Shown: positions 1 to 64,000 of the stretch, one piece after another
Position numbering within the stretch: the first letter of the stretch is position 1
How the letters are laid out: each line of letters begins with the position of its first letter
Position numbers and translations under genes: made by a program
Source: Streptomyces misionensis
GTDB taxonomy: Bacteria; Actinomycetota; Actinomycetes; Streptomycetales; Streptomycetaceae
Assembly (NCBI RefSeq): GCF_900104815.1
Contig: NZ_FNTD01000004.1
Location: forward strand, 7,129,001 to 7,193,000
Length of the DNA: 64,000 nucleotides
Direction of reading: 5' to 3'
Notes under the pieces: model-generated
What the model saw: the letters and a program-made list of their open reading frames with translations, nothing else
Database searches by the model: none
What the model was told of the DNA's origin: nothing

Positions 1-1
1 C

Positions 2-1000
2 GGCGACACCAGCCACGTCACCTGGGTGGTCGTCGACTGCCGGGTCAAGCGCTGGTGGCCCGACCGCGACTTCCTGACCTTCTGGTCCGACGCCGAGCGC
101 CCGGTCGTCGACATCGCCCTGTCCGCGGGCAACCACCGCTGGGAGATCCCCCTCAAGCCCGACGAGACCCCCGAGGACTACCCGACCAGCGCCGAGGTGT
201 GGCCGCTGCTCAAGGCGCTCGGGGTGACCGAGGACGACGTCGAGATCCACCAGCACGCCTTCTACCGGCACCACGTGCGCATGGCCGACACCTGGCGCAA
301 GGGCCGGGTGTTCCTGGCCGGCGACGCGGCCCACCTGATGCCGCCGTGGGCCGGGGCCGGGATGCAGACCGGGATGCGCGACGCCCACAACCTGGGCTGG
401 AAACTCGCCCGCGTCGTCAAGGGCGAGCTGCCGGAGACCTGGCTGGACACCTACGAGGCCGAGCGGCGCCCGAACGCCGCCTTCTACACCGCGCTCGCGG
501 TCGGCCTCGGCCGGGTCATCAAGCGGGAGGCCACCGAGGAGGAGCAGGCGGCGATGAACGCGGTGCCCGAGAACACGGTCACCCCCTACGAGCCGCCGCT
601 GACCGCCCCGCCGGTGCTGGAGGGCGGCTGGCTGCGGGGCCCGCTGGGCGACGCCTCCGTCGTCGGCCGGATGGTGCCCCAGCCCGTCATGGGCGACACC
701 GCCGGCCGGATGGCCCGGCTCGACGACCTGCTCGGCGACGGCTTCGTCCTGCTCGGCGACGACGTCGACCCCGCGACCCTGCTGACGCCCGAGGAGAAGG
801 CCGGCTGGGACGCGCTCGGCGCCCGCTACCTCGCCGTCCGGCCCAAGACGACGTACACACAGGGCCCTTGTGAACTGGTCGACCTCGACGAGTCGCTGCT
901 CCCGTGGCTGCGCCGCTACGGCGCCCGCGCCGTGGCCGTGCGCCCCGACCGGTTCGTGGCCGCGGCCGACGTCAGCGGCCTCGCCGTCCCCACGCTCTGA
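2..1000 (+). CDS. FAD-dependent aromatic hydroxylase, MhpA-like (5' end cut)
   Basis: The C-terminal ~332 codons of a class A flavin monooxygenase resembling 3-(3-hydroxyphenyl)propionate hydroxylase, which uses NAD(P)H and O2 to ortho-hydroxylate a phenolic acid into a catechol. The reading frame is open from base 2, so the N-terminal FAD-binding GxGxxG region lies upstream of the window. The second FAD signature is clear (FLAGDAAHLMPPWAGAGMQ then RDAHNLGWKLA, around base 310-420), and the last ~70 residues look like the thioredoxin-like C-terminal domain of the MhpA/phenol hydroxylase group. It is followed after 41 bases by an extradiol dioxygenase and a meta-cleavage hydrolase, which is the expected enzyme order for phenylpropanoid or related aromatic degradation. 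The exact substrate cannot be told from sequence. Confidence 0.88.
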   Translation, partial: GDTSHVTWVVVDCRVKRWWPDRDFLTFWSDAERPVVDIALSAGNHRWEIPLKPDETPEDYPTSAEVWPLLKALGVTEDDVEIHQHAFYRHHVRMADTWRKGRVFLAGDAAHLMPPWAGAGMQTGMRDAHNLGWKLARVVKGELPETWLDTYEAERRPNAAFYTALAVGLGRVIKREATEEEQAAMNAVPENTVTPYEPPLTAPPVLEGGWLRGPLGDASVVGRMVPQPVMGDTAGRMARLDDLLGDGFVLLGDDVDPATLLTPEEKAGWDALGARYLAVRPKTTYTQGPCELVDLDESLLPWLRRYGARAVAVRPDRFVAAADVSGLAVPTL

Positions 1001-1041
1001 CGAGCCCGAGAGCCCGAGAGCCCGAAAGAAGGAGAACGGAC

Positions 1042-1974
1042 ATGTCCGGAGTCACGGAACTCGGATACGTCGTCTACGAGGTCAGCAGCCTCACCGACTG
1101 GGAGCACTTCGGCGTCGAACTGCTCGGCATGCAGTACGGCGAGAGGACCGACGACGGATTCACGCTGCGCACCGACGAGAAGGCCCACCGCTGGGTCGTC
1201 ACCGAGGGGCCCGCCGACGACCTCGTCGCCACCGGCTACGAGGTCTCGGACGCGGCCGCGCTCGACGCGCTCGTCGCCCGGCTGCGCGCCGCCGGGACCG
1301 AGGTCGCCGAGGGCGGCGAGGCCCTGGCCGCCGCCCGCAAGGTCGAGCGGATCTTCGTCACCGCCGACCCGATGGGCAACCGCGTCGAACTGGTCACCGG
1401 CCTCGCCGACGCCGCCACCCCGTTCGAGTCCGCGAAGCTGCTCGGCGGCTTCGTCACCGGCGCAGGCGGCGCCGGACACCAGGTCCTGCTCGCCCACGGC
1501 GTCTCCCGCGAGACCTACCTCGGCTTCTACATCGACCTGCTCGGCTTCAAGATCAGCGACATCATCGTCGAGGAACTGGCCCCGGGCGTCGTGGCCGACC
1601 TGATCTTCCTGCACTGCAACGGCCGCCACCACACCGTGGCCTTCGGCGACATGCCCTCGCCGAAGAAGACCCACCACTTCATGGTCGAAGTCGACGACAT
1701 CCGCGACGTCGGCCTCGCCTACGACCGGTGCATGGACGCCAAGCAGCCGTTCGAGATGACCCTCGGCATGCACCCCAACGACCAGATGTTCAGCTTCTAC
1801 GTCTTCACCCCCTCGGGCTTCAGCGTCGAGTACGGCTGGGGCGGGCTGATCATCGATGACGAGACCTGGGAGGTGAGGACGCTCGACAAGCTGCACAGCT
1901 GGGGCCACCGCCCGCCGGGTGTCGTCGCCGACCTGCTCGCCGCCGCACCCGCACCGCACGGAGAGGCCCACTGA
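1042..1974 (+). CDS. Type I (VOC-fold) extradiol catechol dioxygenase
   Basis: A 310-residue ring-cleaving dioxygenase. The start at 1042 is supported by an AAGGAGAACGGAC ribosome site; upstream in-frame codons overlap the previous gene. Two vicinal-oxygen-chelate halves are visible. The C-terminal half carries the probable Fe(II) ligands: His in GAGHQVLLAHG, His in THHFMVEVDD, and Glu in SGFSVEYGWGG. This fits 2,3-dihydroxybiphenyl-type enzymes, which cleave a catechol next to the hydroxyls to give a 2-hydroxy-6-oxo-dienoate. It should act on the product of the upstream hydroxylase and feed the hydrolase that starts one base inside its stop codon (TGATG). Enterobacterial MhpB, which does this job in the Mhp pathway, belongs to the unrelated LigB family, so this is a functional substitute and not an mhpB homologue. 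Confidence 0.9.
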   Translation: MSGVTELGYVVYEVSSLTDWEHFGVELLGMQYGERTDDGFTLRTDEKAHRWVVTEGPADDLVATGYEVSDAAALDALVARLRAAGTEVAEGGEALAAARKVERIFVTADPMGNRVELVTGLADAATPFESAKLLGGFVTGAGGAGHQVLLAHGVSRETYLGFYIDLLGFKISDIIVEELAPGVVADLIFLHCNGRHHTVAFGDMPSPKKTHHFMVEVDDIRDVGLAYDRCMDAKQPFEMTLGMHPNDQMFSFYVFTPSGFSVEYGWGGLIIDDETWEVRTLDKLHSWGHRPPGVVADLLAAAPAPHGEAH

Positions 1975-2819
1975 TGACCCTGGACCCGAACGCCATCGCC
2001 CGCACCGTCGAGACCCCCGACTGGACGCTGCGCTACCACGAGGCCGGCTCCGGCCACCCCCTCGTGCTGCTGCACGGCAGCGGGCCGGGCGCGACCGGCT
2101 GGAGCAACTTCGCCGGCAACATCGAGGCACTGGCCGAGCACTTCCACGTGTACGCCGTCGACATGCCCGGCTGGGGCGAGTCGTCGGCGGCCACCGTCGA
2201 CCAGCTCGACCACGTCACGGCGGCGATCCAGTTCCTGGACGCCCTCGGCATCGACAAGGCCGCGTTCGTCGGCAACTCGATGGGCGGCCAGACCTCGCTG
2301 CGGCTCGCCACCGAGCACCCCGAGCGCATCTCGCACCTGGTGACCATGGGCCCGCCGGTCGGCCGGATGCCCACCCTCTTCGGCGCCGGCGACGGCCCCT
2401 CCGAGGGACTCAAGGTGCTGATCGAGGCCTACCGGGACGCGAGCCCCGAGAACATGCGCCGCCTCGTCGAGATCATGGTCTACGACAAGGCCCGCTTCGC
2501 CACCCCCGAGCTGTGCAACGCCCGCTCCGACGCCGCGCTCGCCCGGCCCGAGCACCTGCGCAACTACGTGGACGGCCTGCCGAAGGGCGCGCCGCTGCCG
2601 AAGTGGGTCAAGCCCGAGCTGCTGCCGGCCATCCAGGTGCCGACCCTGCTCATCCACGGCCGGGACGACCGCGTCGTCTCCTACGAGAACTCGCTGTTCC
2701 TGCTGGCGAACATCCCGAACAGCCGGCTGGTCGTGCTCAACCACTGCGGCCACTGGGCCATGATCGAGCACGCCGACGAGTTCAACCGGTTGGTCGTGGA
2801 CTTCGTCGCGAACAACTGA
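1974..2819 (+). CDS. Meta-cleavage product hydrolase (alpha/beta fold, MhpC/BphD-like)
   Basis: A 281-residue C-C bond hydrolase that should split the 2-hydroxy-6-oxo-dienoate ring-cleavage product into 2-hydroxypentadienoate and a carboxylic acid. The oxyanion motif is LLHGSGPGATGW (from residue 32), the nucleophile elbow is GNSMGG with Ser102, the acid is Asp231 or Asp232 in HGRDDRVVS, and the catalytic base is His260 in NHCGHWAMIEHAD. This set is typical of MhpC, BphD and HsaD. Translation is coupled to the dioxygenase by a TGATG overlap. The next genes of a full pathway (hydratase, aldolase, acylating aldehyde dehydrogenase) are not downstream, so they must lie elsewhere or upstream of the window. 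Confidence 0.9.
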   Translation: MTLDPNAIARTVETPDWTLRYHEAGSGHPLVLLHGSGPGATGWSNFAGNIEALAEHFHVYAVDMPGWGESSAATVDQLDHVTAAIQFLDALGIDKAAFVGNSMGGQTSLRLATEHPERISHLVTMGPPVGRMPTLFGAGDGPSEGLKVLIEAYRDASPENMRRLVEIMVYDKARFATPELCNARSDAALARPEHLRNYVDGLPKGAPLPKWVKPELLPAIQVPTLLIHGRDDRVVSYENSLFLLANIPNSRLVVLNHCGHWAMIEHADEFNRLVVDFVANN

Positions 2820-2986
2820 CCCGCGGTCAGCGGGGGTTGTGACGCCCCCACCGTTCAGCAACCGCACATCCTCTCTCCGGGCACCTGTCACGCGCCGGCC
2901 AGCCGGCGTCGGAAGAACAGGAGCGGCGGGCCGTACGCCACGGCCCGCCGCCGTCGCCGAACCGGCCCCGTGACCAGGAGAGTGCC

Positions 2987-3757
2987 ATGACCGGCGTTTC
3001 CACCCTCGACCGTCCGCCGCAGCCCGCGGCCCCCGCCCGCTACACCGTCGCCCTCGCCCGCGACGAGGACGACGTGCGGGCCGCGCAACGGCTGCGGCAC
3101 GACGTCTTCGCCGGGGAGCTGGGCGCCCTCCTCACCAGCCCCGAGCCGGGCCTCGACATCGACGCGTTCGACGCCCACTGCGACCACCTGCTGGTCCGCG
3201 ACACCGGCACCGGACAGGTCGTCGGCACCTACCGGCTGCTGCCGCCCGAGCGCGCCGCGATCGCCGGACGGCTGTACTCCGAGGGCGAGTTCGAAATCGG
3301 CGCGCTCGACGCGATACGGCCCGGACTGGTCGAGGTCGGCCGCTCCTGCGTGCACCCCGACCACCGCGACGGCGCGGTCATCGGCCTGATCTGGGCCGGC
3401 ATCGCCCGCTACATGACCGACCGGGGCCACGAGTGGCTGGCCGGCTGCTGCTCGATCCCGCTCGCCGACGGCGGCACCCTCGCCGGCGCCGCCTGGGACC
3501 GGGTGCGCGCGGGACACCTCGCACCCGAGGAGTACCGGGTACGGCCGCTGCTGCCCTGGACGCCGAAGGCCGGGACACCCGCCGCGCGCGGCGAACTCCC
3601 CGCCCTGCTGCGCGGCTATCTGCGCCTCGGCGCCTGGGTGTGCGGCGAGCCCGCCCACGACCCGGACTTCGGGGTCGCCGACCTGTACGTGCTGCTGTCG
3701 ATGCGCCGGGTCAACCCGCGCTATCTGCGGCACTTCCTCTCCCTCGTGCCGTCCTGA
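2987..3757 (+). CDS. olsB: OlsB-like L-ornithine N-alpha-acyltransferase (GNAT fold)
   Basis: A 256-residue member of the GNAT-type family that includes OlsB, which transfers a 3-hydroxyacyl group from acyl-ACP to the alpha-amino group of ornithine to make lyso-ornithine lipid. Visible family features are the N-terminal RLRHDVF segment, the VVGTYRLLPPE strand, and the VEVGRSCVHPDHRDGAVIG acyl-carrier-binding region. The start is preceded by CAGGAGAGTGCC. The stop overlaps the start of the following PlsC-type acyltransferase (TGATG), giving the OlsB-OlsA order that makes the ornithine-lipid reading much stronger than either gene alone. Cytoplasmic, membrane-associated. Ornithine lipids are phosphorus-free and often rise under phosphate limitation, but no PHO box was recognised in the 167-base gap upstream. 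Confidence 0.8.
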   Translation: MTGVSTLDRPPQPAAPARYTVALARDEDDVRAAQRLRHDVFAGELGALLTSPEPGLDIDAFDAHCDHLLVRDTGTGQVVGTYRLLPPERAAIAGRLYSEGEFEIGALDAIRPGLVEVGRSCVHPDHRDGAVIGLIWAGIARYMTDRGHEWLAGCCSIPLADGGTLAGAAWDRVRAGHLAPEEYRVRPLLPWTPKAGTPAARGELPALLRGYLRLGAWVCGEPAHDPDFGVADLYVLLSMRRVNPRYLRHFLSLVPS

Positions 3758-4656
3758 TGAGCGGCTGGCTGCCCAGCGCGCCCTGCACCCCCGCCGCCTG
3801 CGTGGAACCGGCGCCCGCCGCCGTGGCCGTGCCCCGCGCCGTGCTGCGGCTGGCCGCCGTCGCCGCCCTGGTGCTCACCGCGATCGTCCTGGCCCCGCTC
3901 GGCCGGGGGGCGTCCCGCTCGCGGGCGCGGATCCCCGACGAGTGGGTCAGCCGGTGGTGCCGGGCCGTCGTACGGGCCATCGGGGTGCGCACGCGGATCA
4001 CCGGCGCCGCCGCGCCGCGCGGCGGGCTGCTGCTCGTCGCCAACCACGTCTCCTGGCTGGACATCCCGCTGCTCACCGCCGTACGGCCGGCCAGGATGCT
4101 CGGCAAGACCGAGATCCGCCACTGGCCGGTGGCGGGCCCGCTGGCCGCGCGGGCCGGCACCCTGTTCATCGAACGGGACCGGCTGCGCGCCCTGCCCGCC
4201 ACGGTCTCCGTGATCGCCGACGCCCTGCGCACGGGCTCGGCCGTCGCCGCCTTCCCGGAGGGGAGCACCTGGTGCGGGCGCGCCCACGGCCGCTTCCACC
4301 GGGCCGTCTTCCAGGCCGCGCTGGACGCGGGCGTCCCCGTGCAGCCGGTCGGCCTGCGCTACCGGCTCGCGGACGGCGGCACCGGCACCCCGGCCGCCTT
4401 CGTCGGCGAGGACACCCTGCTCGCCTCCCTGTGGCGGGTGGCCCGGACCAGGGGACTGGTGGCCGAGGTCGAGGTGCACCAGGCGATCGCGCCCGGCACC
4501 CACGCCGACCGCCGCGCCCTGGCCACGGCGGCCCAGCCGATCGCCCCGGCCCCGCTGTGGACCCACGCCGCCCTGGTCGCCGGCCACCGCACCCTCGCAC
4601 ACCCCCTCACGGCCGGCCGGACGGGCGACCGGCGGGGGATGACCCGGGCGGGATGA
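3757..4656 (+). CDS. olsA: OlsA/PlsC-type lyso-lipid O-acyltransferase
   Basis: A 299-residue 1-acylglycerol-3-phosphate acyltransferase-family protein. A hydrophobic helix at about residues 28-48 anchors it to the membrane. The family catalytic motif HX4D is present as NHVSWLD (His97, Asp102), and the substrate-binding motif as FPEGST (Glu168). With OlsB directly upstream and overlapping by one base, the likely reaction is O-acylation of lyso-ornithine lipid. The plain alternative is phosphatidic acid synthesis in phospholipid metabolism, as the two activities are not separable by motif. The ATG at 3757 is chosen because it overlaps the OlsB stop; in-frame codons farther upstream lie inside olsB. 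Confidence 0.8.
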   Translation: MSGWLPSAPCTPAACVEPAPAAVAVPRAVLRLAAVAALVLTAIVLAPLGRGASRSRARIPDEWVSRWCRAVVRAIGVRTRITGAAAPRGGLLLVANHVSWLDIPLLTAVRPARMLGKTEIRHWPVAGPLAARAGTLFIERDRLRALPATVSVIADALRTGSAVAAFPEGSTWCGRAHGRFHRAVFQAALDAGVPVQPVGLRYRLADGGTGTPAAFVGEDTLLASLWRVARTRGLVAEVEVHQAIAPGTHADRRALATAAQPIAPAPLWTHAALVAGHRTLAHPLTAGRTGDRRGMTRAG

Positions 4657-4714
4657 CCGACGCCCGGTCGCGTCCGGTTCCGCTTCCGGGCGCGGGCCGG
4701 GCCGCGGTCGCGGA

Positions 4715-7048
<2,334 letters not shown>

Positions 7049-7078
7049 GGAAAACACACCCTATCCGCCCCCCGACTG

Positions 7079-7276
7079 CTAGGTCTGCGGAGGGTTGCCC
7101 GGATCCTGCGGCCGGGTGCCGAACTCGTCCCGCGCCCTGTCCTGGGCGGTGTCGACCTGCTTCTGGTACTTGTTCCCGGTGCGCTGGTCGACGTAGTCGC
7201 CGCCCTTGTCGATGCCCTTGTCGGCCATGCCCTCGTGGCCCTTGAGCATGCCCTTGATCTTGTCCATGAAGGACAT
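7079..7276 (-). CDS. Small MT0933-like antitoxin-family protein
   Basis: A 65-residue, highly charged protein with the repeated glycine/lysine/aspartate pattern MADKGIDKGGDYVDQRTG and QVDTAQDRA. This matches my recollection of the small Rv0909/MT0933-like antitoxin family, in which proteins also resemble CsbD-like stress proteins. The ribosome site GAGGAGGACTGCC just before the ATG is strong, supporting real expression. No toxin partner is adjacent: the neighbours are the UvrA paralogue downstream and an LLM oxidoreductase upstream. It is more likely a stress-related orphan than part of a working toxin-antitoxin pair; this is inference. Confidence 0.7.
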   Translation of the reverse strand: MSFMDKIKGMLKGHEGMADKGIDKGGDYVDQRTGNKYQKQVDTAQDRARDEFGTRPQDPGNPPQT

Positions 7277-7315
7277 GGCAGTCCTCCTCGTCGCTTGGGA
7301 CTTGCCCTCCCAGGG

Positions 7316-8341
7316 TCACCGGAGCGGGCCCGCCTCGCATCTCGGGGCGAACAGCGCGGCCAGCCGGCGGTAGGAGTCCAGCAGCGCCGCACGGTCGTGG
7401 CCGCTGGTGGTGACCAGGACCTCCGCGGCGCCGGTCTCCTTCACCACCGTCTCCAGCTCGTGGGCCACCTCGTCCGCGGTGCCCGCGAGCTGCCCGGCCA
7501 GCTGGGACTCGTACACCTCCCGCTCCCGCGCGGTCATCACCCGGGACTCGATCTCCGCGGCCGGGGCGAGCGGCGGGAAGGTGCCGTGGGTGCGGGCGTA
7601 GGCCATCGACCAGGCCTCCGGGAGCAGCAGCCGCCGTGCCGCCTCCCGGGTGCCGGCGACCGCGACCGTCCCGGAGATCACCACGTACGGCTCGGCCGCC
7701 CAGCGCGAGGGGCGGAACGCGGCGCGGTACCGCTCGACGCCGCGCAGCAGCTTCGCCCGGTCGCGCAGGTCCCCGATGACCAGGGGCAGCCCCGCGGCGG
7801 CCGCGATCGCCGCGCCCTCGCCGACGGCCAGCACGAACGGCGGCACCGTCAGGCCCTCCGCGGGACGGGCGTGCACCCCGGTCGGCGAGGACCCGGTGAA
7901 CCAGTCGAGCAGCTCGGCGAGCTGGCCCGCGAAGTCCTCCGCGTCGCCCTTGTCCCGGCCGAGGGCCCGGCGTACCCCGTCCGTGAAGCCCACCGAGCGC
8001 CCCAGGCCCATGTCGATCCGGCCCGGGAACAGCGACTCCAGCACCCCGAACTGCTCGGCGACCACCAGCGGCCGGTGGTTGGGCAGCATCACCCCGCCGG
8101 TGCCGACCCGGATGGCCGTGGTGGCGGCGGCCACGGCGGCGGCCAGCACGGTCGGCGCGGAACCGGCGACACCGGGCACCCCGTGGTGCTCGGAGACCCA
8201 GAACCGGTGGTAGCCGAGCGCCTCCGCCTCCCGCGCCAGCGCCACGGTGTCCCGCAGCGCCTCGCCGGGCGGCCGGCCCTGGCGGGTGCGGGAACGGTCG
8301 AGGACGGAGAACCGGGTACGGGCGATCACTGAACTGCTCAC
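7316..8341 (-). CDS. LLM-class flavin-dependent oxidoreductase
   Basis: A 341-residue protein of the bacterial luciferase-like superfamily. Features are the N-terminal SVLDRSRTRQG and SEHHGVPGVAGSAPTVLAAA segments, the GTGGVMLPNHRPLVVAEQFGVLESLFPGRI block shared by MsnO8-type members, and the RSVGFTDGVRRALG segment. These enzymes bind reduced FMN or F420 and oxidise or oxygenate small molecules; the substrate here is unknown. The start is a GTG at 8341 without an obvious ribosome site; a second in-frame GTG lies 12 bases inside. The preceding gene on the other strand is divergent with about 85 bases between them. No partner flavin reductase is adjacent. Confidence 0.82.
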   Translation of the reverse strand: MSSSVIARTRFSVLDRSRTRQGRPPGEALRDTVALAREAEALGYHRFWVSEHHGVPGVAGSAPTVLAAAVAAATTAIRVGTGGVMLPNHRPLVVAEQFGVLESLFPGRIDMGLGRSVGFTDGVRRALGRDKGDAEDFAGQLAELLDWFTGSSPTGVHARPAEGLTVPPFVLAVGEGAAIAAAAGLPLVIGDLRDRAKLLRGVERYRAAFRPSRWAAEPYVVISGTVAVAGTREAARRLLLPEAWSMAYARTHGTFPPLAPAAEIESRVMTAREREVYESQLAGQLAGTADEVAHELETVVKETGAAEVLVTTSGHDRAALLDSYRRLAALFAPRCEAGPLR

Positions 8342-8427
8342 GAACGGTTCAACGTCCTGGCGGTCCGCGGATTCCCGGTCGGCCGGTTCCCGGCCCGCGC
8401 GCCGCCGTCGCTGGCTAGGGTCGTGTC

Positions 8428-8919
8428 GTGACCGAAAGCAGCGCGCGGCCGATCGCCGTGTTCGACCTCGACAACACCCTGGCGGACACCGCCCACCGGC
8501 AGCACTTCCTGCGGACCCGGCCCAAGGACTGGGACGGGTTCTTCGCGGCCGCGCCCGCGGACCCGCCGCTCGCCGAGGGCGTCGCCCTGGCCGTGCGCAG
8601 CGCCCGGGACTGCGAGGTCGTCTATCTCACCGGCCGCCCGGAGCGGTACCGCCAGGACACCCTGGACTGGCTCGCCGCGCACGGACTGCCCGAAGGGGAC
8701 CTGCACATGCGGGGCGACACCGACCGCAGGCCCGCCCGGTTCACCAAGCTGGCCACGCTGCGCCGGCTCGGCCGGGGCCGTGCGGTGCGCTTCCTCGTGG
8801 ACGACGACGAGCTGGTGTGCGACGACGCCGAGCGCGCCGGATTCCCCGTGGTGCGGGCCCGTTGGGCCGAACAGTCCCAGGCGCTGCGGGAGGCCCAGGA
8901 GCGCGAGGGGCGTACCTGA
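8428..8919 (+). CDS. HAD-superfamily phosphatase-domain protein
   Basis: A 163-residue HAD hydrolase. The nucleophile motif I is FDLDNTLADT (two Asp), motif II Thr is in VVYLTGRPERYR, and the acidic motif IV is FLVDDDELVCDDAE. The domain resembles the phosphatase half of polynucleotide kinase 3'-phosphatases, but no kinase domain is attached. Only a small cap (around residues 50-75) is possible. It begins with a GTG and ends nine bases before the convergently transcribed dodecin gene. Substrate unknown; a nucleotide or small phosphomonoester is the safest statement. Confidence 0.75.
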   Translation: MTESSARPIAVFDLDNTLADTAHRQHFLRTRPKDWDGFFAAAPADPPLAEGVALAVRSARDCEVVYLTGRPERYRQDTLDWLAAHGLPEGDLHMRGDTDRRPARFTKLATLRRLGRGRAVRFLVDDDELVCDDAERAGFPVVRARWAEQSQALREAQEREGRT

Positions 8920-8928
8920 CGGGCGTCT

Positions 8929-9144
8929 TCAGTCGCCGTCCTCGATGCGGAAGCCCACCTTCAGGCCCACCTGGTAGTGCTCGATCCGCCCGTTCTCCAG
9001 CTGGCCGCGGACCTGTGTCACCTCGAACCAGTCGAGGTTGCGCAGGGTCTGGCCGGCGCGGTCGATGCCGTTGCGGATGGCCTGGTCGACGCCCTCGTGC
9101 GAGGTGCCGACGATCTCGGTGACCCGGTAGGTGTGGTTCGTCAT
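8929..9144 (-). CDS. Dodecin
   Basis: A 71-residue dodecin, the small flavin-storage protein that assembles as a dodecamer. Characteristic segments are YRVTEIVGTSHEGVDQAI at the N-terminus and the strand NLDWFEVTQVRGQ, whose Trp normally stacks on the flavin isoalloxazine, followed by IEHYQVGLKVGFRIED. The ATG at 9144 has a GGAG-containing ribosome site just upstream; a longer frame exists but the family begins at this Met. It probably buffers riboflavin, FMN or FAD and protects against flavin photochemistry. Single-gene unit, convergent with the HAD phosphatase. Confidence 0.92.
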   Translation of the reverse strand: MTNHTYRVTEIVGTSHEGVDQAIRNGIDRAGQTLRNLDWFEVTQVRGQLENGRIEHYQVGLKVGFRIEDGD

Positions 9145-9249
9145 GGGGGCTCCTTGGGCCGGGGGGACACGCCGTGGAAACGCCGTACTCCACCGTGCCG
9201 CATCCCGGCCCGCTCCGCACGGCGTCGCCTTCGTAACCATCGGTAGCCC

Positions 9250-9278
9250 TTGACCTCCGCATTGGTCCATACCAAAAT
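9250..9278 (+). promoter_or_regulatory. Promoter with DasR-like operator
   Basis: A -35 hexamer TTGACC (9250-9255) and a -10 CAAAAT (9273-9278) are separated by 17 bases. Between and overlapping them is the inverted repeat TTGGTCCATACCAA (9262-9275). Its core TGGTCCATACCA matches the DasR responsive element core TGGTCTAGACCA at 10 of 12 positions (consensus recalled from published work on the GntR/HutC repressor DasR). It lies about 95 bases before the start of the sugar-binding lipoprotein gene, so repression relieved by an aminosugar phosphate is plausible. Confidence 0.6.
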
Positions 9279-9371
9279 CCACCCACACCCGCACGAGCGT
9301 TCCCGCTCGTCCCCCCACGTCGGGCCCCCACCCCTGTGCAACGCGCCATGCCAGACAGAACAGGACCCCTC

Positions 9372-10628
9372 GTGAGACGTCGTCTGCTCCCCCTCGTCTG
9401 TGTCACCGGTACGCTCGTGAGCGCCTGCGGGACGCTTCCCGGCACGCAACCGCGCGAGACCGTGACCGTGTGGCTGATGAAGGGCAGCGCCTCGGCGGAC
9501 TTCATCAAGCGTTTCACCGCGGACTTCGAAAGCACCCACAAGGACCTGCGCCTGGACGTCCGCACCCAGGACTGGACCGGCATCGTGGCGAAGGTCCGCA
9601 AGGCGCTCGCGGACACCTCCGGCGACGCCCCCGACGTCATCGAGGTCGGCAACACCCAGGTGCCGCTGTACGCGGACGGGGGCCGGCTCGCCGACCTGAC
9701 CCTGGAGTCGATGCGCGACTGGGGCAAGGACAAGTGGCTGCCGGGCCTGGCCGAGCCCGGCAAGGAGGGCAACCAGCAGTACGGCATCCCCTGGTACGCG
9801 GCCAACCGGGTGGTCATCTACCGCAAGGACCTGTTCGAGCAGGCCGGCATCGCCCGCCCGCCGCGCACCCGGGAGGAATGGCTCGCCGACACCGAGAAGC
9901 TGAACTCCGGCGACACCCAGGGCATCTACCTGGCCGGTCAGGACTGGTACACCCTCTCCGGCTTCATCTGGGACGAGGGCGGCGACCTCGCCCGGAAGGT
10001 CGACGACTACCAGTGGAAGGGCGCCCTGGACACTCCGCAGGCGCTGCGCGGCATGGACTTCTACCGCCGGCTCCAGTCGCTCGGCGACGGACCGAAGGAC
10101 GCCGACGAGGAACACCCGCCCCAGGCCGGGGTGTTCGCCGGCGGCAAGGTCGCGCAGATCGTCGCCGTACCCGGGCTCGCCCAGGCGATCCTGGAGCAGA
10201 ACCCCGGCCTGAAGGGCAAGCTGGGCTTCTTCCCGGTGCCCGGCCCGACCGCCGCCCGGCCCGGCGCCGTGTTCACCGGCGGCTCCGACCTCGTCGTCCC
10301 GCAGCACACCAAGGACCAGTTCGCCGCGACCGCCGTGGTCGGGGCGCTGACCGGCGCCAAGTGGGACACCGAACTCGCCCGCACCATGAACTACGTGCCC
10401 AACAAGACCACACTGGCCGAAGCCGTCTCGGGCGAGGAGGGGGTCGCCGCCATGGCCGTCGGCGCGGCGCACGGCCGGGCGACCCCCAACACCCCTCAGT
10501 GGGCGGACGTCGAGGCCGACAACCCGATCAAGCAGTACATGAGCCGAGTGCTGAACGGGGCCGATCCGGCGACGGAGGCCCGCCGGGCCTCACGGAAGAT
10601 CACCGAGGAGCTCACCCCGGATCTGTGA
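9372..10628 (+). CDS. Sugar ABC transporter substrate-binding lipoprotein, DasA-like
   Basis: A 418-residue extracellular solute-binding protein (family 1). The GTG at 9372 gives a compact lipoprotein signal, MRRRLLPLVCVTGTLVSAC, with the lipobox cysteine after LVSA, and has AGGA six bases upstream; longer in-frame starts (9336, 9348) lack a ribosome site. The mature N-terminus VTVWLMKGS, the PDVIEVGNTQVPLYADGGRLADLT block and GIPWYAANRVVIYRKDLFEQAGI strongly recall chitobiose/chitooligosaccharide binders such as DasA. No permease genes flank it, so it must share permeases and the MsiK-type ATPase encoded elsewhere. The DasR-like site upstream independently points to aminosugars. Its stop lies four bases from the convergent egtD stop. 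Confidence 0.82.
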   Translation: MRRRLLPLVCVTGTLVSACGTLPGTQPRETVTVWLMKGSASADFIKRFTADFESTHKDLRLDVRTQDWTGIVAKVRKALADTSGDAPDVIEVGNTQVPLYADGGRLADLTLESMRDWGKDKWLPGLAEPGKEGNQQYGIPWYAANRVVIYRKDLFEQAGIARPPRTREEWLADTEKLNSGDTQGIYLAGQDWYTLSGFIWDEGGDLARKVDDYQWKGALDTPQALRGMDFYRRLQSLGDGPKDADEEHPPQAGVFAGGKVAQIVAVPGLAQAILEQNPGLKGKLGFFPVPGPTAARPGAVFTGGSDLVVPQHTKDQFAATAVVGALTGAKWDTELARTMNYVPNKTTLAEAVSGEEGVAAMAVGAAHGRATPNTPQWADVEADNPIKQYMSRVLNGADPATEARRASRKITEELTPDL

Positions 10629-10632
10629 GCCC

Positions 10633-11595
10633 TCACCGGACCACGCTCAGCGACAGCGCGAACCGCTCCTGGCCGTCGGTCCACCAGTGCGTCAACTCCA
10701 TCCCGGCGTCGGCGAGTTCCCGGACCACGCCTTCCTTGCGGAACTTGGCCGACACCTCGGTGCGCAGCTCCTCGCCCGCGGCGAACTCCACGGCGAGGTC
10801 CAGCGCGGGCACCTTCACGGTCTGCGCGGTACGCGAGCGCAGCCGCATCTCGATCCACTCGTTGCGGGCGTCCCACAGCGCCACGTGGTCGAAGGCGTCC
10901 GGGTCGAAGTCGGCGCCGAGTTCGCGGTTGACGACGTTCAGCACGTTCTTGTCGAACGCGGCCGTCACCCCGGCCGAGTCGTCGTACGCCCGGACGAGGA
11001 CCCGCTCGTCCTTGACCAGGTCGGTGCCGAGCAGCAGCCCGTCGCCGGGGGCGAGCAGGGCCCGCACCGAGGCGAGGAACGCGGCGCGTTCGGCGGGCAG
11101 CAGATTGCCGATCGTGCCGCCGAGGAACGCCACCAGCCGGGGCCCCGGCGTGCGGGGCAGGTCGAGCGGGGCGGTGAAGTCGGCGATCAGCGCGTGCACG
11201 TCGAGGCCCGGGTGCTCGGTGATGATCGCCTCGCCGGCCTGGACGAGGGCGCTCTCGCTGACGTCGACCGGGACGTACGCCGCGAGCGAGGTGAGCGCGC
11301 CGAGCAGATGGCGCGTCTTCTCCGAGGAGCCCGAGCCCAGCTCGACCAGGGTCCGGGCGCCGCTCGCGGCGGCGATCTCCCCGGAGCGGGCGGCCAGGAT
11401 CTCCCGCTCGGCCCGGGTGGGGTAGTACTCGGGCAACCCCGTGATCTCGTCGAAGAGTTCGCTGCCCCGGGCGTCGTAGAACCACTTCGGCGGCAGCCAC
11501 TTGGGATCGGCGGTCAGCCCACGGCGTACATCGGCGCGCAGCGCCGCGTCCGTGGCGTCCTCGGGGAGGGTGCGGGTGACATGCAGGGGGCTCAC
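10633..11595 (-). CDS. egtD: L-histidine N-alpha-methyltransferase EgtD
   Basis: A 320-residue SAM-dependent methyltransferase that trimethylates histidine to hercynine, the first step specific to ergothioneine. The SAM-binding motif is LVELGSGSSEKT, with PVDVSESALV and FLGGTIGNL following as in the family, and the N-terminal KWFYDARGSELFDEITGLPEYYPTRAE segment is diagnostic. The start is the GTG at 11595, placed eight bases after GGAG and overlapping the egtC stop by four bases (GTGA). It is the last gene of the minus-strand egtABCD operon and finishes four bases from a convergent gene, with no room for a separate terminator. Confidence 0.95.
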   Translation of the reverse strand: MSPLHVTRTLPEDATDAALRADVRRGLTADPKWLPPKWFYDARGSELFDEITGLPEYYPTRAEREILAARSGEIAAASGARTLVELGSGSSEKTRHLLGALTSLAAYVPVDVSESALVQAGEAIITEHPGLDVHALIADFTAPLDLPRTPGPRLVAFLGGTIGNLLPAERAAFLASVRALLAPGDGLLLGTDLVKDERVLVRAYDDSAGVTAAFDKNVLNVVNRELGADFDPDAFDHVALWDARNEWIEMRLRSRTAQTVKVPALDLAVEFAAGEELRTEVSAKFRKEGVVRELADAGMELTHWWTDGQERFALSLSVVR

Positions 11596-12371
11596 GTGCA
11601 GGGCTCCTTCGATGGTACGGCGGCCGGATCGTCCGCCGGGGCGAGCAGCACGCCGGTGCTGTCCGCGGTGAGCACGGTGCGGTCGGGGACCTCCCGCCAC
11701 AGCGGGTCGTCGTCGTACGGCTCGGAGGCGACGACCGTGCCCCGGCCGGGCTCCGTGCGGTACCAGAGGCTGTCGCCCCAGGCGGTGGCGGCGATGGTGG
11801 TGCCGTCCGTCAGCAGCAGGTTCAGCCGGGAGGCCGGGGCGGCCCGAGCGACCTCGCGGACCGCCCCGCACAGGGCCCGTTCCGGGTCGTCCCCGGCGCG
11901 CAGCCGGTGCCGCACCAGGGCCCACACGAACGCCGAGTCGGTGCGCGCCGGCAGCGACAGCAGGTCGACCGGCGGCAGCGTGGGCACCAGCGGCGCCGCC
12001 GCGTCGGGCCAGCCCGGGACCGCCCCGTTGTGGCTGAACAGCCAGCGCCCGGAGGCGAACGGCGCCGCCGCGGCCTCCGCGTCCGCGCCTGCCAGGGTGG
12101 CGTCCCGGACGGCGGCGAGCACCGCGGTCGAGCGCACCACCCGGGCCAGGTCGGCGAAGGACAGGTCGGCCCAGATCGGCCCGGCCCGCCGGTAGCGGGC
12201 GGGCGCGGGGTCCCCGGGGGCGTACCAGCCGACCCCGAACCCGTCGGCGTTGACGGTGCCGTACCGCTGCCGGCGCGGCGCCCACGACTGCCGCAGCAGG
12301 CTGTGCGCGGGCGCCACCAACAGGTCTTTCAGGGCCAACTCGGCGCCTACATAGGCGAGATGACGGCACAT
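11592..12371 (-). CDS. egtC: Gamma-glutamyl-hercynylcysteine sulfoxide hydrolase EgtC
   Basis: A 259-residue class II glutamine-amidotransferase-fold protein that removes the gamma-glutamyl group from the EgtB product. The N-terminus is MCRHLAYVG, so removal of Met exposes the catalytic Cys2; this fixes the start at 12371 even though longer frames exist. The NADGFGVGWY and FSHNGAVPGWP segments are the conserved amidotransferase loops, and ARTDSAFVWALV follows. Its ATG overlaps the egtB stop by one base (TGATG), and its stop overlaps the egtD start by four. Confidence 0.94.
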   Translation of the reverse strand: MCRHLAYVGAELALKDLLVAPAHSLLRQSWAPRRQRYGTVNADGFGVGWYAPGDPAPARYRRAGPIWADLSFADLARVVRSTAVLAAVRDATLAGADAEAAAAPFASGRWLFSHNGAVPGWPDAAAPLVPTLPPVDLLSLPARTDSAFVWALVRHRLRAGDDPERALCGAVREVARAAPASRLNLLLTDGTTIAATAWGDSLWYRTEPGRGTVVASEPYDDDPLWREVPDRTVLTADSTGVLLAPADDPAAVPSKEPCT

Positions 12372-13708
12372 CAGACGTCCTCCGAGCGGGCGGTGCGGAA
12401 GCCGGAGAAGATCTGCCGCCGGATCGGGTAGTCCCAGTTGCGGAACGTCCCCCGGCAGGCCACCGGGTCCACGGCGAACGAACCTCCGCGCAGCACCTTG
12501 TACTCCGGGCCGAAGAACACCTCCGAGTACTCCTTGTACGGGAACGCCCGGAACCCCGGATACGGCAGGAAGTCGCTCGCGGTCCACTCCCACACGTCGC
12601 CGATCAACTGCCGTACGCCGTGCGGCGACTCACCCGCCGGGTAGCTGCCGGCCGGGGCGGGCCCCAGGTGTCGCTGACCCAGGTTGGCGTGGTGCGGTGC
12701 CGGGTCGGCGTCGCCCCAGGGGTAGCGCCGGGTGCGGCCGGTGGCCGGGTCGTGCCGGGCGGCCTTCTCCCACTCCGCCTCGGTGGGCAGCCGGCGCCCG
12801 GCCCAGCGGGCGTAGGCGTCGGCCTCGTACCAGCACACGTGCAGCACCGGCTCGTCCGGCGGCACCGCCTCGGTGGTGCCGAAGCGGCGGCGCAGCCAGC
12901 GGTCGCCGTCGCGCCGCCAGAACAGCGGGGCGGTGATGCCGTGCCGCCGGATGTGCGCCCAGCCCTCCGGGGCCCACCAGCGCTCGGTGTCGTAGCCGCC
13001 GTCCTCGATGAACGCCTGGTACGCGCCGTTCGTCACCGGCGTGGTGTCGATCCGGAAGGACGCCACCTCCCGGACGTGCGCCGGGCGTTCGTTGTCCAGT
13101 GCCCACGGCTCACCGGAGGTGCCCATGGTGAACGGGCCGCCGGGTATCAGGACCTCGGCCGGACCGGTGAACGGCGGGCCCGGCTCCGGGTCCGGCGCCG
13201 TGAGCACCGCCGGACCGGTACGCAGCTGATGGGTGATCAGCATCGTCTCGTCGTGCTGCTGTTCGTGCTGAGCGATCATTCCGAAGGCGAACCCGGCCTC
13301 GGTCAGCCGGGTGCCGTGGAAGTCGGCGCCCGCCAGCAGGTCCAGCGCCCGGCCGCGGACCTCGGCCGCGTAGCGCCGGGCCTCCGCGGGCGGCAGCAGC
13401 GGCAGCGAGGGCCGCTCGGCACGCGGATGCTCGAAGGCGTCGTAGAGGCTGTCGATCTCCGGGCGCATCGCCTCCCGGCCGCCGACGTTCCGCAGCAGCC
13501 ACAGCTCCTCCTGGTTGCCGATGTGCGCGAGGTCCCACACCAGCGGGGACATCAACGGCGAGTGCTGCGCGGTCAGTTCGGGTCCGTCGACGCACGTGGT
13601 CAGCAAGGTGGTGCGGTCCCGGGCCCTGGTCAGCGAGGCCAGCGCGCGCTCGCGCAGGGCCTCGGCGTCCCACTGAGCAGTCGTGGTGTCGGTCTCGGGG
13701 GCGGTCAT
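12371..13708 (-). CDS. egtB: Hercynine oxygenase EgtB
   Basis: A 445-residue non-haem iron sulfoxide synthase that joins hercynine to gamma-glutamylcysteine with O2. The N-terminal DinB-like domain holds the three-His iron site: His in DLAHIGNQEE and the pair in HEQQHDE (HX3HXE). The C-terminal formylglycine-generating-enzyme-like domain runs from IPGGPFTMGTSG through WEKAARHDPATG to DVWEWTASDF and LRGGSFAVDP, ending in FSGFRTARSED. The ATG at 13708 has an AAGGA ribosome site and overlaps the egtA stop by four bases (ATGA). An upstream in-frame extension lies wholly inside egtA. Confidence 0.95.
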   Translation of the reverse strand: MTAPETDTTTAQWDAEALRERALASLTRARDRTTLLTTCVDGPELTAQHSPLMSPLVWDLAHIGNQEELWLLRNVGGREAMRPEIDSLYDAFEHPRAERPSLPLLPPAEARRYAAEVRGRALDLLAGADFHGTRLTEAGFAFGMIAQHEQQHDETMLITHQLRTGPAVLTAPDPEPGPPFTGPAEVLIPGGPFTMGTSGEPWALDNERPAHVREVASFRIDTTPVTNGAYQAFIEDGGYDTERWWAPEGWAHIRRHGITAPLFWRRDGDRWLRRRFGTTEAVPPDEPVLHVCWYEADAYARWAGRRLPTEAEWEKAARHDPATGRTRRYPWGDADPAPHHANLGQRHLGPAPAGSYPAGESPHGVRQLIGDVWEWTASDFLPYPGFRAFPYKEYSEVFFGPEYKVLRGGSFAVDPVACRGTFRNWDYPIRRQIFSGFRTARSEDV

Positions 13709-15039
13709 GTCGGGATGTCCTTCCTGCCGTGGGCGGTTCGGCCGCCCGCGGCCGGGGAGATGCGCGTGCCGGGCAGCGCGTCCAGCAGGTCGTCGGCCGG
13801 GCAGCGGCCCCGGGCCACATGGCGCTCCAGGTACCCGGCGACGGCGTCCGTCAGCTCGGCGGTGGCGCCGAGCCGGGGCAGGGCGTCCAGCGCCGCCGCG
13901 AAACACACGGCGGCCACCTCGCGCAGCTCCGGGTCGGCGAGCCCCCGCCGGGCCGCGTCGGTCCACAGCGGGTTGTGCGGTGCGGGCAGGTTATGGGCCC
14001 GCTCCGCCAGCGTCTTCACGCTCCGGTAGGCGGTCTCGGCGGCCATCGGGTCGTCGAAGAGCGCCGCCGTCACCGCGAGCGGCACGATCCAGCCGTCCTC
14101 GCCGGGCTGCGCGTCGATCATCCGCAGCTCCAGGTGACCGCGCGGCCTGACCGGCGGGAAGAGGGTGGTGAGGTGGTAGTCCAGATCCGCCCGGGTGGGC
14201 GGCCGGGGCCGTCGCGAGCGCGTCCACTCCCGGAAGGTCAGCCGCTCGGGTACCTCCCACGGTCCGCTGTCCCGGCGCACGCACATCACCGGGGAGTCCA
14301 GCACGTGCCGGGCCCACGCGGCCCGCGGCTCCTCGTCCAGCGGGGGCGCTCCCGCGCGGCCCGCGCCGATCTCCATCCACATCAGCTGCCGGGTGGACAG
14401 CCAGCCCGTCGGCAGCCCGCCGATCAGCGGGGAGTTGGCGAAGGCGGCCACCAGGACCGCGCCCAGCTGGTGCGCCAGCCACCAGCGCCGCCCGTGCCCC
14501 AGCGGGCCCGGCTCCTCGTAGCCCGCGTCGACGCAGACCTGGACGGAGGCGGAGGCCCGCATCATGTGGCGGCCGGCCGGGCCGGTGCGGTCCAGACACG
14601 CCTCCATCGCGTCGTAGCGCGGCTCGCGCAGGAACCGGCGCGGCAGACGGAAGGGGTCGTGGCCGATGCCGACGAGGTCGAGCCCGTCCCCGGCGAGGAC
14701 GGTGCGCACGGCGGCCAGGTCGGCGCGGACGGTCCGGACGCACTCCATCAGGGAGGCGGCGGGCGGCGAGCTGAGCTCCAGCTGACCGCCGGGCTCCACG
14801 GTGAGCGCCGAACCGAGGGGCACGGCCCGCAGCGCGGCGTAGGCCGCGGCAAGCCGTTCGGGTGTCACGGGGCGCTGTGGCGAACCCCGCTCGTGGACGA
14901 GCCATTCCAGCTCCACACCGAGGGTGCGGGGCGGCCCGGTCTTGAAGCAGATGCCCTGGACCAGGGCGTCCACCTCGGCCTCGGTGACGGCGGTACGGTC
15001 CTCCGTACAGTCACCACCGTCGGTGATCGCATCGGACAT
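13705..15039 (-). CDS. egtA: Glutamate-cysteine ligase EgtA
   Basis: A 444-residue GCS2-family ligase that makes gamma-glutamylcysteine from glutamate, cysteine and ATP for EgtB. Family motifs include LGVELEWLVHE near the N-terminus, EPGGQLELSSPP, and GRHMMRASASVQVCVDAG. The ATG at 15039 (MSDAITDGG) has AGGAT just upstream; a longer frame reaching 15138 adds residues unlike the family. It is the first gene of the egtABCD operon. The fifth gene, egtE (the C-S lyase), is not in this window, so lysis of the sulfoxide must be by an enzyme encoded elsewhere. The promoter should lie in 15040-15200. Confidence 0.93.
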   Translation of the reverse strand: MSDAITDGGDCTEDRTAVTEAEVDALVQGICFKTGPPRTLGVELEWLVHERGSPQRPVTPERLAAAYAALRAVPLGSALTVEPGGQLELSSPPAASLMECVRTVRADLAAVRTVLAGDGLDLVGIGHDPFRLPRRFLREPRYDAMEACLDRTGPAGRHMMRASASVQVCVDAGYEEPGPLGHGRRWWLAHQLGAVLVAAFANSPLIGGLPTGWLSTRQLMWMEIGAGRAGAPPLDEEPRAAWARHVLDSPVMCVRRDSGPWEVPERLTFREWTRSRRPRPPTRADLDYHLTTLFPPVRPRGHLELRMIDAQPGEDGWIVPLAVTAALFDDPMAAETAYRSVKTLAERAHNLPAPHNPLWTDAARRGLADPELREVAAVCFAAALDALPRLGATAELTDAVAGYLERHVARGRCPADDLLDALPGTRISPAAGGRTAHGRKDIPT

Positions 15040-15255
15040 GTCGGGATCCTCCTGAGATTCCACCATGCCGCCGGTCCGGTGTTCGATGAGCCGGGCCGGC
15101 ACTCGTCCCACCCAAGACCCTTGTGCCGGTTCGCACAAGACCGCCGTTCCGGGCGTTCTTCGACCGTTCGTCTCCGTGACCGTCCGTGGTTACGGCGGGC
15201 TCCGTGAGCGGGAAACTCCGTTGCACCGCATACCAGCATCACCCAGGATGACCGC

Positions 15256-15318
15256 ATGAGCACGACGGGGGAGACCGCGCGGGCCGCGGTCACGGCGCCC
15301 ACGGGGGTGGCGCCATGA
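15256..15318 (+). CDS. Possible 20-codon leader ORF before the PARG-like gene
   Basis: ATG at 15256 opens a 20-codon frame (MSTTGETARAAVTAPTGVAP) whose TGA at 15316 overlaps the start of the next gene by four bases (ATGA). An AGGA stands about eight bases upstream (CAGGATGACCGC). The overlap has the geometry used for translational coupling throughout this window, so ribosomes finishing this frame could feed the downstream gene. There is no recognisable peptide family, and in DNA this GC-rich a chance frame of this size is common. Treat as possible only. Confidence 0.25.
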   Translation: MSTTGETARAAVTAPTGVAP

Positions 15319-16136
15319 GCGCGCGCCTGCGCGGGATCGCCGCGCAGACGGAAGAGATCGTGGCGGCGGGTCGCTACCGGGCCCCGGACGGCCGGGAGGT
15401 ACCGCTCGCGGCGGCCGTCGAGGCCGCCAGGGCCGGCACCCGGATGTACGGCCCCGGGCCGGTCCCGGTGCCGCCCGCACCCGGCACCGAACAGTTCGTC
15501 GAGGTCACCGGCGAGAGCAGCACGGAGGCGGCCCGCAGACTGGCCGGCGCCCCGGTGGCCGTACTGAACTTCGCCTCCGCGCGGAACCCCGGCGGCGGCT
15601 ACCTCAACGGCGCCCAGGCCCAGGAGGAGGCCCTGTGCCGCGCCTCCGCGCTGTACACCTGCCTGCTGGAGGCCCGGGAGTTCTACGAGCACCACCGCGC
15701 CGACCGTGACCCGCTCTACTCCGACCGGGTGATCCACAGCCCGGCGGTGCCCGTCTTCCGCGACGACCGGGGGCGGCTGCTGGCCGAGCCCCACCTCGTG
15801 GGCTTCCTGACCGCCGCCGCCCCCAACGCGGGTGTGCTGCGGCGCCGGAGCCCCGAGCGCGCCGCCGAGATCCCGGCCGCCCTCGCCACGCGGGCCGAAC
15901 GGGTCCTGGAGACCGCCGCCGCCCACGGCTACCGGCGCCTGGTCCTCGGCGCCTGGGGCTGCGGCGTCTTCCGGAACGACCCGGCCCAGGTCGCGGAGGC
16001 CTTCCGCGCGCTGCTCGGGTCCGGGGGCCGGTTCGCGGGGACCTTCGAGCACGTGGTCTTCGGCGTGCTCGACCGGTCACCGGGGGCCACGGTGCGGGAG
16101 GCCTTCGCGCGGGCCTTCCCGCACGCCGGCGGCTGA
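15315..16136 (+). CDS. PARG-like ADP-ribose glycohydrolase (TIGR02452 family)
   Basis: A 273-residue macrodomain-type protein of the bacterial poly(ADP-ribose) glycohydrolase group. The family signature GGG followed by QEE is exact: NPGGGYLNGAQAQEEALCRAS (Gly93-95, Gln103-Glu105), where the second Glu is the catalytic acid in characterised bacterial PARGs. LVLGAWGCGVFRNDP near residue 215 is the second conserved loop binding the distal phosphates. It should remove ADP-ribose chains or act on a related ADP-ribosylated substrate in the cytoplasm. The ATG at 15315 follows GGGGTGGC. The matching ADP-ribosyltransferase is not adjacent. Confidence 0.88.
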   Translation: MSARLRGIAAQTEEIVAAGRYRAPDGREVPLAAAVEAARAGTRMYGPGPVPVPPAPGTEQFVEVTGESSTEAARRLAGAPVAVLNFASARNPGGGYLNGAQAQEEALCRASALYTCLLEAREFYEHHRADRDPLYSDRVIHSPAVPVFRDDRGRLLAEPHLVGFLTAAAPNAGVLRRRSPERAAEIPAALATRAERVLETAAAHGYRRLVLGAWGCGVFRNDPAQVAEAFRALLGSGGRFAGTFEHVVFGVLDRSPGATVREAFARAFPHAGG

Positions 16137-16151
16137 GCCTGGGGTAGCGGG

Positions 16152-16239
16152 CCTCGGCCTTCGTGCGGATGTTCCCGTGCGGGTTCCGGTACGAGGGCGG
16201 CCGGGCGCCGCCTCGGCCGTCGTGCGGATGTCCCCGCGC
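16152..16239 (+). repeat. Imperfect 29-bp direct repeat, two copies
   Basis: A 29-base unit beginning CCTCGGCC, with GTCGTGCGGATG or TTCGTGCGGATG inside, occurs at 16152-16180 and again at 16211-16239 (26 of 29 matching), offset 59 bases. It fills the gap between the PARG-like gene and the 3' end of the convergent PemK/MazF-like gene. No hairpin or mobile-element end is associated, so it is most simply a local duplication. Confidence 0.5.
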
Positions 16240-16273
16240 GCGGGCGGCTGTGCGCCGAGGTCCGGCGCCGTGC

Positions 16274-16726
16274 TCAGGTCCAGCCGTACCGCTCGTGCAG
16301 CCGCTGCCGGACGAGGTTGAACCGCATCCGGTCCAGCGCGCACGCCTCCCGGCGCATCCCGTCCTCGTGCAGCCGCAGCACCCGGTCCACGTCCACCCAG
16401 GAGTCGCGCCCCGAGCGGTCCCACGGCCCGCTGCCGATCGCCACCCACTCCCGGTCGCCGTCGTGCCGCTTGCTGGAGAGCTGGACGGCCAGCAGGGTGC
16501 CCGCCGCCTCCCGGGCGACGACCAGCACCGGCCGGTCCTTGCCCCGCCCGTCGTTCTCCTCGAACGGCACCCAGGTCCAGACGATCTCGCCGGGGTCCGG
16601 ATCGCCGTCGCAGGCAGGGGAGTACTCGGTCCGCACCCGGCCGACCTCGCGCGGGTCGGCCTCGGCGGTGGCGTGCGGGCCGTGACGGCCGGGGACGTTC
16701 TCATCGGTGTGGGTGTACGTGCTCAC
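16274..16726 (-). CDS. PemK/MazF-family endoribonuclease-like protein
   Basis: A 150-residue protein. The first ~40 residues are a charged, probably disordered extension; then PGEIVWTWVPFEENDGRGKDRPVLVVARE matches the opening barrel of PemK/MazF toxins, including the P-G-(D/E)-(I/V) turn and the R-P-V-L-V strand. VQLSSKRHDGDREWVAIGSGPWD follows. Streptomyces carries many such longer MazF-like proteins; no antitoxin gene precedes it, so it may be an orphan that is regulated or inactive. RNA cleavage is inferred from family only. Confidence 0.7.
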   Translation of the reverse strand: MSTYTHTDENVPGRHGPHATAEADPREVGRVRTEYSPACDGDPDPGEIVWTWVPFEENDGRGKDRPVLVVAREAAGTLLAVQLSSKRHDGDREWVAIGSGPWDRSGRDSWVDVDRVLRLHEDGMRREACALDRMRFNLVRQRLHERYGWT

Positions 16727-16806
16727 GGGGGCACCCTAGCTGGCCGTCAAATTCCCTGTCGCGGCCCCTGGTTGGCCCGCCTCGACGGTCGGAACGGTCC
16801 GGAAGA

Positions 16807-16848
16807 TTGACATGACTGGGACACGCTCCCATCATGGGAGCGCTCCCA
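16807..16848 (+). promoter_or_regulatory. Promoter with CebR-type operator
   Basis: A consensus -35 TTGACA (16807-16812), a 17-base spacer and a -10 CATCAT (16830-16835) form a strong promoter. The perfect 14-base palindrome TGGGAGCGCTCCCA at 16835-16848, the known CebR (cellobiose/cellotriose-responsive LacI repressor) operator sequence, begins on the last base of the -10 and covers the expected start of transcription. A second perfect inverted repeat with 9-base arms (CGCTCCCAT / ATGGGAGCG, 16824-16842, one-base spacer) overlaps it, so the site could accept two staggered dimers. The gene it serves starts at 16971. Confidence 0.85.
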
Positions 16849-16970
16849 AGCCCCGCTCGCCGTCGCCTCGCCGACGGTCGGCGCGGTCGCTGCACGCCGC
16901 ACGTTCCCCGTTCATCGTCCGGCTCCGCGGCGTGGCCCCGGGCCGGCGCTCACCCGGGAGGAACACCCCC

Positions 16971-19070
16971 ATGCTGTTCCGCAGGAGACGACCAGACGGG
17001 CCGCGTCGCCCGCTCGCCGTCGCGGCCTCGGCAGCCCTGGCCGTGGCGGCCGCGGTGCTGCCGCTCGCCACGCCCGCCGCCGCGGCCGACCCGGCCGACA
17101 TCACGGTCACGGTCAACGCGAGCGCGGGCCTGGGCACCGTCAGCCCGACCGCGCTCGGCGCCAACACCGCCATCTGGGACGCGAACATGAACGACCCGGA
17201 GGTGGCCTCCCTGTACCGGTCCGCGGGGATCGGCGCGCTGCGCTACCCGGGCGGCTCCTACGCCGACATCTACCACTGGGCCGACAACACCGCGCCCGGC
17301 GGTTACGTCGCCCCGGGCACCGACTTCGACGCCTTCATGGGCACCGTCAAGGCCACCGGCGCCCAGCCGATCCTGATCGCCAACTACGGCTCCGGGACGG
17401 CCAAGGAGGCCGCGGACTGGGTCCGGTACGCCAACGTCACCAAGGGCTACGGGGCCAAGTACTGGGAGATCGGCAACGAGATCTACGGCAACGGCGTCTA
17501 CGGCAGCGGCTGGGAGAACGACACCCACGCCGACAAGACCCCCGACCAGTACGCCCGGGAGGTCGAGGCGTACGCCAAGGCCATGAAGGCGGTCGACCCG
17601 ACCGTCAAGATCGGCGCGGTGCTCACCATGCCCGGCAACTGGCCCGACGGTTCGGTGGCCACCGGGGACACCGGCGACTGGAACCACACCGTGCTCGCCG
17701 CGGTCGCCCACGACATCGACTTCGTGAGCGTGCACTGGTACCCCAACACCAGCGGCGAGCAGTCGCTGGCCGCCGTACGGCAGTTGCCCGGTGAGCTGCG
17801 CGAGGTGCGCAACCTGGTGAACCGGTACGCGGGCGCCGACTCCGCGCGGATCGGCATCGCGATGACCGAGGTGAACTCCAACTCCGGCGGCGGCGCCTTC
17901 ACCAGCAGGCCCAACGGCCTCTTCGCCGCGGAGGCCATGATGACGGCGATGGAGAACGGCGTCTTCACCGTGGACTGGTGGGACACCCACAACGGCGCGG
18001 GCGGCATCACCACCGTGGGCGGTGAGACCGACTACGGCGACATGGGCATGCTGTCCAACGGCAGTTGCACCGGCAGCGTCTGCGAGCCGGCGGTGAACAC
18101 CCCGTTCGCGCCGTACTACGGCATCAAGACGCTCGGCGCTCTCAGCGACCCCGGCGACACCATGGTGGCCTCCGGCACCTCCGGTTCCGAGGTCTCCTCG
18201 CACGCGGTGCTCCGGGCCGACGGCGACCTCAGCGTGCTGCTGCTGAACCAGAGCACCACCACCGAGCACACCGTGGACCTGCGCTACCTGGGCTTCACCG
18301 CCGGCTCCGCCGCCCCGCAGGTGCAGCGCTGGGCACCCGGCGACGACGGTCTGGTCGACGCGACCGGCACCGCCACGGCCGGCTCGGTCACCCTGGCGCC
18401 CTCCTCCATCACCGTGCTGACGACGCATCCGAAGAGCGGCACCGGATCCTCCGCCGCCACCGTCGGCGCCCCCGGCACACCGCAGACCACCTCGGTCGGC
18501 GCCGACAGCGCCACCCTGAGCTGGCCGGCCGCCGACGGAGCGGTGGACCGGTACGAGGTCTACGAGCAGCTCGGCACCGGCCTCCAGCTGCTCGGTTCGT
18601 CCACCGGCACCTCCGCCACGATCCGCAACCTGCCGGCCGGCTCCCGGCACACGGTCAACGTGCTGGCCCGGGACAAGGCGGGACACCTCTCCCGGCCCTC
18701 CGTGCCGCTGACCTTCACCACCGGTACGCCGGACGACAGCACCTGCACCGTCTCGTACCAGGTGACCTCCGGCTGGGGCAACGGCTTCGTCTCCGACGTG
18801 GTGGTGAGCAACGTCGGCCCGGCCGACATCGACGGCTGGACGCTGACCTTCGACTGGCCGTCGGCCGGGCAGTCCGTCTCCTCGTGGTGGAACGCCGACG
18901 TCACCAGCGACGGGCAGCACGTCCACGTGACCAGCACCGACAGCAACGCCCGGCTCGCGCCGAACGGCGGAAACTCCGCCGAGTTCGGCTTCGTGGGCGC
19001 CAACGACGGCGCCAACCCCGCTCCGACGGCCTTCACCCTCAACGGAACGGTCTGCCGGACGATCTCCTGA
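16971..19070 (+). CDS. Secreted clan GH-A glycosidase with FnIII and CBM2 domains
   Basis: A 699-residue secreted plant-polysaccharide hydrolase. MLFRRRRPDGPRRP followed by an alanine-rich helix and PAAAAD (residues 35-40) is a Sec signal peptide, possibly Tat-compatible. The catalytic barrel resembles GH51-type alpha-L-arabinofuranosidases and related cellulases: the acid/base is probably Glu170 in YWEIGNEIYG and the nucleophile Glu300 in IAMTEVNSNSG. A beta-sandwich follows, then a fibronectin III module (about 485-575) and a C-terminal CBM2 (about 585-699) with terminal cysteines and the WW/W aromatic pattern for cellulose binding. GGGAGG precedes the ATG. The CebR operator implies induction by cello-oligosaccharides. 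Exact substrate uncertain between arabinoxylan and beta-glucan. Confidence 0.85.
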   Translation: MLFRRRRPDGPRRPLAVAASAALAVAAAVLPLATPAAAADPADITVTVNASAGLGTVSPTALGANTAIWDANMNDPEVASLYRSAGIGALRYPGGSYADIYHWADNTAPGGYVAPGTDFDAFMGTVKATGAQPILIANYGSGTAKEAADWVRYANVTKGYGAKYWEIGNEIYGNGVYGSGWENDTHADKTPDQYAREVEAYAKAMKAVDPTVKIGAVLTMPGNWPDGSVATGDTGDWNHTVLAAVAHDIDFVSVHWYPNTSGEQSLAAVRQLPGELREVRNLVNRYAGADSARIGIAMTEVNSNSGGGAFTSRPNGLFAAEAMMTAMENGVFTVDWWDTHNGAGGITTVGGETDYGDMGMLSNGSCTGSVCEPAVNTPFAPYYGIKTLGALSDPGDTMVASGTSGSEVSSHAVLRADGDLSVLLLNQSTTTEHTVDLRYLGFTAGSAAPQVQRWAPGDDGLVDATGTATAGSVTLAPSSITVLTTHPKSGTGSSAATVGAPGTPQTTSVGADSATLSWPAADGAVDRYEVYEQLGTGLQLLGSSTGTSATIRNLPAGSRHTVNVLARDKAGHLSRPSVPLTFTTGTPDDSTCTVSYQVTSGWGNGFVSDVVVSNVGPADIDGWTLTFDWPSAGQSVSSWWNADVTSDGQHVHVTSTDSNARLAPNGGNSAEFGFVGANDGANPAPTAFTLNGTVCRTIS

Positions 19071-19078
19071 GCACGGAG

Positions 19079-19106
19079 CCCTGGGTGGGGGCGACCCCAC
19101 CCAGGG
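19079..19106. terminator. Bidirectional hairpin terminator
   Basis: Perfect 12-base-pair stem CCCTGGGTGGGG / CCCCACCCAGGG with a GCGA tetraloop, eight bases after the glycosidase stop and about 30 bases from the stop of the convergent MDR gene. It has no U-tract, as is usual in Streptomyces, and can serve both strands. Confidence 0.85.
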
Positions 19107-19136
19107 CGGGACTCCCGGGCGCGGAGCCCTCCGGGC

Positions 19137-20060
19137 TCAGACCGTGAGGACGATCTTGCCGCGGGTGCGTCCGGACTGGCTCAGCCGCCAGGCCTCGGCC
19201 GCCTCCGCCAGCGGCAGGGCCTTCTCCACGTGCACCGTGAGCTTGCCCGCGTCCGCGAGCTGGGCCAGGGTCGTCAGGTCGGCGGACGACGGGCGGACCC
19301 ACACGTACTGGCCGCCCGCGGCGAGCGCGGCCTCGCCGTCGGCGATCGACGCGACGCGGCCCGGACGCCGCAGCAGCGGCAGCGACTGCCGGACCGCGCC
19401 GTCCCCGACGAAGTCGAGCACCGCGTCGACGCCCCCGGGAGCGAGCTCCCGCACGCGGTCGACGAGCCCCTCGCCGTAGGTGACCGGCTCCGCGCCGAGC
19501 GAGCGCAGGAACGCGTGGTTGCGCTCGCTCGCCGTGCCGATGACGCGCGCGCCGCGGGCGACGGCGATCTGCACCCCGAGCGAGCCGACCCCGCCGGCCG
19601 CGGCGTGCACGAGCACCACGTCGCCCCGGTCGACGCCCAGCCGCTCGATCGACTGGTACGCGGTGAGCCCGGCGAGCGGGACACCCGCCGCCTCCTCCCA
19701 GCTCAGCGACGCGGGCTTCTTCGCGAGGGTGCGCACGGGCGCCGAGACGAGTTCGGCGTACGCGCCGTTCTGCGCCCAGTCCTTGCGGATGTAGCCGTAG
19801 ACCTCGTCGCCCACGGCGAACTCCGTGGCGTCGAAGCCGACCCGCTCCACCACGCCCGCGACGTCCCAGCCGGAGATCAGCGGGAAACGGGCCTCCATCA
19901 CGGCGTCCAGCATGCCGGCGCCGAGCTTCCAGTCGACCGGGTTGACCCCGGCCGCCTTCACCCGGATCAGCACCTCGCCGGGCGCCACCTTGGGTTCGGG
20001 CAGCTCCACGAGCCGCAGATCGTCGGGGGATCCGTACGTGTCGAGTGCGATGGCCTTCAT
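19137..20060 (-). CDS. NADPH:quinone reductase-type MDR oxidoreductase
   Basis: A 307-residue zinc-free medium-chain dehydrogenase/reductase. The GroES-like half starts MKAIALDTYGSPDDLRL and holds AAGVNPVDWKLGAG; the Rossmann half has HAAAGGVGSLGVQIA (the AxxGxxG NADPH loop). Catalytic zinc ligands are absent, as in quinone oxidoreductases and enone reductases. The start at 20060 is the family-typical MKA; one base separates it from the stop of the cupin gene (TGACATG), so the two are co-transcribed. It probably reduces quinones or reactive carbonyls using NADPH. Confidence 0.85.
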   Translation of the reverse strand: MKAIALDTYGSPDDLRLVELPEPKVAPGEVLIRVKAAGVNPVDWKLGAGMLDAVMEARFPLISGWDVAGVVERVGFDATEFAVGDEVYGYIRKDWAQNGAYAELVSAPVRTLAKKPASLSWEEAAGVPLAGLTAYQSIERLGVDRGDVVLVHAAAGGVGSLGVQIAVARGARVIGTASERNHAFLRSLGAEPVTYGEGLVDRVRELAPGGVDAVLDFVGDGAVRQSLPLLRRPGRVASIADGEAALAAGGQYVWVRPSSADLTTLAQLADAGKLTVHVEKALPLAEAAEAWRLSQSGRTRGKIVLTV

Positions 20061-20061
20061 G

Positions 20062-20562
20062 TCACGGGTCAACTTCCGAGCGGACGGGATCATTCCGGGC
20101 GGTGGGAACGGCGTCGGGCCCTTCGGGCGCGGGGGCGGGTCGGGCCGGACCGTCGTCCGGCCGGGCCGTGATGCCGAGGCCGGGGCGGCGGGTGTGGACG
20201 GTGAGGTACGTCAGACCCTCGTCGCCGGCGGTGATGCCGCGGGCGGAGCCGTGGGGCAGCCACACCAGGGCGCCCTCGGCGACCGGGCACGGCGACCCGG
20301 CGGGGCCCGCGCCGAGGACGCCGGACCCGGCGACGACCAGGAGCAGGACGTCCAGTCGCGCCTCCGTGTGCGCCGCGATCCGTCCGCCGGGGGCGAGCCG
20401 CACCACGTTGGCGTCCAACTGGCGCCCGCCTTCGGCGAGTTTCCACAGCACGCCGGACGGCAGTGGCGGCTGCGACGCCAGTGCCCGGGCGTCGCACAGG
20501 ACCCGCGGAACCGGTTCCGCCTGCTGCGCCGGTCCGTCGCCGGCGGCGGACGATGACGTCAT
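20062..20562 (-). CDS. Cupin-domain protein
   Basis: A 166-residue single-cupin protein. The cupin core LDANVVRLAPGGRIAAHTEARLDVLLLVVAGSGVLG contains the first motif, with His and Glu as possible metal ligands (H-T-E), and EGALVWLPHGSARGI the second (His). The C-terminal ~40 residues are Pro/Ala-rich. The ATG at 20562 is chosen because GAGGGG lies five bases upstream. It is the first gene of a two-gene unit with the MDR reductase and is divergent from the Cys-bearing HTH regulator across an AT-rich gap. Function is not assignable; such cupins often bind small ligands or quench oxidised metabolites. Confidence 0.75.
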   Translation of the reverse strand: MTSSSAAGDGPAQQAEPVPRVLCDARALASQPPLPSGVLWKLAEGGRQLDANVVRLAPGGRIAAHTEARLDVLLLVVAGSGVLGAGPAGSPCPVAEGALVWLPHGSARGITAGDEGLTYLTVHTRRPGLGITARPDDGPARPAPAPEGPDAVPTARNDPVRSEVDP

Positions 20563-20589
20563 CTGCACCCCTCGCTGTCTGTCGTCTCC

Positions 20590-20645
20590 GAAGCTCGACG
20601 TACAATTACTACACGTTGGATTTGTGAAAAATATACGCAGGTGAG
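20590..20645. promoter_or_regulatory. AT-rich divergent promoter region
   Basis: The gap between the cupin gene (minus) and the HTH regulator (plus) contains a strikingly AT-rich stretch (about 20600-20638, including ACAATTAC and GAAAAATATACG) in otherwise GC-rich DNA. On the minus strand TTCACA and TTGTAC lie 17 bases apart. Both promoters and the regulator's own operator probably sit here, but I could not identify a convincing dyad. Confidence 0.45.
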
Positions 20646-20654
20646 AGGTGGGAC

Positions 20655-21344
20655 GTGGCGGAGAGTCCCCGTCGGCGCGCGGTGCTGGACGTGCTGCGGG
20701 CCGCGTCCGGGCCGCTCGGCGTCACGGAGACCGCCGAGCGCCTCGGCGTCCACCCCAACACCGTCCGCTTCCACCTGGACGCCCTGGTGGCCGACGGTCT
20801 GGTCGAGCGCCGGGCCGAGGCGCCGAGCGGCCCGGGCCGGCCGCGCACCGTGTACACCGTCCACCCCGGCATGGACCGCGGCGGTGCGCGCGGTTACCTG
20901 CTGCTGGCGCGGATGCTGCTCAGTCGTCTGGCCCTCGCCGATCCGGTCGAGGCGCGCGAGGAGGCCCTGGAGACGGGCCGCGCGTGGGGCCGCTTCCTGG
21001 CCGACCCGCCGCCCCCCTTCGAGCGGCCTTCGGCCGAGGGGTCGGTCACCCGTCTCCTCGCCCTGCTGGACGACCTGGGGTTCGAGCCGGAGGCCGAGCA
21101 CAGCGGGGCGCGGCCCCCGCGGCGGATCGGGCTGCGGCACTGCCCCTTCCTCGAACTCGCCGAGGAGCACGGGGAGTTGGTCTGCCCGCTCCATCTCGGC
21201 CTGATCCAGGGCGCGTTGGCGCGGCTCGACGCGCCGCTGACGGCCACCCGTCTGGAGCCGTTCGCCCGACCCGACCTCTGCCTCGCCCACCTGAGCGAGA
21301 CGGGCACCCCCGCACGGGACGTGAGAAAGGCGGCACCTCGATGA
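20655..21344 (+). CDS. HTH transcriptional regulator with a cysteine-rich C-terminus (SufR-like layout)
   Basis: A 229-residue regulator. Residues 5-60 form a winged helix (RRAVLDVLRAASGPLGVTETAERLG, then VHPNTVRFHLDALVADGLVERR). The C-terminal third has the HCPFLELAEEHGELVCPLHLGLIQGAL and PDLCLAHL segments, placing Cys163, Cys177 and Cys209 with nearby histidines. This arrangement recalls SufR-type iron-sulfur repressors, which use three or four cysteines around a cluster; binding here is inferred. The GTG start at 20655 follows GAGAGGTGGGAC. It overlaps the next membrane-protein gene by four bases (ATGA) and likely controls the divergent cupin/quinone reductase unit in response to redox state. 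Confidence 0.78.
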   Translation: MAESPRRRAVLDVLRAASGPLGVTETAERLGVHPNTVRFHLDALVADGLVERRAEAPSGPGRPRTVYTVHPGMDRGGARGYLLLARMLLSRLALADPVEAREEALETGRAWGRFLADPPPPFERPSAEGSVTRLLALLDDLGFEPEAEHSGARPPRRIGLRHCPFLELAEEHGELVCPLHLGLIQGALARLDAPLTATRLEPFARPDLCLAHLSETGTPARDVRKAAPR

Positions 21345-21766
21345 ACGCCACGTCCGCCGTCGCCACCGCGGTCACCTTCGTCTGGCTCGGGATGGTGCTG
21401 GCGATCTCCTTCCTGGAGGCGCCGCTGAAGTTCCGCGCACCGGGCGTGACCATCCCCATCGGGCTCGGCATCGGCCGGCTGGTGTTCCGGGCGCTGAACG
21501 CGGTCGAGGCGGTGTTCGCGGTCGTGGTGATCGCGGCGGTCGCGGTACCCGGCGCCCCCGCCTGGATCATCGGGCTCACCGCCGCCGTCGCGGTCTTCCT
21601 GCTGGCCCAGCTGGCCGCCGTCCGCCCTTCTCTCAACCGCAGGTCCGACCGGGTCCTCGCGGGCGAAGACCTGCCCCGTTCCCGCGGCCACCTGTGGTAC
21701 GTGGCCCTGGAACTCCTCAAGGTGGCCGCCCTGCTGGCCCTCGGCATCGGACTGCTCACGGTCTGA
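21341..21766 (+). CDS. Small four-helix membrane protein
   Basis: A 141-residue integral membrane protein with about four hydrophobic helices: residues ~4-25, ~45-68, ~73-92 and ~118-138. A conserved-looking FLEAPLKFRAPGV loop follows helix one. The family is not recognised with certainty; proteins like this are listed as conserved hypothetical in actinobacteria. It is translationally coupled to the upstream Cys-bearing regulator by an ATGA overlap, so it probably acts in the same response. Confidence 0.8.
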   Translation: MNATSAVATAVTFVWLGMVLAISFLEAPLKFRAPGVTIPIGLGIGRLVFRALNAVEAVFAVVVIAAVAVPGAPAWIIGLTAAVAVFLLAQLAAVRPSLNRRSDRVLAGEDLPRSRGHLWYVALELLKVAALLALGIGLLTV

Positions 21767-21881
21767 CGCCCTCGGCCACGGCGCCGGTTCGCGCACCGCG
21801 GGCCACCGTTCGTGCCGGCGCGGCTCCCGAGGTCTGCCGAACGGTGACGTCGACAAGGGCGCGGTGAAAGGGTCCCGCGCC

Positions 21882-22847
21882 TCAGCCGCCCAGCAGCCGT
21901 CGCAGCCAGCCGAGCCGGGCGGTCCGCGCCGCCCGGGACAGGGCCGCCTGCGGGGCCAGGGTGTCGAAGCCGTGGAACCCGCCGGGCCAGACGTGGAGTT
22001 CGGCCTCGCCGCCGGCCCGCCACAGGCGGGACGCGTAGTCGACCGTCTCGTCCCGGAAGGTCTCCGCCGAGCCGGTGTCGAGGTAGGCCGGCGGCAGTCC
22101 GGACAGGTCCGTGGCGCGGGCCGGGGCCGCGTAGGGGGAGACGTCCGGTCCGCCCCGGCGCGCACCGAGCAGCGCCGTCCAGGCGGTCTCGTTGGCGGTG
22201 CGGTCCCAGAGGCCGACGCCGGTCATCTGATGGCTGGAGACGGTGTCGTTGCGGTCGTCCAGCATCGGGCTCATCAGCAGCTGGCCCAACGGGCGCGGCC
22301 CCCGCCGGTCCCGGGCGAGCAGGGTGACGGCGGCCGTCAGCCCGCCGCCCGCGCTGGCGCCGGCCACCACGATCCGCTCCGGGTCGCCGCCGATCTCCCG
22401 CGCGTGCCCGGCCGTCCACCGCAGGCCCGCGTACACGTCCTCGACCGGCGCCGGATGCGGGTGCTCGGGCGCGAGCCGGTACTCGACCGACACCACCACC
22501 GCGCCCAACTCCCGTGCCCAGTCCAGCGGTACGTCCACCCCGGCGCGGCCGGTGCCGGCCATCATGCCGCCGCCGTGCACGTGGTAGAGCACCGGCAGCG
22601 GACCCGTGGCCGACACCGGGCGGCAGACCACCAGGCAGATCCCGGGGGCGTCCGGCGGTCCCGGCACCGCGCACTCCGTCACCTCGAAGGCGCCGCCCAG
22701 GGTGAGGTCCGCCAGCCCCGCGCCGACCCCCGCGCCGCGCCGGGCCGCGTCGAGGTCCGCCAGGCTGAACCCGGGCACCGCCGCGTCCCCCAGCGACTCC
22801 AGGCACGCGGCGAGTTCCGGGTCGAACGGGGGCGGGACCAGGGGCAC
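21882..22847 (-). CDS. HSL-family alpha/beta hydrolase (esterase/lipase)
   Basis: A 321-residue carboxylesterase of the hormone-sensitive-lipase family. The oxyanion motif is HVHGGGMMAG (HGGG), the nucleophile is Ser in GASAGGG, the acid is Asp in YLDTGSAETFRDE, and the base is His in GGFHGFD. YRLAPEHPHPAPVEDVYAGLRW is the classic HSL helix segment. The GTG at 22847 is preferred because GAGGAGGAAGCC sits directly upstream; a 17-codon extension to an ATG at 22898 lacks such a site. It is a cytoplasmic esterase of unknown substrate and is transcribed alone after the terminator that ends the FMN reductase gene. Confidence 0.85.
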   Translation of the reverse strand: MPLVPPPFDPELAACLESLGDAAVPGFSLADLDAARRGAGVGAGLADLTLGGAFEVTECAVPGPPDAPGICLVVCRPVSATGPLPVLYHVHGGGMMAGTGRAGVDVPLDWARELGAVVVSVEYRLAPEHPHPAPVEDVYAGLRWTAGHAREIGGDPERIVVAGASAGGGLTAAVTLLARDRRGPRPLGQLLMSPMLDDRNDTVSSHQMTGVGLWDRTANETAWTALLGARRGGPDVSPYAAPARATDLSGLPPAYLDTGSAETFRDETVDYASRLWRAGGEAELHVWPGGFHGFDTLAPQAALSRAARTARLGWLRRLLGG

Positions 22848-22965
22848 GGCTTCCTCCTCGGACGGCTCACGGCACGGCGGTACGGCCACCGTCCGCATAC
22901 CCCCCGGCGGCGCCGGGAGTCGGCCGCGGCGCGCGGTGTGACCCGGGTGCCGTAGCGTCCCGAAC

Positions 22966-23009
22966 GCCCGAAGGGGCCGGAACCAGCGGGTTCCGGCCCC
23001 TTCGGGCGC
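22966..23009 (-). terminator. Strong hairpin terminator of the FMN reductase gene
   Basis: Perfect 19-base-pair stem beginning CGCCCGAAGGGG on the plus strand, ending GGCCCCTTCGGGCG, with a six-base CAGCGG loop. It lies 15 bases after the FMN reductase stop codon (minus strand) and ahead of the esterase gene. One of the strongest hairpins in the window. Confidence 0.9.
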
Positions 23010-23024
23010 GTGCGGTGCCGAGGC

Positions 23025-23588
23025 TCAGGCGGCGGTGATCTCCGCGGCGACGCCGTGCAGGCGCGTCACGACCTCGCTCAGCTGGCCGGCGACCTCGGTG
23101 TCGTCGACCGGGTGGGTCTCGGCGAAGCGGGTCATGGAGCCGGGGATGGACAGCTTGATGTCCTCGATCACCTTGCCGCCGGCGATGCCCACGGACTTGC
23201 GGGTGTCGTCCTGCGCCCACACGCCGCCGTACTGGCCGAAGGCGGTGCCGATGACGGCGGCGGGCTTGCCGCCGAAGGCGCCGGCGCCGTACGGGCGGGA
23301 CAGCCAGTCGATGGCGTTCTTGAGCACGGCCGGCATGGTGCCGTTGTACTCGGGCGAGAACAGCAGGAAGGCGTCGGCGGCCTGGGCGGCCTCACGCAGC
23401 TTCGCGGCGGCGGCCGGGACGCTGCCCTCGACGTCGATGTCCTCGTTGTAGAAGGGCACGTCGGCCAGGCCCTCGAAGATCACGACCTCCGCACCTTCCG
23501 GGGCGAGCTTGGCGGCCGCCTCGGCCAGCTGACGGTTGTGCGAACCGGCGCGGAGGCTGCCGACGAGCGCGAGGATACGAACAGACAT
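23025..23588 (-). CDS. NAD(P)H-dependent FMN reductase / quinone reductase
   Basis: A 187-residue flavodoxin-fold reductase of the NADPH-dependent FMN reductase family (ChrR/YieF group). The FMN phosphate loop is GSLRAGSHNRQLAEA near the N-terminus, and SPEYNGTMPAVLKNAIDWLSRP is the family signature. FGGKPAAVIGTAFGQYGG follows. These enzymes reduce quinones, azo dyes or chromate by two electrons and protect against redox stress. It is divergent from a TetR repressor gene, with two matching dyads in the shared gap, so it is very likely the repressor's target. Confidence 0.9.
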   Translation of the reverse strand: MSVRILALVGSLRAGSHNRQLAEAAAKLAPEGAEVVIFEGLADVPFYNEDIDVEGSVPAAAAKLREAAQAADAFLLFSPEYNGTMPAVLKNAIDWLSRPYGAGAFGGKPAAVIGTAFGQYGGVWAQDDTRKSVGIAGGKVIEDIKLSIPGSMTRFAETHPVDDTEVAGQLSEVVTRLHGVAAEITAA

Positions 23589-23626
23589 GGGAAATCTCCA
23601 GGGGCTGAAACATCGCCGTTACGATC

Positions 23627-23675
23627 CGGACCAAGGTCCGTTTAACTTTCTACCACCCTAACCGGACCCTGGTCC
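23627..23675. promoter_or_regulatory. Paired TetR-type operators
   Basis: Two copies of GGACC-NN-GGTCC occur in the 117-base gap between divergent genes: CGGACCAAGGTCCG at 23627-23640 and GGACCCTGGTCC at 23664-23675. Their centres are 36 bases apart. They flank the likely promoter core of the FMN reductase gene, and the second overlaps the -35 area of the TetR gene, as expected for an autoregulated divergent repressor. Confidence 0.8.
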
Positions 23676-23705
23676 AGTTCTGTTCCCGTGCTTTACGCTG
23701 TGTTC

Positions 23706-24356
23706 ATGTCCAGCCTGCCGCACCCCCTGCCGACGCCGCAGGAGCCGACCTTGCTGGAGCTGGGTACGGCTCCCGAAGAGCCCGGTCTGCGCGCCGACGC
23801 GGCCCGCAACCGCGCCCGGCTCCTGGAGGCCGCCGCCCGGCTGATCGCGGAGCACGGCGTGGCCGGGGTCACCATGGAGGCCGTCGCGGCGGCGGCCAAG
23901 GTGGGCAAGGGCACCGTCTTCAGGCGCTTCGGCGACCGCACGGGACTGCTGATGGCCCTGCTGGACCACTCCGGCCGGCGGCTCCAGGCCGACTTCCTGG
24001 GCGGACCCCCGCCGCTGGGGCCCGGCGCCCCGCCCCTGGAGCGGCTGCGCGCGTTCGGCATCGCGGTGCTCTACCGTTCGGCCGAACAGCTGGAACTCCA
24101 GCTGGCCGCACAGCCCGAGGCCTGCCGCCGCTTCTCCCACCCCGCGGTCCAGGCGCTGCGCACCCATGTCACCATGCTGCTGCGGCAGATCGTGCCGGAC
24201 GCCGACTGCGAGCTGCTTTCCCATACCCTGCTCGCCTCGCTCGACCCCGCGCTGATCCACCATCTGACCCGGCAGCTCGGAATGCCCATGGAGCGCCTGG
24301 AGGCGGCCTGGGTCGACCTGGTCGCCCGGGTGACCCGCACGGACCCGCCCACCTGA
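23706..24356 (+). CDS. TetR-family repressor
   Basis: A 216-residue TetR regulator. After a 30-residue N-terminal extension, the DNA-binding domain runs RNRARLLEAAARLIAEHGVAGVTMEAVAAAAKVGKGTVFRRFGDRTGLLMALL (helix-turn-helix at about residues 58-77). The ligand domain is short and unremarkable. A possible -10, TACGCT, ends six bases before the ATG and there is no ribosome site, suggesting a leaderless transcript starting at the A of ATG. It shares two GGACC/GGTCC dyads with the divergent FMN reductase gene and probably represses both, released by a quinone or electrophile. Confidence 0.88.
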   Translation: MSSLPHPLPTPQEPTLLELGTAPEEPGLRADAARNRARLLEAAARLIAEHGVAGVTMEAVAAAAKVGKGTVFRRFGDRTGLLMALLDHSGRRLQADFLGGPPPLGPGAPPLERLRAFGIAVLYRSAEQLELQLAAQPEACRRFSHPAVQALRTHVTMLLRQIVPDADCELLSHTLLASLDPALIHHLTRQLGMPMERLEAAWVDLVARVTRTDPPT

Positions 24357-24462
24357 CCTCCCGGAGTCAACGGCCGTACACGATACGGCACTTGGTCCAA
24401 CCGCGAACCACGATGCCCCGCCCGCCGCGGTGCCGGACCGCTCTGCCAAGATGCGGTCTGTC

Positions 24463-25458
24463 ATGGTGCAGAAACCGAACACGCCCACGAGTGCCGATGT
24501 GGCCCGCCTGGCCGGCGTCTCGCGCGCGACCGTGTCCTACGTCCTGAACAACACCCACTCCGTACGGATCAGCGAGCCCACCCGCCGCCGCGTCCACGAG
24601 GCCGCGCGGGAGCTGGGGTACGTGCCGCACGCCGCCGCCCGCAGCCTGCGCGCCGGACACAGCCGTACGGTCCTCATGCCCGCCCCGGCGATCCCGGCCG
24701 GGCCCCTCTACAGCGCGTTCCTGAGCGAGGTGCAAGGAGCGCTGGGACGGCTCGACTACACCGTCGTCCAGTACGGCTCCGTCGGCCTGGAGGGCGACGA
24801 AGCCGCCCGCGCCTGGGCCGAGTTGCGGCCCGTGGCGGTACTGGTGCCCGGCTCCGGGTGCGGGCCGCGGGGCGTGGCGATCCTCAAGCGCTCGGGCGCC
24901 CGCGCGGTGGTCACCCTCGGCCCCGAACGCGTCGAGGGCGCGCACGCCCTGCTGATGGACCACGAGGCCGTGGGCCGGTGCGCGGCCGGCCATCTGTACC
25001 AGCGGGGCAGGCGCCGGATCGGCGTCGTCGTCCCCGCCGAACCCGGCCTCCAGCCCTGTTCGCGGCCCCGGCTCGCGGGCGCCCGTCAGGCTCTGCGCGG
25101 CACCGGCGCGACCGTCGCCGAGGTGCCGCTCGCCTACACCGAGCAGTCCGCCGCCCGGCTCGCCGCCCACTGGCCCGGCCTGGACGCCGTCTTCGCCTAC
25201 AACGACGAGTACGCCATGCTGCTGATGCGCGCCCTCCAGGACGAGGGCCTGCGCATCCCCGACGACGTGGCCGTGATCGGCGCCGACGACCTGATGCTCG
25301 GCCGGCTGCTGCGGCCCCGGCTCAGCACCGTCCGCATCGAACTGCCCTCGGGCCGCTACCTCGCCGCGCTGGTCGACCGCGTGGTGCGCGAGACGGGCGG
25401 CGAGCCGGAGGTGCACAGGGTGCTGGACGTCTCGGTCGTACACCGCGACTCCACCTGA
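24463..25458 (+). CDS. LacI-family transcriptional regulator
   Basis: A 331-residue LacI regulator. The N-terminal domain is textbook: TSADVARLAGVSRATVSYVLNN followed by the hinge helix region VPHAAARSLRAG. The periplasmic-binding-like effector domain has AVFAYNDEYAMLLMRALQDEGLRIPDDVAVIGADD. The ATG at 24463 was chosen over one at 24451; neither has a clear ribosome site. No sugar-metabolism gene is adjacent: thioredoxin lies convergent downstream, so its regulon must be elsewhere. The effector is unknown. Confidence 0.88.
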   Translation: MVQKPNTPTSADVARLAGVSRATVSYVLNNTHSVRISEPTRRRVHEAARELGYVPHAAARSLRAGHSRTVLMPAPAIPAGPLYSAFLSEVQGALGRLDYTVVQYGSVGLEGDEAARAWAELRPVAVLVPGSGCGPRGVAILKRSGARAVVTLGPERVEGAHALLMDHEAVGRCAAGHLYQRGRRRIGVVVPAEPGLQPCSRPRLAGARQALRGTGATVAEVPLAYTEQSAARLAAHWPGLDAVFAYNDEYAMLLMRALQDEGLRIPDDVAVIGADDLMLGRLLRPRLSTVRIELPSGRYLAALVDRVVRETGGEPEVHRVLDVSVVHRDST

Positions 25459-25491
25459 GCCCGGCCCGCCGCCCGGAAACGGCCGGACGGG

Positions 25492-25866
<375 letters not shown>

Positions 25867-26038
25867 GGCCTGGTTCCCTCTTCCTGGTGTGGGGGTGTGC
25901 CGACGGCGGAAACACGGCCGCCGAGCGGCCTATTCCGCACACTGTCCGCGCGCACCCGGATGCCCCGCGCACCGGACGCCCGCGTGCCGCGCACGTACCC
26001 ATGTGGCCGACGCGCACACCACCCAGCAGACTGACCCC

Positions 26039-27469
26039 ATGACGGAAACGGAAACCATCGCGTACGACGTCGTGGTGCTCGGGGCCGGGCCCGTGGGGGA
26101 GAACGTCGCCGACCGCACCCGCGCGGCCGGTCTCACCACCGCGGTCGTGGAGAGCGAACTGGTCGGCGGCGAGTGCTCGTACTGGGCCTGTATGCCCAGC
26201 AAGGCGCTGCTCAGGCCGGTCATCGCCCAGGCCGACGCCCGCCGGCTGCCCGGTCTCGCCCAGGCGGTCCAAGGCCCCCTCGACGCCCCCGCCGTGCTCG
26301 CCCGGCGCGACGACTTCACCTCCCACTGGCAGGACGACGGCCAAGTCGACTGGGTCGAGGGCATCGGCGCCGACCTCTACCGGGGCCACGGCCGCCTCGC
26401 CGGGCCCCGGACGGTGACCGTCACCGTGTCGGACGGCACGGTCACCACCCTCACCGCCCGGCACGCGGTCGCGGTCTGCACGGGCACCCGCGCCCAGCTG
26501 CCCGATCTGCCCGGCCTCGCCGACGTACGGCCCTGGACCAGCCGGGAGGCCACCAGCGCGGAGTCGGTGCCCGGCCGGCTGATCGTCGTCGGCGGTGGTG
26601 TCGTCGCCACCGAGATGGCCACCGCCTGGCAGGCCCTCGGCTCCCGGGTCACCCTGCTGGTGCGGGGCAAGGGGCTGCTCAGCCGGATGGAGCCGTTCGC
26701 CGGGGAACTGGTCGCCGAGTCGCTCGGCGAGGCGGGCGTCGACGTGCGCGTCGGCGCGTCCGTGGAGTCCGTCACCCGGGAGAACGGCACCGTGGTCGCC
26801 CGCACCCGTTCGGGTGAGCGGTTCGAGGCCGACGAGATCCTCTTCGCCACCGGCCGCGTCCCGCAGACCGACGACATCGGGCTCGACACCGTCGGCCTGG
26901 AACCCGGTGCCTGGCTCGACGTGGACGACACCCTGCGCGTCACCGGCACCGACTGGCTGTACGCCGTCGGCGACGTCAACCACCGCGCGCTCCTCACCCA
27001 CCAGGGCAAGTACCAGGCCCGGGTCGCCGGTGCCGCCATCGGCGCCCGCGCGGCCGGCACCCCGCTGCTCGACGGTCCCTGGGGCGCGCACGCGGCGACC
27101 GCCGACCACGAGGCCGTGCCCCAGGTCGTCTTCACCGACCCCGAGGCCGCCGCCGTCGGCCTCTCGCTCGCCGAGGCGGAGCAGGCCGGCCACCGGGTCC
27201 GCGCCGTGGACGTGGAGTTCTCCTCCGTCGCCGGCGCGTCCCTGTACGGCGACGGCTACAAGGGCCGCGCCCGCATGGTCGTCGACCTGGAGGACGAGAT
27301 CCTGCGGGGCGTCACCTTCGTCGGCCCGGGCGTCGGGGAACTCATCCACTCCGCCACCGTCGCCGTCGCCGGGCACGTCCCGGTCAGCCGGCTGTGGCAC
27401 GTGGTGCCGTCGTACCCGACCCTCAGCGAGGTGTGGCTGCGGCTGCTGGAGGCGTACCGGGACAACTGA
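26039..27469 (+). CDS. Flavoprotein pyridine nucleotide-disulfide oxidoreductase
   Basis: A 476-residue class I flavoprotein reductase. FAD site VVVLGAGPVGENVA (residues 11-24), redox pair Cys46 and Cys51 in GGECSYWACMPSK, NAD(P) site VVGGGVVATEMATAWQ and a second FAD segment WLYAVGDVN are all present. The C-terminal dimer interface, where this family normally has HPTxSE with a catalytic His, reads YPTLSE, so the His is replaced by Tyr, as in soluble transhydrogenases. It is therefore not an ordinary lipoamide or mercuric reductase. It could oxidise NAD(P)H with a quinone, metal or small disulfide; substrate unknown. Single gene; a strong hairpin separates it from the convergent epoxide hydrolase. 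Confidence 0.83.
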   Translation: MTETETIAYDVVVLGAGPVGENVADRTRAAGLTTAVVESELVGGECSYWACMPSKALLRPVIAQADARRLPGLAQAVQGPLDAPAVLARRDDFTSHWQDDGQVDWVEGIGADLYRGHGRLAGPRTVTVTVSDGTVTTLTARHAVAVCTGTRAQLPDLPGLADVRPWTSREATSAESVPGRLIVVGGGVVATEMATAWQALGSRVTLLVRGKGLLSRMEPFAGELVAESLGEAGVDVRVGASVESVTRENGTVVARTRSGERFEADEILFATGRVPQTDDIGLDTVGLEPGAWLDVDDTLRVTGTDWLYAVGDVNHRALLTHQGKYQARVAGAAIGARAAGTPLLDGPWGAHAATADHEAVPQVVFTDPEAAAVGLSLAEAEQAGHRVRAVDVEFSSVAGASLYGDGYKGRARMVVDLEDEILRGVTFVGPGVGELIHSATVAVAGHVPVSRLWHVVPSYPTLSEVWLRLLEAYRDN

Positions 27470-27485
27470 GCCGCGAACGCGGCGG

Positions 27486-27525
27486 CATCGCGTCCGGCCG
27501 GCCCACCCGCCGGCCGGACGCGATG
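27486..27525. terminator. Bidirectional hairpin terminator
   Basis: Perfect 16-base-pair stem CATCGCGTCCGGCCGG / CCGGCCGGACGCGATG with an eight-base loop. It occupies nearly all of the 60-base gap between the convergent flavoprotein and epoxide hydrolase genes and can stop transcription from both sides. Confidence 0.9.
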
Positions 27526-27529
27526 GCGT

Positions 27530-28765
27530 TCAGGGCCTGCGGCCGCGGAAGGTGCGGCGCAGGTCGCCCACCCAGGCGCCGGGGTTCTCCCACGGGATGA
27601 AGTGGCCGCCGCGGTCGTGGGCGTTGACGTTGACGTGGTTGAACCAGCCGGCCTGCGGGCCGCTCCGGAACGCCCGCACGCGCTCCTCGGTGGTGTGCAC
27701 GCCGGGCGGGTTCTCGTAACGGACGAAGGTGAGGCCGACCGGTGCCTGCACGACCGGGGTGCGGTCGTGGGCGGGTGCCCAGGGGTGGCGGTTGGCGTTG
27801 GCGTAGTAACGCATCGACGTGGCGATCGAGTTGTTCACCCAGTAGATCGTGGCGTGGGTGAGCATGTCGTCCCTGCTGAACACGGACTCGACGTCGCCGC
27901 CGTTGTCGCTCCAGGCGTTCCAGCGCTCCAGCAGCCAGGCGAGCAGCCCGGCGGGCGAATCGCTCAGCGCGTGGGCCAGGGTCGCGCCGTCGAGCATGTG
28001 CACGGCGAGGTGGGAGGCCGAGCGGCGGTCCATCTCGACGAGGCGGGCGCGCACGTCGGCGGGCTGGTCGTCGGTGAGCGGCCGGTTCCGGGCGAAGTCC
28101 CAGGCACGGGGGCCGTTGAAGAAGTCGAGCGGCAGCCCCGAGCCGATGTGGATGCCGTACAGCTCGCCGGCGTACTTGTGACCGAGCTGGCTCGTGACGA
28201 TCCCGCCGATGTCGCAGCCACCGGCGGCGTACTTCTCGTACCCCAGCGTCTCGGTCATCAGGGTGTGCCAGAGGTCGGCGACCTTCCAGAAGTTGACGTC
28301 CGGGAAGCCGGTGAGCGGTCCGGGGAAGCCGAAGCCGGGCAGGGACGGCACGATGACGTCGAAGGCGTCCGCGGGGTCACCGCCGAACGCGGCCGGGTCG
28401 GCGAGCGGGCCGATCACCTTCGACCAGTGCCAGAACGTCCAGGGCCAGCCGTGGGTGAGGATCAACGGGATCGGCCGGGGGCCGCGGCCGGGTTCGCGCA
28501 GGAAGTGCACCGGAACACCGGCGACGCTCACCTGGTAGTGCTCGTGCCGGTTGATGGCGGCCTCGGCCGCGCGCCAGTCGTAGCCGTCCCGCCAGTAGGC
28601 GATCAGTTCGCCGAGATAGCCGGCGGGCACACCGTAGGACCAGTCCTCGTTGCCCTCGTCCACCGGCGGCCGGGTGGACGCGAGCCGGGCGCGCAGGTCG
28701 TCGAGGACCTCGTCGGGCACGTGGAGCGGGGCGGGTTCCAGCGGTAAGGACTGCGGGGCGGTCAT
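27530..28765 (-). CDS. Epoxide hydrolase (EHN-domain alpha/beta hydrolase)
   Basis: A 411-residue epoxide hydrolase of the microsomal-like group. The N-terminal EHN region (LHVPDEVLDDLRARLASTRPP through WRDGYDWRAAEAAINRHEHYQVSVAGVPVHFL) is diagnostic. The oxyanion motif is THGWPWTFWHW, the nucleophile Asp lies in GGCDIGGIVTSQL, and the C-terminal His in DRGGHFIPWENPG. It opens epoxides to diols through an ester intermediate on the Asp. The ATG at 28765 has GAAGGAACC upstream; a longer frame to 29065 is not family-like. It is divergent from xylF, with a 397-base gap. Confidence 0.9.
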   Translation of the reverse strand: MTAPQSLPLEPAPLHVPDEVLDDLRARLASTRPPVDEGNEDWSYGVPAGYLGELIAYWRDGYDWRAAEAAINRHEHYQVSVAGVPVHFLREPGRGPRPIPLILTHGWPWTFWHWSKVIGPLADPAAFGGDPADAFDVIVPSLPGFGFPGPLTGFPDVNFWKVADLWHTLMTETLGYEKYAAGGCDIGGIVTSQLGHKYAGELYGIHIGSGLPLDFFNGPRAWDFARNRPLTDDQPADVRARLVEMDRRSASHLAVHMLDGATLAHALSDSPAGLLAWLLERWNAWSDNGGDVESVFSRDDMLTHATIYWVNNSIATSMRYYANANRHPWAPAHDRTPVVQAPVGLTFVRYENPPGVHTTEERVRAFRSGPQAGWFNHVNVNAHDRGGHFIPWENPGAWVGDLRRTFRGRRP

Positions 28766-29162
28766 GGCGTGGTTCCTTCTGGACGGGGGCAAGCGGCGTC
28801 CCCGGCCTGCCGGGTGGCCGGGCGGCGAGCCGGGTCGGTGCTCTTCGGCGCGGGCTCCGACGATATGCCGACCGCCCCTGGCCCCCGCACTCCTGAGCCC
28901 GTCGAACCGGTCACGGGCACCGGGCCGGACGTCGGGGTTTCGGCGACGTGGCCGATTCGTTACCGGCTCCGGTCGATTTCGAGGTTGCGCGGGGGTGGCC
29001 GAGACGGCGGCGGTAGCCGTATGTTCTGGCCGACAACATTCAGCGCGGTGGACGTCGATACCCACCGAAGCCGGTCACGCGTGCGCTTCCGTGTCCCACA
29101 TCCCTTCGAGCACATCCGTGGGCGGATGCGCACCCGGCCACGCCCCAGAAAGGACCCTGCCC
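28766..29162. other. 397-base divergent gap: epoxide hydrolase / xylF control region
   Basis: No gene is seen here. The right half carries the ROK-type dyad at 29021-29039 and the leader of xylF; the left part must hold the epoxide hydrolase promoter, for which I see no clear hexamers. The stretch 29095-29150 (CATCCCTTCGAGCACATCC onward) looks like untranslated leader before the AAAGGACCC ribosome site. Confidence 0.5.
29021..29039. promoter_or_regulatory. ROK-type operator upstream of xylF
   Basis: Inverted repeat ATGTT-N9-AACAT (29021-29039, with an inner T/A pair also symmetric) in a locally AT-richer patch about 125 bases before xylF. Inverted repeats of this type are common targets of ROK repressors in front of actinobacterial sugar ABC operons, and a ROK regulator gene ends this operon. 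Likely autoregulatory. Confidence 0.55.
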
Positions 29163-30257
29163 ATGCGCAAGGGGCTCCTCCTCACCACAGCCTCCGTGGC
29201 GCTGCTGACGACCCTCACCGCCTGCGGGAACTCCTCGTCGGGCGGCGACTCGTCGGGCTCCGGCGGCAAGAAGCCGAAGATCGGCGTGATCCTCCCGGAC
29301 AGCAAGTCGTCCGCCCGCTGGGAGACGGCCGACCGCCCCTACCTCGCCAAGGCGTTCAAGGCGGCGGGCGTCGACTACGACATCCAGAACGCCCAGGGCG
29401 ACAAGCAGGCGTTCCAGACGATCGCGGACCAGATGATCAGCAGCGGCGTGAACGTCCTGGTGATCGTCAACCTCGACAGCGGCACCGGCAAGGCCGTCCT
29501 GGACAAGGCCAAGGCCCAGGGAGTGGCCACCATCGACTACGACCGGCTGACGCTCGGCGGCTCCGCCCAGTACTACGTGAGCTTCGACAACACGGTGGTC
29601 GGCAAGTTGCAGGGCGAGGGCCTGAGCAAGTGCCTGTCGGACATGAAGGCGAAGAAGCCGGTCGTCGCCGAGCTGAACGGCTCGCCCACCGACAACAACG
29701 CCACGCTCTTCGCCCAGGGTTACAACAGCGTCCTCGACCCCAAGTACAGCTCCGGCGAGTACGTCAAGGGCCCCAACCAGTCCGTGCCCGACTGGGACAA
29801 CGCCCAGGCCGGGACCATCTTCGAGCAGATGCTCACCAGCGAGCCCCGGATCGGCGGCGTGCTGGCCGCCAACGACGGCCTCGGCAACGCGGCCATCGCG
29901 GTGCTGCGCAAGAACCACCGCAACGGCCAGGTGCCGGTGACCGGGCAGGACGCCACCGTGCAGGGCCTGCAGAACATCCTGGCCGGCGACCAGTGCATGA
30001 CCGTCTACAAGGCGGTCAAGAAGGAGGCCGACGCGACCGCCCGGCTCGCCGTCGCCCTGGCCAAGGGCAAGAAGGGGCAGACCAACGGGAGCGTCAAGGA
30101 CCCCCAGGGCGGGCGTACGGTGCCCTCCGTGCTGCTCACCCCGGTCGCCGTCTACAAGGACAACGTCAAGGACGTCGTGAACGACGGATACGTGACCAAG
30201 GCCCAGCTGTGCACCGGCCGGTACGCCGCCCTGTGCGCCAAGGCCGGCATCCAGTAA
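29163..30257 (+). CDS. xylF: Xylose-type ABC transporter substrate-binding lipoprotein XylF
   Basis: A 364-residue periplasmic-binding protein (ribose/xylose type, Peripla_BP_4). MRKGLLLTTASVALLTTLTAC gives a lipoprotein signal with the lipobox cysteine near residue 21, then a Ser/Gly-rich tether and the first strand PKIGVILPDSKSSARWE. The hinge and ligand elements QMISSGVNVLVIVNLDSG, AQGVATIDYDRL and GGVLAANDGLGNAAI match XylF-like proteins. Start has AAAGGACCC upstream. It is followed by a single-domain ATPase, a permease and a ROK regulator, the arrangement known as xylFGH-rok7B7 in S. coelicolor. Likely ligand D-xylose or a related pentose, inferred from synteny. Confidence 0.87.
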   Translation: MRKGLLLTTASVALLTTLTACGNSSSGGDSSGSGGKKPKIGVILPDSKSSARWETADRPYLAKAFKAAGVDYDIQNAQGDKQAFQTIADQMISSGVNVLVIVNLDSGTGKAVLDKAKAQGVATIDYDRLTLGGSAQYYVSFDNTVVGKLQGEGLSKCLSDMKAKKPVVAELNGSPTDNNATLFAQGYNSVLDPKYSSGEYVKGPNQSVPDWDNAQAGTIFEQMLTSEPRIGGVLAANDGLGNAAIAVLRKNHRNGQVPVTGQDATVQGLQNILAGDQCMTVYKAVKKEADATARLAVALAKGKKGQTNGSVKDPQGGRTVPSVLLTPVAVYKDNVKDVVNDGYVTKAQLCTGRYAALCAKAGIQ

Positions 30258-30282
30258 CCCACTCCAGCCGGGCCCACAGGCC

Positions 30283-30329
30283 GGCCGCGGGTTCCAAGGC
30301 GCCCTGACCGCCTGCCGGAACCCGCGGCC
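30283..30329 (+). terminator. Intercistronic hairpin between xylF and xylG
   Basis: Perfect 13-base-pair stem GGCCGCGGGTTCC / GGAACCCGCGGCC with a 21-base loop, in the 96-base gap after xylF. It would act as a partial terminator or 3' stabiliser, giving more binding protein than transporter, a common pattern in sugar ABC operons. Confidence 0.75.
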
Positions 30330-30353
30330 CCACGACTTCAGGAGCCGTCCTCC

Positions 30354-31130
30354 ATGACAGCGACCCCCATCCTCCAACTGCGCGGCGTCAACAAGAGTTT
30401 CGGCCCGGTGCAGGTGCTGCACGACGTGGCCTTCAGCGCCTGCCCCGGCGAAGTGACCGCCCTCGTGGGCGACAACGGCGCCGGCAAGTCCACCCTGGTC
30501 AAATGCATCGGGGGGATCCACTCCATCGACGCCGGCGAGTACTGGTTCGACGGCGAGCAGGTGCAGATGCACAGCCCCCGGGACGCCGCCGCGCTCGGCG
30601 TGGAGATCGTGTACCAGGACCTCGCCCTGTGCGACAACCTGGACATCGTCCAGAACATGTTCCTCGGCCGGGAGAAGCGCAGGGGCCTGCTCCTCGACGA
30701 CGCGACCATGGAGGAACTGGCCGCCAAGACCCTCGCCGGACTCTCGGTCAAGACCGTCAAGTCCCTGCGGCAGCGGGTCTCCAGCCTCTCCGGCGGCCAG
30801 CGCCAGACCGTCGCCATCGCCAAGGCGGTGCTGTGGAACAGCAAGCTCGTCATCCTCGACGAGCCGACCGCCGCACTGGGCGTCGCCCAGACCGCCCAGG
30901 TCCTGGAACTGGTGCGGCGGCTGGCCGACAACGGCCTGGCCGTGGTGCTCATCTCGCACAACATGAACGACGTCTTCGCGGTGTCCGACCAGATCGCCGC
31001 CCTCTACCTGGGCCGGACGGCCGCCCAGGTCAGGACCTCGGACGTGACACACGCCCAGCTCGTCGAACTGATCACCTCGGGCCGCAGCGGAAACCTGGGC
31101 CTCACCGACACCAATGGAGCAGCCGCATGA
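30354..31130 (+). CDS. xylG: Sugar ABC transporter ATPase XylG
   Basis: A 258-residue single nucleotide-binding domain. Walker A GDNGAGKST, Q-loop IVYQDLALCDNL, signature SLSGGQRQTVAIAKA and Walker B LVILDEPTAALG with switch His in ISHNMNDV. Enterobacterial XylG is a fused double ATPase of ~500 residues; this half-size form is the usual actinobacterial layout and should dimerise on the permease. GGAGCC precedes the ATG. Overlaps the permease gene by four bases (ATGA). Confidence 0.9.
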   Translation: MTATPILQLRGVNKSFGPVQVLHDVAFSACPGEVTALVGDNGAGKSTLVKCIGGIHSIDAGEYWFDGEQVQMHSPRDAAALGVEIVYQDLALCDNLDIVQNMFLGREKRRGLLLDDATMEELAAKTLAGLSVKTVKSLRQRVSSLSGGQRQTVAIAKAVLWNSKLVILDEPTAALGVAQTAQVLELVRRLADNGLAVVLISHNMNDVFAVSDQIAALYLGRTAAQVRTSDVTHAQLVELITSGRSGNLGLTDTNGAAA

Positions 31131-32407
31131 CCACCGCCGTCGCCCCCGAGAAGCCCGAACGGCCGGAGAACCCCGGCGCGTCCGGCGCGCAGTCCGACGC
31201 CGCCGTCCCCGGTCTGCGCGCGCTGGTCACCGGCTACCGCGACCGGCTGCGCGGCGGCGAACTCGGGGCCCTGCCCGCGGTCCTCGGCCTGGTGGCGCTC
31301 TGCGTCTTCTTCGGAATCCTGAGCCCCGTCTTCTTCTCCGACCTCAACTTCGCCAACCTGCTCACCCAGGGGGCGGGCAGCATCGCGATCGCCATGGGGC
31401 TGGTCTTCGTCCTCCTCCTCGGGGAGATCGACCTGTCCGCCGGATACGCCAGCGGTGTCTGCGCCGCGGTGCTGGCCATCCTCCTCACCAACCACGGATG
31501 GCCGTGGTACGGCGCCGTCGCCGCCGCCATGCTGACCGGCGTCGTCATCGGCCTGCTCCTGGGCACGCTGGTCGCGAAGGTGGGCATCCCCTCGTTCGTG
31601 GTCACGCTGGCCGCGTTCCTGGGCTTCCAGGGCATCGTGCTGATCCTGCTGAAGGAGGGCACGAACATCTCCATCGAGGACAAGACCCTGCTGGCCATCG
31701 CCAACAACAACCTCTCGCCCCTGGCCGGATGGCTGCTGCTGGTGTGCGGTGTCGCGGTGTACGCGGCGATCCTGCTGCGCCGTGACCACAACCGCCGCCG
31801 CCGGGGGCTGGCGACCACCCCGCCGGTGCTGGTCGCCGTCCGCCTCGGCCTGCCGACGGTGCTCGGCGCCCTGGCCGTGTACGTGCTCAACCAGGAGCGC
31901 AGCCGCAACGCGGTGGTGGTCTCGCTGAAGGGCGTGCCCATCGTGGTGCCGCTCATCGGCGTCCTGCTCGTGCTGGGCACGTTCGTCCTCCAGCGCACCC
32001 CGTTCGGTCTGCACATCTACTCCGTCGGCGGCAACGCCGAGGCGGCCCGGCGGGCCGGCATCAACGTGGCGTTCATCCGCATCACCGCCTTCGTCATCTG
32101 CTCGGCCATGGCGGCGGTCGGCGGCATCATCGCGGCTTCCCGGGGCAACTCCGTGGACCCCAACACCGGGGGCAGCAACGTCCTGCTGCTCGCCGTCGGG
32201 GCCGCCGTCATCGGCGGCACCAGTCTCTTCGGCGGGCGGGGCCGGGTCGTCGACGCCGTGCTGGGCGGGATGCTGGTGGCCGTCATCCAGAACGGGATGG
32301 GTCTCATGGGGTACAGCTCGGGGGTCAAGTACGCTGTCACGGGTTCGGTGCTGCTGGTGGCCGCGGGTGTGGACGCGCTGTCCCGGCACCGAGCCGTACA
32401 GCGATGA
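31127..32407 (+). CDS. xylH: Sugar ABC transporter permease XylH
   Basis: A 426-residue permease of the branched BPD_transp_2 family with roughly ten to twelve membrane segments. The EIDLSAG loop (GLVFVLLLGEIDLSAGYASG) is the known signature of ribose/xylose permeases that contacts the ATPase, and GGNAEAARRAGINV and GTSLFGGRGRVVDAVLGG are further family blocks. A loop of ~25 charged residues (LLRRDHNRRRRG) lies in the middle. Coupled to xylG by ATGA. Transports the sugar delivered by XylF. Confidence 0.9.
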   Translation: MTTAVAPEKPERPENPGASGAQSDAAVPGLRALVTGYRDRLRGGELGALPAVLGLVALCVFFGILSPVFFSDLNFANLLTQGAGSIAIAMGLVFVLLLGEIDLSAGYASGVCAAVLAILLTNHGWPWYGAVAAAMLTGVVIGLLLGTLVAKVGIPSFVVTLAAFLGFQGIVLILLKEGTNISIEDKTLLAIANNNLSPLAGWLLLVCGVAVYAAILLRRDHNRRRRGLATTPPVLVAVRLGLPTVLGALAVYVLNQERSRNAVVVSLKGVPIVVPLIGVLLVLGTFVLQRTPFGLHIYSVGGNAEAARRAGINVAFIRITAFVICSAMAAVGGIIAASRGNSVDPNTGGSNVLLLAVGAAVIGGTSLFGGRGRVVDAVLGGMLVAVIQNGMGLMGYSSGVKYAVTGSVLLVAAGVDALSRHRAVQR

Positions 32408-32444
32408 ATGCCCCACGCTCCCGTGACAACGAGGTCCCCGTGCC

Positions 32445-33680
32445 ATGAAAGTCGGCCATTCCCAGGAGGAGATCCGACGGCACAACCTCAGCACCCTGCT
32501 GCACCACGTCCACATCGGCGGACCCGTCTCCCGGGCCGCCCTCGCCGACCGCATGGGGCTCAACCGCAGCACCATCCTGGGACTGGTCACCGACCTGACC
32601 ACGGCCGGGCTCGTCCTCGAGGAGCTCCCGCGCGACACCGGCCGGGCGGGCCGGCCCTCGCTGGTCGTACGGCCTGAGTCGGCCCGTGTGTACGTGCTCG
32701 CGTACGACGTCGGGGTGGACCGTCTCGCGGCCGCCCGCATCGGACTCGGCGGTGTCTTCCTCGACCGGCGCGAACGCTCCTGGCCGCTGGACGAACCGAA
32801 CGATCCCGCGGAGGTCGCCGACGCCCTCGCCGGGTTCGCCCGGCAGATGCTGGCGATCGCGGAGCCCGGCAGCCGCTGCGTCGGCGTCGGAGTGGCCGTG
32901 CGGGGCATCGTCCGGCACCCCGACGGCCTGGTGCGGCGCGCCCCCAACATGGGCTGGACCGATCAGGACTTCCGCACCGAACTCGCCCGCCGGCTCGACC
33001 TCGGCGTCCCCGTCGAGGTGGACAACGAGGCGAACCTCGGTGCCCTCGCCGAACATCTGCGGGGCGCCGGGGTGGGCAGCGACAACATCGTCTATCTGCA
33101 CGGGGACATCGGCATCGGCGGCGGCCTGGTCACCGGCGGCCGGCTGCTGCGCGGCACGGACGGGTACGGCGGCGAGGTCGGCCACATGATCGTCAACCCG
33201 CGCGACGGCAGCCCCTGCGGCTGCGGCGCCCGCGGCTGCCTCGAAGCCGAGGCCGGCGAACGTGCCCTGCTCGCCGCCGCCGGCCGCGACCCGCAGGAGA
33301 CCGGCCAGGACGTGGTGCGGGCGGTCGTCTCCGCCGCCGACCGGGGAGACGTGGTGGCGCGGGCCGCGCTGCACCAGGTCGGCGACTGGCTCGGCGTCGG
33401 TGTCGCCAATCTGGTCAACCTCTTCAACCCCAGCGTCGTCATCTTCGGCGGCATGCTCCGCGACCTGTTCCTCGGCGCGGCCGCGCAGATCCGCAGCCGT
33501 ATCAACATCAGCACCCTCGCCGCCTCCCGCGAGAAGCTCTGTCTGCGGGTCAGCCGGCTCGGCGAGGACACCGTCCTCGTGGGCGCCGCCGAACTGGGTT
33601 TCTCCGCGTTGCTGGCCGATCCCCTGGCCGTCCTGGCCGACGCCGCCGAGGAACGACTGGCCCCACCGCTGCCCGGGTGA
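32445..33680 (+). CDS. rok7B7: ROK-family regulator (Rok7B7-like)
   Basis: A 411-residue ROK repressor/activator. The N-terminal wHTH covers RRHNLSTLLHHVHIGGPVSRAALADRMGLNRSTILGLVTDLTTAGLV (about residues 8-55). The ROK sugar-binding domain follows, with VEVDNEANLGALAE, the GDIGIGGGLV phosphate-type loop, EVGHMIVNP and the zinc motif CGCGARGCLEAEAG. In S. coelicolor the ROK gene rok7B7 lies beside xylFGH and affects xylose use, carbon control and antibiotic production; the same neighbourhood here supports orthology. It starts 37 bases after xylH and probably binds the ATGTT/AACAT site before xylF. Confidence 0.85.
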   Translation: MKVGHSQEEIRRHNLSTLLHHVHIGGPVSRAALADRMGLNRSTILGLVTDLTTAGLVLEELPRDTGRAGRPSLVVRPESARVYVLAYDVGVDRLAAARIGLGGVFLDRRERSWPLDEPNDPAEVADALAGFARQMLAIAEPGSRCVGVGVAVRGIVRHPDGLVRRAPNMGWTDQDFRTELARRLDLGVPVEVDNEANLGALAEHLRGAGVGSDNIVYLHGDIGIGGGLVTGGRLLRGTDGYGGEVGHMIVNPRDGSPCGCGARGCLEAEAGERALLAAAGRDPQETGQDVVRAVVSAADRGDVVARAALHQVGDWLGVGVANLVNLFNPSVVIFGGMLRDLFLGAAAQIRSRINISTLAASREKLCLRVSRLGEDTVLVGAAELGFSALLADPLAVLADAAEERLAPPLPG

Positions 33681-34018
33681 CACCGGGTTCCTCCGCCGGG
33701 AATTCACGGCGAGGAAAAGGGGCCGCGTATTCCGCGCACGGGTCTGGATCACGGCCGGACGCCCTGCTAATGTCCAGTCACTCATTCATCCGCCGCGGGT
33801 TCCCGATAATTCGGAACCCGGTGATCGCGGTTCCCGTGCATTTTCCCGGGTTCATGAATCCCGGCAGTCGGCAAGCGGCCCTCGCCGCCCGCGGTGACAT
33901 CGGGAACACGCGGAAATCGGCGCTTCTCCTTCGACGAAACACAGCCGATCAGTGCCCCGACGGCGAACGGCACGCCGCCGTCTTCCGGCACCCATGCGAG
34001 AACTTCTCTGGAGGGGAC
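33681..34018. other. 338-base gap with operator-like dyads before the dehydrogenase cluster
   Basis: No gene is seen. It holds a perfect inverted repeat at 33796-33820 (separate entry), and the near-palindrome GGGTTCATGAATCCC at about 33849. No -35/-10 pair stands out. The 33990-34018 stretch ends in the CTGGAGGGGACAT ribosome site of the next gene. This is the likely control region for the plus-strand dehydrogenase/MFS unit. Confidence 0.45.
33796..33820. promoter_or_regulatory. Perfect 8-bp dyad, putative operator
   Basis: Arms CGGGTTCC (33796-33803) and GGAACCCG (33813-33820) flank an AT-rich nine-base centre, CGATAATTC. A weak AT core between GC arms fits a protein-binding operator rather than a terminator, although it could also form a hairpin after the ROK gene. 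It is about 200 bases upstream of the first Gfo/Idh/MocA gene. Confidence 0.45.
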
Positions 34019-35215
34019 ATGACCAGCACCAAGAACGAGCACGTCGAGCGTGGTCCGGAGGCGGCCGGCGAAACGGTCGGAGCGGTCTTCGTCGGCTGTG
34101 GATACGCCGCGGACTTCTACGGCGCCACCCTGCCCAATTACCCCCACATCGAGGTCAAGGGCGCCTTCGACGTGGAAAGCGAACGCGCCGCCTCGTTCGC
34201 CGGTGAGTACGGCGGACGCGTCTTCGGCGACCTCCGGGAGGTGCTGGCCGATCCGGACGTCTCCCTCGTGGTGAACCTGACCCCCGTGTCCCAGCACTAC
34301 ACCGTGACCAAGGCGGCCCTGCTGGCGGGCAAGCACGTCTACTCGGAGAAGCCGCTCGCCTCCACGCTCCCGGAGGCGACGGAACTCGTCGAACTGGCCA
34401 GGGAGAGGGGGCTGCTGCTGTCGAGTGCCCCGTCGACCGTCTTCAGCCAGTCCGCGCAGACGCTGCTGCGCGCCGTCGGCGACGGACTGATCGGCAAGCC
34501 GCGTCTGGTGCACGCCTCGCTCGACATGGGCGCCCTGGCCTTCATGCCGTACACGCAGTGGCGCAGCCGGCGGGGTGTGCCCTGGCCCTATCGGGACGAG
34601 ATCGCCAACGGCTGCGTCATGGAACACGCGGGCTACCAACTCAGCTGGCTGGTGGCCATGTTCGGGCCGGTGGTGCGGATGGCGGCCCACACCTCGCTCC
34701 AGCTCGGCGGACAGTGGCCCGAGCACACCGAGGTGGCACCCGACATCTCCCTCGGCTTCCTGGAGTTCGCCGACGGCACCGTGTGCAGACTCAGCATCGG
34801 CTGGGTCGCGCCGGCCGATCTGTCCCTCACCGTCATCGGCGACCAGGGGACCCTCTCGGTGGGCGACGTATGGCAGGCGTCGGCCCCGGTCATGCTGCGG
34901 CGCAACGCCAGGACGAGCGGCAAGACCAACGCCTACCTCGGCGAACCGGAACAGCTGCCCTTCGTGATTCCGCCCGCCCGGCACCGCTACGACGACACCC
35001 ACGACCTCACGGTCGGCGCGGGTGTGGCTGACATGGCCATGGCAATCATCAAGGGGGAGCAGCCCTTCCTGAGCGCCGACTTCTCCCTGCACGTGCTCGA
35101 CGTCAGCCTCCGGCTCTCCGAGGGGCGAGGCGTCATGGAGGACGTCCCGGTGCGCGCCGGCGACGACAAGAAGCTCGCGGTGGCGCCCGCGGGCGCCGGT
35201 ACGGCGGCCCGGTGA
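34019..35215 (+). CDS. Gfo/Idh/MocA-family dehydrogenase (first copy)
   Basis: A 398-residue NAD(P)-dependent sugar or cyclitol dehydrogenase. After ~20 charged residues comes the Rossmann motif VFVGCGYAADFYG, then the conserved YSEKPLASTLPEA with the family's catalytic-site Lys. The usual second-domain motif GGGxxxDxGxH is replaced by NGCVMEHAGYQLSWLVAMFGP, an unusual version that keeps a His. A long C-terminal tail (~25 residues) extends beyond the fold. TGGAGGGGACAT gives a good ribosome site. It should oxidise or reduce a sugar hydroxyl/keto group or a sugar-like ring; substrate unknown. First gene of a plus-strand trio with a second dehydrogenase and an MFS exporter. Confidence 0.85.
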   Translation: MTSTKNEHVERGPEAAGETVGAVFVGCGYAADFYGATLPNYPHIEVKGAFDVESERAASFAGEYGGRVFGDLREVLADPDVSLVVNLTPVSQHYTVTKAALLAGKHVYSEKPLASTLPEATELVELARERGLLLSSAPSTVFSQSAQTLLRAVGDGLIGKPRLVHASLDMGALAFMPYTQWRSRRGVPWPYRDEIANGCVMEHAGYQLSWLVAMFGPVVRMAAHTSLQLGGQWPEHTEVAPDISLGFLEFADGTVCRLSIGWVAPADLSLTVIGDQGTLSVGDVWQASAPVMLRRNARTSGKTNAYLGEPEQLPFVIPPARHRYDDTHDLTVGAGVADMAMAIIKGEQPFLSADFSLHVLDVSLRLSEGRGVMEDVPVRAGDDKKLAVAPAGAGTAAR

Positions 35216-35293
35216 ACCGGGGCCGCGCGGGCGGGCCCCGGGACACAGCGGCGCCCCGCGGCGCCGGAGGCACCATTCAGCGAAGGAGACGAC

Positions 35294-36403
35294 ATGGCTG
35301 ACCCGTTGCGGATCGGCGTGGTGGGCGCCGGCAACATCAGCGGCGAATACCTGGAGACGCTGTCCGCGCTGCCGAACGTGCGGCCCGTACAGGTGGCGAC
35401 GCGCGACCCCGAACGCGCGCGGGCCGTCGTCGCGCGGTTCCCGGGGACGCGGGCGACGAGCCTGCCGGAACTGTACGCCTCGGACGAGGTGGACCTCGTA
35501 CTCGATCTCACGACGCCCGCGGCGCACCTGGAGGTGTCCCGGGCCGCGATCGAGGCGGGCAAGCACCTGTACGGCGAGAAACCGCTCGCCATGACCACCG
35601 GGGAGGCCCGCTCCATCCTCACCGCTGCCTCCACCGCCGGGGTGCGGGTCGGCTGCGCGCCGGACACGGTCCTCGGCACCGGCATCCAGACCGCGCGGGT
35701 GTGCGTGGAGAAGGGCGAGATCGGCACCCCGGTCGCGGCGACCGCCTTCATGACCACGCCGGGGCACGAACGCTGGCACCCCGACCCGGAGTTCTACTAC
35801 CGGCCGGGCGGCGGGCCGCTGCTGGACATGGGCCCGTACTACCTGACCGCGCTGGTGCTGATGCTCGGACCCGTGCGCCGCGTCACCGGACTGTCCTGCG
35901 CCCCACGCCGTACCCGCACGATCGGCAGCGGCCCCCGGGCGGGCACGACCTTCCCCGTGGAGGTGGCCACCCATGTCACCGGGGTGCTGGAACACGAGGG
36001 CGGGGCGCTTTCCACCCTCATGCTGAGCTTCGACGTCTGGCAGAGCACGCTGCCCCGGATCGAGGTGTACGGCACCGAAGGCACCCTGGCGGTACCCGAT
36101 CCGAACAGCTTCACCGGCGACGTCCGCGTCTGCCACGCCGGGGACCGGGAATGGCGGACGGCGCCGGTGCTCGGCGGCTACCGCGGCGTGGCCCGCGGCA
36201 TCGGCGTCGCGGACATGGCGCACGCCATCGCCACGGGCACGCCGCACCGGGCGAGTGCCGAACTGGCCTATCACGTGCTCGACCTCATGGAATCGCTGCT
36301 CGCCGCCGCGGAGTCGGGCGGCAGCCGCCGGGTGGACAGCGGCTTCACCCGCCCCGAACCGGTGCCCGCCGACGCGCGGCCCGAGGACCTGTGCCCGGGA
36401 TGA
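35294..36403 (+). CDS. Gfo/Idh/MocA-family dehydrogenase (second copy)
   Basis: A 369-residue paralogue with little close similarity to the preceding gene. Rossmann motif RIGVVGAGNISGEYLETL, EKPLAMTTGEA with the Lys, and GGGPLLDMGPYYLTALVLMLGPV where a Tyr stands at the usual catalytic His position; this DMGPYY form is common in actinobacterial members. CEbb-type sheet residues and a GTEGTLAVPDPN strand complete the C-terminal domain. AAGGAGACGAC precedes the ATG. Two different enzymes of this family side by side often carry out oxidation and later reduction around one ring intermediate, so they may bracket a single keto-sugar or keto-cyclitol transformation. Inferred. Confidence 0.87.
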   Translation: MADPLRIGVVGAGNISGEYLETLSALPNVRPVQVATRDPERARAVVARFPGTRATSLPELYASDEVDLVLDLTTPAAHLEVSRAAIEAGKHLYGEKPLAMTTGEARSILTAASTAGVRVGCAPDTVLGTGIQTARVCVEKGEIGTPVAATAFMTTPGHERWHPDPEFYYRPGGGPLLDMGPYYLTALVLMLGPVRRVTGLSCAPRRTRTIGSGPRAGTTFPVEVATHVTGVLEHEGGALSTLMLSFDVWQSTLPRIEVYGTEGTLAVPDPNSFTGDVRVCHAGDREWRTAPVLGGYRGVARGIGVADMAHAIATGTPHRASAELAYHVLDLMESLLAAAESGGSRRVDSGFTRPEPVPADARPEDLCPG

Positions 36404-36462
36404 GGACCCGGCGAGCGGAACCTCGGTCAAGGACATCCCCCGTCGGCAAGTGGAGGTGAACG

Positions 36463-37677
36463 GTGCGCAAATGGCTCGCCGGGCCGGACGCGGAGGCCGA
36501 ACCGGCCGCGGTGTGGGCGCTGTGCGCGCTGATGGCCGCGACGTTCTGCGTCGTGACCACGGAGCACCTGCCCGCCGGTCTGCTGCCGCAGATCTCGTCC
36601 GGGCTCGGGGTGTCGCTGTCGGTCGCGGGACAGCTGGTCACGGGCTACGCCCTCACCGTGATGCTGCTCACCGTGCCGCTGACCTACCTCACCCGGCGGA
36701 TTCCGCGCCGGCCGCTGCTGCTGGGGCTGATGACGCTGTTCGTGCTGGCCGGCCTGGGCTCGGCGGCCGCGCCGAACTACGCCCTGCTGCTGGCCTCGCG
36801 CGCCGTGACGGCCCTGGTGCACGCCGTGTTCTGGGCGGTGGTCACGGTCACCGCCACGGCGCTGTTCTCCCCGGCGGTGCGGGGCCGGATCCTCGCCCTG
36901 GTGTACGGGGCCACCTCGCTGGCGACGATCGTGGGCGTCCCGGCCGGAAGCTGGATCGGCCAGCACGCGGGGTGGCGTGTGGCGTTCCTGGCCCTGAGCG
37001 GCATCGGGCTGGTCGCGCTGGCCGTCGTGGCCGTCTTCCTGCCCGCCACGGCCGTCTCCCGGACGCGCGACGACGACACCGCGGTCCCCGACACCTCGCG
37101 CTACGTCGTGCTGCTCGTGACCATCGTCCTGGCGCTCGCGGGCCTGTCGATGGCGTTCACCTACACGGTGCCGTTCCTGACGAAGGTGACGGGCTTCTCC
37201 ACGGCGGCGGTCGCCCCGCTCCTGCTGCTGCGCGGCGCGGCCGGTGTCGCCTCGGTCTCCGTCGCGGGCAACCTCGCGGACCGGCACCCGAGGCTGGCGA
37301 CGACGGCACCGGTGGCCCTGCTGTCCGTGTCGCTGATCGGCATGTACCTCGCGGGGACCACACCGGTCCTCGTCGCCGTGCTGATGGCCACCTCGGGCCT
37401 CGCGGTCCTCGTGATGATCACGACGCTGACGAACGAACTGCTGTCCGTCGCCCCCGGCGACCTGTACATCGCCTCCGCCGGGGGAAACGCCGTGTTCAAC
37501 GCGGGCACGGCCGCGGGCGCGGCCTCCGGGGGACTGGTGCTGTCGGACATCGGCGTCCGCGGCACCGCGCTGCTGGGCGGTCTGCTGGCCGCGGCGGCGG
37601 TGGCGGTCCTGCTCGCGGACCAGGCGAGGGGACGCACACGGGGCACGGTGCGGGCGCCGGCCGACGAGTCGCCGTGA
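36463..37677 (+). CDS. MFS transporter (DHA1 type)
   Basis: A 404-residue major facilitator with about twelve helices, starting at GTG 36463 after GTGGAGGTGAAC. Helix one contains ALMAATFCVVTTEHLPAGLLPQI, a pattern shared with AraJ/sugar-efflux and chloramphenicol-exporter members; RRIPRRPLLLG is the cytoplasmic loop 2-3 motif. Placed directly after two sugar-type dehydrogenases, it may export the cluster's product or an intermediate. Substrate unproved. Confidence 0.85.
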   Translation: MRKWLAGPDAEAEPAAVWALCALMAATFCVVTTEHLPAGLLPQISSGLGVSLSVAGQLVTGYALTVMLLTVPLTYLTRRIPRRPLLLGLMTLFVLAGLGSAAAPNYALLLASRAVTALVHAVFWAVVTVTATALFSPAVRGRILALVYGATSLATIVGVPAGSWIGQHAGWRVAFLALSGIGLVALAVVAVFLPATAVSRTRDDDTAVPDTSRYVVLLVTIVLALAGLSMAFTYTVPFLTKVTGFSTAAVAPLLLLRGAAGVASVSVAGNLADRHPRLATTAPVALLSVSLIGMYLAGTTPVLVAVLMATSGLAVLVMITTLTNELLSVAPGDLYIASAGGNAVFNAGTAAGAASGGLVLSDIGVRGTALLGGLLAAAAVAVLLADQARGRTRGTVRAPADESP

Positions 37678-37871
37678 CGCGGAGACACGCACCGGGCGGG
37701 CCGGCGTTGGCGGACCTCGGCGGCCGCGGTGCCGGCACCGCGGCCGGCAGCCGCCACGACGCGGGCACGCACACCGGCATGGCCCAGGCCGTGCGCCGAG
37801 GACGCGCCGCGCCGGCCGTCGTCACCGGTCCGGGGCGGCTCCGTGCGGGCTCACGCTCCGGGCGCGCGCGG

Positions 37872-39080
37872 TCAGCGCAGCAGCAGGGCAGGATCGGCGT
37901 ACACGTGCTCGACGACCTGGCCCGCGGCGCCGAGTACCGCCGCGTTCTTGCCGAGTGAGGAGACCGCGACGGTCGGCACCTGCCCGTAGAGCCCGCCGGC
38001 GCGCAGCGCCGCCTCCACCGCGGGGGTGGTCCACGCGGCGAGCGCGGAGAAGATGCCGCCGAGCACGATCGAGTCCGGATCGAGCACCTTGACCACGGCG
38101 GTCAGCGCCCGTCCCAGCGCGTCGCCGGCCCGCAGCACCGCCTCGGTCGCGTCCCGGTCGCCGGCGTCGAGCAGCGTGGTCAGCGCCGACAGCGGCTCCA
38201 ACGGGCCCACGGCGGCCGCCGAGTCCCCGAGCCCTGCGGCCCGCAGAATCGCGTCCCGCCCGGCGACACGCTCCAGACAGCCGCGCGCGCCGCAGGCACA
38301 CGGCTCGCCGGCCGGATCCACCTGGAGATGGCCCAGTTCCCCCGCGTAGCCGTGCGCCCCCTGGAACACCCGGCCGTCGAGCACCACGCCCGCGCCGATG
38401 CCGATCTCCCCGGACACGTGCACGAAGTCGCCCAGGACGGCGTGCCCCGCGCCGAACCACAGTTCACCGAGCGCCGCCAGGTTCGCCTCGTTCTCCGCAC
38501 CGGTCGGCAGCTTCAGCCCGGACAGACCCAGGTCGGTGAAGTCCGCCGCCGGGACGTCGCGCCAGGCGAAGTTGGGGGCGCGGAGCATTCCGGCGCGGTC
38601 CACCAGGCCGGGCAGCGCGACGTTCGCCCCGATCACCGGCAGGCCTTGCTCGTTCGCGGAGTCCACCGCCTGCTGGGCCAGCCGGGCCAGCGCGGCGGCG
38701 ATCTCGCCGGGCTTGCGGTTGCGGTTGTCCGCCGCCACCAGGAGCCGGTAGCGCACCCGCCGGCCCAGGTCGAGCACGGCCGCGGCCAGGTAGTCGACGT
38801 TCACTTCGAGCCCGAGCCCCGCCGCGCCCGCGCCGTTGACGGCCACGCCTATGCCCGGGCGGCCCCGGTCCCCTTCGTGCAGCATGTCCCCGTCGTGCAC
38901 GAGACCGGCCTCCGCGAGCACCGCGATGAGGTTCGAGACGGTCGTCTTGGTGAAGCCGGTGAGCACGGCGAGCCGGGCCCGGGTGACCGGCTGGTGCTCG
39001 GCGATCACCCCGAGCAGTACGGCCAGGTTCCGCTCCCGCATCGAGGCATGGCGGATGGGCTCGCGGATTTCGGATGGCAT
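37872..39080 (-). CDS. ROK-family transcriptional regulator within the cluster
   Basis: A 402-residue ROK regulator. wHTH: MRERNLAVLLGVIAEHQPVTRARLAVLTGFTKTTVSNLIAVLAEAGLV. ROK domain: TGAENEANLAALGEL, VSGEIGIGAGVVLDG, YAGELGHLQV and the zinc motif CACGARGCLERV. A -10-like TAGCCT ends six bases before the ATG and there is no ribosome site, suggesting a leaderless message. It lies between the plus-strand dehydrogenase/MFS trio and the minus-strand biosynthetic set, so it is a strong candidate for a cluster-specific regulator sensing a sugar-like ligand. Confidence 0.87.
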   Translation of the reverse strand: MPSEIREPIRHASMRERNLAVLLGVIAEHQPVTRARLAVLTGFTKTTVSNLIAVLAEAGLVHDGDMLHEGDRGRPGIGVAVNGAGAAGLGLEVNVDYLAAAVLDLGRRVRYRLLVAADNRNRKPGEIAAALARLAQQAVDSANEQGLPVIGANVALPGLVDRAGMLRAPNFAWRDVPAADFTDLGLSGLKLPTGAENEANLAALGELWFGAGHAVLGDFVHVSGEIGIGAGVVLDGRVFQGAHGYAGELGHLQVDPAGEPCACGARGCLERVAGRDAILRAAGLGDSAAAVGPLEPLSALTTLLDAGDRDATEAVLRAGDALGRALTAVVKVLDPDSIVLGGIFSALAAWTTPAVEAALRAGGLYGQVPTVAVSSLGKNAAVLGAAGQVVEHVYADPALLLR

Positions 39081-39172
39081 GGGGCAAGGCTAGTCGGTGG
39101 GTGCGCGCCGGCCGCGCCGGCCTGCTGCGAAGCCGCTCGGGCCACGGTGGCGCGGCTCCCGGCGGGCGGGGC

Positions 39173-40744
39173 TCAGCACTCCCCGTCCCGCAGCAGCCTC
39201 GCCGCGCACCGGCCCGCCCTGGCCGCCAGCGCCATGATGGTGAGGGTCGGGTTCTGCCAGCCGCCGGAGGGGAAGCAGGCGCCGTCGGCGACGAAGACGT
39301 TCGGCGCGTCCCAGCAGCGGTTGTCACGGTCCAGGACCGAGTCGGCCGGGGAGTCGCCCATGCGGGCGGTCCCGAGGTCGTGGACGTTGCGGCCGGGGGC
39401 GGTGAGCGCCTGCGCGACCGAAAGGTCTTTCAGACCGGCGATCGAGGCCGCCAGTTCCACCTCCTGCCGCATGGCGCCGTAGAGCCGCTCCTCGTGCGGT
39501 CCGTAGCCGCAGTCGATGACGGGGACGGGGACGCCCCAGCGGTCGCGCTTGTCGCCGAGCTTCACCCGGTTGTGCCAGTACGGCAGCATCTCCCCCTGTG
39601 CGTCGATGCCGCCCAGCACCGCGCCGTCGCCGGTGCCCCGTTGCAGGGTCACCCACAGGGCGAAGGGACGGACGTCGCCCTTTCCCGGCTGGGCGGGGGG
39701 TACGAGCAGCCCGCACTGGCGTCCGGCCGCCGGGAGCACCGAGCCGGCCGAGTATCCGGGGAGGACACCCGAGGACGTCACCAGCGGATGGTCCATGAGG
39801 CCGCGGCCCAGCCAGCCGCTGCTGTTGCCGAGACCCCGTGGGTGGCGTGGACTGTGCGAGTTCAGCATCAGCCGGGCGGTCTCGATGGTGCCGCCGCACA
39901 GGAAGACGACGCGGGCCCGGGCGTGGTGCCGCCGCCCGGTGGTGACGTCCACGTAATCGACCCCGGTCGCCCGGCCGTTCACCGGGTCGGTGGTCACCGA
40001 GGTGACGCGGGCGCCCGGCCGCAGCGTCAGCCGCCCGGTGCGTTCGGCCGCGGTGAGGGCGGTGGCCTGCACCGTGAACCCCGGCCAGCCGCCGGCGCCC
40101 GCGTCGGCCGGTACGAAGCGCACCGGGACCGGGCGTGTGCCCGGGCGCCGGTAGGCCCGCCGGAAGTCCGCCTCGGCGGGAGTGAGCGCGGGCGGCTCGC
40201 CCCGGAAGCGGCCATGGGGGAGCTGCGCGAGATCCTCGGCGGTTCCCCGCAGACCGAGGAGTCCCTCGACGGCCTCGTAGGCGTCGGCGAGATCCTCGTA
40301 ACCGATCGGCCAGCGCAGCGAGTGGCCGTCCAGGTCGGCCGCCTGCGTCTCGAACGGCGACAGCCGCAGCGCCGATCCGCCCCAGATCAGCGAGCGGCCG
40401 CCGACCTGCATGCCCCGGATCCAGGTGTAGGGCAGCGCGGGCGGGGTCTCGTAGGGGTGTTCCAGGTCGTCCACGAAGAGGTGCGGGCCCCGGGGCGCGA
40501 AGTTGAAGTGGCTGCGCTGGACCGGCTGCCGCGGCCAGGCGTCGGCGTCCTCGCGGTCGGGCGCGGTGTACGACGCGGCCCGGTCCGGGATCTGGGCGGG
40601 CTCGCGCGCGGGGCCGGCCTCCAGCATCAGGGCGTCGAACCCGGCCTCGGTCAGCTCCTTCGCGGCCCAGGAGCCCGCGAACCCGGAACCGACCACGATG
40701 GCGTCGTACGCCGGGCCCGCCTGTTCCGTCTCGATGTCGTTCAC
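39173..40744 (-). CDS. GMC-family FAD oxidoreductase
   Basis: A 523-residue flavoprotein alcohol oxidase/dehydrogenase. ADP-binding motif DAIVVGSGFAGSWAAKELTEAGFDALMLEAGP at the N-terminus; FAD/substrate loop GMQVGGRSLIWGGSALRLSPFE; C-terminal FAD segment NVFVADGACFPSGGWQNPTLTIMALAARAG, where the Asn of QNPT and the His of NVHDLGTARMGD are the usual catalytic positions. It resembles the glucose/fructose dehydrogenase and pyranose oxidase branch, which also includes the 6'-dehydrogenases of aminoglycoside pathways and the C3 oxidases of C-glycoside breakdown. No signal peptide. Last gene of a minus-strand set, 100 bases after the StrG-like gene. Confidence 0.86.
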   Translation of the reverse strand: MNDIETEQAGPAYDAIVVGSGFAGSWAAKELTEAGFDALMLEAGPAREPAQIPDRAASYTAPDREDADAWPRQPVQRSHFNFAPRGPHLFVDDLEHPYETPPALPYTWIRGMQVGGRSLIWGGSALRLSPFETQAADLDGHSLRWPIGYEDLADAYEAVEGLLGLRGTAEDLAQLPHGRFRGEPPALTPAEADFRRAYRRPGTRPVPVRFVPADAGAGGWPGFTVQATALTAAERTGRLTLRPGARVTSVTTDPVNGRATGVDYVDVTTGRRHHARARVVFLCGGTIETARLMLNSHSPRHPRGLGNSSGWLGRGLMDHPLVTSSGVLPGYSAGSVLPAAGRQCGLLVPPAQPGKGDVRPFALWVTLQRGTGDGAVLGGIDAQGEMLPYWHNRVKLGDKRDRWGVPVPVIDCGYGPHEERLYGAMRQEVELAASIAGLKDLSVAQALTAPGRNVHDLGTARMGDSPADSVLDRDNRCWDAPNVFVADGACFPSGGWQNPTLTIMALAARAGRCAARLLRDGEC

Positions 40745-40844
40745 CGTCGTGCCGCTCCAGTCGGTGTCGGGCAGCGCGTCGCCGCGTGCGTCGGGTCTGT
40801 GGCGGTCGCGTGTCGGCCGCGGACGCGGTCACCGGTACGCGCGG

Positions 40845-41489
40845 TCATGCCGCGCCGTCCTCGCGTGCGCGCAGCCAGCGGATCGGGCCGTCGATGCCGG
40901 TGTGGTGCGGCGTCGCGAGCCCTTCGTGGAAGAGGGATTCGGGGATCACCCGGAAGTCGAAACTGACCCGGGTCCGCTCGGAGGCGTTGCGCTGGTTGCC
41001 GTGCATGAGGTTCGCGCTGTCGAACACGAGCATCTGCCCGTAGCGCATGGGGTGCGGCCGGAAGTCCTCGGCGCCCTCGCTCGACTCGATCCACAGGCTG
41101 TTCTCGGGGGTCGTCCGCGTGAGCGGCACCCAGCAGGTGATCTCGCACGGGTTGTGGCCGCCGCTGCGGTCGCGGTGGTAACTGCCGACGCCATGACGGC
41201 CCGGCAACTGGATGCGCCAGTTCGGCACGTGCTGGTAGCGGACGTCCTCGCCGACCAGTTCGGTGATCACCGTCCGGACGAACTCCCGGTACAGCGCGGC
41301 GAACGGCTCGACGTCGTAGAGCCGGCGGTGCATCGCGGAGGACTGGTCCCCGAAGCCCGGCTGCTCCTCGCCCTCGGGCGCGTACCGCCGGTGCCACCGG
41401 GCCAGGTCCGGCACGCCGGTGGCCGCGCGCGTCGCGCCGGCGAAGTCGAACCGCCGGGTGTCGTACGGGACGATCAGTTTGCCGAGCAT
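40845..41489 (-). CDS. StrG-like Fe(II)/2-oxoglutarate dioxygenase-family protein
   Basis: A 214-residue protein with the layout of the StrG family of streptomycin clusters and of phytanoyl-CoA-type oxygenases: WRIQLPGRHGVGSYHRD, then EITCWVPLTRTTPENSLWIES, and LMHGNQRNASERTRVSFDFRVIP. The probable iron ligands are His105 and Asp107 (HRD) and His163 (MHGN), with Arg174 for 2-oxoglutarate, so the facial triad is intact. It would hydroxylate, epimerise or desaturate a cluster intermediate, possibly a sugar or cyclitol. It overlaps the end of the glycosyltransferase gene by 16 bases, so the two are co-translated. Confidence 0.82.
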   Translation of the reverse strand: MLGKLIVPYDTRRFDFAGATRAATGVPDLARWHRRYAPEGEEQPGFGDQSSAMHRRLYDVEPFAALYREFVRTVITELVGEDVRYQHVPNWRIQLPGRHGVGSYHRDRSGGHNPCEITCWVPLTRTTPENSLWIESSEGAEDFRPHPMRYGQMLVFDSANLMHGNQRNASERTRVSFDFRVIPESLFHEGLATPHHTGIDGPIRWLRAREDGAA

Positions 41490-42895
41490 GCGTCCTCCCC
41501 CGGGGCGACGGGAGCGATCGTGAAGCGGGGCTCGAAGCCGATGAGGTGACTCAGCTGCAGGTCGACGCCGCCGATGTTGCTGAAGTCCTCGCCGTGGAAG
41601 ACGTTCTTGCGGATGAACTCGGCGGTCTTGCGCCGGTACCCGGAGCGGGCCAGCAGGAGGGCGAGCGTGGCCAGGTGGCGGGGGGTGCCCCGCTGGTGCA
41701 GTGCGGTGAAGGACCGGCGCAGCGCGTCGATCATCCGGTCCGCGCCGTCCCGGTCGGGGATGTCCAGGCCGCGCATCCCGAGCCGCCCGAGGAACGCCCG
41801 CTGGACGGGGGTCGGTTCGAGGTCGAAGGCCGACCGTTCCTTGGCCTCTCCACGGATCAGCGACAGCAGCAGGTCGTCGTGGTCGGCGTAGTACCGGTGG
41901 CCGCGCCCGGCGGGCGGTACCGCCTTGGCGACGAGCAGGTCGGCCGCGTGGGCGACGTCGACGTCACCGAGGCGCGCCGCGAGGTGGGTGGTGAATTCGG
42001 TGTCCGTGCGCAGGGCGGTGGGCAGCAGCGACTCGGCCGGCAGCAGCTCGGAGGTGGCCGCGTGGGTGGACGCCATGACCGGTGTGCCGATGAACGAGGC
42101 CTCCACCAGCACCCGTCCGAAGGTCTCCAGGGAGGAGGTGCTGGGGAAGAACAGCACGTCCATCTCCCGGTACTCCCGCCACAGCCGGGCCCGGTCCACC
42201 GGCGGGAGCCAGGTGTAGCCGGGGACCGGGGGTTCCGCCTGGGCCCGCCCCGCGCGCCGTGGGCCCTCGCCGATCGCCACCAGCTCGAAGGCCCCCGGAG
42301 CGCGCCGGTGCAGTTCGCGCTGGAGGCTGACCGCCTGCGCGTGGTTCTTGTCGTCGGTGAGCCGTCCGACGAAGCCGACACGGGTGGGGCCCTTGCCTCC
42401 CGAGCCGGTCCAGGACCCGGCCAGCTCCCCGGGGAACCAGCGGGTCAGGGGGTAGCAGACGGCCTGCGTGGAGGCCGCGAGGCCGGGGAACAGCAGGCTG
42501 TACAGGGCGAGCGAGTAGCGCGACGAGTGGTAGAGCACGTCGCCCGGACGCACGTAGGGCGCCGAGAGGGCTTCTTGCTGGAGGTAGCCGTTCCACAGCG
42601 CGGTGCGCGCGTCCCGGACGATCCTGAAGTCGAGCCCGAGCCGTTCGCGCAGATGGAAGTACAGGTAGGCGTGCGGTCCCACCGTCGCGACGACGACGTC
42701 GCAGCCCGTCAGGGCCTCGCGCGCGGCCTCGTCGCTGCGGAAGAGTTCGACCATGTCGTGGGGTCTGGCCCGCACCTCGGAGCTTTCGTCCAGCAGCCGG
42801 CCGATCTCCGTGTAGGCGAAGTTCGCGCCGTCCTTGCCGGGGTGGCCGGCGTAGCTGTGGAAGCGGTGGAAGCCGGTGACCAGGGCATGTCCCAT
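41474..42895 (-). CDS. GT-B glycosyltransferase (group 1)
   Basis: A 473-residue glycosyltransferase. N-terminal acceptor domain begins MGHALVTGFHRFHSYAGHPG. The donor domain has TRVGFVGRLTDDKNHAQAVSL, EGPRRAG, YREMDVLFFPSTSSLETFGRVLVEASFIGTPVMAS with the retaining-type E-x7-E region (SLETFGRVLVE). The last ~100 residues (from about VQRAFLGRL) are an extra helical tail not typical of GT4 enzymes. ATG 42895 is preferred; an in-frame ATG at 42946 overlaps the SHMT-like gene's stop and is possible. It should glycosylate the cluster's aglycone or sugar-like core from a nucleotide-sugar donor. Confidence 0.83.
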   Translation of the reverse strand: MGHALVTGFHRFHSYAGHPGKDGANFAYTEIGRLLDESSEVRARPHDMVELFRSDEAAREALTGCDVVVATVGPHAYLYFHLRERLGLDFRIVRDARTALWNGYLQQEALSAPYVRPGDVLYHSSRYSLALYSLLFPGLAASTQAVCYPLTRWFPGELAGSWTGSGGKGPTRVGFVGRLTDDKNHAQAVSLQRELHRRAPGAFELVAIGEGPRRAGRAQAEPPVPGYTWLPPVDRARLWREYREMDVLFFPSTSSLETFGRVLVEASFIGTPVMASTHAATSELLPAESLLPTALRTDTEFTTHLAARLGDVDVAHAADLLVAKAVPPAGRGHRYYADHDDLLLSLIRGEAKERSAFDLEPTPVQRAFLGRLGMRGLDIPDRDGADRMIDALRRSFTALHQRGTPRHLATLALLLARSGYRRKTAEFIRKNVFHGEDFSNIGGVDLQLSHLIGFEPRFTIAPVAPGEDACSAN

Positions 42896-42935
42896 GAGAG
42901 TGCCGCCTTTCGCTGCTGTCGGTTCCGGCCCCGGC

Positions 42936-44213
42936 TCAGAGTTCATCGCCCGCGGCCGCGGTGCTCGCGGCCAGATCGCCGAGCGCGTCGTCGGGGCGCG
43001 GCCGGGTGCGCAGCGCGTCCGCGCGCTTGCGCAGCAGGGTGATCTGCGGTGCGTCCCAGTCCCGGGCGCGCAGTGCCACCAGCACGATGTCGGCGAGTTC
43101 GCGCACGTCGTCCTCGTCGAAGCCGCGGGAGGTGATCGTCGGAGTGCCCAGGCGCAGCCCGCTGGCGACGAAGGGGGGCCTCGGGTCGGCGGGCAGCATG
43201 TTGCGGTTGGACAGGATTCCCAGGTCCTGGAGGCGGCCCTCGGCCTCGCGGCCGGTCAGCGCGGTACGGGTGAGGTCGACGACCAGCAGGTGGGTGTCGG
43301 TGCCGCCGGTCACCAGGTCGAGTCCGCCGTCGAGCAGCAGGCCGGCGAGCAGCCGCGCGTTGGCGACCACGCGTTCCTGGTAGACGCGGAAGGCGGGGGT
43401 CGCCGCGTCCTGGAGGGTGGCCGCGAGCGAGACGAGGCCGGCCATCCCGACGGAGGACTGGAGCCCGGGGAAGATCGCCGAGTCGATGCGCGTGCGCAGG
43501 GATTCGGGGCACAGGACGATTCCGCCGCGCGTGCCGCGCAGCGTCTTCTCCACGGAGGTGGTCACCACGGTCTCCGGCTGGGCGCACGGGTTGGCGTGCA
43601 GCCCGGCGGCGACCAGGCCGGCGATGTGCGAGATGTCCGCGACGAGGGTCGCCCCGACGTCGCGCGCCACCTCGCCGAACAGCGCGAAGTCGACCGCCCT
43701 GGGATAGGCGGAGTACCCGGCGACGATGACGCGCGGGCGTTCCCGCTCGGCGATCTCCCGGATGTCGTCGTAGGGCAGCAGACCGGTCTCGGGGTCCACC
43801 GAGTACGGGACGACCCGGTAGAGCTCCGAGACGATGTGCTTGGGGTGGCCGTGCGAGAGGTGGCCCCCGGAGGTCACGGCCATGGACAGCAGGGTGTCGC
43901 CGGGCCGCAGCAAGGCGCGGTAGGCGGCGAGGTTCGCCAGGGAGCCGGAGGCGGGCTGCACATTGGCGTGCTCGCCGCCGAACACGGCGCGTGCGCGTTG
44001 CGCCGTGATCCTTTCGACCTCGTCGAAGATCGAGGTGCCGGCGTAGGGCTTGCGCCCGACGTGCCCCTCGGCGGAGCGGAACTGGGCCACTCCCCAGGTG
44101 TGGTTGTCGCGCACCGCCGCGATCGGCGCGTTGGACGCGGCGATGAGGTCGATGCTCTCCAGGTAGTGCCGGTCCTCGCGGTGCAACAGCCGCGCAAGTT
44201 CGAGGTCACGCAT
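42936..44213 (-). CDS. SHMT-like PLP enzyme with altered active site
   Basis: A 425-residue fold-type I PLP enzyme clearly related to serine hydroxymethyltransferase (for example NVQPASGSLANLAAYRALLRPGD, GGHLSHGHP, DISHIAGLVAAG, SGGTD/HLLVVDL-type blocks). The PLP lysine is Lys223 in VEKTLRGTRGG, Asp193 and His196 are kept, and the substrate-carboxylate Arg is Arg354. But the SENF/SENY motif holding the catalytic Glu reads AASNAP, giving Ser27, the Tyr of KYAEGY is Ser, and the residue before the PLP lysine is Glu222 instead of His. Folate-dependent retro-aldol chemistry is therefore doubtful; another aldol or transfer reaction is likelier. GAGGTG lies six bases before the ATG. Confidence 0.87.
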   Translation of the reverse strand: MRDLELARLLHREDRHYLESIDLIAASNAPIAAVRDNHTWGVAQFRSAEGHVGRKPYAGTSIFDEVERITAQRARAVFGGEHANVQPASGSLANLAAYRALLRPGDTLLSMAVTSGGHLSHGHPKHIVSELYRVVPYSVDPETGLLPYDDIREIAERERPRVIVAGYSAYPRAVDFALFGEVARDVGATLVADISHIAGLVAAGLHANPCAQPETVVTTSVEKTLRGTRGGIVLCPESLRTRIDSAIFPGLQSSVGMAGLVSLAATLQDAATPAFRVYQERVVANARLLAGLLLDGGLDLVTGGTDTHLLVVDLTRTALTGREAEGRLQDLGILSNRNMLPADPRPPFVASGLRLGTPTITSRGFDEDDVRELADIVLVALRARDWDAPQITLLRKRADALRTRPRPDDALGDLAASTAAAGDEL

Positions 44214-44409
44214 CAGGGCACCTCATGAGTTCAGCGGGTGGTGGAAGAACGGGCGTCAGGGCCCGCGGAGATCGCGACAGATGGCGGACGCCCCGGTCGG
44301 CATGGCGGGTCCTGCGGAAGGAACGGAGCAGGGCAGGAGGGATTCCGGTCGAAGCCGAGGGGATCGTCGTGCTCTGCGTGAAGCCGCGCGCTGGGTCAGT
44401 CGAGAAGGA

Positions 44410-44457
44410 TTGATCCAGATGGTGGATTAATACAGCACGCGGTCATGGGCGTGTCAA
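44410..44457 (-). promoter_or_regulatory. Regulated promoter of the minus-strand cluster operon
   Basis: On the minus strand: -35 TTGACA (44457-44452), 19-base spacer, -10 TATTAA (44432-44427). An imperfect dyad covers the -10 and the presumed start: arms TTGATCCA (44410-44417) and TGGATTAA (44423-44430), seven of eight positions symmetric, five-base centre. The transcript would have a ~200-base leader to the SHMT-like ATG at 44213. Confidence 0.7.
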
Positions 44458-44491
44458 CGATTCGGACTTGTTTGGCCCGGCGAATTGCCGC

Positions 44492-46423
44492 TCAGTTCGC
44501 GGGCAGTCCCGTCAGCACGGCCCGCGCCACCAGGTCGCCGTGCCGGAAGGCGGCCGCGTTCGTGCCGGGTATGGCGAACGCCCGGGCGCCGCGCAGCGAG
44601 GTGTTCCAGCCCAGTGCGAAGAGCGCCGGGTGCGCCCTGCCGTCGGCGCCGACCAGGCGCCCGAGCCCGTCGACCGCGATCCGTCCGGTGGAGGTCCGGT
44701 ATCCGGTGGCGGGATCGCTCAGGGTCTCCTCCGTCGCGGCCCCGGTGGCGTGCAGCGAGGCCAGGAGCGGATCGGCGGTGCCCGTGACGGTCGGATCGGG
44801 CACCCGGGCGTCGATGAGCACCGCGGCCGCGGCCTCGCCCGGGTGGTTGGCGCCGCCGGCCCGGTACCGCCCCGCCGTACGGTCGAGCCGCACGCGCATT
44901 CCGGAGCCGAGCGGCCGGACCACGCCCGCGCGGCACAGCGCCAGCAGTTCCTCCACGCGGAACGCGGGCGGACCGCTCGCGACCAGGTTGAACAGGGAGA
45001 GCCAGGCGCCGTCGAGTTCCTCGGCCCGGGACCGGGCGTCGAGACGGGCGCGGAGCCGGGGGAGTTGCTCGAAGAAGAGCAGCAGCGCACGGTAGACGGC
45101 GGTGTCGGCGGACCGGGCCGGATCGGCGCAGCGCCGGAGTTCGTGTTCCAGCAGCGCGGAGAAGTGCGCGCGGAAGGCGTCCGCGGAAGGGAAGACGGCG
45201 TGCCGCAACGGGGCGCGGAGGGCGTCGAGATCGAACCGCCGGGCCGGGTCGGGGACGGCCGCCGCGACGAGCCGGTCCACCTCCTCCGGGGTCGCGACGG
45301 CATGGCGTTCCTCGAACTCCCGCCACGAGACGGTGGTGTTGTGCGGATCGGCCGCGAACAGCTCGCGGTAGTAGGCGTGGCTCAGGTCCTTGCGGATGAT
45401 CGGCCAGACGTCCCGCTGGAAGTCGAGCGTCTCGGGCCCCGCGAGCAACTCCGCGGCCGCTTCGGTGAAGTAGCGCAGCTTCGGCTCGGGCTCCAGCGCC
45501 AGCCGGTGGGTCGGCTTGCACCGGTAGGGCAGCCCCCGGCGGGAGCCGACGAGCAGCCGGGGCTCGCGGCCCGAGGGCACGTAGCGCAGGTCGCCGCCGC
45601 CGTCGCGGGTGAAGCGGCCGCCACGGCCCTGTGTGAGCAGGGCCATCAGATCGAAGAAGGCCAGCCCCATGCCCCGCACCAGCACATCGGCGCCGGGCGG
45701 TACCGCCGACAGGTCGGTCTCGGCGACGAAGCCCGGCGGCAGATAGGTCAGGCCGTGCTCCGCCGCGAACTCGGCGGCGGCCGCCTCCTCGCCGCGCGGC
45801 CTCGCGTCGAGGTGGCCGAGCGCGAGCACCACGGTGTGGGCGTCGAGCGACGATCCGTCGGCCAGGCGCACCCGTTGGACGCCGTGTGGGCCGCCGGTGA
45901 GTGCCACGGCCCGCCCCTCGCGCACGGTCACCCGTACCTCGGGCGGTGCCGCGCGGGTCACCTCGCCGAGGAACCAGGACAGATAGGCGCCCTGGAGGCG
46001 CCTGGTGGCGAACGAGTCGGGCCCGGTCTCGCGCACGTCTGCCCGGAGGCGGGGATCGACGGGCGGGAGGAGCCCGGTGGCCGTGGCCGCCGCCCAGGCG
46101 GCCAGCGACGGTCCGGGGTGCGCCGGGCCGTCGCAGCGCACGGCTTCGCCGGGGAAGAGGGTGACGTCCTTGGCGAAGGAGTTCATGCGCATCAGCGGCG
46201 ACTGCCCTTCGCGCCAGATCCGCCCGGGGCCGGCGGGGTACGGGTCCACCAGGACGATCTCGACCGGCCGGCCCGGTGTCAGGAGCGGGGCGTTGGCCAG
46301 CAGTCGTTCGACCAGGCCCACGCCCACCGGGCCGGCGCCGATGACCGCGACCCTGGCGGTTCCCCTGGTGTGAGCGGTGGTGGACGACCCGATCGGGTCG
46401 GGGGTCATGGACATGGCGGACAT
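44492..46423 (-). CDS. FAD/NAD(P)-binding protein (NAD_binding_9-like, large)
   Basis: A 643-residue flavoprotein. N-terminal dinucleotide motif ARVAVIGAGPVGVGLVERLL, then LVDPYPAGPGRIWREGQSPLMRMNSFAKD, HTVVLALGHLDARP and VLVRGMGLAFFDLMALLTQGRGG; a C-terminal FALGWNTSLRGARAFAIPGTN closes the FAD domain. The pattern matches FAD-NAD(P)-binding proteins sometimes found in natural-product clusters; its middle 250 residues are helical with no known domain. It may be an N- or C-oxygenase. The start is uncertain: ATGs at 46423, 46414 and 46408 are in frame, and a promoter just upstream would favour a leaderless 46414 or 46408. The gap to the SHMT-like gene carries that operon's own promoter. Confidence 0.75.
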   Translation of the reverse strand: MSAMSMTPDPIGSSTTAHTRGTARVAVIGAGPVGVGLVERLLANAPLLTPGRPVEIVLVDPYPAGPGRIWREGQSPLMRMNSFAKDVTLFPGEAVRCDGPAHPGPSLAAWAAATATGLLPPVDPRLRADVRETGPDSFATRRLQGAYLSWFLGEVTRAAPPEVRVTVREGRAVALTGGPHGVQRVRLADGSSLDAHTVVLALGHLDARPRGEEAAAAEFAAEHGLTYLPPGFVAETDLSAVPPGADVLVRGMGLAFFDLMALLTQGRGGRFTRDGGGDLRYVPSGREPRLLVGSRRGLPYRCKPTHRLALEPEPKLRYFTEAAAELLAGPETLDFQRDVWPIIRKDLSHAYYRELFAADPHNTTVSWREFEERHAVATPEEVDRLVAAAVPDPARRFDLDALRAPLRHAVFPSADAFRAHFSALLEHELRRCADPARSADTAVYRALLLFFEQLPRLRARLDARSRAEELDGAWLSLFNLVASGPPAFRVEELLALCRAGVVRPLGSGMRVRLDRTAGRYRAGGANHPGEAAAAVLIDARVPDPTVTGTADPLLASLHATGAATEETLSDPATGYRTSTGRIAVDGLGRLVGADGRAHPALFALGWNTSLRGARAFAIPGTNAAAFRHGDLVARAVLTGLPAN

Positions 46424-46455
46424 TAATCCACGTGGTTTTCTAAATATGCAATGGG
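46416..46455 (-). promoter_or_regulatory. AT-rich promoter region of the FAD-protein gene
   Basis: On the minus strand TTGCAT is followed after 17-18 bases by GATTAA/ATTAAT, immediately before the candidate ATGs. The sequence GTGGATTAAT here also occurs (opposite orientation) in the SHMT operon promoter, and CCACGTGG forms a small palindrome beside it. A shared regulator is plausible; hexamer assignment is tentative. Confidence 0.45.
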
Positions 46456-46608
46456 CGTGCGGAGCGGGATCGTGGTCGGGTCTCGGCGGGTCGTGTCGTC
46501 CCGTTATATGCGCGCTGGTCCCGGCCTTCGAGGGGGCGTCTACGGCGCTGCTCCCGTCCCGGCCGTGCCCGTGGTGACGCCCTTCGAGTGTCATCGCGTG
46601 CAGGGGTC

Positions 46609-46638
46609 TTGGCAGCCGGGCCCGGCAGTGCTTAGCTT
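46609..46638 (+). promoter_or_regulatory. xylA promoter
   Basis: -35 TTGGCA (46609-46614), 18-base spacer, -10 TAGCTT (46633-46638), giving a ~30-base leader that ends in CAGGAGCGAGC before the xylA ATG. No copy of the ATGTT/AACAT site seen before xylF was found. Confidence 0.6.
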
Positions 46639-46674
46639 TGGTCCACATCGTTGACGAATTGATCAGGAGCGAGC

Positions 46675-47823
46675 ATGACGAGCTTCCAGCCCACCCCCGA
46701 AGACCGGTTCTGCTTCGGGCTGTGGACCGTCGGCTGGCAGGAGCGCGACCAGTTCGGCGAGGCCACCCGCGCGCCGCTGGACCCGGTGCGCACGGTGCAC
46801 AAGCTGGCCGAGCTCGGCGCCTGGGGCGTGACCTTCCACGACGACGACCTGCTGGCCGTCGAGCCGAACCGGGACGCCGCGATCGCCGCGTTCCGCAAGG
46901 CCCTCGACGAGACCGGCCTGGTGGTGCCCGCCGCCACCACGGACCTGTTCAAGCACCCGGTGTTCAAGGACGGCGCCTTCACCTCCAACGACCGCGACGT
47001 ACGCCGTCACGCGATCCGCAAGGTGATGCGCAACCTGGACCTGGCGGCCGAACTCGGCGCCAAGACCTATGTGTTCTGGGGCGGCCGGGAGGGCGCGGAG
47101 AGCGACGCGGCCAAGGACGTGCGCGTGGCGCTCGATCGCTTCCGCGAGGCGATCGACTACCTCGCCGGATACGTCAAGGAGCAGAACTACGGCATGCGCT
47201 TCGCCCTGGAGCCCAAGCCGAACGAGCCCCGCGGCGACATCCTGCTGCCGACCATCGGCCACGCCCTCGGCTTCATCTCCACCCTGGAGCACCACGAGAT
47301 GGTCGGCCTCAACCCCGAGGTGGGGCACGAGCAGATGGCCGGGCTCAACTTCGTCCACGGCATCGCGCAGGCCCTGTGGCAGGACAAGCTCTTCCACATC
47401 GACCTCAACGGCCAGCACGGCCCGCGCTACGACCAGGACCTGGTGTTCGGCCACGGTGACACCAAGAGCGCGTTCTTCCTCGTCGACCTGCTGGAGAGCA
47501 GCGGCTGGGAAGGCCCGCGGCACTTCGACTACAAGCCCGGCCGCACCGAGGACGCCGAGGACGTGTGGGTCTCGGCCGAGGCCAACATGCGCACCTACCT
47601 GATCCTCAAGGAGCGCGCCAAGGCGTTCCGCGCCGACCCCGAGGTCCAGGAGGCCATGCGGGCCTGCCGGATCGAGGAGCTGGCCGTGCCCACCATCGCG
47701 GCGGGCGAGAGCCACGAGGACCTGCGCGCCGAGGAGTTCGACGCCGAGGCCGCCCGCGACCGCGGCTACCACTACTCCCGTCTCAACCAGCTGGCGGTCG
47801 AGCACATGCTCGGCAGCCGCTGA
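46675..47823 (+). CDS. xylA: Xylose isomerase
   Basis: A 382-residue class I (actinobacterial-type) xylose isomerase, converting D-xylose to D-xylulose with two Mg/Mn/Co ions; also acts on glucose. Active-site blocks are visible: GVTFHDDDL with His55, [18 protein letters not shown] with metal-binding Glu and catalytic Lys, [10 protein letters not shown], and [22 protein letters not shown] with metal ligands. Length matches Streptomyces enzymes. No xylulokinase (xylB) gene is adjacent or elsewhere in the window. It stands 13 kb from xylFGH, separated by the biosynthetic-looking cluster. Confidence 0.95.
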
Positions 47824-47956
47824 CCTCCGGCCGGGCCGGGGGCTTCCCGGACCGGGAGGGCACGAGGGGACGGCACCCGCCGTCCCCGGCGACCGGTCCG
47901 GGGCCCCGACGGCGCCCGGGACGCCCGAAGCGTTCGATCCGTGAAAGGCAGAGACG

Positions 47957-48712
47957 ATGTCGACGTCCCCCGCGGTCCAGCTGTGGACCCTGCGCGACCA
48001 CCTGGCCGCCGACCGGCGCGCCACGCTGCGCCGCCTGGCCGGCCTCGGCTACGGCGCCGTCGAGCCCTTCGAGGCCACCGAGGACCCGGCCGGCCTCCGG
48101 GCGATCACGGACGACCTCGGCCTCACCGTGTGCAGCGCCCACTCGCACCGACTCCTGGACAGCGAACCCGGCCCGATCTTCGAGGCGGTGGCCACGCTGG
48201 GCACCGACCTGCTGGTCCTGCCCTCCGGCCTCGCCGAGGACGCCTTCGCCGGTCACGACGCGCTGAAACGCACCGCCGACACGATCAACGGCCTCGCCGA
48301 GCAGGCGGCCGGACACGGCATCAGGCTCGGCTACCACAACTACTGGTGGGAGTTCGAGTCCGAGGTCGGCGGCCGGCCCGCCCTCGAGTCCCTCGCCGAA
48401 CTCCTCGCCCCCGAGGTCTTCTTCGAGATCGACACCTACTGGGCCGCCCTGGGCGGCGCCGACGTACCGGACGTCCTGACCCGGCTCGGCGACCGGGTAC
48501 TGGCCCTGCACCTGAAGGACGGGCCGATCGCCAAGGGCGTCCCGCACACCGCGCTCGGGCGCGGCGAGATGCCGACCGAGCGGATCCTGGCCGCGGCTCC
48601 GGCCGGCGCCCTGCGCATCGTGGAACTCCAGACGTCCGACGAGGACCTCTTCGCGGCGCTCGCGGACAGCCGCGCGTTCCTGGGCTCGCTCACGGACCCG
48701 ACCCGGGCCTGA
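47957..48712 (+). CDS. Sugar phosphate isomerase/epimerase-type TIM barrel
   Basis: A 251-residue AP_endonuc_2 (IolE/IolI-like) barrel. Metal-site elements: Glu in AVEPFEATED, His in SAHSHRLLD, YHNYWWEFES, FEIDTYWAALGG (Glu/Asp), HLKDGPIAKG (His, Asp) and a final Glu in RIVELQTSDED. Such enzymes isomerise, epimerise or dehydrate keto-sugars and inosose-type rings, and some act as lyases on 3-keto-glycosides. AAAGGCAGAGACG precedes the ATG. It follows xylA by 133 bases. Together with the Gfo/Idh/MocA and GMC genes nearby it may belong to a keto-sugar route. Confidence 0.83.
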   Translation: MSTSPAVQLWTLRDHLAADRRATLRRLAGLGYGAVEPFEATEDPAGLRAITDDLGLTVCSAHSHRLLDSEPGPIFEAVATLGTDLLVLPSGLAEDAFAGHDALKRTADTINGLAEQAAGHGIRLGYHNYWWEFESEVGGRPALESLAELLAPEVFFEIDTYWAALGGADVPDVLTRLGDRVLALHLKDGPIAKGVPHTALGRGEMPTERILAAAPAGALRIVELQTSDEDLFAALADSRAFLGSLTDPTRA

Positions 48713-49074
48713 CGCCCGCCCGTCCGGGCCCGGTGCCCGAACACCTCGCGTACCCGCCCGCGTCCCGACACCCGGACAACCCGTGCCGGACCCGACGCCC
48801 GCACACCTCGCGTACGTGCCCCTGGCTCCGACGCCCGGACACCTCGCGTACGCGCTCCTGGCCCGACGCCTGAACACCCCGTACACCTCACGGACTTGAC
48901 GCCTGATCCCGCCGACGTGTCCGCGTCGTGACGCCGGGGGAGCACGCGCACCTCCCCGGGCCTCCCGTCCGGACCGCCGCGCACCGGGCGAGGTCCGCCA
49001 TGCCGCCGCGGGGCGGCCCCACCCCGAGACAACGACCCCACCGTGTTCCGCCGAGCGAGAGGACGAGAGACCCG
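48713..49074. other. 362-base gap between the TIM-barrel and GH3 genes
   Basis: No convincing gene. The left half is the degenerate tandem repeat described separately; the right half (about 48930-49074) is GC-rich without clear promoter hexamers and ends in GAGAGGACGAGAGACCCG before the GH3 ATG. Confidence 0.5.
48733..48930 (+). repeat. Degenerate ~35-bp tandem repeat array
   Basis: Five to six head-to-tail units start near 48733, 48767, 48794, 48830, 48865 and 48898 (unit lengths 34, 27, 36, 35, 33). A typical unit opens GACGCCCG, continues with the exact 13-mer ACACCTCGCGTAC (at 48741, 48803 and 48839) and ends CTGGCYC. Later units drift. Units adjoin without spacers, so this is not a CRISPR array. 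Confidence 0.8.
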
Positions 49075-51480
49075 ATGCCCGAACCACGCGAGGACACGGC
49101 GGCACCCGATGCGGACCGGCAGCCGTGGCGGGACGCCTCGTTGCCGGTGCGCGACCGGGTGGCCGACCTGCTGAGCCGGATGACCCTCGAGGAGAAGGTC
49201 GGGCAGCTCGGCGCCTACTGGGTGGCGCCCCTGCGTCCCGGTGAGCCCGTGCTCGCGGTGCCGGAGGGGGCCACCGACCCGCTGCCCCCGCCCCTCGGGG
49301 AGGCGGCGGCCGTCGGCCTCGGCCAGCTCACCCGGGTCTACGGCACCGAACCCGTGCTCCCCGCGGCGGGCCAGGAACGGCTCCGGTTCCTCCAGGACAC
49401 GGTGATGTCGGCGAACCGGTTCGGGATACCCGCGCTCGTGCACGAGGAATGCCTCACCGGCGTGCTGTCCTGGACCGCCACCGTGTTCCCCACGCCGCTC
49501 GCCTGGGGCGCGGCGTTCGACCCCGCGCTGGTGGAGGAGATGGCCACGGCCATCGGGGGCAGCCTGCGCGAGCTGGGCGTCCAGGTGGGCCTGGCGCCCG
49601 TGCTCGACGTGACGCGGGACTACCGCTGGGGCTGCACGGAGGAGACGATCGGCGACGACCCCCACCTCGTCGCGACCGTCGGCGCCGCCTACGTCCGCGG
49701 TCTGGAGCGCTCCGGCATCGTCGCCACCCTCAAGCACTTCGCCGGGTACTCGGCGTCCGCCGCCGGGCGGAACATGGCGCCGGTGGCGTGCGGCCCCCGC
49801 GAGTTCGCCGACGTCCTGCTGGAGCCGTTCGTCGCCGGCCTGCGGCTGGGCGGGGCGCGTGCCGTGATGGTCTCCCAGAACGACGTCGACGGCATACCGG
49901 CCACCGGCGACCCGCACCTGCTCACCGACGTGCTGCGCGGCGAGCTGGGCTTCGACGGCGTCGTCCTGGGCGACTACTTCGGGATCTGGAACCTCAAGCA
50001 CATCCACGGCATGGCCACCTCGCGCGAGGAGGCCGCCGCGCTGGCGCTGCGGGCCGGCGTCGACATGGAGCTGCCCACCACGCACTGCTTCGGGGCGCCG
50101 CTGGCCGAGACGGTGCGGCAGGGCGCCGTCGCCGAGGAACTGGTGGACCGGGCGGCCGCCCGGGTGCTCACGCTCAAGTGCGAGCTGGGCATGCTGGACG
50201 AGACGTGGAAGGCCGACCTGGCCGCCCTCCCCGCCCTTGAGCCCGGGGACCTGGACCCGCCCGGACACCGGGCCCTGGCCCGCAGGCTCGCCGAGGCGTC
50301 GGTGGTCCTGCTGGCCAACGACGGCACGCTGCCGCTGCGCGACGGCGCCGTCGCACTGGTCGGCCCGCTGGCGGACGATCCGTCGGCCCTGCTGGGCTGC
50401 TACGCGTTCGCCAACCACAACTCCCTCGACTTCCTGGAGGAGATGGCCGCGCGTGTGGGCATGGAGCCGGGGGTGGAGATCCCGTCCCTGGGCGCCGCTC
50501 TGGCCGCGGAGCTGCCGGACGCGAAGATCCGGGTGACGGCCGCGGACGACACCGCGATGAGCCGGGACGCGGACATCGCCGCCGCCGTGGCCGCGGCACG
50601 CGACGCCGATGTGTGCGTGCTGACGCTCGGCGACCGCTCCGGTCTCTTCGGCACCGGCGGACGGACCTCCGGAGAGGGCAGCGACGCGGAGACGGTGGCC
50701 CTGCCCGGCCGGCAGGCCGAACTCGCGCGGGCGGTCCTGGACACCGGGACCCCCACGGTCCTCGTGCTGATCTCCGGCCGCCCCTACGCCCTGGGCGGCC
50801 TCGCCGAGCGGGCCGCCGCCGTCGTCCAGGCGTTCTTCCCCGGCGAGGAAGGGGCGGGCGCGATCGCCGGAATCCTGTCCGGCCGGGTCGAGCCGTCCGG
50901 ACGGCTGCCGGTGAGCATGCCCCGCCACGCGGGCGGCCAGCTCGGAACCTATCTGCACCCGGCGATGGGCGGCCCTTCCCGGGTCAGCTCGGTCGACCCC
51001 ACGCCCCTGTACCCGTTCGGGCACGGGCTCACCTGGACCACCTTCGCCTACACGGACCTCGCCACGGACCACGACGTGATCGCGACCGACGGCACCGTGC
51101 GGATCGGCGTCACCGTCCGCAACACCGGGCGCCGGGCCGGGACCGAGCTGGTCCAGCTCTACCTCTCCGACTTGGTGGCCTCGGTCGTGCGTCCGTCCCG
51201 CTGGCTCGCCGGCTGGGCCAAGGTGCGGCTCGAACCGGGCCGCGCCGCCCGCGTCGAGTTCACCGTCCACGCCGACCGCGTCTCCTTCACCGGACGGGAC
51301 CTGCGGCGCGTCGTGGAACCCGGGGTGATCCACGTGGAGGCCGGTCCGTCCAGTGCCGACCTGCCGCTGCGCGGGTCCTTCCGGCTCGACGGCCCGGAGC
51401 GCGTCGTGGGAGCCGACCGGGTGCTCACCGTGCCGGTGAGCGTCCGGCCGCTGCGCCCCGCGGGCGAGCCGCGGCCATGA
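49075..51480 (+). CDS. GH3 beta-glycosidase (beta-xylosidase/beta-glucosidase)
   Basis: An 801-residue GH3 enzyme. Domain 1 opens LPVRDRVADLLSRMTLEEKVGQLG and contains LKHFAGYSASAAGRNMAP; the nucleophile is Asp in GVVLGDYFGIWN. Domain 2 (from about VVLLANDGTLPLRDGAVALVGP) has GDRSGLFGTGGRTSGEGSD supplying acid/base candidates, and a C-terminal FnIII-like domain (from ATDGTVRIGVTVRNTG) ends the protein. No signal peptide is visible, so it is probably cytoplasmic. Its stop overlaps the start of an ABC half-exporter by four bases (ATGA). Substrate could be xylo-oligosaccharides, as xylA is upstream, or a glycosylated product handled by the exporter. Confidence 0.88.
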   Translation: MPEPREDTAAPDADRQPWRDASLPVRDRVADLLSRMTLEEKVGQLGAYWVAPLRPGEPVLAVPEGATDPLPPPLGEAAAVGLGQLTRVYGTEPVLPAAGQERLRFLQDTVMSANRFGIPALVHEECLTGVLSWTATVFPTPLAWGAAFDPALVEEMATAIGGSLRELGVQVGLAPVLDVTRDYRWGCTEETIGDDPHLVATVGAAYVRGLERSGIVATLKHFAGYSASAAGRNMAPVACGPREFADVLLEPFVAGLRLGGARAVMVSQNDVDGIPATGDPHLLTDVLRGELGFDGVVLGDYFGIWNLKHIHGMATSREEAAALALRAGVDMELPTTHCFGAPLAETVRQGAVAEELVDRAAARVLTLKCELGMLDETWKADLAALPALEPGDLDPPGHRALARRLAEASVVLLANDGTLPLRDGAVALVGPLADDPSALLGCYAFANHNSLDFLEEMAARVGMEPGVEIPSLGAALAAELPDAKIRVTAADDTAMSRDADIAAAVAAARDADVCVLTLGDRSGLFGTGGRTSGEGSDAETVALPGRQAELARAVLDTGTPTVLVLISGRPYALGGLAERAAAVVQAFFPGEEGAGAIAGILSGRVEPSGRLPVSMPRHAGGQLGTYLHPAMGGPSRVSSVDPTPLYPFGHGLTWTTFAYTDLATDHDVIATDGTVRIGVTVRNTGRRAGTELVQLYLSDLVASVVRPSRWLAGWAKVRLEPGRAARVEFTVHADRVSFTGRDLRRVVEPGVIHVEAGPSSADLPLRGSFRLDGPERVVGADRVLTVPVSVRPLRPAGEPRP

Positions 51481-53417
51481 CAGCCCTCGCCGGCCCGGCC
51501 GCGGAAGGGGAGGAAACGGCGGACGCGGCGACCGCGCCGGCCCGGAGGGGCCCGGCGGACGCCGTGGCCGAACGACTGCGCCGCCGTCGGCGCTCCGCGG
51601 CACAGCTCTTCGCGCTGATGCCGTACGCCGGGGCGCCGCTGATCCTCGGGACGGTCCTCGCGCACGTCCTCGCGGGTGCGGCTCCGGTCACCTTCGTGGT
51701 CGGCAGCGGCACGGCCCTGCCGGAGGCGGTGGCCGGGCGGGCGTCATGGGGGCTGTGGCTCGCCGCGGGCGCCTTCCTGCTCCAACAGGCGCTGGCGCCG
51801 GTGCAGTTGGTGTTGTCGCGCGAGGTCGCCCGCCGGATCGACGCGGCCTGCGTCACCCGGCTGACCCGGTTCGCGTTGCACGACGCGACGCTCGCGGGCC
51901 TGGAGCGCCCGGAGGTGGCGGACCGGCTCAACGAGGTGGACGAGGCGTTCGAGCAGTGGGTGCTGACACCGGGAGCGGCCGTGGAGGGCGGACTCGCGCT
52001 GACGGCCCGCTACACCCAACTCGTCGGCGCCACCGGGGTCCTGGCCTGGGCCATGGGCCCCTGGGCGGCGGTGGCGGGGGCGCTGGTGGCGCTCGTCGCG
52101 CGGACCGGGCACGCCGAGGCCTTCCACCACTTCGGCGCCGCGTTCCACGCCACCCAGCCCATGCGGCGGCGGGTGGCGTACATCCGCGACCTGGCGACCG
52201 GCACCCGGGCGGCCAAGGAGATCCGTTCGCTGGGCCTGCTCGGGTGGCTCGACGCGCGGTTCCACGCCGAGACCCGCGCCTACCTGGACCCCCTGTGGGC
52301 CCGGCGCCGGCGCATCTACGGCCCCCCGTTCCTCGCGTACACGGCGGTGGCCCTCGCCGGGCTGGCGGTGGCGCTGCTCGTGATCGCCCACGCCGGCGGC
52401 ACCGGCTCGGCCGGCCACGGCTGGCGGCCCGCGGAGGCCGGCATGGCGGTGCAGGCCGTGGTGCTGTGCGGCCGGTTCGGGGTGATGTTCCCCGAGTCGG
52501 ACATCAAGCTGGTCTTCGGCCGCGGCGCCTGGGAGGCGCTCGGCGGTTTCGAACGGATCGTGCGGGAGACGGCGGGTCCCGCGACCGGGGAGCGCCGGCC
52601 GGCGCCCGCCCCCGCCGACGCCATCACCTTCGAGGGGGTCGGCTTCGGCTACCGGCCCGGCGCCCCGGTCCTGGACGGCCTCGACCTGACGCTGCCCGTG
52701 GGCACCTCCACGGCCCTGATCGGCGTCAACGGGGCCGGCAAGACGACGCTCGTCAAACTCCTCGCCGGCATCTACACACCGGACACCGGCGCCGTCCGCG
52801 TCGACGGCACGGACCTGCGCGAGCTGGACCCGGACTCCTGGCAGCGCGGGTTCGCCGTCACCTTCCAGGACTTCCTGCGCTACGAGCTGTCGCTGCGCGA
52901 CAACGTGGCCATGGGCGCCGTCGCCCACCGCGGCGACGACGAGGGGATCACCCACGAACTGCGGCGGGTCGGCCTCGGCGACCTGCTCGACGCCCTGCCC
53001 GGCGGACTCGACACCCCGCTGACCCGCTCCCTGCCCGGCGGGCGGGAGCTGTCCGGCGGGCAGTGGCAGCGCATCGCCCTCGCCCGGGCCCTGTTCGCGG
53101 TGCGGCACGGTGCCCGCGTCCTGGTCCTGGACGAACCGACCGCCCAGCTCGACGCGCGCGGCGAGGCGGAGTTCTACGACACCTTCCTCGACCTCACCCG
53201 CGGTGTCACCAGCCTCGTCATCTCGCACCGCTTCTCCAGCGTCCGCAAGGCGGACCAGATCGTCGTCCTCGACGGCGGCCGGGTCACCGAGGCCGGGACC
53301 CACGACGAACTCGTCCGGCGCGACGGGCGGTACCGGCGGATGTTCGAGGTGCAGGCACGCCGCTTCGGCCTCGCCGGGCAGGACCCCGCGCGGCACACCC
53401 GGGAGGTGTCCCCGTGA
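51477..53417 (+). CDS. ABC half-exporter, subunit 1 (TMD-NBD)
   Basis: A 646-residue fused membrane-ATPase protein. About six helices lie in residues ~45-360, then the NBD: Walker A GVNGAGKTT, Q-loop AVTFQDFLRYELSLRDN, signature LSGGQWQRIALARALFA, Walker B VLVLDEPTAQLD and switch ISHRFSSV. All ATPase residues are present. It is translationally coupled to both the GH3 gene upstream (ATGA) and the second half-exporter downstream (GTGA), so the three are one operon and the two ABC proteins most likely form a heterodimer. The type IV exporter fold suggests outward transport of a peptide, lipid or small molecule. Confidence 0.9.
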   Translation: MTALAGPAAEGEETADAATAPARRGPADAVAERLRRRRRSAAQLFALMPYAGAPLILGTVLAHVLAGAAPVTFVVGSGTALPEAVAGRASWGLWLAAGAFLLQQALAPVQLVLSREVARRIDAACVTRLTRFALHDATLAGLERPEVADRLNEVDEAFEQWVLTPGAAVEGGLALTARYTQLVGATGVLAWAMGPWAAVAGALVALVARTGHAEAFHHFGAAFHATQPMRRRVAYIRDLATGTRAAKEIRSLGLLGWLDARFHAETRAYLDPLWARRRRIYGPPFLAYTAVALAGLAVALLVIAHAGGTGSAGHGWRPAEAGMAVQAVVLCGRFGVMFPESDIKLVFGRGAWEALGGFERIVRETAGPATGERRPAPAPADAITFEGVGFGYRPGAPVLDGLDLTLPVGTSTALIGVNGAGKTTLVKLLAGIYTPDTGAVRVDGTDLRELDPDSWQRGFAVTFQDFLRYELSLRDNVAMGAVAHRGDDEGITHELRRVGLGDLLDALPGGLDTPLTRSLPGGRELSGGQWQRIALARALFAVRHGARVLVLDEPTAQLDARGEAEFYDTFLDLTRGVTSLVISHRFSSVRKADQIVVLDGGRVTEAGTHDELVRRDGRYRRMFEVQARRFGLAGQDPARHTREVSP

Positions 53418-55195
53418 GAGACGTGTTCTTCTGCCTCGGGCGCCTGTTCGCCCTCGCCTGGCGCCTGGACCGGCGCCGCCTGGGCATCGGCGCGGGCCTC
53501 CTGCTGCTCGGCGCGGTCGCCACGCCCCTCGTCGGCCTCTGCGCGAGCGGTCTCGTCGAGGGCCTCGCCGCCTCCCACCGGGACGACGCCGTCGGGTGGG
53601 CCGCCGCGGGCGCCGCCGCCCTCGGCGCCGAACTCATGCTCGGCCACTTCGCGTTCCTCTACTACTTCGAGGTCGCGGAGCTGGTCGAGGAGCGGTTCAA
53701 CCGCGACCTCCTCCACCTCGTCAACGGCGGCCCCTACCTCGACCGGACCGACGACCCCGCGCACGCCGACCGCGTCGATCTGCTGCGCCAGGACGTCATG
53801 CGGATGCGCGAGACCACGCAGCTCGGCCTCCAGCTCGGCGCCACCGCCGTCCAGACCGTCTGCACCGGAGCCGTCCTCGCCACCGTCTCCCCCTGGCTGC
53901 TGGCGCTCGTGGCGGCCGCCGCCGTCCCCGTCGCCGTCGGCAGGCGCGCCGAGGCCGGCCTGCAGAAGGTCGTGGAGCAGCAGGCCCCCACCACCCGCGG
54001 CATCCGCCATCTGCGCCGCCTGGCCACGAGCCCGGCCTCGCAGAAGGAGATCCGCCTCTGCGGCGGGGGCGACCACCTGCTCGACCGCCAGCGGGCCCTG
54101 CTGGACCGCTACCACGGGGCCCTGGCCCGGGCCGACCTTAGGCACGCACTGCTGCGCGGCCTCGGCCAGCTGACCTTCGCCCTCGGGTACGTCGCCGCCG
54201 TGCTGTGGACCTTCGAACTCGTCCGCCAGGGCCGGACGGGCGTCGGCGACATCGTCCTCACCATCGTCCTCGCCACCCAGCTCAGCACCCAGATGGCCAC
54301 GGGCGTGCAACTCCTCGGCACGGTCCACCGGGCCGCCGCCGGACTGCGCCGCTTCACCGCCTACCGCGCCGAGCAGGACGACCACGGCGCCTCGGTCCCG
54401 GACGCCCCGCTGCCCGCCGACGCGCGCGGCGGGCTGCGCCTGGAAGGCGTGCGCTTCCGCTATCCCGACGCCCGCACGGACGTCCTGTGCGGCATCGACC
54501 TCGACCTGCCGAGCGGCTCCTCGGTCGCGCTCGTCGGCGAGAACGGCGCGGGCAAGAGCACCCTGATCAAGGTCCTCACCGGTCTGTACCGTCCGACCGG
54601 CGGACGCGTCCGGTCCGGCGGCGCCGACCTCGCGCGGGTGTCGCCCGAGGCGTGGCGCGAGCGCACGGCCGCGCTGTACCAGGACTTCGCCCGGGTCGAA
54701 CTGTCCCTGCGGCACAGCGTCGGCATCGGCCGGCTCGCGGACGTGGCGGACGCGGCGGCGGTCGGCAGGGCCGTCGACCGCGCCGGTGCCCGGGCCCTGG
54801 CCGAGAGCGTCGGCCTCGACGGCATCCTCGGCCTCGGCTACGCGGACGGCCGGGACCTGTCCGGCGGCCAGTGGCAGACCGTCGGCTTCGCCCGCGCGCT
54901 GATGCGGCCCGATCCGCTGCTGCTCGTCCTGGACGAACCCGCGTCGGCCCTCGACGCCCTCGCCGAGCAGCGGCTCACGGACGCCTACCAGGCAACGGCG
55001 AAGGAGGTCGCCGCGACCGTCGGCGGCGTCACCCTCTTCGTCACCCACCGCATGTCCACGGTCCGGCTCGCCGACCGCATCGTCGTCCTCGACGCGGGGC
55101 GCGTGGCCGAACACGGCACCCACGAGGAACTGATCGCCGCCGGCGGTGCCTACGCCCGCCTCTGGGCCCTCCAGGCCCGCGCCTACGCGGACTGA
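53414..55195 (+). CDS. ABC half-exporter, subunit 2 (TMD-NBD)
   Basis: A 593-residue partner of the preceding gene, with six predicted helices (the clearest at residues ~23-45, ~62-85, ~150-180 and ~260-285) and a full NBD: Walker A GENGAGKST, Q-loop ALYQDFARVELSLRHS, signature LSGGQWQTVGFARAL, Walker B LLVLDEPASALD, switch VTHRMSTV. QDF at the Q-loop and the shared signature LSGGQWQ mark the two subunits as sister proteins. GTG start at 53414 inside the previous stop codon. Exported substrate unknown. Confidence 0.9.
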   Translation: MRDVFFCLGRLFALAWRLDRRRLGIGAGLLLLGAVATPLVGLCASGLVEGLAASHRDDAVGWAAAGAAALGAELMLGHFAFLYYFEVAELVEERFNRDLLHLVNGGPYLDRTDDPAHADRVDLLRQDVMRMRETTQLGLQLGATAVQTVCTGAVLATVSPWLLALVAAAAVPVAVGRRAEAGLQKVVEQQAPTTRGIRHLRRLATSPASQKEIRLCGGGDHLLDRQRALLDRYHGALARADLRHALLRGLGQLTFALGYVAAVLWTFELVRQGRTGVGDIVLTIVLATQLSTQMATGVQLLGTVHRAAAGLRRFTAYRAEQDDHGASVPDAPLPADARGGLRLEGVRFRYPDARTDVLCGIDLDLPSGSSVALVGENGAGKSTLIKVLTGLYRPTGGRVRSGGADLARVSPEAWRERTAALYQDFARVELSLRHSVGIGRLADVADAAAVGRAVDRAGARALAESVGLDGILGLGYADGRDLSGGQWQTVGFARALMRPDPLLLVLDEPASALDALAEQRLTDAYQATAKEVAATVGGVTLFVTHRMSTVRLADRIVVLDAGRVAEHGTHEELIAAGGAYARLWALQARAYAD

Positions 55196-55238
55196 GCGCG
55201 GCGGCGCGTCCGCTCCCCGGGGTGCGGGCGGCGGGCGG

Positions 55239-55883
55239 TCACGGCAGCCGGAAACCGAGGGCCTCGGCGGCCGCTTCCGGGGACGGCTGGGACCACAGGG
55301 CCGCGACCGCCTCGTTGGTGGACAGCGAGCGCAGGTCGGCGCGGTCGACGTAGAGGACCCCGTCGAGGTGGTCCGTCTCGTGCTGGACGATCCGGGCGGG
55401 CCAGCCGGTGAAGACCTCGTCCAGCGGGTTGCCGTGTTCGTCCTCGGCACGCAGCCGTACCTCGGCGTGCCGCGCGACCACCGCCTGCCAGCCCGGCACG
55501 CTGAGGCAGCCCTCGAAGAACGCGGCCCGCGCGGTGCCGACCGGCTCGTAGGAGGGGTTGACCAGCACCCGGAAGGGCTGCGGGCGGCGGCCCCGGGCCG
55601 CGGCGATCTCCTCCGGCACCGGCGCCGGGTCCTCCAGGACCGCGATCCGCAGCTCCACGCCGACCTGCGGCGCGGCGAGGCCCACGCCCGGCGCGGCGTG
55701 CATGGTCAGGCGCAGGGCCTCGACGAAGCGGGCCAGCAGGGCGGGGCCGAGCTGGCCGTCGTACGGCTCGGTGACCCGGCGCAGCACCGGCCGGCCGGCG
55801 GCGACGAGGGGCAGGGGGCCGCCGGCGGCGAGGAGTGCCTCGACCCGTTCGGCGAGCGGCGCGTGATCACGGTCGGGTGCCAT
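55239..55883 (-). CDS. def: Peptide deformylase
   Basis: A 214-residue peptide deformylase, removing formyl from N-terminal Met of new proteins. All three family motifs are exact: GVGLAAPQVG, EGCLSVPG (Cys126 metal ligand) and QHETDHLDG (His168, catalytic Glu169, His172). Start at ATG 55883 is preferred over an in-frame GTG at 55916. Streptomyces carries several def copies; this one is not beside fmt, so it is a paralogue rather than the housekeeping copy, and extra copies can confer tolerance to actinonin-type inhibitors. Confidence 0.94.
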   Translation of the reverse strand: MAPDRDHAPLAERVEALLAAGGPLPLVAAGRPVLRRVTEPYDGQLGPALLARFVEALRLTMHAAPGVGLAAPQVGVELRIAVLEDPAPVPEEIAAARGRRPQPFRVLVNPSYEPVGTARAAFFEGCLSVPGWQAVVARHAEVRLRAEDEHGNPLDEVFTGWPARIVQHETDHLDGVLYVDRADLRSLSTNEAVAALWSQPSPEAAAEALGFRLP

Positions 55884-55928
55884 CGCGCCAGGATGCCACG
55901 GCGGCCCGGGGCGCACGAGGCGCCCGGC

Positions 55929-56276
55929 TCAGCGCTCCGCGAAGTCGCCGGCGAGCGCCGAGGCGATCCGCAGGTGCTGCCGCGCCTCCTCGTGCCGGGA
56001 CTGCCTTTCGAGCGTGCGGCCCAGCATCAGCCGGGCGTAGTGCTCCACCGGGTCGCGGTCCACGATGGTCCGCAGCTCGGCCTCCGCGCGGCGCAGCTGG
56101 GCCGAGTGGTAGTAGGCGCGCGCCAGCAGCAGCCGGGGCGCGGTCTGCTCCGGCACCTCCTCGACCAGCCCGGCCAGCACCCGCGCCGCTCCCGCGTAGT
56201 CCTTCGCGTCGAAGAACGCCTGCGCTCGCTCCCAGCGCTCGGCCGGCGTGCCGTGGTCGTAGTACTTGGTGTCCAC
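55929..56276 (-). CDS. Small tetratricopeptide-repeat protein
   Basis: A 115-residue all-helical protein with about three TPR units: WERAQAFFDAKDYAGAARVLAGLVEEVPEQ, PRLLLARAYYHSAQLRRAEAELRTIVDRDP and ARLMLGRTLERQSRHEEARQHLRIAS. It should bind another protein. GTG start at 56276 with GAAGGAGGTCACCA directly upstream, a near-perfect ribosome site. Upstream of the def gene on the same strand with 45 bases between, so likely co-transcribed. Confidence 0.85.
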   Translation of the reverse strand: MDTKYYDHGTPAERWERAQAFFDAKDYAGAARVLAGLVEEVPEQTAPRLLLARAYYHSAQLRRAEAELRTIVDRDPVEHYARLMLGRTLERQSRHEEARQHLRIASALAGDFAER

Positions 56277-56441
56277 TGGTGACCTCCTTCGCCGCTCACA
56301 ACCGAGCCAGGTAGTTCAATATTCCACTACCTCTCCGGTCGTCGCCCACCGCCCGAATTCGGCCGAATTGACAGCCTGCCGGCCCCGGTCGTGACAGGGT
56401 GGTGCGATCCCGCTACCAGCAGCGCCGAAGGAGAATGACGC

Positions 56442-58340
56442 ATGGGCATTCTGGAGACGATCCACGGCCCGCAGGACCTCAGGAAGCTCGATGCCGGCGA
56501 GCTGGGGACGCTGGCCGAGGAGATCCGCGCGTTCCTCGTCGACGCCGTCTCCCGCACCGGCGGTCACCTGGGGCCGAACCTGGGCGTGGTGGAACTGACC
56601 ATCGCGCTGCACCGGGTCTTCGACTCGCCCAGGGACCGCATCGTCTTCGACGTCGGCCACCAGACCTATGTGCACAAGCTGCTGACCGGCCGCCAGGACT
56701 TCTCCCGGCTCCGCAAGGAGGGCGGCCTCTCCGGCTACCCGAGCCGCGCCGAGTCGCCCCACGACATCGTGGAGAACCAGCACGCCTCCGCCGCCCTGAG
56801 CTGGGCCGACGGCATCGCCAAGGCCGACCGGCTGGCCGGCCGCCGGGACCGCTCGGTCGTCGCGGTGGTCGGCGATGGGGCCCTCACCGGCGGGATGACC
56901 TGGGAGGCGCTGAACAACATCGCCGCCGACAAGACGCTCCCGCTGGTCATCGTGGTCAACGACAACGGCCACTCGTACAACCCCACCATCGGCGGACTCG
57001 CCACCCATCTGGCCGCCCTGCGCACGACCGACGGCTACGAGCAGTTCCTGGAGCGCACCAAGGCCGTCCTCGACCGCACCCCGATCGTCGGCCGCTCGGT
57101 CTACGACGCGCTGCACGGCGCGAAGAAGGGCCTGAAGGACTTCATCGCCCCGCAGGGCATGTTCGAGGACCTGGGCCTGAAGTACGTCGGCCCGATCGAC
57201 GGCCACGACACCGAGGCCCTGGAGTCGGCGCTGGCCCGCGCCAAGCGGTTCGGCGGGCCGGTGATCGTGCACTGCATCACCGAGAAGGGCCGCGGCTACA
57301 GCTTCGCCGAGGAGTCCGAGGAGCGCTTCCACCAGGTCAAGGTGATCGACCCCGACACCGGCAAGCCGGTCTCCGTCTCCGGCAAGGACTGGACCACCGT
57401 CTTCGGCGAGGAGATGGTCCGGCTCGGCGCCGAGCGCGACGACATCGTGGCGATCACGGCGGCCATGCAGCGCTCCACCGGCCTCGGGCCCTTCGCCGAG
57501 CGGTTCCCCGACCGGTTCTTCGACGTCGGCATCGCCGAGCAGCACGCGGCGGCCGCCGCGGCCGGCCTCGCCACGGCCGGGCTGCACCCCGTGGTCGCGG
57601 TGTACGCGACCTTCCTCAACCGGTGCTTCGACCAGCTGCTGATGGACGTGGCCCTGCACCGCTGCCCGGTGACCTTCATGCTCGACCGGGCCGGCATCAC
57701 CGGTGACGACGGCGCCGCGCACAACGGCATGTGGGACATGGCCGTCCTCCAGGTGGTCCCCGGCCTGCGCATCGCCGCGCCGCGCGACGCCGGGCAGCTG
57801 CGCGCCCAGATGCGCGAGGCCGTCGAGGTCGCGGACGGGCCCACGGTGGTCCGCTACTCCAAGGGCACGGTCGGCCCCGAAGTGGCCGCCGTCGGCTCCG
57901 TGGCCGGCATGGACGTGCTGCGCGGCTTCGCCGAGGACGGCTCCGACGTGCTGGTCGTCTCCGTCGGCGCGCTCGCCCCGATGTGCCTGGAGGTCGCCGA
58001 CCGGCTCGCCGAGCAGGGCATCGGTGCCACCGTGCTGGACCCGCGCTGGATCAAGCCGGTGAACGCGGCGCTGCCCGGCATCGCCGCCCGGCACCGGCTC
58101 GTGGTGACCGTCGAGGACGGAGTGCGTGCCGGAGGCGTCGGCGCCGCCGTCGCACAGGCCCTGCGGGACGCCGAAGTGGACGTCCCCGTACGGGACTTCG
58201 GCATCCCGGTCGAGTTCCTCGACCACGCGGGGCGTGACCGGGTGCTGGCCCGCGTCGGCCTGACGGCGGCGGACATCGCACGCCGGGTCTCGGGCGTCTT
58301 CGCGGGCCTCGGCCGTGACGAGATGGTCTTCCCCGGCTGA
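56442..58340 (+). CDS. dxs: 1-deoxy-D-xylulose-5-phosphate synthase
   Basis: A 632-residue DXS, joining pyruvate and glyceraldehyde-3-phosphate with thiamine diphosphate to start the MEP isoprenoid pathway. Motifs: [36 protein letters not shown] (active-site His), the ThDP motif [16 protein letters not shown]...[24 protein letters not shown] with the catalytic Glu, and [30 protein letters not shown] precedes the ATG. Streptomyces usually has two dxs genes; no other MEP or terpene gene lies nearby. Confidence 0.95.
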
Positions 58341-58354
58341 GCCGCGTCCCACCC

Positions 58355-58383
58355 GCGGGCGGCCTTTCGGGGAGACCGCCCGC
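58355..58383. terminator. Hairpin between convergent dxs and XdhC/CoxI genes
   Basis: Stem GCGGGCGG / CCGCCCGC (8 pairs, then one mismatch and two more pairs), loop of about nine bases, 14 bases after the dxs stop. Serves as the likely terminator on both strands. Confidence 0.7.
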
Positions 58384-58395
58384 CGGTGGCGGGCG

Positions 58396-59520
58396 TCAGC
58401 GGTGGATGGGCAGCGGCGTCGTCTCGGTCAGCCGGCGCCCCGTCCCGCCCCACCGCAGCGCGATGATCTCCGCCATGATGGCGACCGCCGTCTCCTCCGG
58501 GGTGCGGGCGCCCAGGTCGAGGCCGATGGGCGAGGACAGCCGGGAGAGTTCCGCCTCGCTCATGCCCTCCTCGCGCAGCCGCCGCAGCCGGTCCTCGTGC
58601 GTACGGCGGCTGCCCATCGCGCCGATGTAACGGGCCCGGGTGCGCAGCGCCCGCCGGAGCAGGGGCACGTCGAACTTCGGATCGTGGGTGAGGACGCAGA
58701 TCACCGTGTTCTCGTCCACCTCCGCCGACTCCAGGTACCGGTGCGGCCAGTCGACCACCAGCTCGTCCGCGTCCGGGAAGCGCCGGCGCGTGGCGAAGAC
58801 CGGGCGGGCGTCGCACACGGTGACGTGGTAGCCGAGGAACTTGCCGATCCGGGCCACCGCGGAGGCGAAGTCGATGGCGCCGAACACCAGCATCCGCGGC
58901 GGCGGCGCGAAGGACTCCACGAACACCGCGAGGTCGTCGCGCCGCTCCTCACCCGACCGCCCCAGACGCACCACACCGGTGCTGCCCTGCGCCAGCAGCC
59001 CCTGCGCCCGTTCGGTCACCGCCGAGTCCAGCCGGGCGTCCCCGAGCGTGCCCTCCTTGCCGGAGGAGGTGACGATCATCTGCCCGGCCGGGGCGGCCGT
59101 GGGGTCGGGCTCCGCGCCACCCCCCTGCGCGGGCAGCGGGGACACCACCGCCACGGGCCGGCCCGCGCCGATCGCCTCCAGCACGCCGGGCAGTCGGGGG
59201 AAGCGTCCCGCACCCGCCGGGCGGACCAGGATCTCGATGATCCCGCCGCAGGTCAGGCCGACCGCCAGCGCGTCGTCATCACTCACCCCGTAGGTGACGA
59301 GCGCGGGCTCGCCGGTTCGCAGGACCTCGCTCGCCAGCTCGTACACCGCCCCCTCGACACAGCCGCCGGAGACGCTCCCGATCACCTCTCCGTCCTCGGC
59401 GACCGCCAGCGACGAGCCGGCCTGGCGCGGCGCCGACTTCCAGGTCCGCACGACCGTCGCCACCGCGAACCGTCTGCCCGACGCACTCCAGGAGGAGAGG
59501 CCCTGCGCGATGTCCCGCAT
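58396..59520 (-). CDS. XdhC/CoxI-family protein
   Basis: A 374-residue molybdoenzyme maturation factor. N-terminal XdhC_CoxI domain MRDIAQGLSSWSASGRRFAVATVVRTWKSAPRQAGSSLAV with SVSGGCVEGAVYE; C-terminal Rossmann domain RMLVFGAIDFASAVARIGKFLGYHVTVCDARP and RYIGAMGSRRTHEDR. These proteins insert or sulfurate the molybdenum cofactor of xanthine or CO dehydrogenase. The start at ATG 59520 has GGAGGCACACGG upstream; an upstream extension is not family-like. No molybdenum hydroxylase structural genes are visible in the window. Confidence 0.88.
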   Translation of the reverse strand: MRDIAQGLSSWSASGRRFAVATVVRTWKSAPRQAGSSLAVAEDGEVIGSVSGGCVEGAVYELASEVLRTGEPALVTYGVSDDDALAVGLTCGGIIEILVRPAGAGRFPRLPGVLEAIGAGRPVAVVSPLPAQGGGAEPDPTAAPAGQMIVTSSGKEGTLGDARLDSAVTERAQGLLAQGSTGVVRLGRSGEERRDDLAVFVESFAPPPRMLVFGAIDFASAVARIGKFLGYHVTVCDARPVFATRRRFPDADELVVDWPHRYLESAEVDENTVICVLTHDPKFDVPLLRRALRTRARYIGAMGSRRTHEDRLRRLREEGMSEAELSRLSSPIGLDLGARTPEETAVAIMAEIIALRWGGTGRRLTETTPLPIHR

Positions 59521-59690
59521 CCGTGTGCCTCCTTCGGCAGCGCGCACCACCGTCACACCCACCGGTACCCGTCCGCACGCCGTGCAGGCCGTACGGCACC
59601 CCGGTCAACGGCAGCTTAAGCGAGCGATCGGCACCCCGCCCGGGACGCCGGCGGACCCCGCGCCGCACCGGGCGCCCGGCCCTCCCGGTG

Positions 59691-60629
59691 TCAGCTGAAG
59701 GTGCGGCGGTAGGTGTGGGGGCTGACGCCGGTGGTGCGCTTGAAACGGTCGCGGAAGGCGGTCGGCGAACCGAAGCCGACCTGGGCGGCGATGCGCTCCA
59801 CGGAGTGCTCGGTGGTCTCCAGCAGGTGCTGGGCCTGGCGGACGCGGGCCCGGTGCAGCCACTGGAGCGGGGTGCTGCCGGTCTGCTCGCGGAAGCGGCG
59901 GATCAGGGTCCGGGTGCTGGTCCCGGCGTGGGCGGCGATGTCCGCGAGGGCGAGGTCGCGGCCGAGGTTGTCCTGGAGCCAGGTGAGCAGCGGTTCGAGG
60001 GCGGAGCCGCCCGGGGCGGGCGCGTGGTCGTGCGCGATGAACTGGGCCTGGCCGCCCTCGCGTTCCAGCGGCATGACGGACAGCCGGGCGGCGTCGGCGG
60101 CGACGGCCGAGCCGTAGTCGCGGCGGACCATGTGCAGACACAGGTCCAGGCCCGCTGCCGCGCCGGCCGAGGTGAGGAACTGCCCGTTGTCGACGTACAG
60201 GACGTCCGGGTCGACGTCGATCTCGGGGTGGGCGGCGGCCAGCAGGCCGGCGGCGGCCCAGTGGGTGGTGGCCCGCAGCCCGTCCAGCAGACCGGTGGCG
60301 GCCAGCGGGAAGGTGCCCGTGCAGATGGACGCGATGCGCGTGCCATCCGCGGCGGCGGCGCGCAGCGCGTCGCACACGTCCCGGCCGGGCGGCACCTCCG
60401 GGGCGGTCGTACCGGGTACGACGACGGTGTCCGCGCCGGCGAGCCCGTCCAGGCCCCACGGCGCGCGCAGTACGAAGGCCCCGGCGTCCACCTCCGGTCG
60501 CGGCGCGCACACCCGGACCTGGTAGCCGGGGCGGCCGTCCGGGAGCCGGGTCCGGCTGAAGACCTCGATCGGGGTGCCCAGGTCGAACGGGATCACCCGG
60601 TCCAGCGCGAGAACGGCGACGGTGAGCAT
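59691..60629 (-). CDS. GlxA-family AraC regulator with DJ-1/PfpI domain
   Basis: A 312-residue regulator. Residues 1-185 are a DJ-1/PfpI-like class I amidotransferase-fold domain (VVVPGTTAPEVPPG, SICTGTFPLAATGLLDG with Cys); residues ~205-312 hold the AraC double HTH: NLGRDLALADIAAHAGTSTRTLIRRFREQTGSTPLQWLHRARVRQAQHLLETTEHSVERIAAQVGFGSPTAFRDRFKRTTGVSP. Divergent from another DJ-1 gene, with three TGYCACT repeats between, so it probably activates or represses that unit. Confidence 0.92.
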   Translation of the reverse strand: MLTVAVLALDRVIPFDLGTPIEVFSRTRLPDGRPGYQVRVCAPRPEVDAGAFVLRAPWGLDGLAGADTVVVPGTTAPEVPPGRDVCDALRAAAADGTRIASICTGTFPLAATGLLDGLRATTHWAAAGLLAAAHPEIDVDPDVLYVDNGQFLTSAGAAAGLDLCLHMVRRDYGSAVAADAARLSVMPLEREGGQAQFIAHDHAPAPGGSALEPLLTWLQDNLGRDLALADIAAHAGTSTRTLIRRFREQTGSTPLQWLHRARVRQAQHLLETTEHSVERIAAQVGFGSPTAFRDRFKRTTGVSPHTYRRTFS

Positions 60630-60710
60630 GGCGCGACCATACCCGCTCGCCGGAGAGAAAATCCCGTTCCTGTCTCTTGGAGCAGCAGTTCAACGGCCAA
60701 CTCGGAGGCT

Positions 60711-60747
60711 TGTCACTTTTCCGTTGAATACTGTCACTCCTGCCACT
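60711..60747. promoter_or_regulatory. TGYCACT direct repeats, putative AraC/GlxA binding site
   Basis: TGTCACT at 60711 and 60732 (21 bases apart, two helical turns) and TGCCACT at 60741 lie in the same orientation between divergent DJ-1-domain genes. AraC-family regulators bind direct repeats spaced by whole turns, and this region lies ~90-120 bases ahead of the plus-strand gene. Confidence 0.55.
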
Positions 60748-60833
60748 GGGAGGTCCGGCGGCGGCCCGTTACGTTCGAGGCCGGCCCGGTGCTCGCCGGG
60801 CGTCCCCTGGACCCCCCTGGTGAAGGACCGTTC

Positions 60834-61520
60834 ATGCATGCCCAGATCGTCCTGTTCGACGGCTTCGACCCGCTCGACGTCGTCGCCCCCTTCGAGGTGC
60901 TGCACGCCGGAGGCATCGCCGCGCCCGGCGCGGTCGGCGTGGAATTGGTCAGCGCCGAGGGGCCGCGCGAGGTGGTCGGCGGCACCGGCGGTCTGACGCT
61001 GCGTGCCACCGCCGCCCTCGACCCGGCGCGCCCCGGCCTGGTCCTGGTCCCCGGCGCCTCCGGCCGCGTGGGCGAACCCGCCGAGGTCCCCGCCGACGAC
61101 AGGGGAGACGGGCGGCGGCAGGACGAGTTCATCCCCGTCCTGCTCCGCCGCACCCTGGAGACCGAGCTGCCCGCGCTGCTGGCGGCCGCGATGGAGAACC
61201 CCGAGGTGACCGTGAGCGCCGTGTGCGGCGGCTCCCTCGTCCTGGCCATGGCCGGCCTGCTGGAGGGCCGCCACGCCACGACCCACCACCTCGGCCTCGA
61301 CCTGCTCGACGCGACCGGCGCGCACGCGGTGACCGCCCGCGTCGTCGACGACGGCGACCTGGTCACCGGCGCGGGCGTCACCTCCGGGCTCGACCTGGGT
61401 CTGTACCTGCTGGAACGCGAGGTGGGCCCGCGCATCGCACACGCCGTGGAGGAACTGTTCGCCCACGAGCGCCGGGGCACGGTCTGGCGCGCCCGGGGCC
61501 CGCGGCCCGCCCACTTCTGA
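60834..61520 (+). CDS. DJ-1/PfpI family protein
   Basis: A 228-residue stand-alone DJ-1/PfpI protein. Opens MHAQIVLFDGFDPLDVVAPFEVLHAG; the nucleophile elbow is SAVCGGSLVLAMAGLLEGRHATTHH with the expected Cys. VLVPGASGRVGEP is the earlier glycine loop; VTGAGVTSGLDLGLYLLERE closes the fold. GAAGGACC precedes the ATG at 60834. The family includes isonitrile hydratases, glyoxalases and sensors; specific activity is not assignable. It starts a plus-strand set with a small protein and a DUF2269-type membrane protein. Confidence 0.88.
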   Translation: MHAQIVLFDGFDPLDVVAPFEVLHAGGIAAPGAVGVELVSAEGPREVVGGTGGLTLRATAALDPARPGLVLVPGASGRVGEPAEVPADDRGDGRRQDEFIPVLLRRTLETELPALLAAAMENPEVTVSAVCGGSLVLAMAGLLEGRHATTHHLGLDLLDATGAHAVTARVVDDGDLVTGAGVTSGLDLGLYLLEREVGPRIAHAVEELFAHERRGTVWRARGPRPAHF

Positions 61521-61553
61521 CCCGCCCCACCCCACGACAGAAGGAACACCAGC

Positions 61554-61874
61554 ATGTCCCCCGAAGGCACCTGGGACCTGACCATCGCCACCCCCGTCGG
61601 GAGGATCGAGGCCGTCGCACGGTTTCGGTACGACGACGGTGTCCTCTCCGGAACCGCCCACGGCGCGGGCCAGGACGTACCGCTCACCGATCTCGTGTCG
61701 GACGGCGACCGGCTCACCTGGCGGCAGTCCGTCACCAAGCCGCTGCGCCTGAACCTGACCTTCGCCGTGACCGTCACCGGCGACACCCTCAGCGGCACCT
61801 CCAGGGCAGGCCGCCTCCCGGCCTCCCAGGTCACCGGCGTACGCCGTGCCGCACGGGCGGGCGCGGAGCACTGA
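61554..61874 (+). CDS. Conserved hypothetical small beta-rich protein
   Basis: A 106-residue protein with alternating strands and two similar halves (YDDGVLSGTAHGAG / VTGDTLSGTSRAG), suggesting a small barrel or lipocalin-like sheet. Tryptophans near both ends of the first half (GTWDLTI, LTWRQSV) could form a binding pocket. No signal peptide. AGAAGGAACACCAGC upstream of the ATG. Lies between the DJ-1 gene (33 bases) and the membrane protein gene (two bases), so likely one operon. Function unknown. Confidence 0.8.
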   Translation: MSPEGTWDLTIATPVGRIEAVARFRYDDGVLSGTAHGAGQDVPLTDLVSDGDRLTWRQSVTKPLRLNLTFAVTVTGDTLSGTSRAGRLPASQVTGVRRAARAGAEH

Positions 61875-61876
61875 CC

Positions 61877-62344
61877 ATGACGAAGCTCTTCCTCTGCCTG
61901 CACGTCCTGGCCGCCGTCGTGGCCGTCGGCCCGGTCACCGTCGCCGCCAGCATGTTCCCGCCGGCCCTGCGCCGCGCCCACCACGCACCCGGCGACCCGG
62001 ACGCGCTCGCCACCCTGCGGCTGCTGCACCGCATCTGCCGCGTCTACGCCGCCGTCGGCGCGGCCGTCCCGGTCCTCGGGTTCGCCACGGCCGGCACGAT
62101 GGGTGTCATGGGCAGCGCCTGGCTGATCGCCTCCATCGTCCTGACCGCCGCGGCCGCCGCCGTCCTGGCCCTCCTGGTGCTGCCCGCGCAGAGCGGCGAA
62201 CTCGACGCCCTGAAGGACGCGACCCCGGGCCCCGCGCTCCGGGCGCCCGCCCGGCTGGCCATGCTCACCGGCCTGTTCAACCTGCTGTGGGCCACGGTCA
62301 CGGTCCTGATGATCGTCCGCCCGGGGTCGACCACGGGTGCGTGA
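61877..62344 (+). CDS. DUF2269-like integral membrane protein
   Basis: A 155-residue protein with four hydrophobic helices (about residues 4-26, 54-72, 78-100, 128-148). The first helix LFLCLHVLAAVVAVGPVTVAASMF matches my recollection of DUF2269 proteins. Starts two bases after the preceding stop (TGACCATG). Function unknown. Confidence 0.8.
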   Translation: MTKLFLCLHVLAAVVAVGPVTVAASMFPPALRRAHHAPGDPDALATLRLLHRICRVYAAVGAAVPVLGFATAGTMGVMGSAWLIASIVLTAAAAAVLALLVLPAQSGELDALKDATPGPALRAPARLAMLTGLFNLLWATVTVLMIVRPGSTTGA

Positions 62345-62452
62345 GGGCCGGGCGGCGGGGGAGACGTCGCCGCGGCCGGCGCCGGCCGCGGCCGTGATCC
62401 CCGCCGTTCGTAGGATGAACCGTTCTGATCGCGTACGGGAGGGAGGCCGCCG

Positions 62453-63433
62453 ATGCTGGCCGCCGTGGTCGACGCGCCCGGTCCGCTCGCCGACGTGCTG
62501 ACCGTACGCGAAGTGCCCCCGCCACCGGCCCCCGGTGCGGGCGAGGTCGTGGTGCGCATGCTCGCCTCGACCGTCAACCCCTCCGACGCGGTCACCGTCT
62601 CGGGCGCCTACCGGACCCGGACGTCGTTCCCCATGGTCCCCGGCTTCGAGGGCGTCGGGGTGATCGACGCCGTCGGTCCCGGGGTGCCCGCCGCCGTGCT
62701 CGGCCGGCGGGTGCTGCCGCTGGGCTCCGCCGGGGCCTGGCAGCAGTACAAGCGACTCGCCCACTCCTGGTGCGTCCCCGTTCCGGACGACATCCCCGAC
62801 GACGTCGCCTGCTTCGCCTACGTCAACCCCCTGACGGCCGTGACGATGGTCGAGCGGTTCTGCCGGCCCGGCGTGCGTCACGTGGTGGTCACCGCGGCGA
62901 CGTCGGCCATCGGCCGGCACCTCGCGGAACTCCTGAGCGAGCGCGGTGTCGCGCCGATCGGGGTCGTACGGGGGACGCCCGGGCGGACGGTCGCCGATCC
63001 GGCCCGGTGGCGGGCCGTGATCCGCACGGACGAGCCCGGCTGGCGCGAACGGCTGCGGGCGGTGACCGGCCCCCACGGCATCGAGGTGGCCTTCGACTGC
63101 GTCGGTGGCGCCGTGGGTGGTGACGTGTGCGCGCTGACCGCCCACGGCGGCGTGTTCGTCCACTACGGCCTGCTGTCGGGACGCCCGCTCCCGGCGGAGT
63201 CCCGCACCGGACACGGGGGCGCCCGCGTGGAGCTGTTCCGGCTGCGCGACACCGTCCACCAGGACGCCGGGCGGCACCTGCCCGAGCTGTTCGCCCCGGT
63301 CTTCGAGCACCTGCGCCGCGGCCGTCTGCACACGGCCGTCGCGGCCCGCGTGGGCCTCGGCGGCCTCGTCGGCCACCTCCGGAATCCCGCGGCCGGACGG
63401 CCCGGGAAGATCCTGATCGAGCCGCAGCGGTGA
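62453..63433 (+). CDS. MDR-family enoyl/quinone reductase
   Basis: A 326-residue zinc-free MDR reductase close to 2-enoyl thioester reductases (MECR/ETR1-like): GEVVVRMLASTVNPSDAVTVSGAYRTRTSFPMVPGFEGVGVID, then VNPLTAVTMVERF and the nucleotide loop VVTAATSAIGRHLAELLSERG; VAFDCVGGAVGG and HYGLLSGRPLP follow. A GGGAGGGAGG ribosome site lies 7 bases before the ATG. Probably NADPH-dependent reduction of an enoyl or quinone substrate. Ends at a bulged hairpin terminator. Confidence 0.86.
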   Translation: MLAAVVDAPGPLADVLTVREVPPPPAPGAGEVVVRMLASTVNPSDAVTVSGAYRTRTSFPMVPGFEGVGVIDAVGPGVPAAVLGRRVLPLGSAGAWQQYKRLAHSWCVPVPDDIPDDVACFAYVNPLTAVTMVERFCRPGVRHVVVTAATSAIGRHLAELLSERGVAPIGVVRGTPGRTVADPARWRAVIRTDEPGWRERLRAVTGPHGIEVAFDCVGGAVGGDVCALTAHGGVFVHYGLLSGRPLPAESRTGHGGARVELFRLRDTVHQDAGRHLPELFAPVFEHLRRGRLHTAVAARVGLGGLVGHLRNPAAGRPGKILIEPQR

Positions 63434-63549
63434 CAGGCCGCGGCCACCCGCGGCCGCCGCAGGAAGCGCCCCGGCAACCGCCGCCGGCCAGTCCGGCCGG
63501 CCCCGCCGCATCCCCGCAGCGGCCTCCCGAAGCACACCGCGCACCCCCG

Positions 63550-63597
63550 GCGCAGGGGCCGGTCGGCCCTGAAGACCCGACCGACGGGCCCCTGTGC
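63550..63597 (+). terminator. Bulged hairpin terminator after the MDR gene
   Basis: Outer stem GCGCAGGGGCC / GGCCCCTGTGC (one wobble) and inner stem GGTCGG / CCGACC separated by a four-base bulge, about 115 bases after the stop. Confidence 0.65.
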
Positions 63598-63650
63598 CCG
63601 CCCGCCGCGGATGACGATGATCGGCGCATGCGGAGAAGGGAAGGCCAGGA

Positions 63651-64000
63651 GTGATCGCCGTCGTCGGACATCACGATCTCACCCCGCCGACGCTGGCCCT
63701 GCTGGAGGAGGAACTGCGCTCGCGGCTCGTGGACCGCGCCCGCGCGGGCCGTGCCGGACTGGTCCGGGCCGGCAGGGGCCTGCCCGTGGCGTTCGGACGG
63801 GCCGCCCGGGCGGCCGGTCTGGCCCTGGTGACGGTGCTGCCGGCCCGCCGGGGCATGCCCGCCCACGTCGCCGAGCCGGACCGCAAGGCGGCCGGCGAAC
63901 TGCTGCTGCTGTCGCAGATGGTGCGCCTGCTGGAGTACGACCCCGCCGACCGCGCCTCCTGCATCACCGCCGACGAGGCCCTGGTGCGCTCGTGCGGCGG
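63651..64000 (+). CDS. Possible SLOG/LOG-type nucleotide-sensing protein (3' end cut)
   Basis: GTG at 63651 (after GAAGGCCAGGA) opens a frame still open at the window end, at least 116 residues. MIAVVGHHDLTPPTLALLEEEL resembles the opening of actinobacterial SLOG-family proteins (VTGHRDL...), which bind nucleotides or ADP-ribose-type ligands. The segment VLPARRGMPAHVAEPDRKAAGELL would be the loop after the second strand. Too little is visible to be sure; a plain hypothetical protein is the alternative. Confidence 0.6.
   Translation, partial: MIAVVGHHDLTPPTLALLEEELRSRLVDRARAGRAGLVRAGRGLPVAFGRAARAAGLALVTVLPARRGMPAHVAEPDRKAAGELLLLSQMVRLLEYDPADRASCITADEALVRSCG

Follow-up and report, generated by a model that had tools for sequence, protein, structure and literature searches.

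We propose, with a probability of about 60%, that positions 34019–51480 of the window (the whole 64,000-nucleotide stretch of Streptomyces misionensis DNA analysed here), one MFS transporter gene excepted, form a previously uncharacterised biosynthetic gene cluster controlled by a ROK regulator. It comprises about eleven rare genes that stay linked across several soil bacteria and that probably make and export a small sugar-bearing, amino-acid-like compound. Our best reading is a pentose-linked cluster for an exported, glycosylated and oxidised metabolite of the beta-hydroxy-amino-acid type; that the product is an N-oxygenated glycosyl amino acid is a tentative suggestion. No description of the cluster was found in the open-access literature among the matches listed, as judged from the listings.

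Extent and recurrence of the cassette

The preliminary description placed a cluster of nine genes at 34019–46423. Codon-position GC gene calling combined with Pfam and NCBIfam recovered all nine, including two Gfo/Idh/MocA proteins that are indeed distinct (only 31% identity between Gfo2 of the window and Gfo1 of the related locus L012), but the proposed end at 46423 was wrong: a xylose isomerase, a TIM-barrel isomerase and a GH3 glycosidase, reaching 51480, travel with the block in the related loci L012 and L013 (Table 1). The GH3 protein scored 968 bits against the NCBIfam model NF052329 (cut-off 1050), and the best solved-structure matches of the GMC oxidoreductase are glucose dehydrogenase and fructose dehydrogenase, followed by pyranose oxidase. 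The cassette contains no PKS, NRPS, terpene or RiPP core that we could see, nor any NDP-sugar, amino-acid-activating or peptide-forming gene.

Table 1 Features of the cassette, with coordinates in the window; percentages are identities in related loci (L numbers)
Feature	Position	Strand	Evidence
Gfo1, Gfo/Idh/MocA dehydrogenase	34019..35215	+	PF01408 + PF22725; 81% in L012 and L013, at cluster
Gfo2, second Gfo/Idh/MocA dehydrogenase	35294..36403	+	83% and 86% in L012, L013
MFS transporter, Cmx/CmrA-type efflux likeness; outside conserved cassette	36463..37677	+	NF033135 207 bits, cut-off 400
ROK2 regulator	37872..39080	-	PF00480 + HTH; 67–88% in L012–L015 and L017
GMC oxidoreductase, sugar-oxidase-like	39173..40744	-	PF05199/PF00732; 76–79% in L012–L015
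StrG-like Fe(II)/2-oxoglutarate oxygenase	40845..41489	-	
GT-B glycosyltransferase	41474..42895	-	PF00534; database copy 473 aa; ORF open to 42946
SHMT-like PLP enzyme, S-V-E-K-T clade	42936..44213	-	PF00464; motif, residue changes, tree
FAD/NAD(P) monooxygenase-like protein	44492..46414	-	PF13454; database copy 640 aa; alternative start 46423
Operator-like site TTTGGTCCANNNCGTTGACGAAT	46637..46659	+	in the gap from which the FAD and xylose isomerase genes diverge
Xylose isomerase, second genomic copy	46675..47823	+	TIGR02631 644 bits, above cut-off 447
XI2, xylose-isomerase-like TIM-barrel sugar isomerase/epimerase	47957..48712	+	PF01261; 66–76% in L012–L015
GH3 glycosidase, beta-xylosidase/alpha-arabinosidase type	48928..51480	+	PF00933/PF01915/PF14310; 79–82% in L012, L013

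Co-occurrence in other genomes, the check named in the preliminary description itself, bore the grouping out. The genes FAD-SHMT-GT-2OG-GMC-Gfo1-Gfo2-ROK form a single block at 75–88% identity in Streptomyces sp. TRM68416 and S. abyssomicinicus, with different flanks. Because all eleven cassette genes (MFS excluded) recur in two further species at 75–91% identity within different flanks, their grouping goes beyond chance. The core ROK-FAD-SHMT-GT-2OG is present in five other genomes, and its genes occur jointly in 5 of 15 GT loci, spanning three genera and two families. At nine of these 15 loci the GT is the sole query gene in common, besides weak ABC-ATPase matches in two. Distribution is very sporadic: at E <= 1e-50 the GT was found in one of 394 class-level genomes, namely the window's own.

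The most widely spread pair of the cassette is SHMT and GT. A GT relative lies on a contig of equal size for 15 of the 43 best SHMT proteins, and the pair occurs in Actinomycetota and Cyanobacteriota and, with pairing judged by equal contig size, on 12 further contigs. In Nostoc, where the pair occurs without the rest of the core, its neighbours are two aminotransferases, an SDR, a DAO, an LLM monooxygenase and an efflux-type MFS; another neighbour is 52% identical to the asparagine synthase that accompanies two GT2-type genes in the S. lycii cluster. Asparagine synthase and GT2 are not common to all clusters, and the company of the SHMT–GT pair in Nostoc and S. lycii is biosynthetic.

Exporter, regulator and operator-like site

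The transporter first named as a built-in exporter is the only one of the nine genes not conserved with the block. We rejected it as the conserved exporter: its best match in five relatives is 49% identical and lies on a contig other than that of the cluster. L012–L015 share a different MFS, absent from the window, which scores best against the DHA2/EmrB efflux model, the L012 copy falling below the curated cut-off (216 bits versus 230). The regulator, by contrast with the exporter, was rightly assigned to the cluster, as ROK2 is co-inherited with the core; it probably senses a pentose or pentoside.

A nearly cluster-specific 23-bp operator-like site lies 16 bases ahead of the xylose isomerase gene. 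It separates the divergent halves in three Streptomyces; its neighbours are MFS/ROK2 in Micromonospora and GT2 in S. lycii, and these positions suggest common control. L015 has only the variant TTTGGACCA, with no match to the site in its genome within 3 mismatches, and the genome of the window has a second place matching with 3 mismatches. Conservation ahead of the isomerase may partly reflect the ribosome-binding region. No conserved perfect palindrome was found as a ROK2 operator.

A distinct SHMT clade

In the SHMT tree, 46 of 76 rows group in one clade with support of 100/100, apart from housekeeping SHMT. The tree omitted P0187 (fusion), P0196 (canonical, 555 aa), P0212 (fragment) and two of every three proteins among P0216–P0292, and the placement of the long branch P0215 is unsure (tool warning). 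The tree counts two label changes, with 0% of bootstrap trees having one, because P0258 is mislabelled: it falls among the canonical SHMTs, against its automatic group label.

The cluster enzyme shares with housekeeping SHMT the fold family, the PLP lysine and the active-site Asp, His and Arg, but is only 39–44% identical to the three other SHMT copies of its own genome and carries S-V-E-K-T in place of the housekeeping T-T-H-K-T. All seven cluster SHMTs retain K226, D197, H200, S172 and R357, the PLP catalytic set. In the same seven the residue preceding the PLP lysine is E and SEN is replaced by ASN; the canonical THK motif, Y51 and Y60 of folate SHMT are absent in favour of VEK, S51 and P60. 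Two of the other three SHMT copies in this genome likewise vary at position 60. The motif scan of P0216–P0292 listed deviations only where the pattern matched, so that proteins with no match (for example, P0217) lie outside it. L-threonine transaldolases, with the same fold family, PLP lysine and active-site Asp/His/Arg, are another close comparison.

Glycosyltransferase and flavoprotein

The glycosyltransferase has a GT-B fold and a Glycos_transf_1 domain, as expected of the GT4 type (predicted model pLDDT 89.7). Among the 50 solved-structure matches listed, the first are sucrose-phosphate-synthase-like folds and MshA, with BshA and SenB among those that follow, at TM-scores of only 0.30–0.50 over the query. 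MshA, BshA and SenB, GT4-type small-acceptor glycosyltransferases, share the GT-B fold with the cassette protein but only 11–20% identity in the structural alignments listed.

The large FAD protein was correctly noted and is more exactly of the PF13454 type. Its only match among solved chains is 8cp2, an aspartate N-hydroxylase (301 bits); the function of 8cp2/8cp5 (FzmM-type) as L-aspartate N-hydroxylase is described in PMC10404684. Our alignment combined the protein from the window with 9 of the 15 further proteins listed at 57% or more and set them against 15 of the 104 listed at 43–50%; the latter belong to a widespread actinobacterial FAD family that is the nearest kin outside the clade. 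Like the hydroxylase, the protein keeps Asn62 at the flavin, as do all 26 aligned sequences. However, the aspartate-binding arginine cluster (R13, R276, R416 and R577) is incomplete in the clade: R13 is V or T and R577 is I or L in 10 of 10 cluster-clade proteins aligned, whereas R416 is kept and 276 falls in a poorly aligned stretch. At positions 409–413 the clade differs from the L-aspartate enzyme, but so does the wider family, and the alignment is poor there. Because two substrate arginines are replaced throughout the aligned clade, we dropped aspartate N-hydroxylation and nitrosuccinate formation, suggested by 8cp2, as a specific claim.

Xylose isomerase

The cassette isomerase has the family match and catalytic motifs of a xylose isomerase, and in the printed alignment one of 382 residues separates it from PDB 6n98, the xylose isomerase of Streptomyces sp. 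F-1; a literature search found no paper linking 6n98 to a cluster. The genome's other copy is 69–70% identical to it. Since the L014 and L015 isomerases (65–69%) are about as distant as that copy, sequence comparison suggests a cassette-specific isomerase clade for the Streptomyces members only. We also considered a role as a self-resistance copy, for which the evidence points neither way.

Alternative readings

The preliminary label 'aminoglycoside-like' leaned in part on the StrG-like enzyme, and that likeness is real. The protein has the fold, HxD...H motif and 2OG-binding Arg of an Fe(II)/2OG oxygenase (motif and Arg common to two genus relatives), belongs to the same small family as StrG of streptomycin-type clusters and is 34–41% identical to five relatives in the genus, one of which is encoded two genes away from a streptomycin kinase of the APH(6) family. 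The GMC protein also matches the paromomycin-pathway oxidase 7dve (E 6e-10, residues 447–515 only). A true aminoglycoside or aminocyclitol cluster is nevertheless very improbable. Unlike streptomycin-type clusters, the cassette and window show no aminocyclitol gene among the genes scanned; neither a cyclitol synthase nor a sugar or cyclitol aminotransferase appeared among 31 of the 48 called window genes plus three other ORFs, and no aminoglycoside kinase turned up in the scanned genes of the cassette and its surroundings. The label is therefore unsupported, and the weakness that the preliminary description itself conceded holds. The conserved partners are instead the xylose isomerase, the xylosidase-type GH3, the distinct SHMT clade and the N-hydroxylase-like flavoprotein. 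The five StrG-like loci were rejected as cluster relatives: none carries the cassette, and the one match (46%) covers 56 residues of a neighbouring ABC gene. What stands of the earlier interpretation is a co-inherited cluster with oxidase and dehydrogenases, GT, PLP enzyme, StrG-like oxygenase and regulator; the aminoglycoside and the named exporter do not.

The main rival, which we consider unlikely, is a catabolic locus for the degradation, under ROK control, of an imported glycoside that contains a pentose and might be a glycosylated amino acid made by another microbe: GH3 would cut it, GMC and Gfo enzymes would oxidise it (3-keto-type), XI2 and an SHMT-like aldolase would cleave it, and xylose isomerase would isomerise the pentose. 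Four of the 15 loci have xylose isomerase, XI2 and ROK2 together with the block, and two of the 15 have GH3 and Gfo1/Gfo2; further Gfo-type genes adjoin GH3 or the isomerase, and XI2 matches best, among solved structures, the TIM-barrel sugar isomerases/epimerases 8bvk, 8tcs and 8tcd. A further neighbour of the block in this genome is a xylF-like ABC importer operon that includes a different ROK, but the operon was not seen beside the block in relatives, where only weak ABC/ROK matches occur (L037 and L039). No xylulokinase-type gene accompanies the isomerase among the cassette genes scanned; the GT-B enzyme, with GT2 and asparagine synthase in relatives, would be unexpected in such a route; and the efflux-type look of the transporters and the patchy distribution also argue against it. 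Against the biosynthetic reading, a sugar-utilisation locus would be expected to hold just such a set: ROK regulator, GH3, two isomerases and several Gfo proteins.

It is also rather improbable that a xylose-utilisation block and a biosynthetic operon are separate neighbours that merely co-travel, an arrangement compatible with our best reading for the operon. Transcription diverges at 46414/46675, the relative L051 retains GH3, MFS497 and the isomerase, the other half being represented in the 19.9 kb examined by just a cut FAD gene, and the S. lycii operon lacks the isomerase in the stretches examined; yet the single operator-like site, which lies between the halves in the Streptomyces, suggests common control, and the halves are joined in four of five operon-bearing relatives. 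Less probable still is a glycoconjugate kept in the cell or on its surface, as an osmolyte, a small redox cofactor resembling mycothiol or a modification of the surface. The small-acceptor enzymes among the GT fold matches would suit it, as would the weak EpsD-model matches of GT2 in L014 and L017 (100 and 132 bits, cut-off 370), but those fold matches have low TM-scores, and rarity, an efflux-type transporter and a StrG-like oxygenase better suit specialised metabolism.

Proposed pathway and significance

The biosynthetic reading accords with the marks of a specialised-metabolite cluster found here: co-inherited tailoring genes, a regulator, an exporter (in relatives; the window's MFS differs) and sporadic distribution. 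In the pathway we infer, the SHMT-clade enzyme would make or break the Calpha–Cbeta bond of a beta-hydroxy-alpha-amino acid independently of folate, and the GT would place a sugar on this small acceptor. The FAD enzyme would act on a substrate that is not aspartate, oxidising its amine or a similar group, and the 2OG enzyme would hydroxylate, desaturate or epimerise the product. Sugar hydroxyls may be oxidised and re-reduced, amounting to epimerisation, by GMC together with both Gfo dehydrogenases, while xylose isomerase, XI2 and GH3 may supply or recycle the pentose part; export would proceed via an efflux MFS.

The cassette offers a concrete, bounded target of 11 genes and one operator-like site, and gives a genomic setting for the xylose isomerase of a solved structure. 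It may, although we hold this tentatively, represent a new non-modular natural-product class in which glycosylated beta-hydroxy-amino acids, assembled by an SHMT clade that does without folate and by its dedicated GT, subsequently undergo N-oxygenation and hydroxylation, with a pentose-sensing ROK switch in Streptomyces. The core-enzyme rules of cluster finders would probably miss such SHMT–GT clusters, and the SHMT clade with its GT partner offers a way of searching other phyla for related clusters.

Conservation and layout of the gene block

Codon-position GC and family searches bore out the nine genes claimed for this region in the preliminary description (the window spans bases 7129001-7193000 of an 8.47-Mb genome in five contigs). 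Two Gfo/Idh/MocA dehydrogenase genes (Gfo1, Gfo2) and an MFS gene lie on the plus strand; the minus strand carries, in order, genes for a PF13454-type monooxygenase-like protein (FAD; database copy 640 aa), an SHMT-like PLP enzyme (SHMT), a GT-B glycosyltransferase (GT; database copy 473 aa), a StrG-like oxygenase (2OG), a GMC oxidoreductase and a ROK regulator (ROK2). At the longest open starts, SHMT and GT overlap by 11 bases and GT and 2OG by 16.

Scanning one genome per species (84,980 species, possibly without the window's own genome) with two peptide patterns gave 15 loci with a GT alignment, a lower bound. The co-occurrence expected of a cluster was found: FAD, SHMT, GT, 2OG and ROK2 stand together in five of the 15 (L012-L015, L017). 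GMC (truncated at a contig end in L014), xylose isomerase (XI) and a second sugar isomerase (XI2) are each present in four (L012-L015), and Gfo1, Gfo2 and a xylosidase-type glycosidase (GH3) in two. In these two, L012 and L013, the genes are 75-91% identical to the window's, with GH3-XI2-MFS497-XI (MFS497 being an efflux-type MFS other than the window's) on one side and FAD-SHMT-GT-2OG-GMC-Gfo1-Gfo2, then ROK2, on the other. The window itself has Gfo1-Gfo2 on the far side of ROK2, in the opposite orientation relative to FAD-GMC, indicating that the genes were kept despite a changed order.

The cassette is rare within the samples searched. Of 394 class-level genomes, just the window's own has GT at E <= 1e-50, and it is likewise the one genome in a set of 21 relatives with SHMT at E <= 1e-150. 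A 2OG match occurs in six of 392 same-genus genomes, including the window's own; the other five are 34-41% identical, and the rest of the cassette is absent at all five loci. In 19.9 kb of L051, a decayed remnant retains a cut FAD gene, the isomerase (90%), MFS497 (91%) and GH3 matching in two frames; other query genes, including the biosynthetic core, were not seen there.

Flanks and neighbourhood

We compared flanks of 19-20 kb (L036-L043) from both sides of L012, L013 and L015 and one side of L014 and L017. None of their called genes matched the window's flanks collinearly; they matched the GH3 and isomerase ends, plus three isolated genes at 34-38%. Further weak matches to Gfo, ABC and ROK genes came from tblastn in L037, L039 and L043. 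Gfo-type genes adjoin GH3 in L037 and L039 and the isomerase in L040 and L043; the window has none beside either. The importer operon next to the cassette was not seen with it in relatives. Going by the gene order of S. coelicolor, the cassette was possibly inserted between the importer and the deformylase and synthase genes.

Features of the window and of related loci
Sequence	Coordinates	Feature
Window	26-1974	Left edge: genes of the aromatic hydroxylase and extradiol dioxygenase types
Window	4715-7057	UvrA-like protein, 780 aa; match begins at position 261 of 924-position UvrA model
Window	24807-24878	tRNA-Ser (anticodon ACT) called by ARAGORN inside LacI-family regulator gene (24430-25458); probably false
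Window	28650-33680	Xylose-type importer operon directly upstream of cassette: xylF-like binding protein (202 bits, cut-off 390), sugar ABC ATPase, permease, second ROK regulator
Window	34019-46423	Nine genes
Window	46637-46659	Operator-like site
Window	55239-58340	Peptide deformylase and 1-deoxy-D-xylulose-5-phosphate synthase genes, beyond cassette
L012, Streptomyces sp. TRM68416		Operator-like site ahead of isomerase
L013, S. abyssomicinicus		Operator-like site ahead of isomerase
L014, Micromonospora sp. KC213		Operator-like site between MFS497 and ROK2
L015, Actinacidiphila paucisporea		
L016, Nostoc mirabile		
L017, S. lycii		Operator-like site between FAD and GT2
L018	6467-9959	~535-aa protein with ATP-grasp protein
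L051, another Streptomyces	9034-15475	Decayed cassette remnant

An operator-like site

The FAD-isomerase intergenic stretch aligns poorly among three Streptomyces, except just ahead of the isomerase and over a shorter stretch at the FAD start. The pattern TTTGGTCCANNNCGTTGACGAAT has a single exact match in the window's genome, at 46637-46659, and matches one other place there with 3 mismatches; no match came from the reversed-pattern controls. Four of the five relatives have one match within 3 mismatches, inside the cluster, and the genome of L015 has none. Within 2 mismatches, the pattern occurs in 5 of 392 genus genomes (the window's own with 0, the remnant genome with 1, three others with 2). 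The site itself is observed, and ROK2 is its candidate binder.

Biosynthetic and catabolic readings

SHMT accompanies GT in one further locus, that of Nostoc, alongside an LLM monooxygenase, a DHDPS-type lyase, an asparagine-synthase-like protein (assigned through 52% identity to that of S. lycii), an SDR, two aminotransferases, DAO and an MFS. The S. lycii locus holds GT2, asparagine synthase, SHMT, GT, 2OG, a further GT2 and ABC-ATPase matches; that of Actinacidiphila has GT2 and, past GMC, C-methyltransferase, epimerase and Gfo genes. In the other nine loci, GT (32-44% identity) is the sole query gene, except that L021 and L026 also show weak matches to an ABC ATPase. A ~535-aa protein without a Pfam match lies near GT in all nine (L018-L026) and a cyanophycin-synthetase-like ATP-grasp protein in eight (the L018 copies scanned, the others assigned by homology); the hosts are beta- and gamma-proteobacteria, Sphingomonadales and picocyanobacteria. 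This set is possibly another undescribed cluster type.

A purely catabolic locus, for a pentose-containing glycoside, is still given a probability of roughly one fifth because the cassette's pentose genes point that way; the constant SHMT-GT pair amid varied tailoring genes weighs against it. The block, its extent, and the enzyme clades and residues are observed. We predict the product type, a glycosylated amino-acid-type metabolite, together with the reaction order, the identity of the sugar and folate independence of the SHMT-like enzyme. Judged against part of the open-access literature, the cassette is provisionally undescribed. The constant SHMT-GT pair with varied tailoring genes across loci fits a biosynthetic family.
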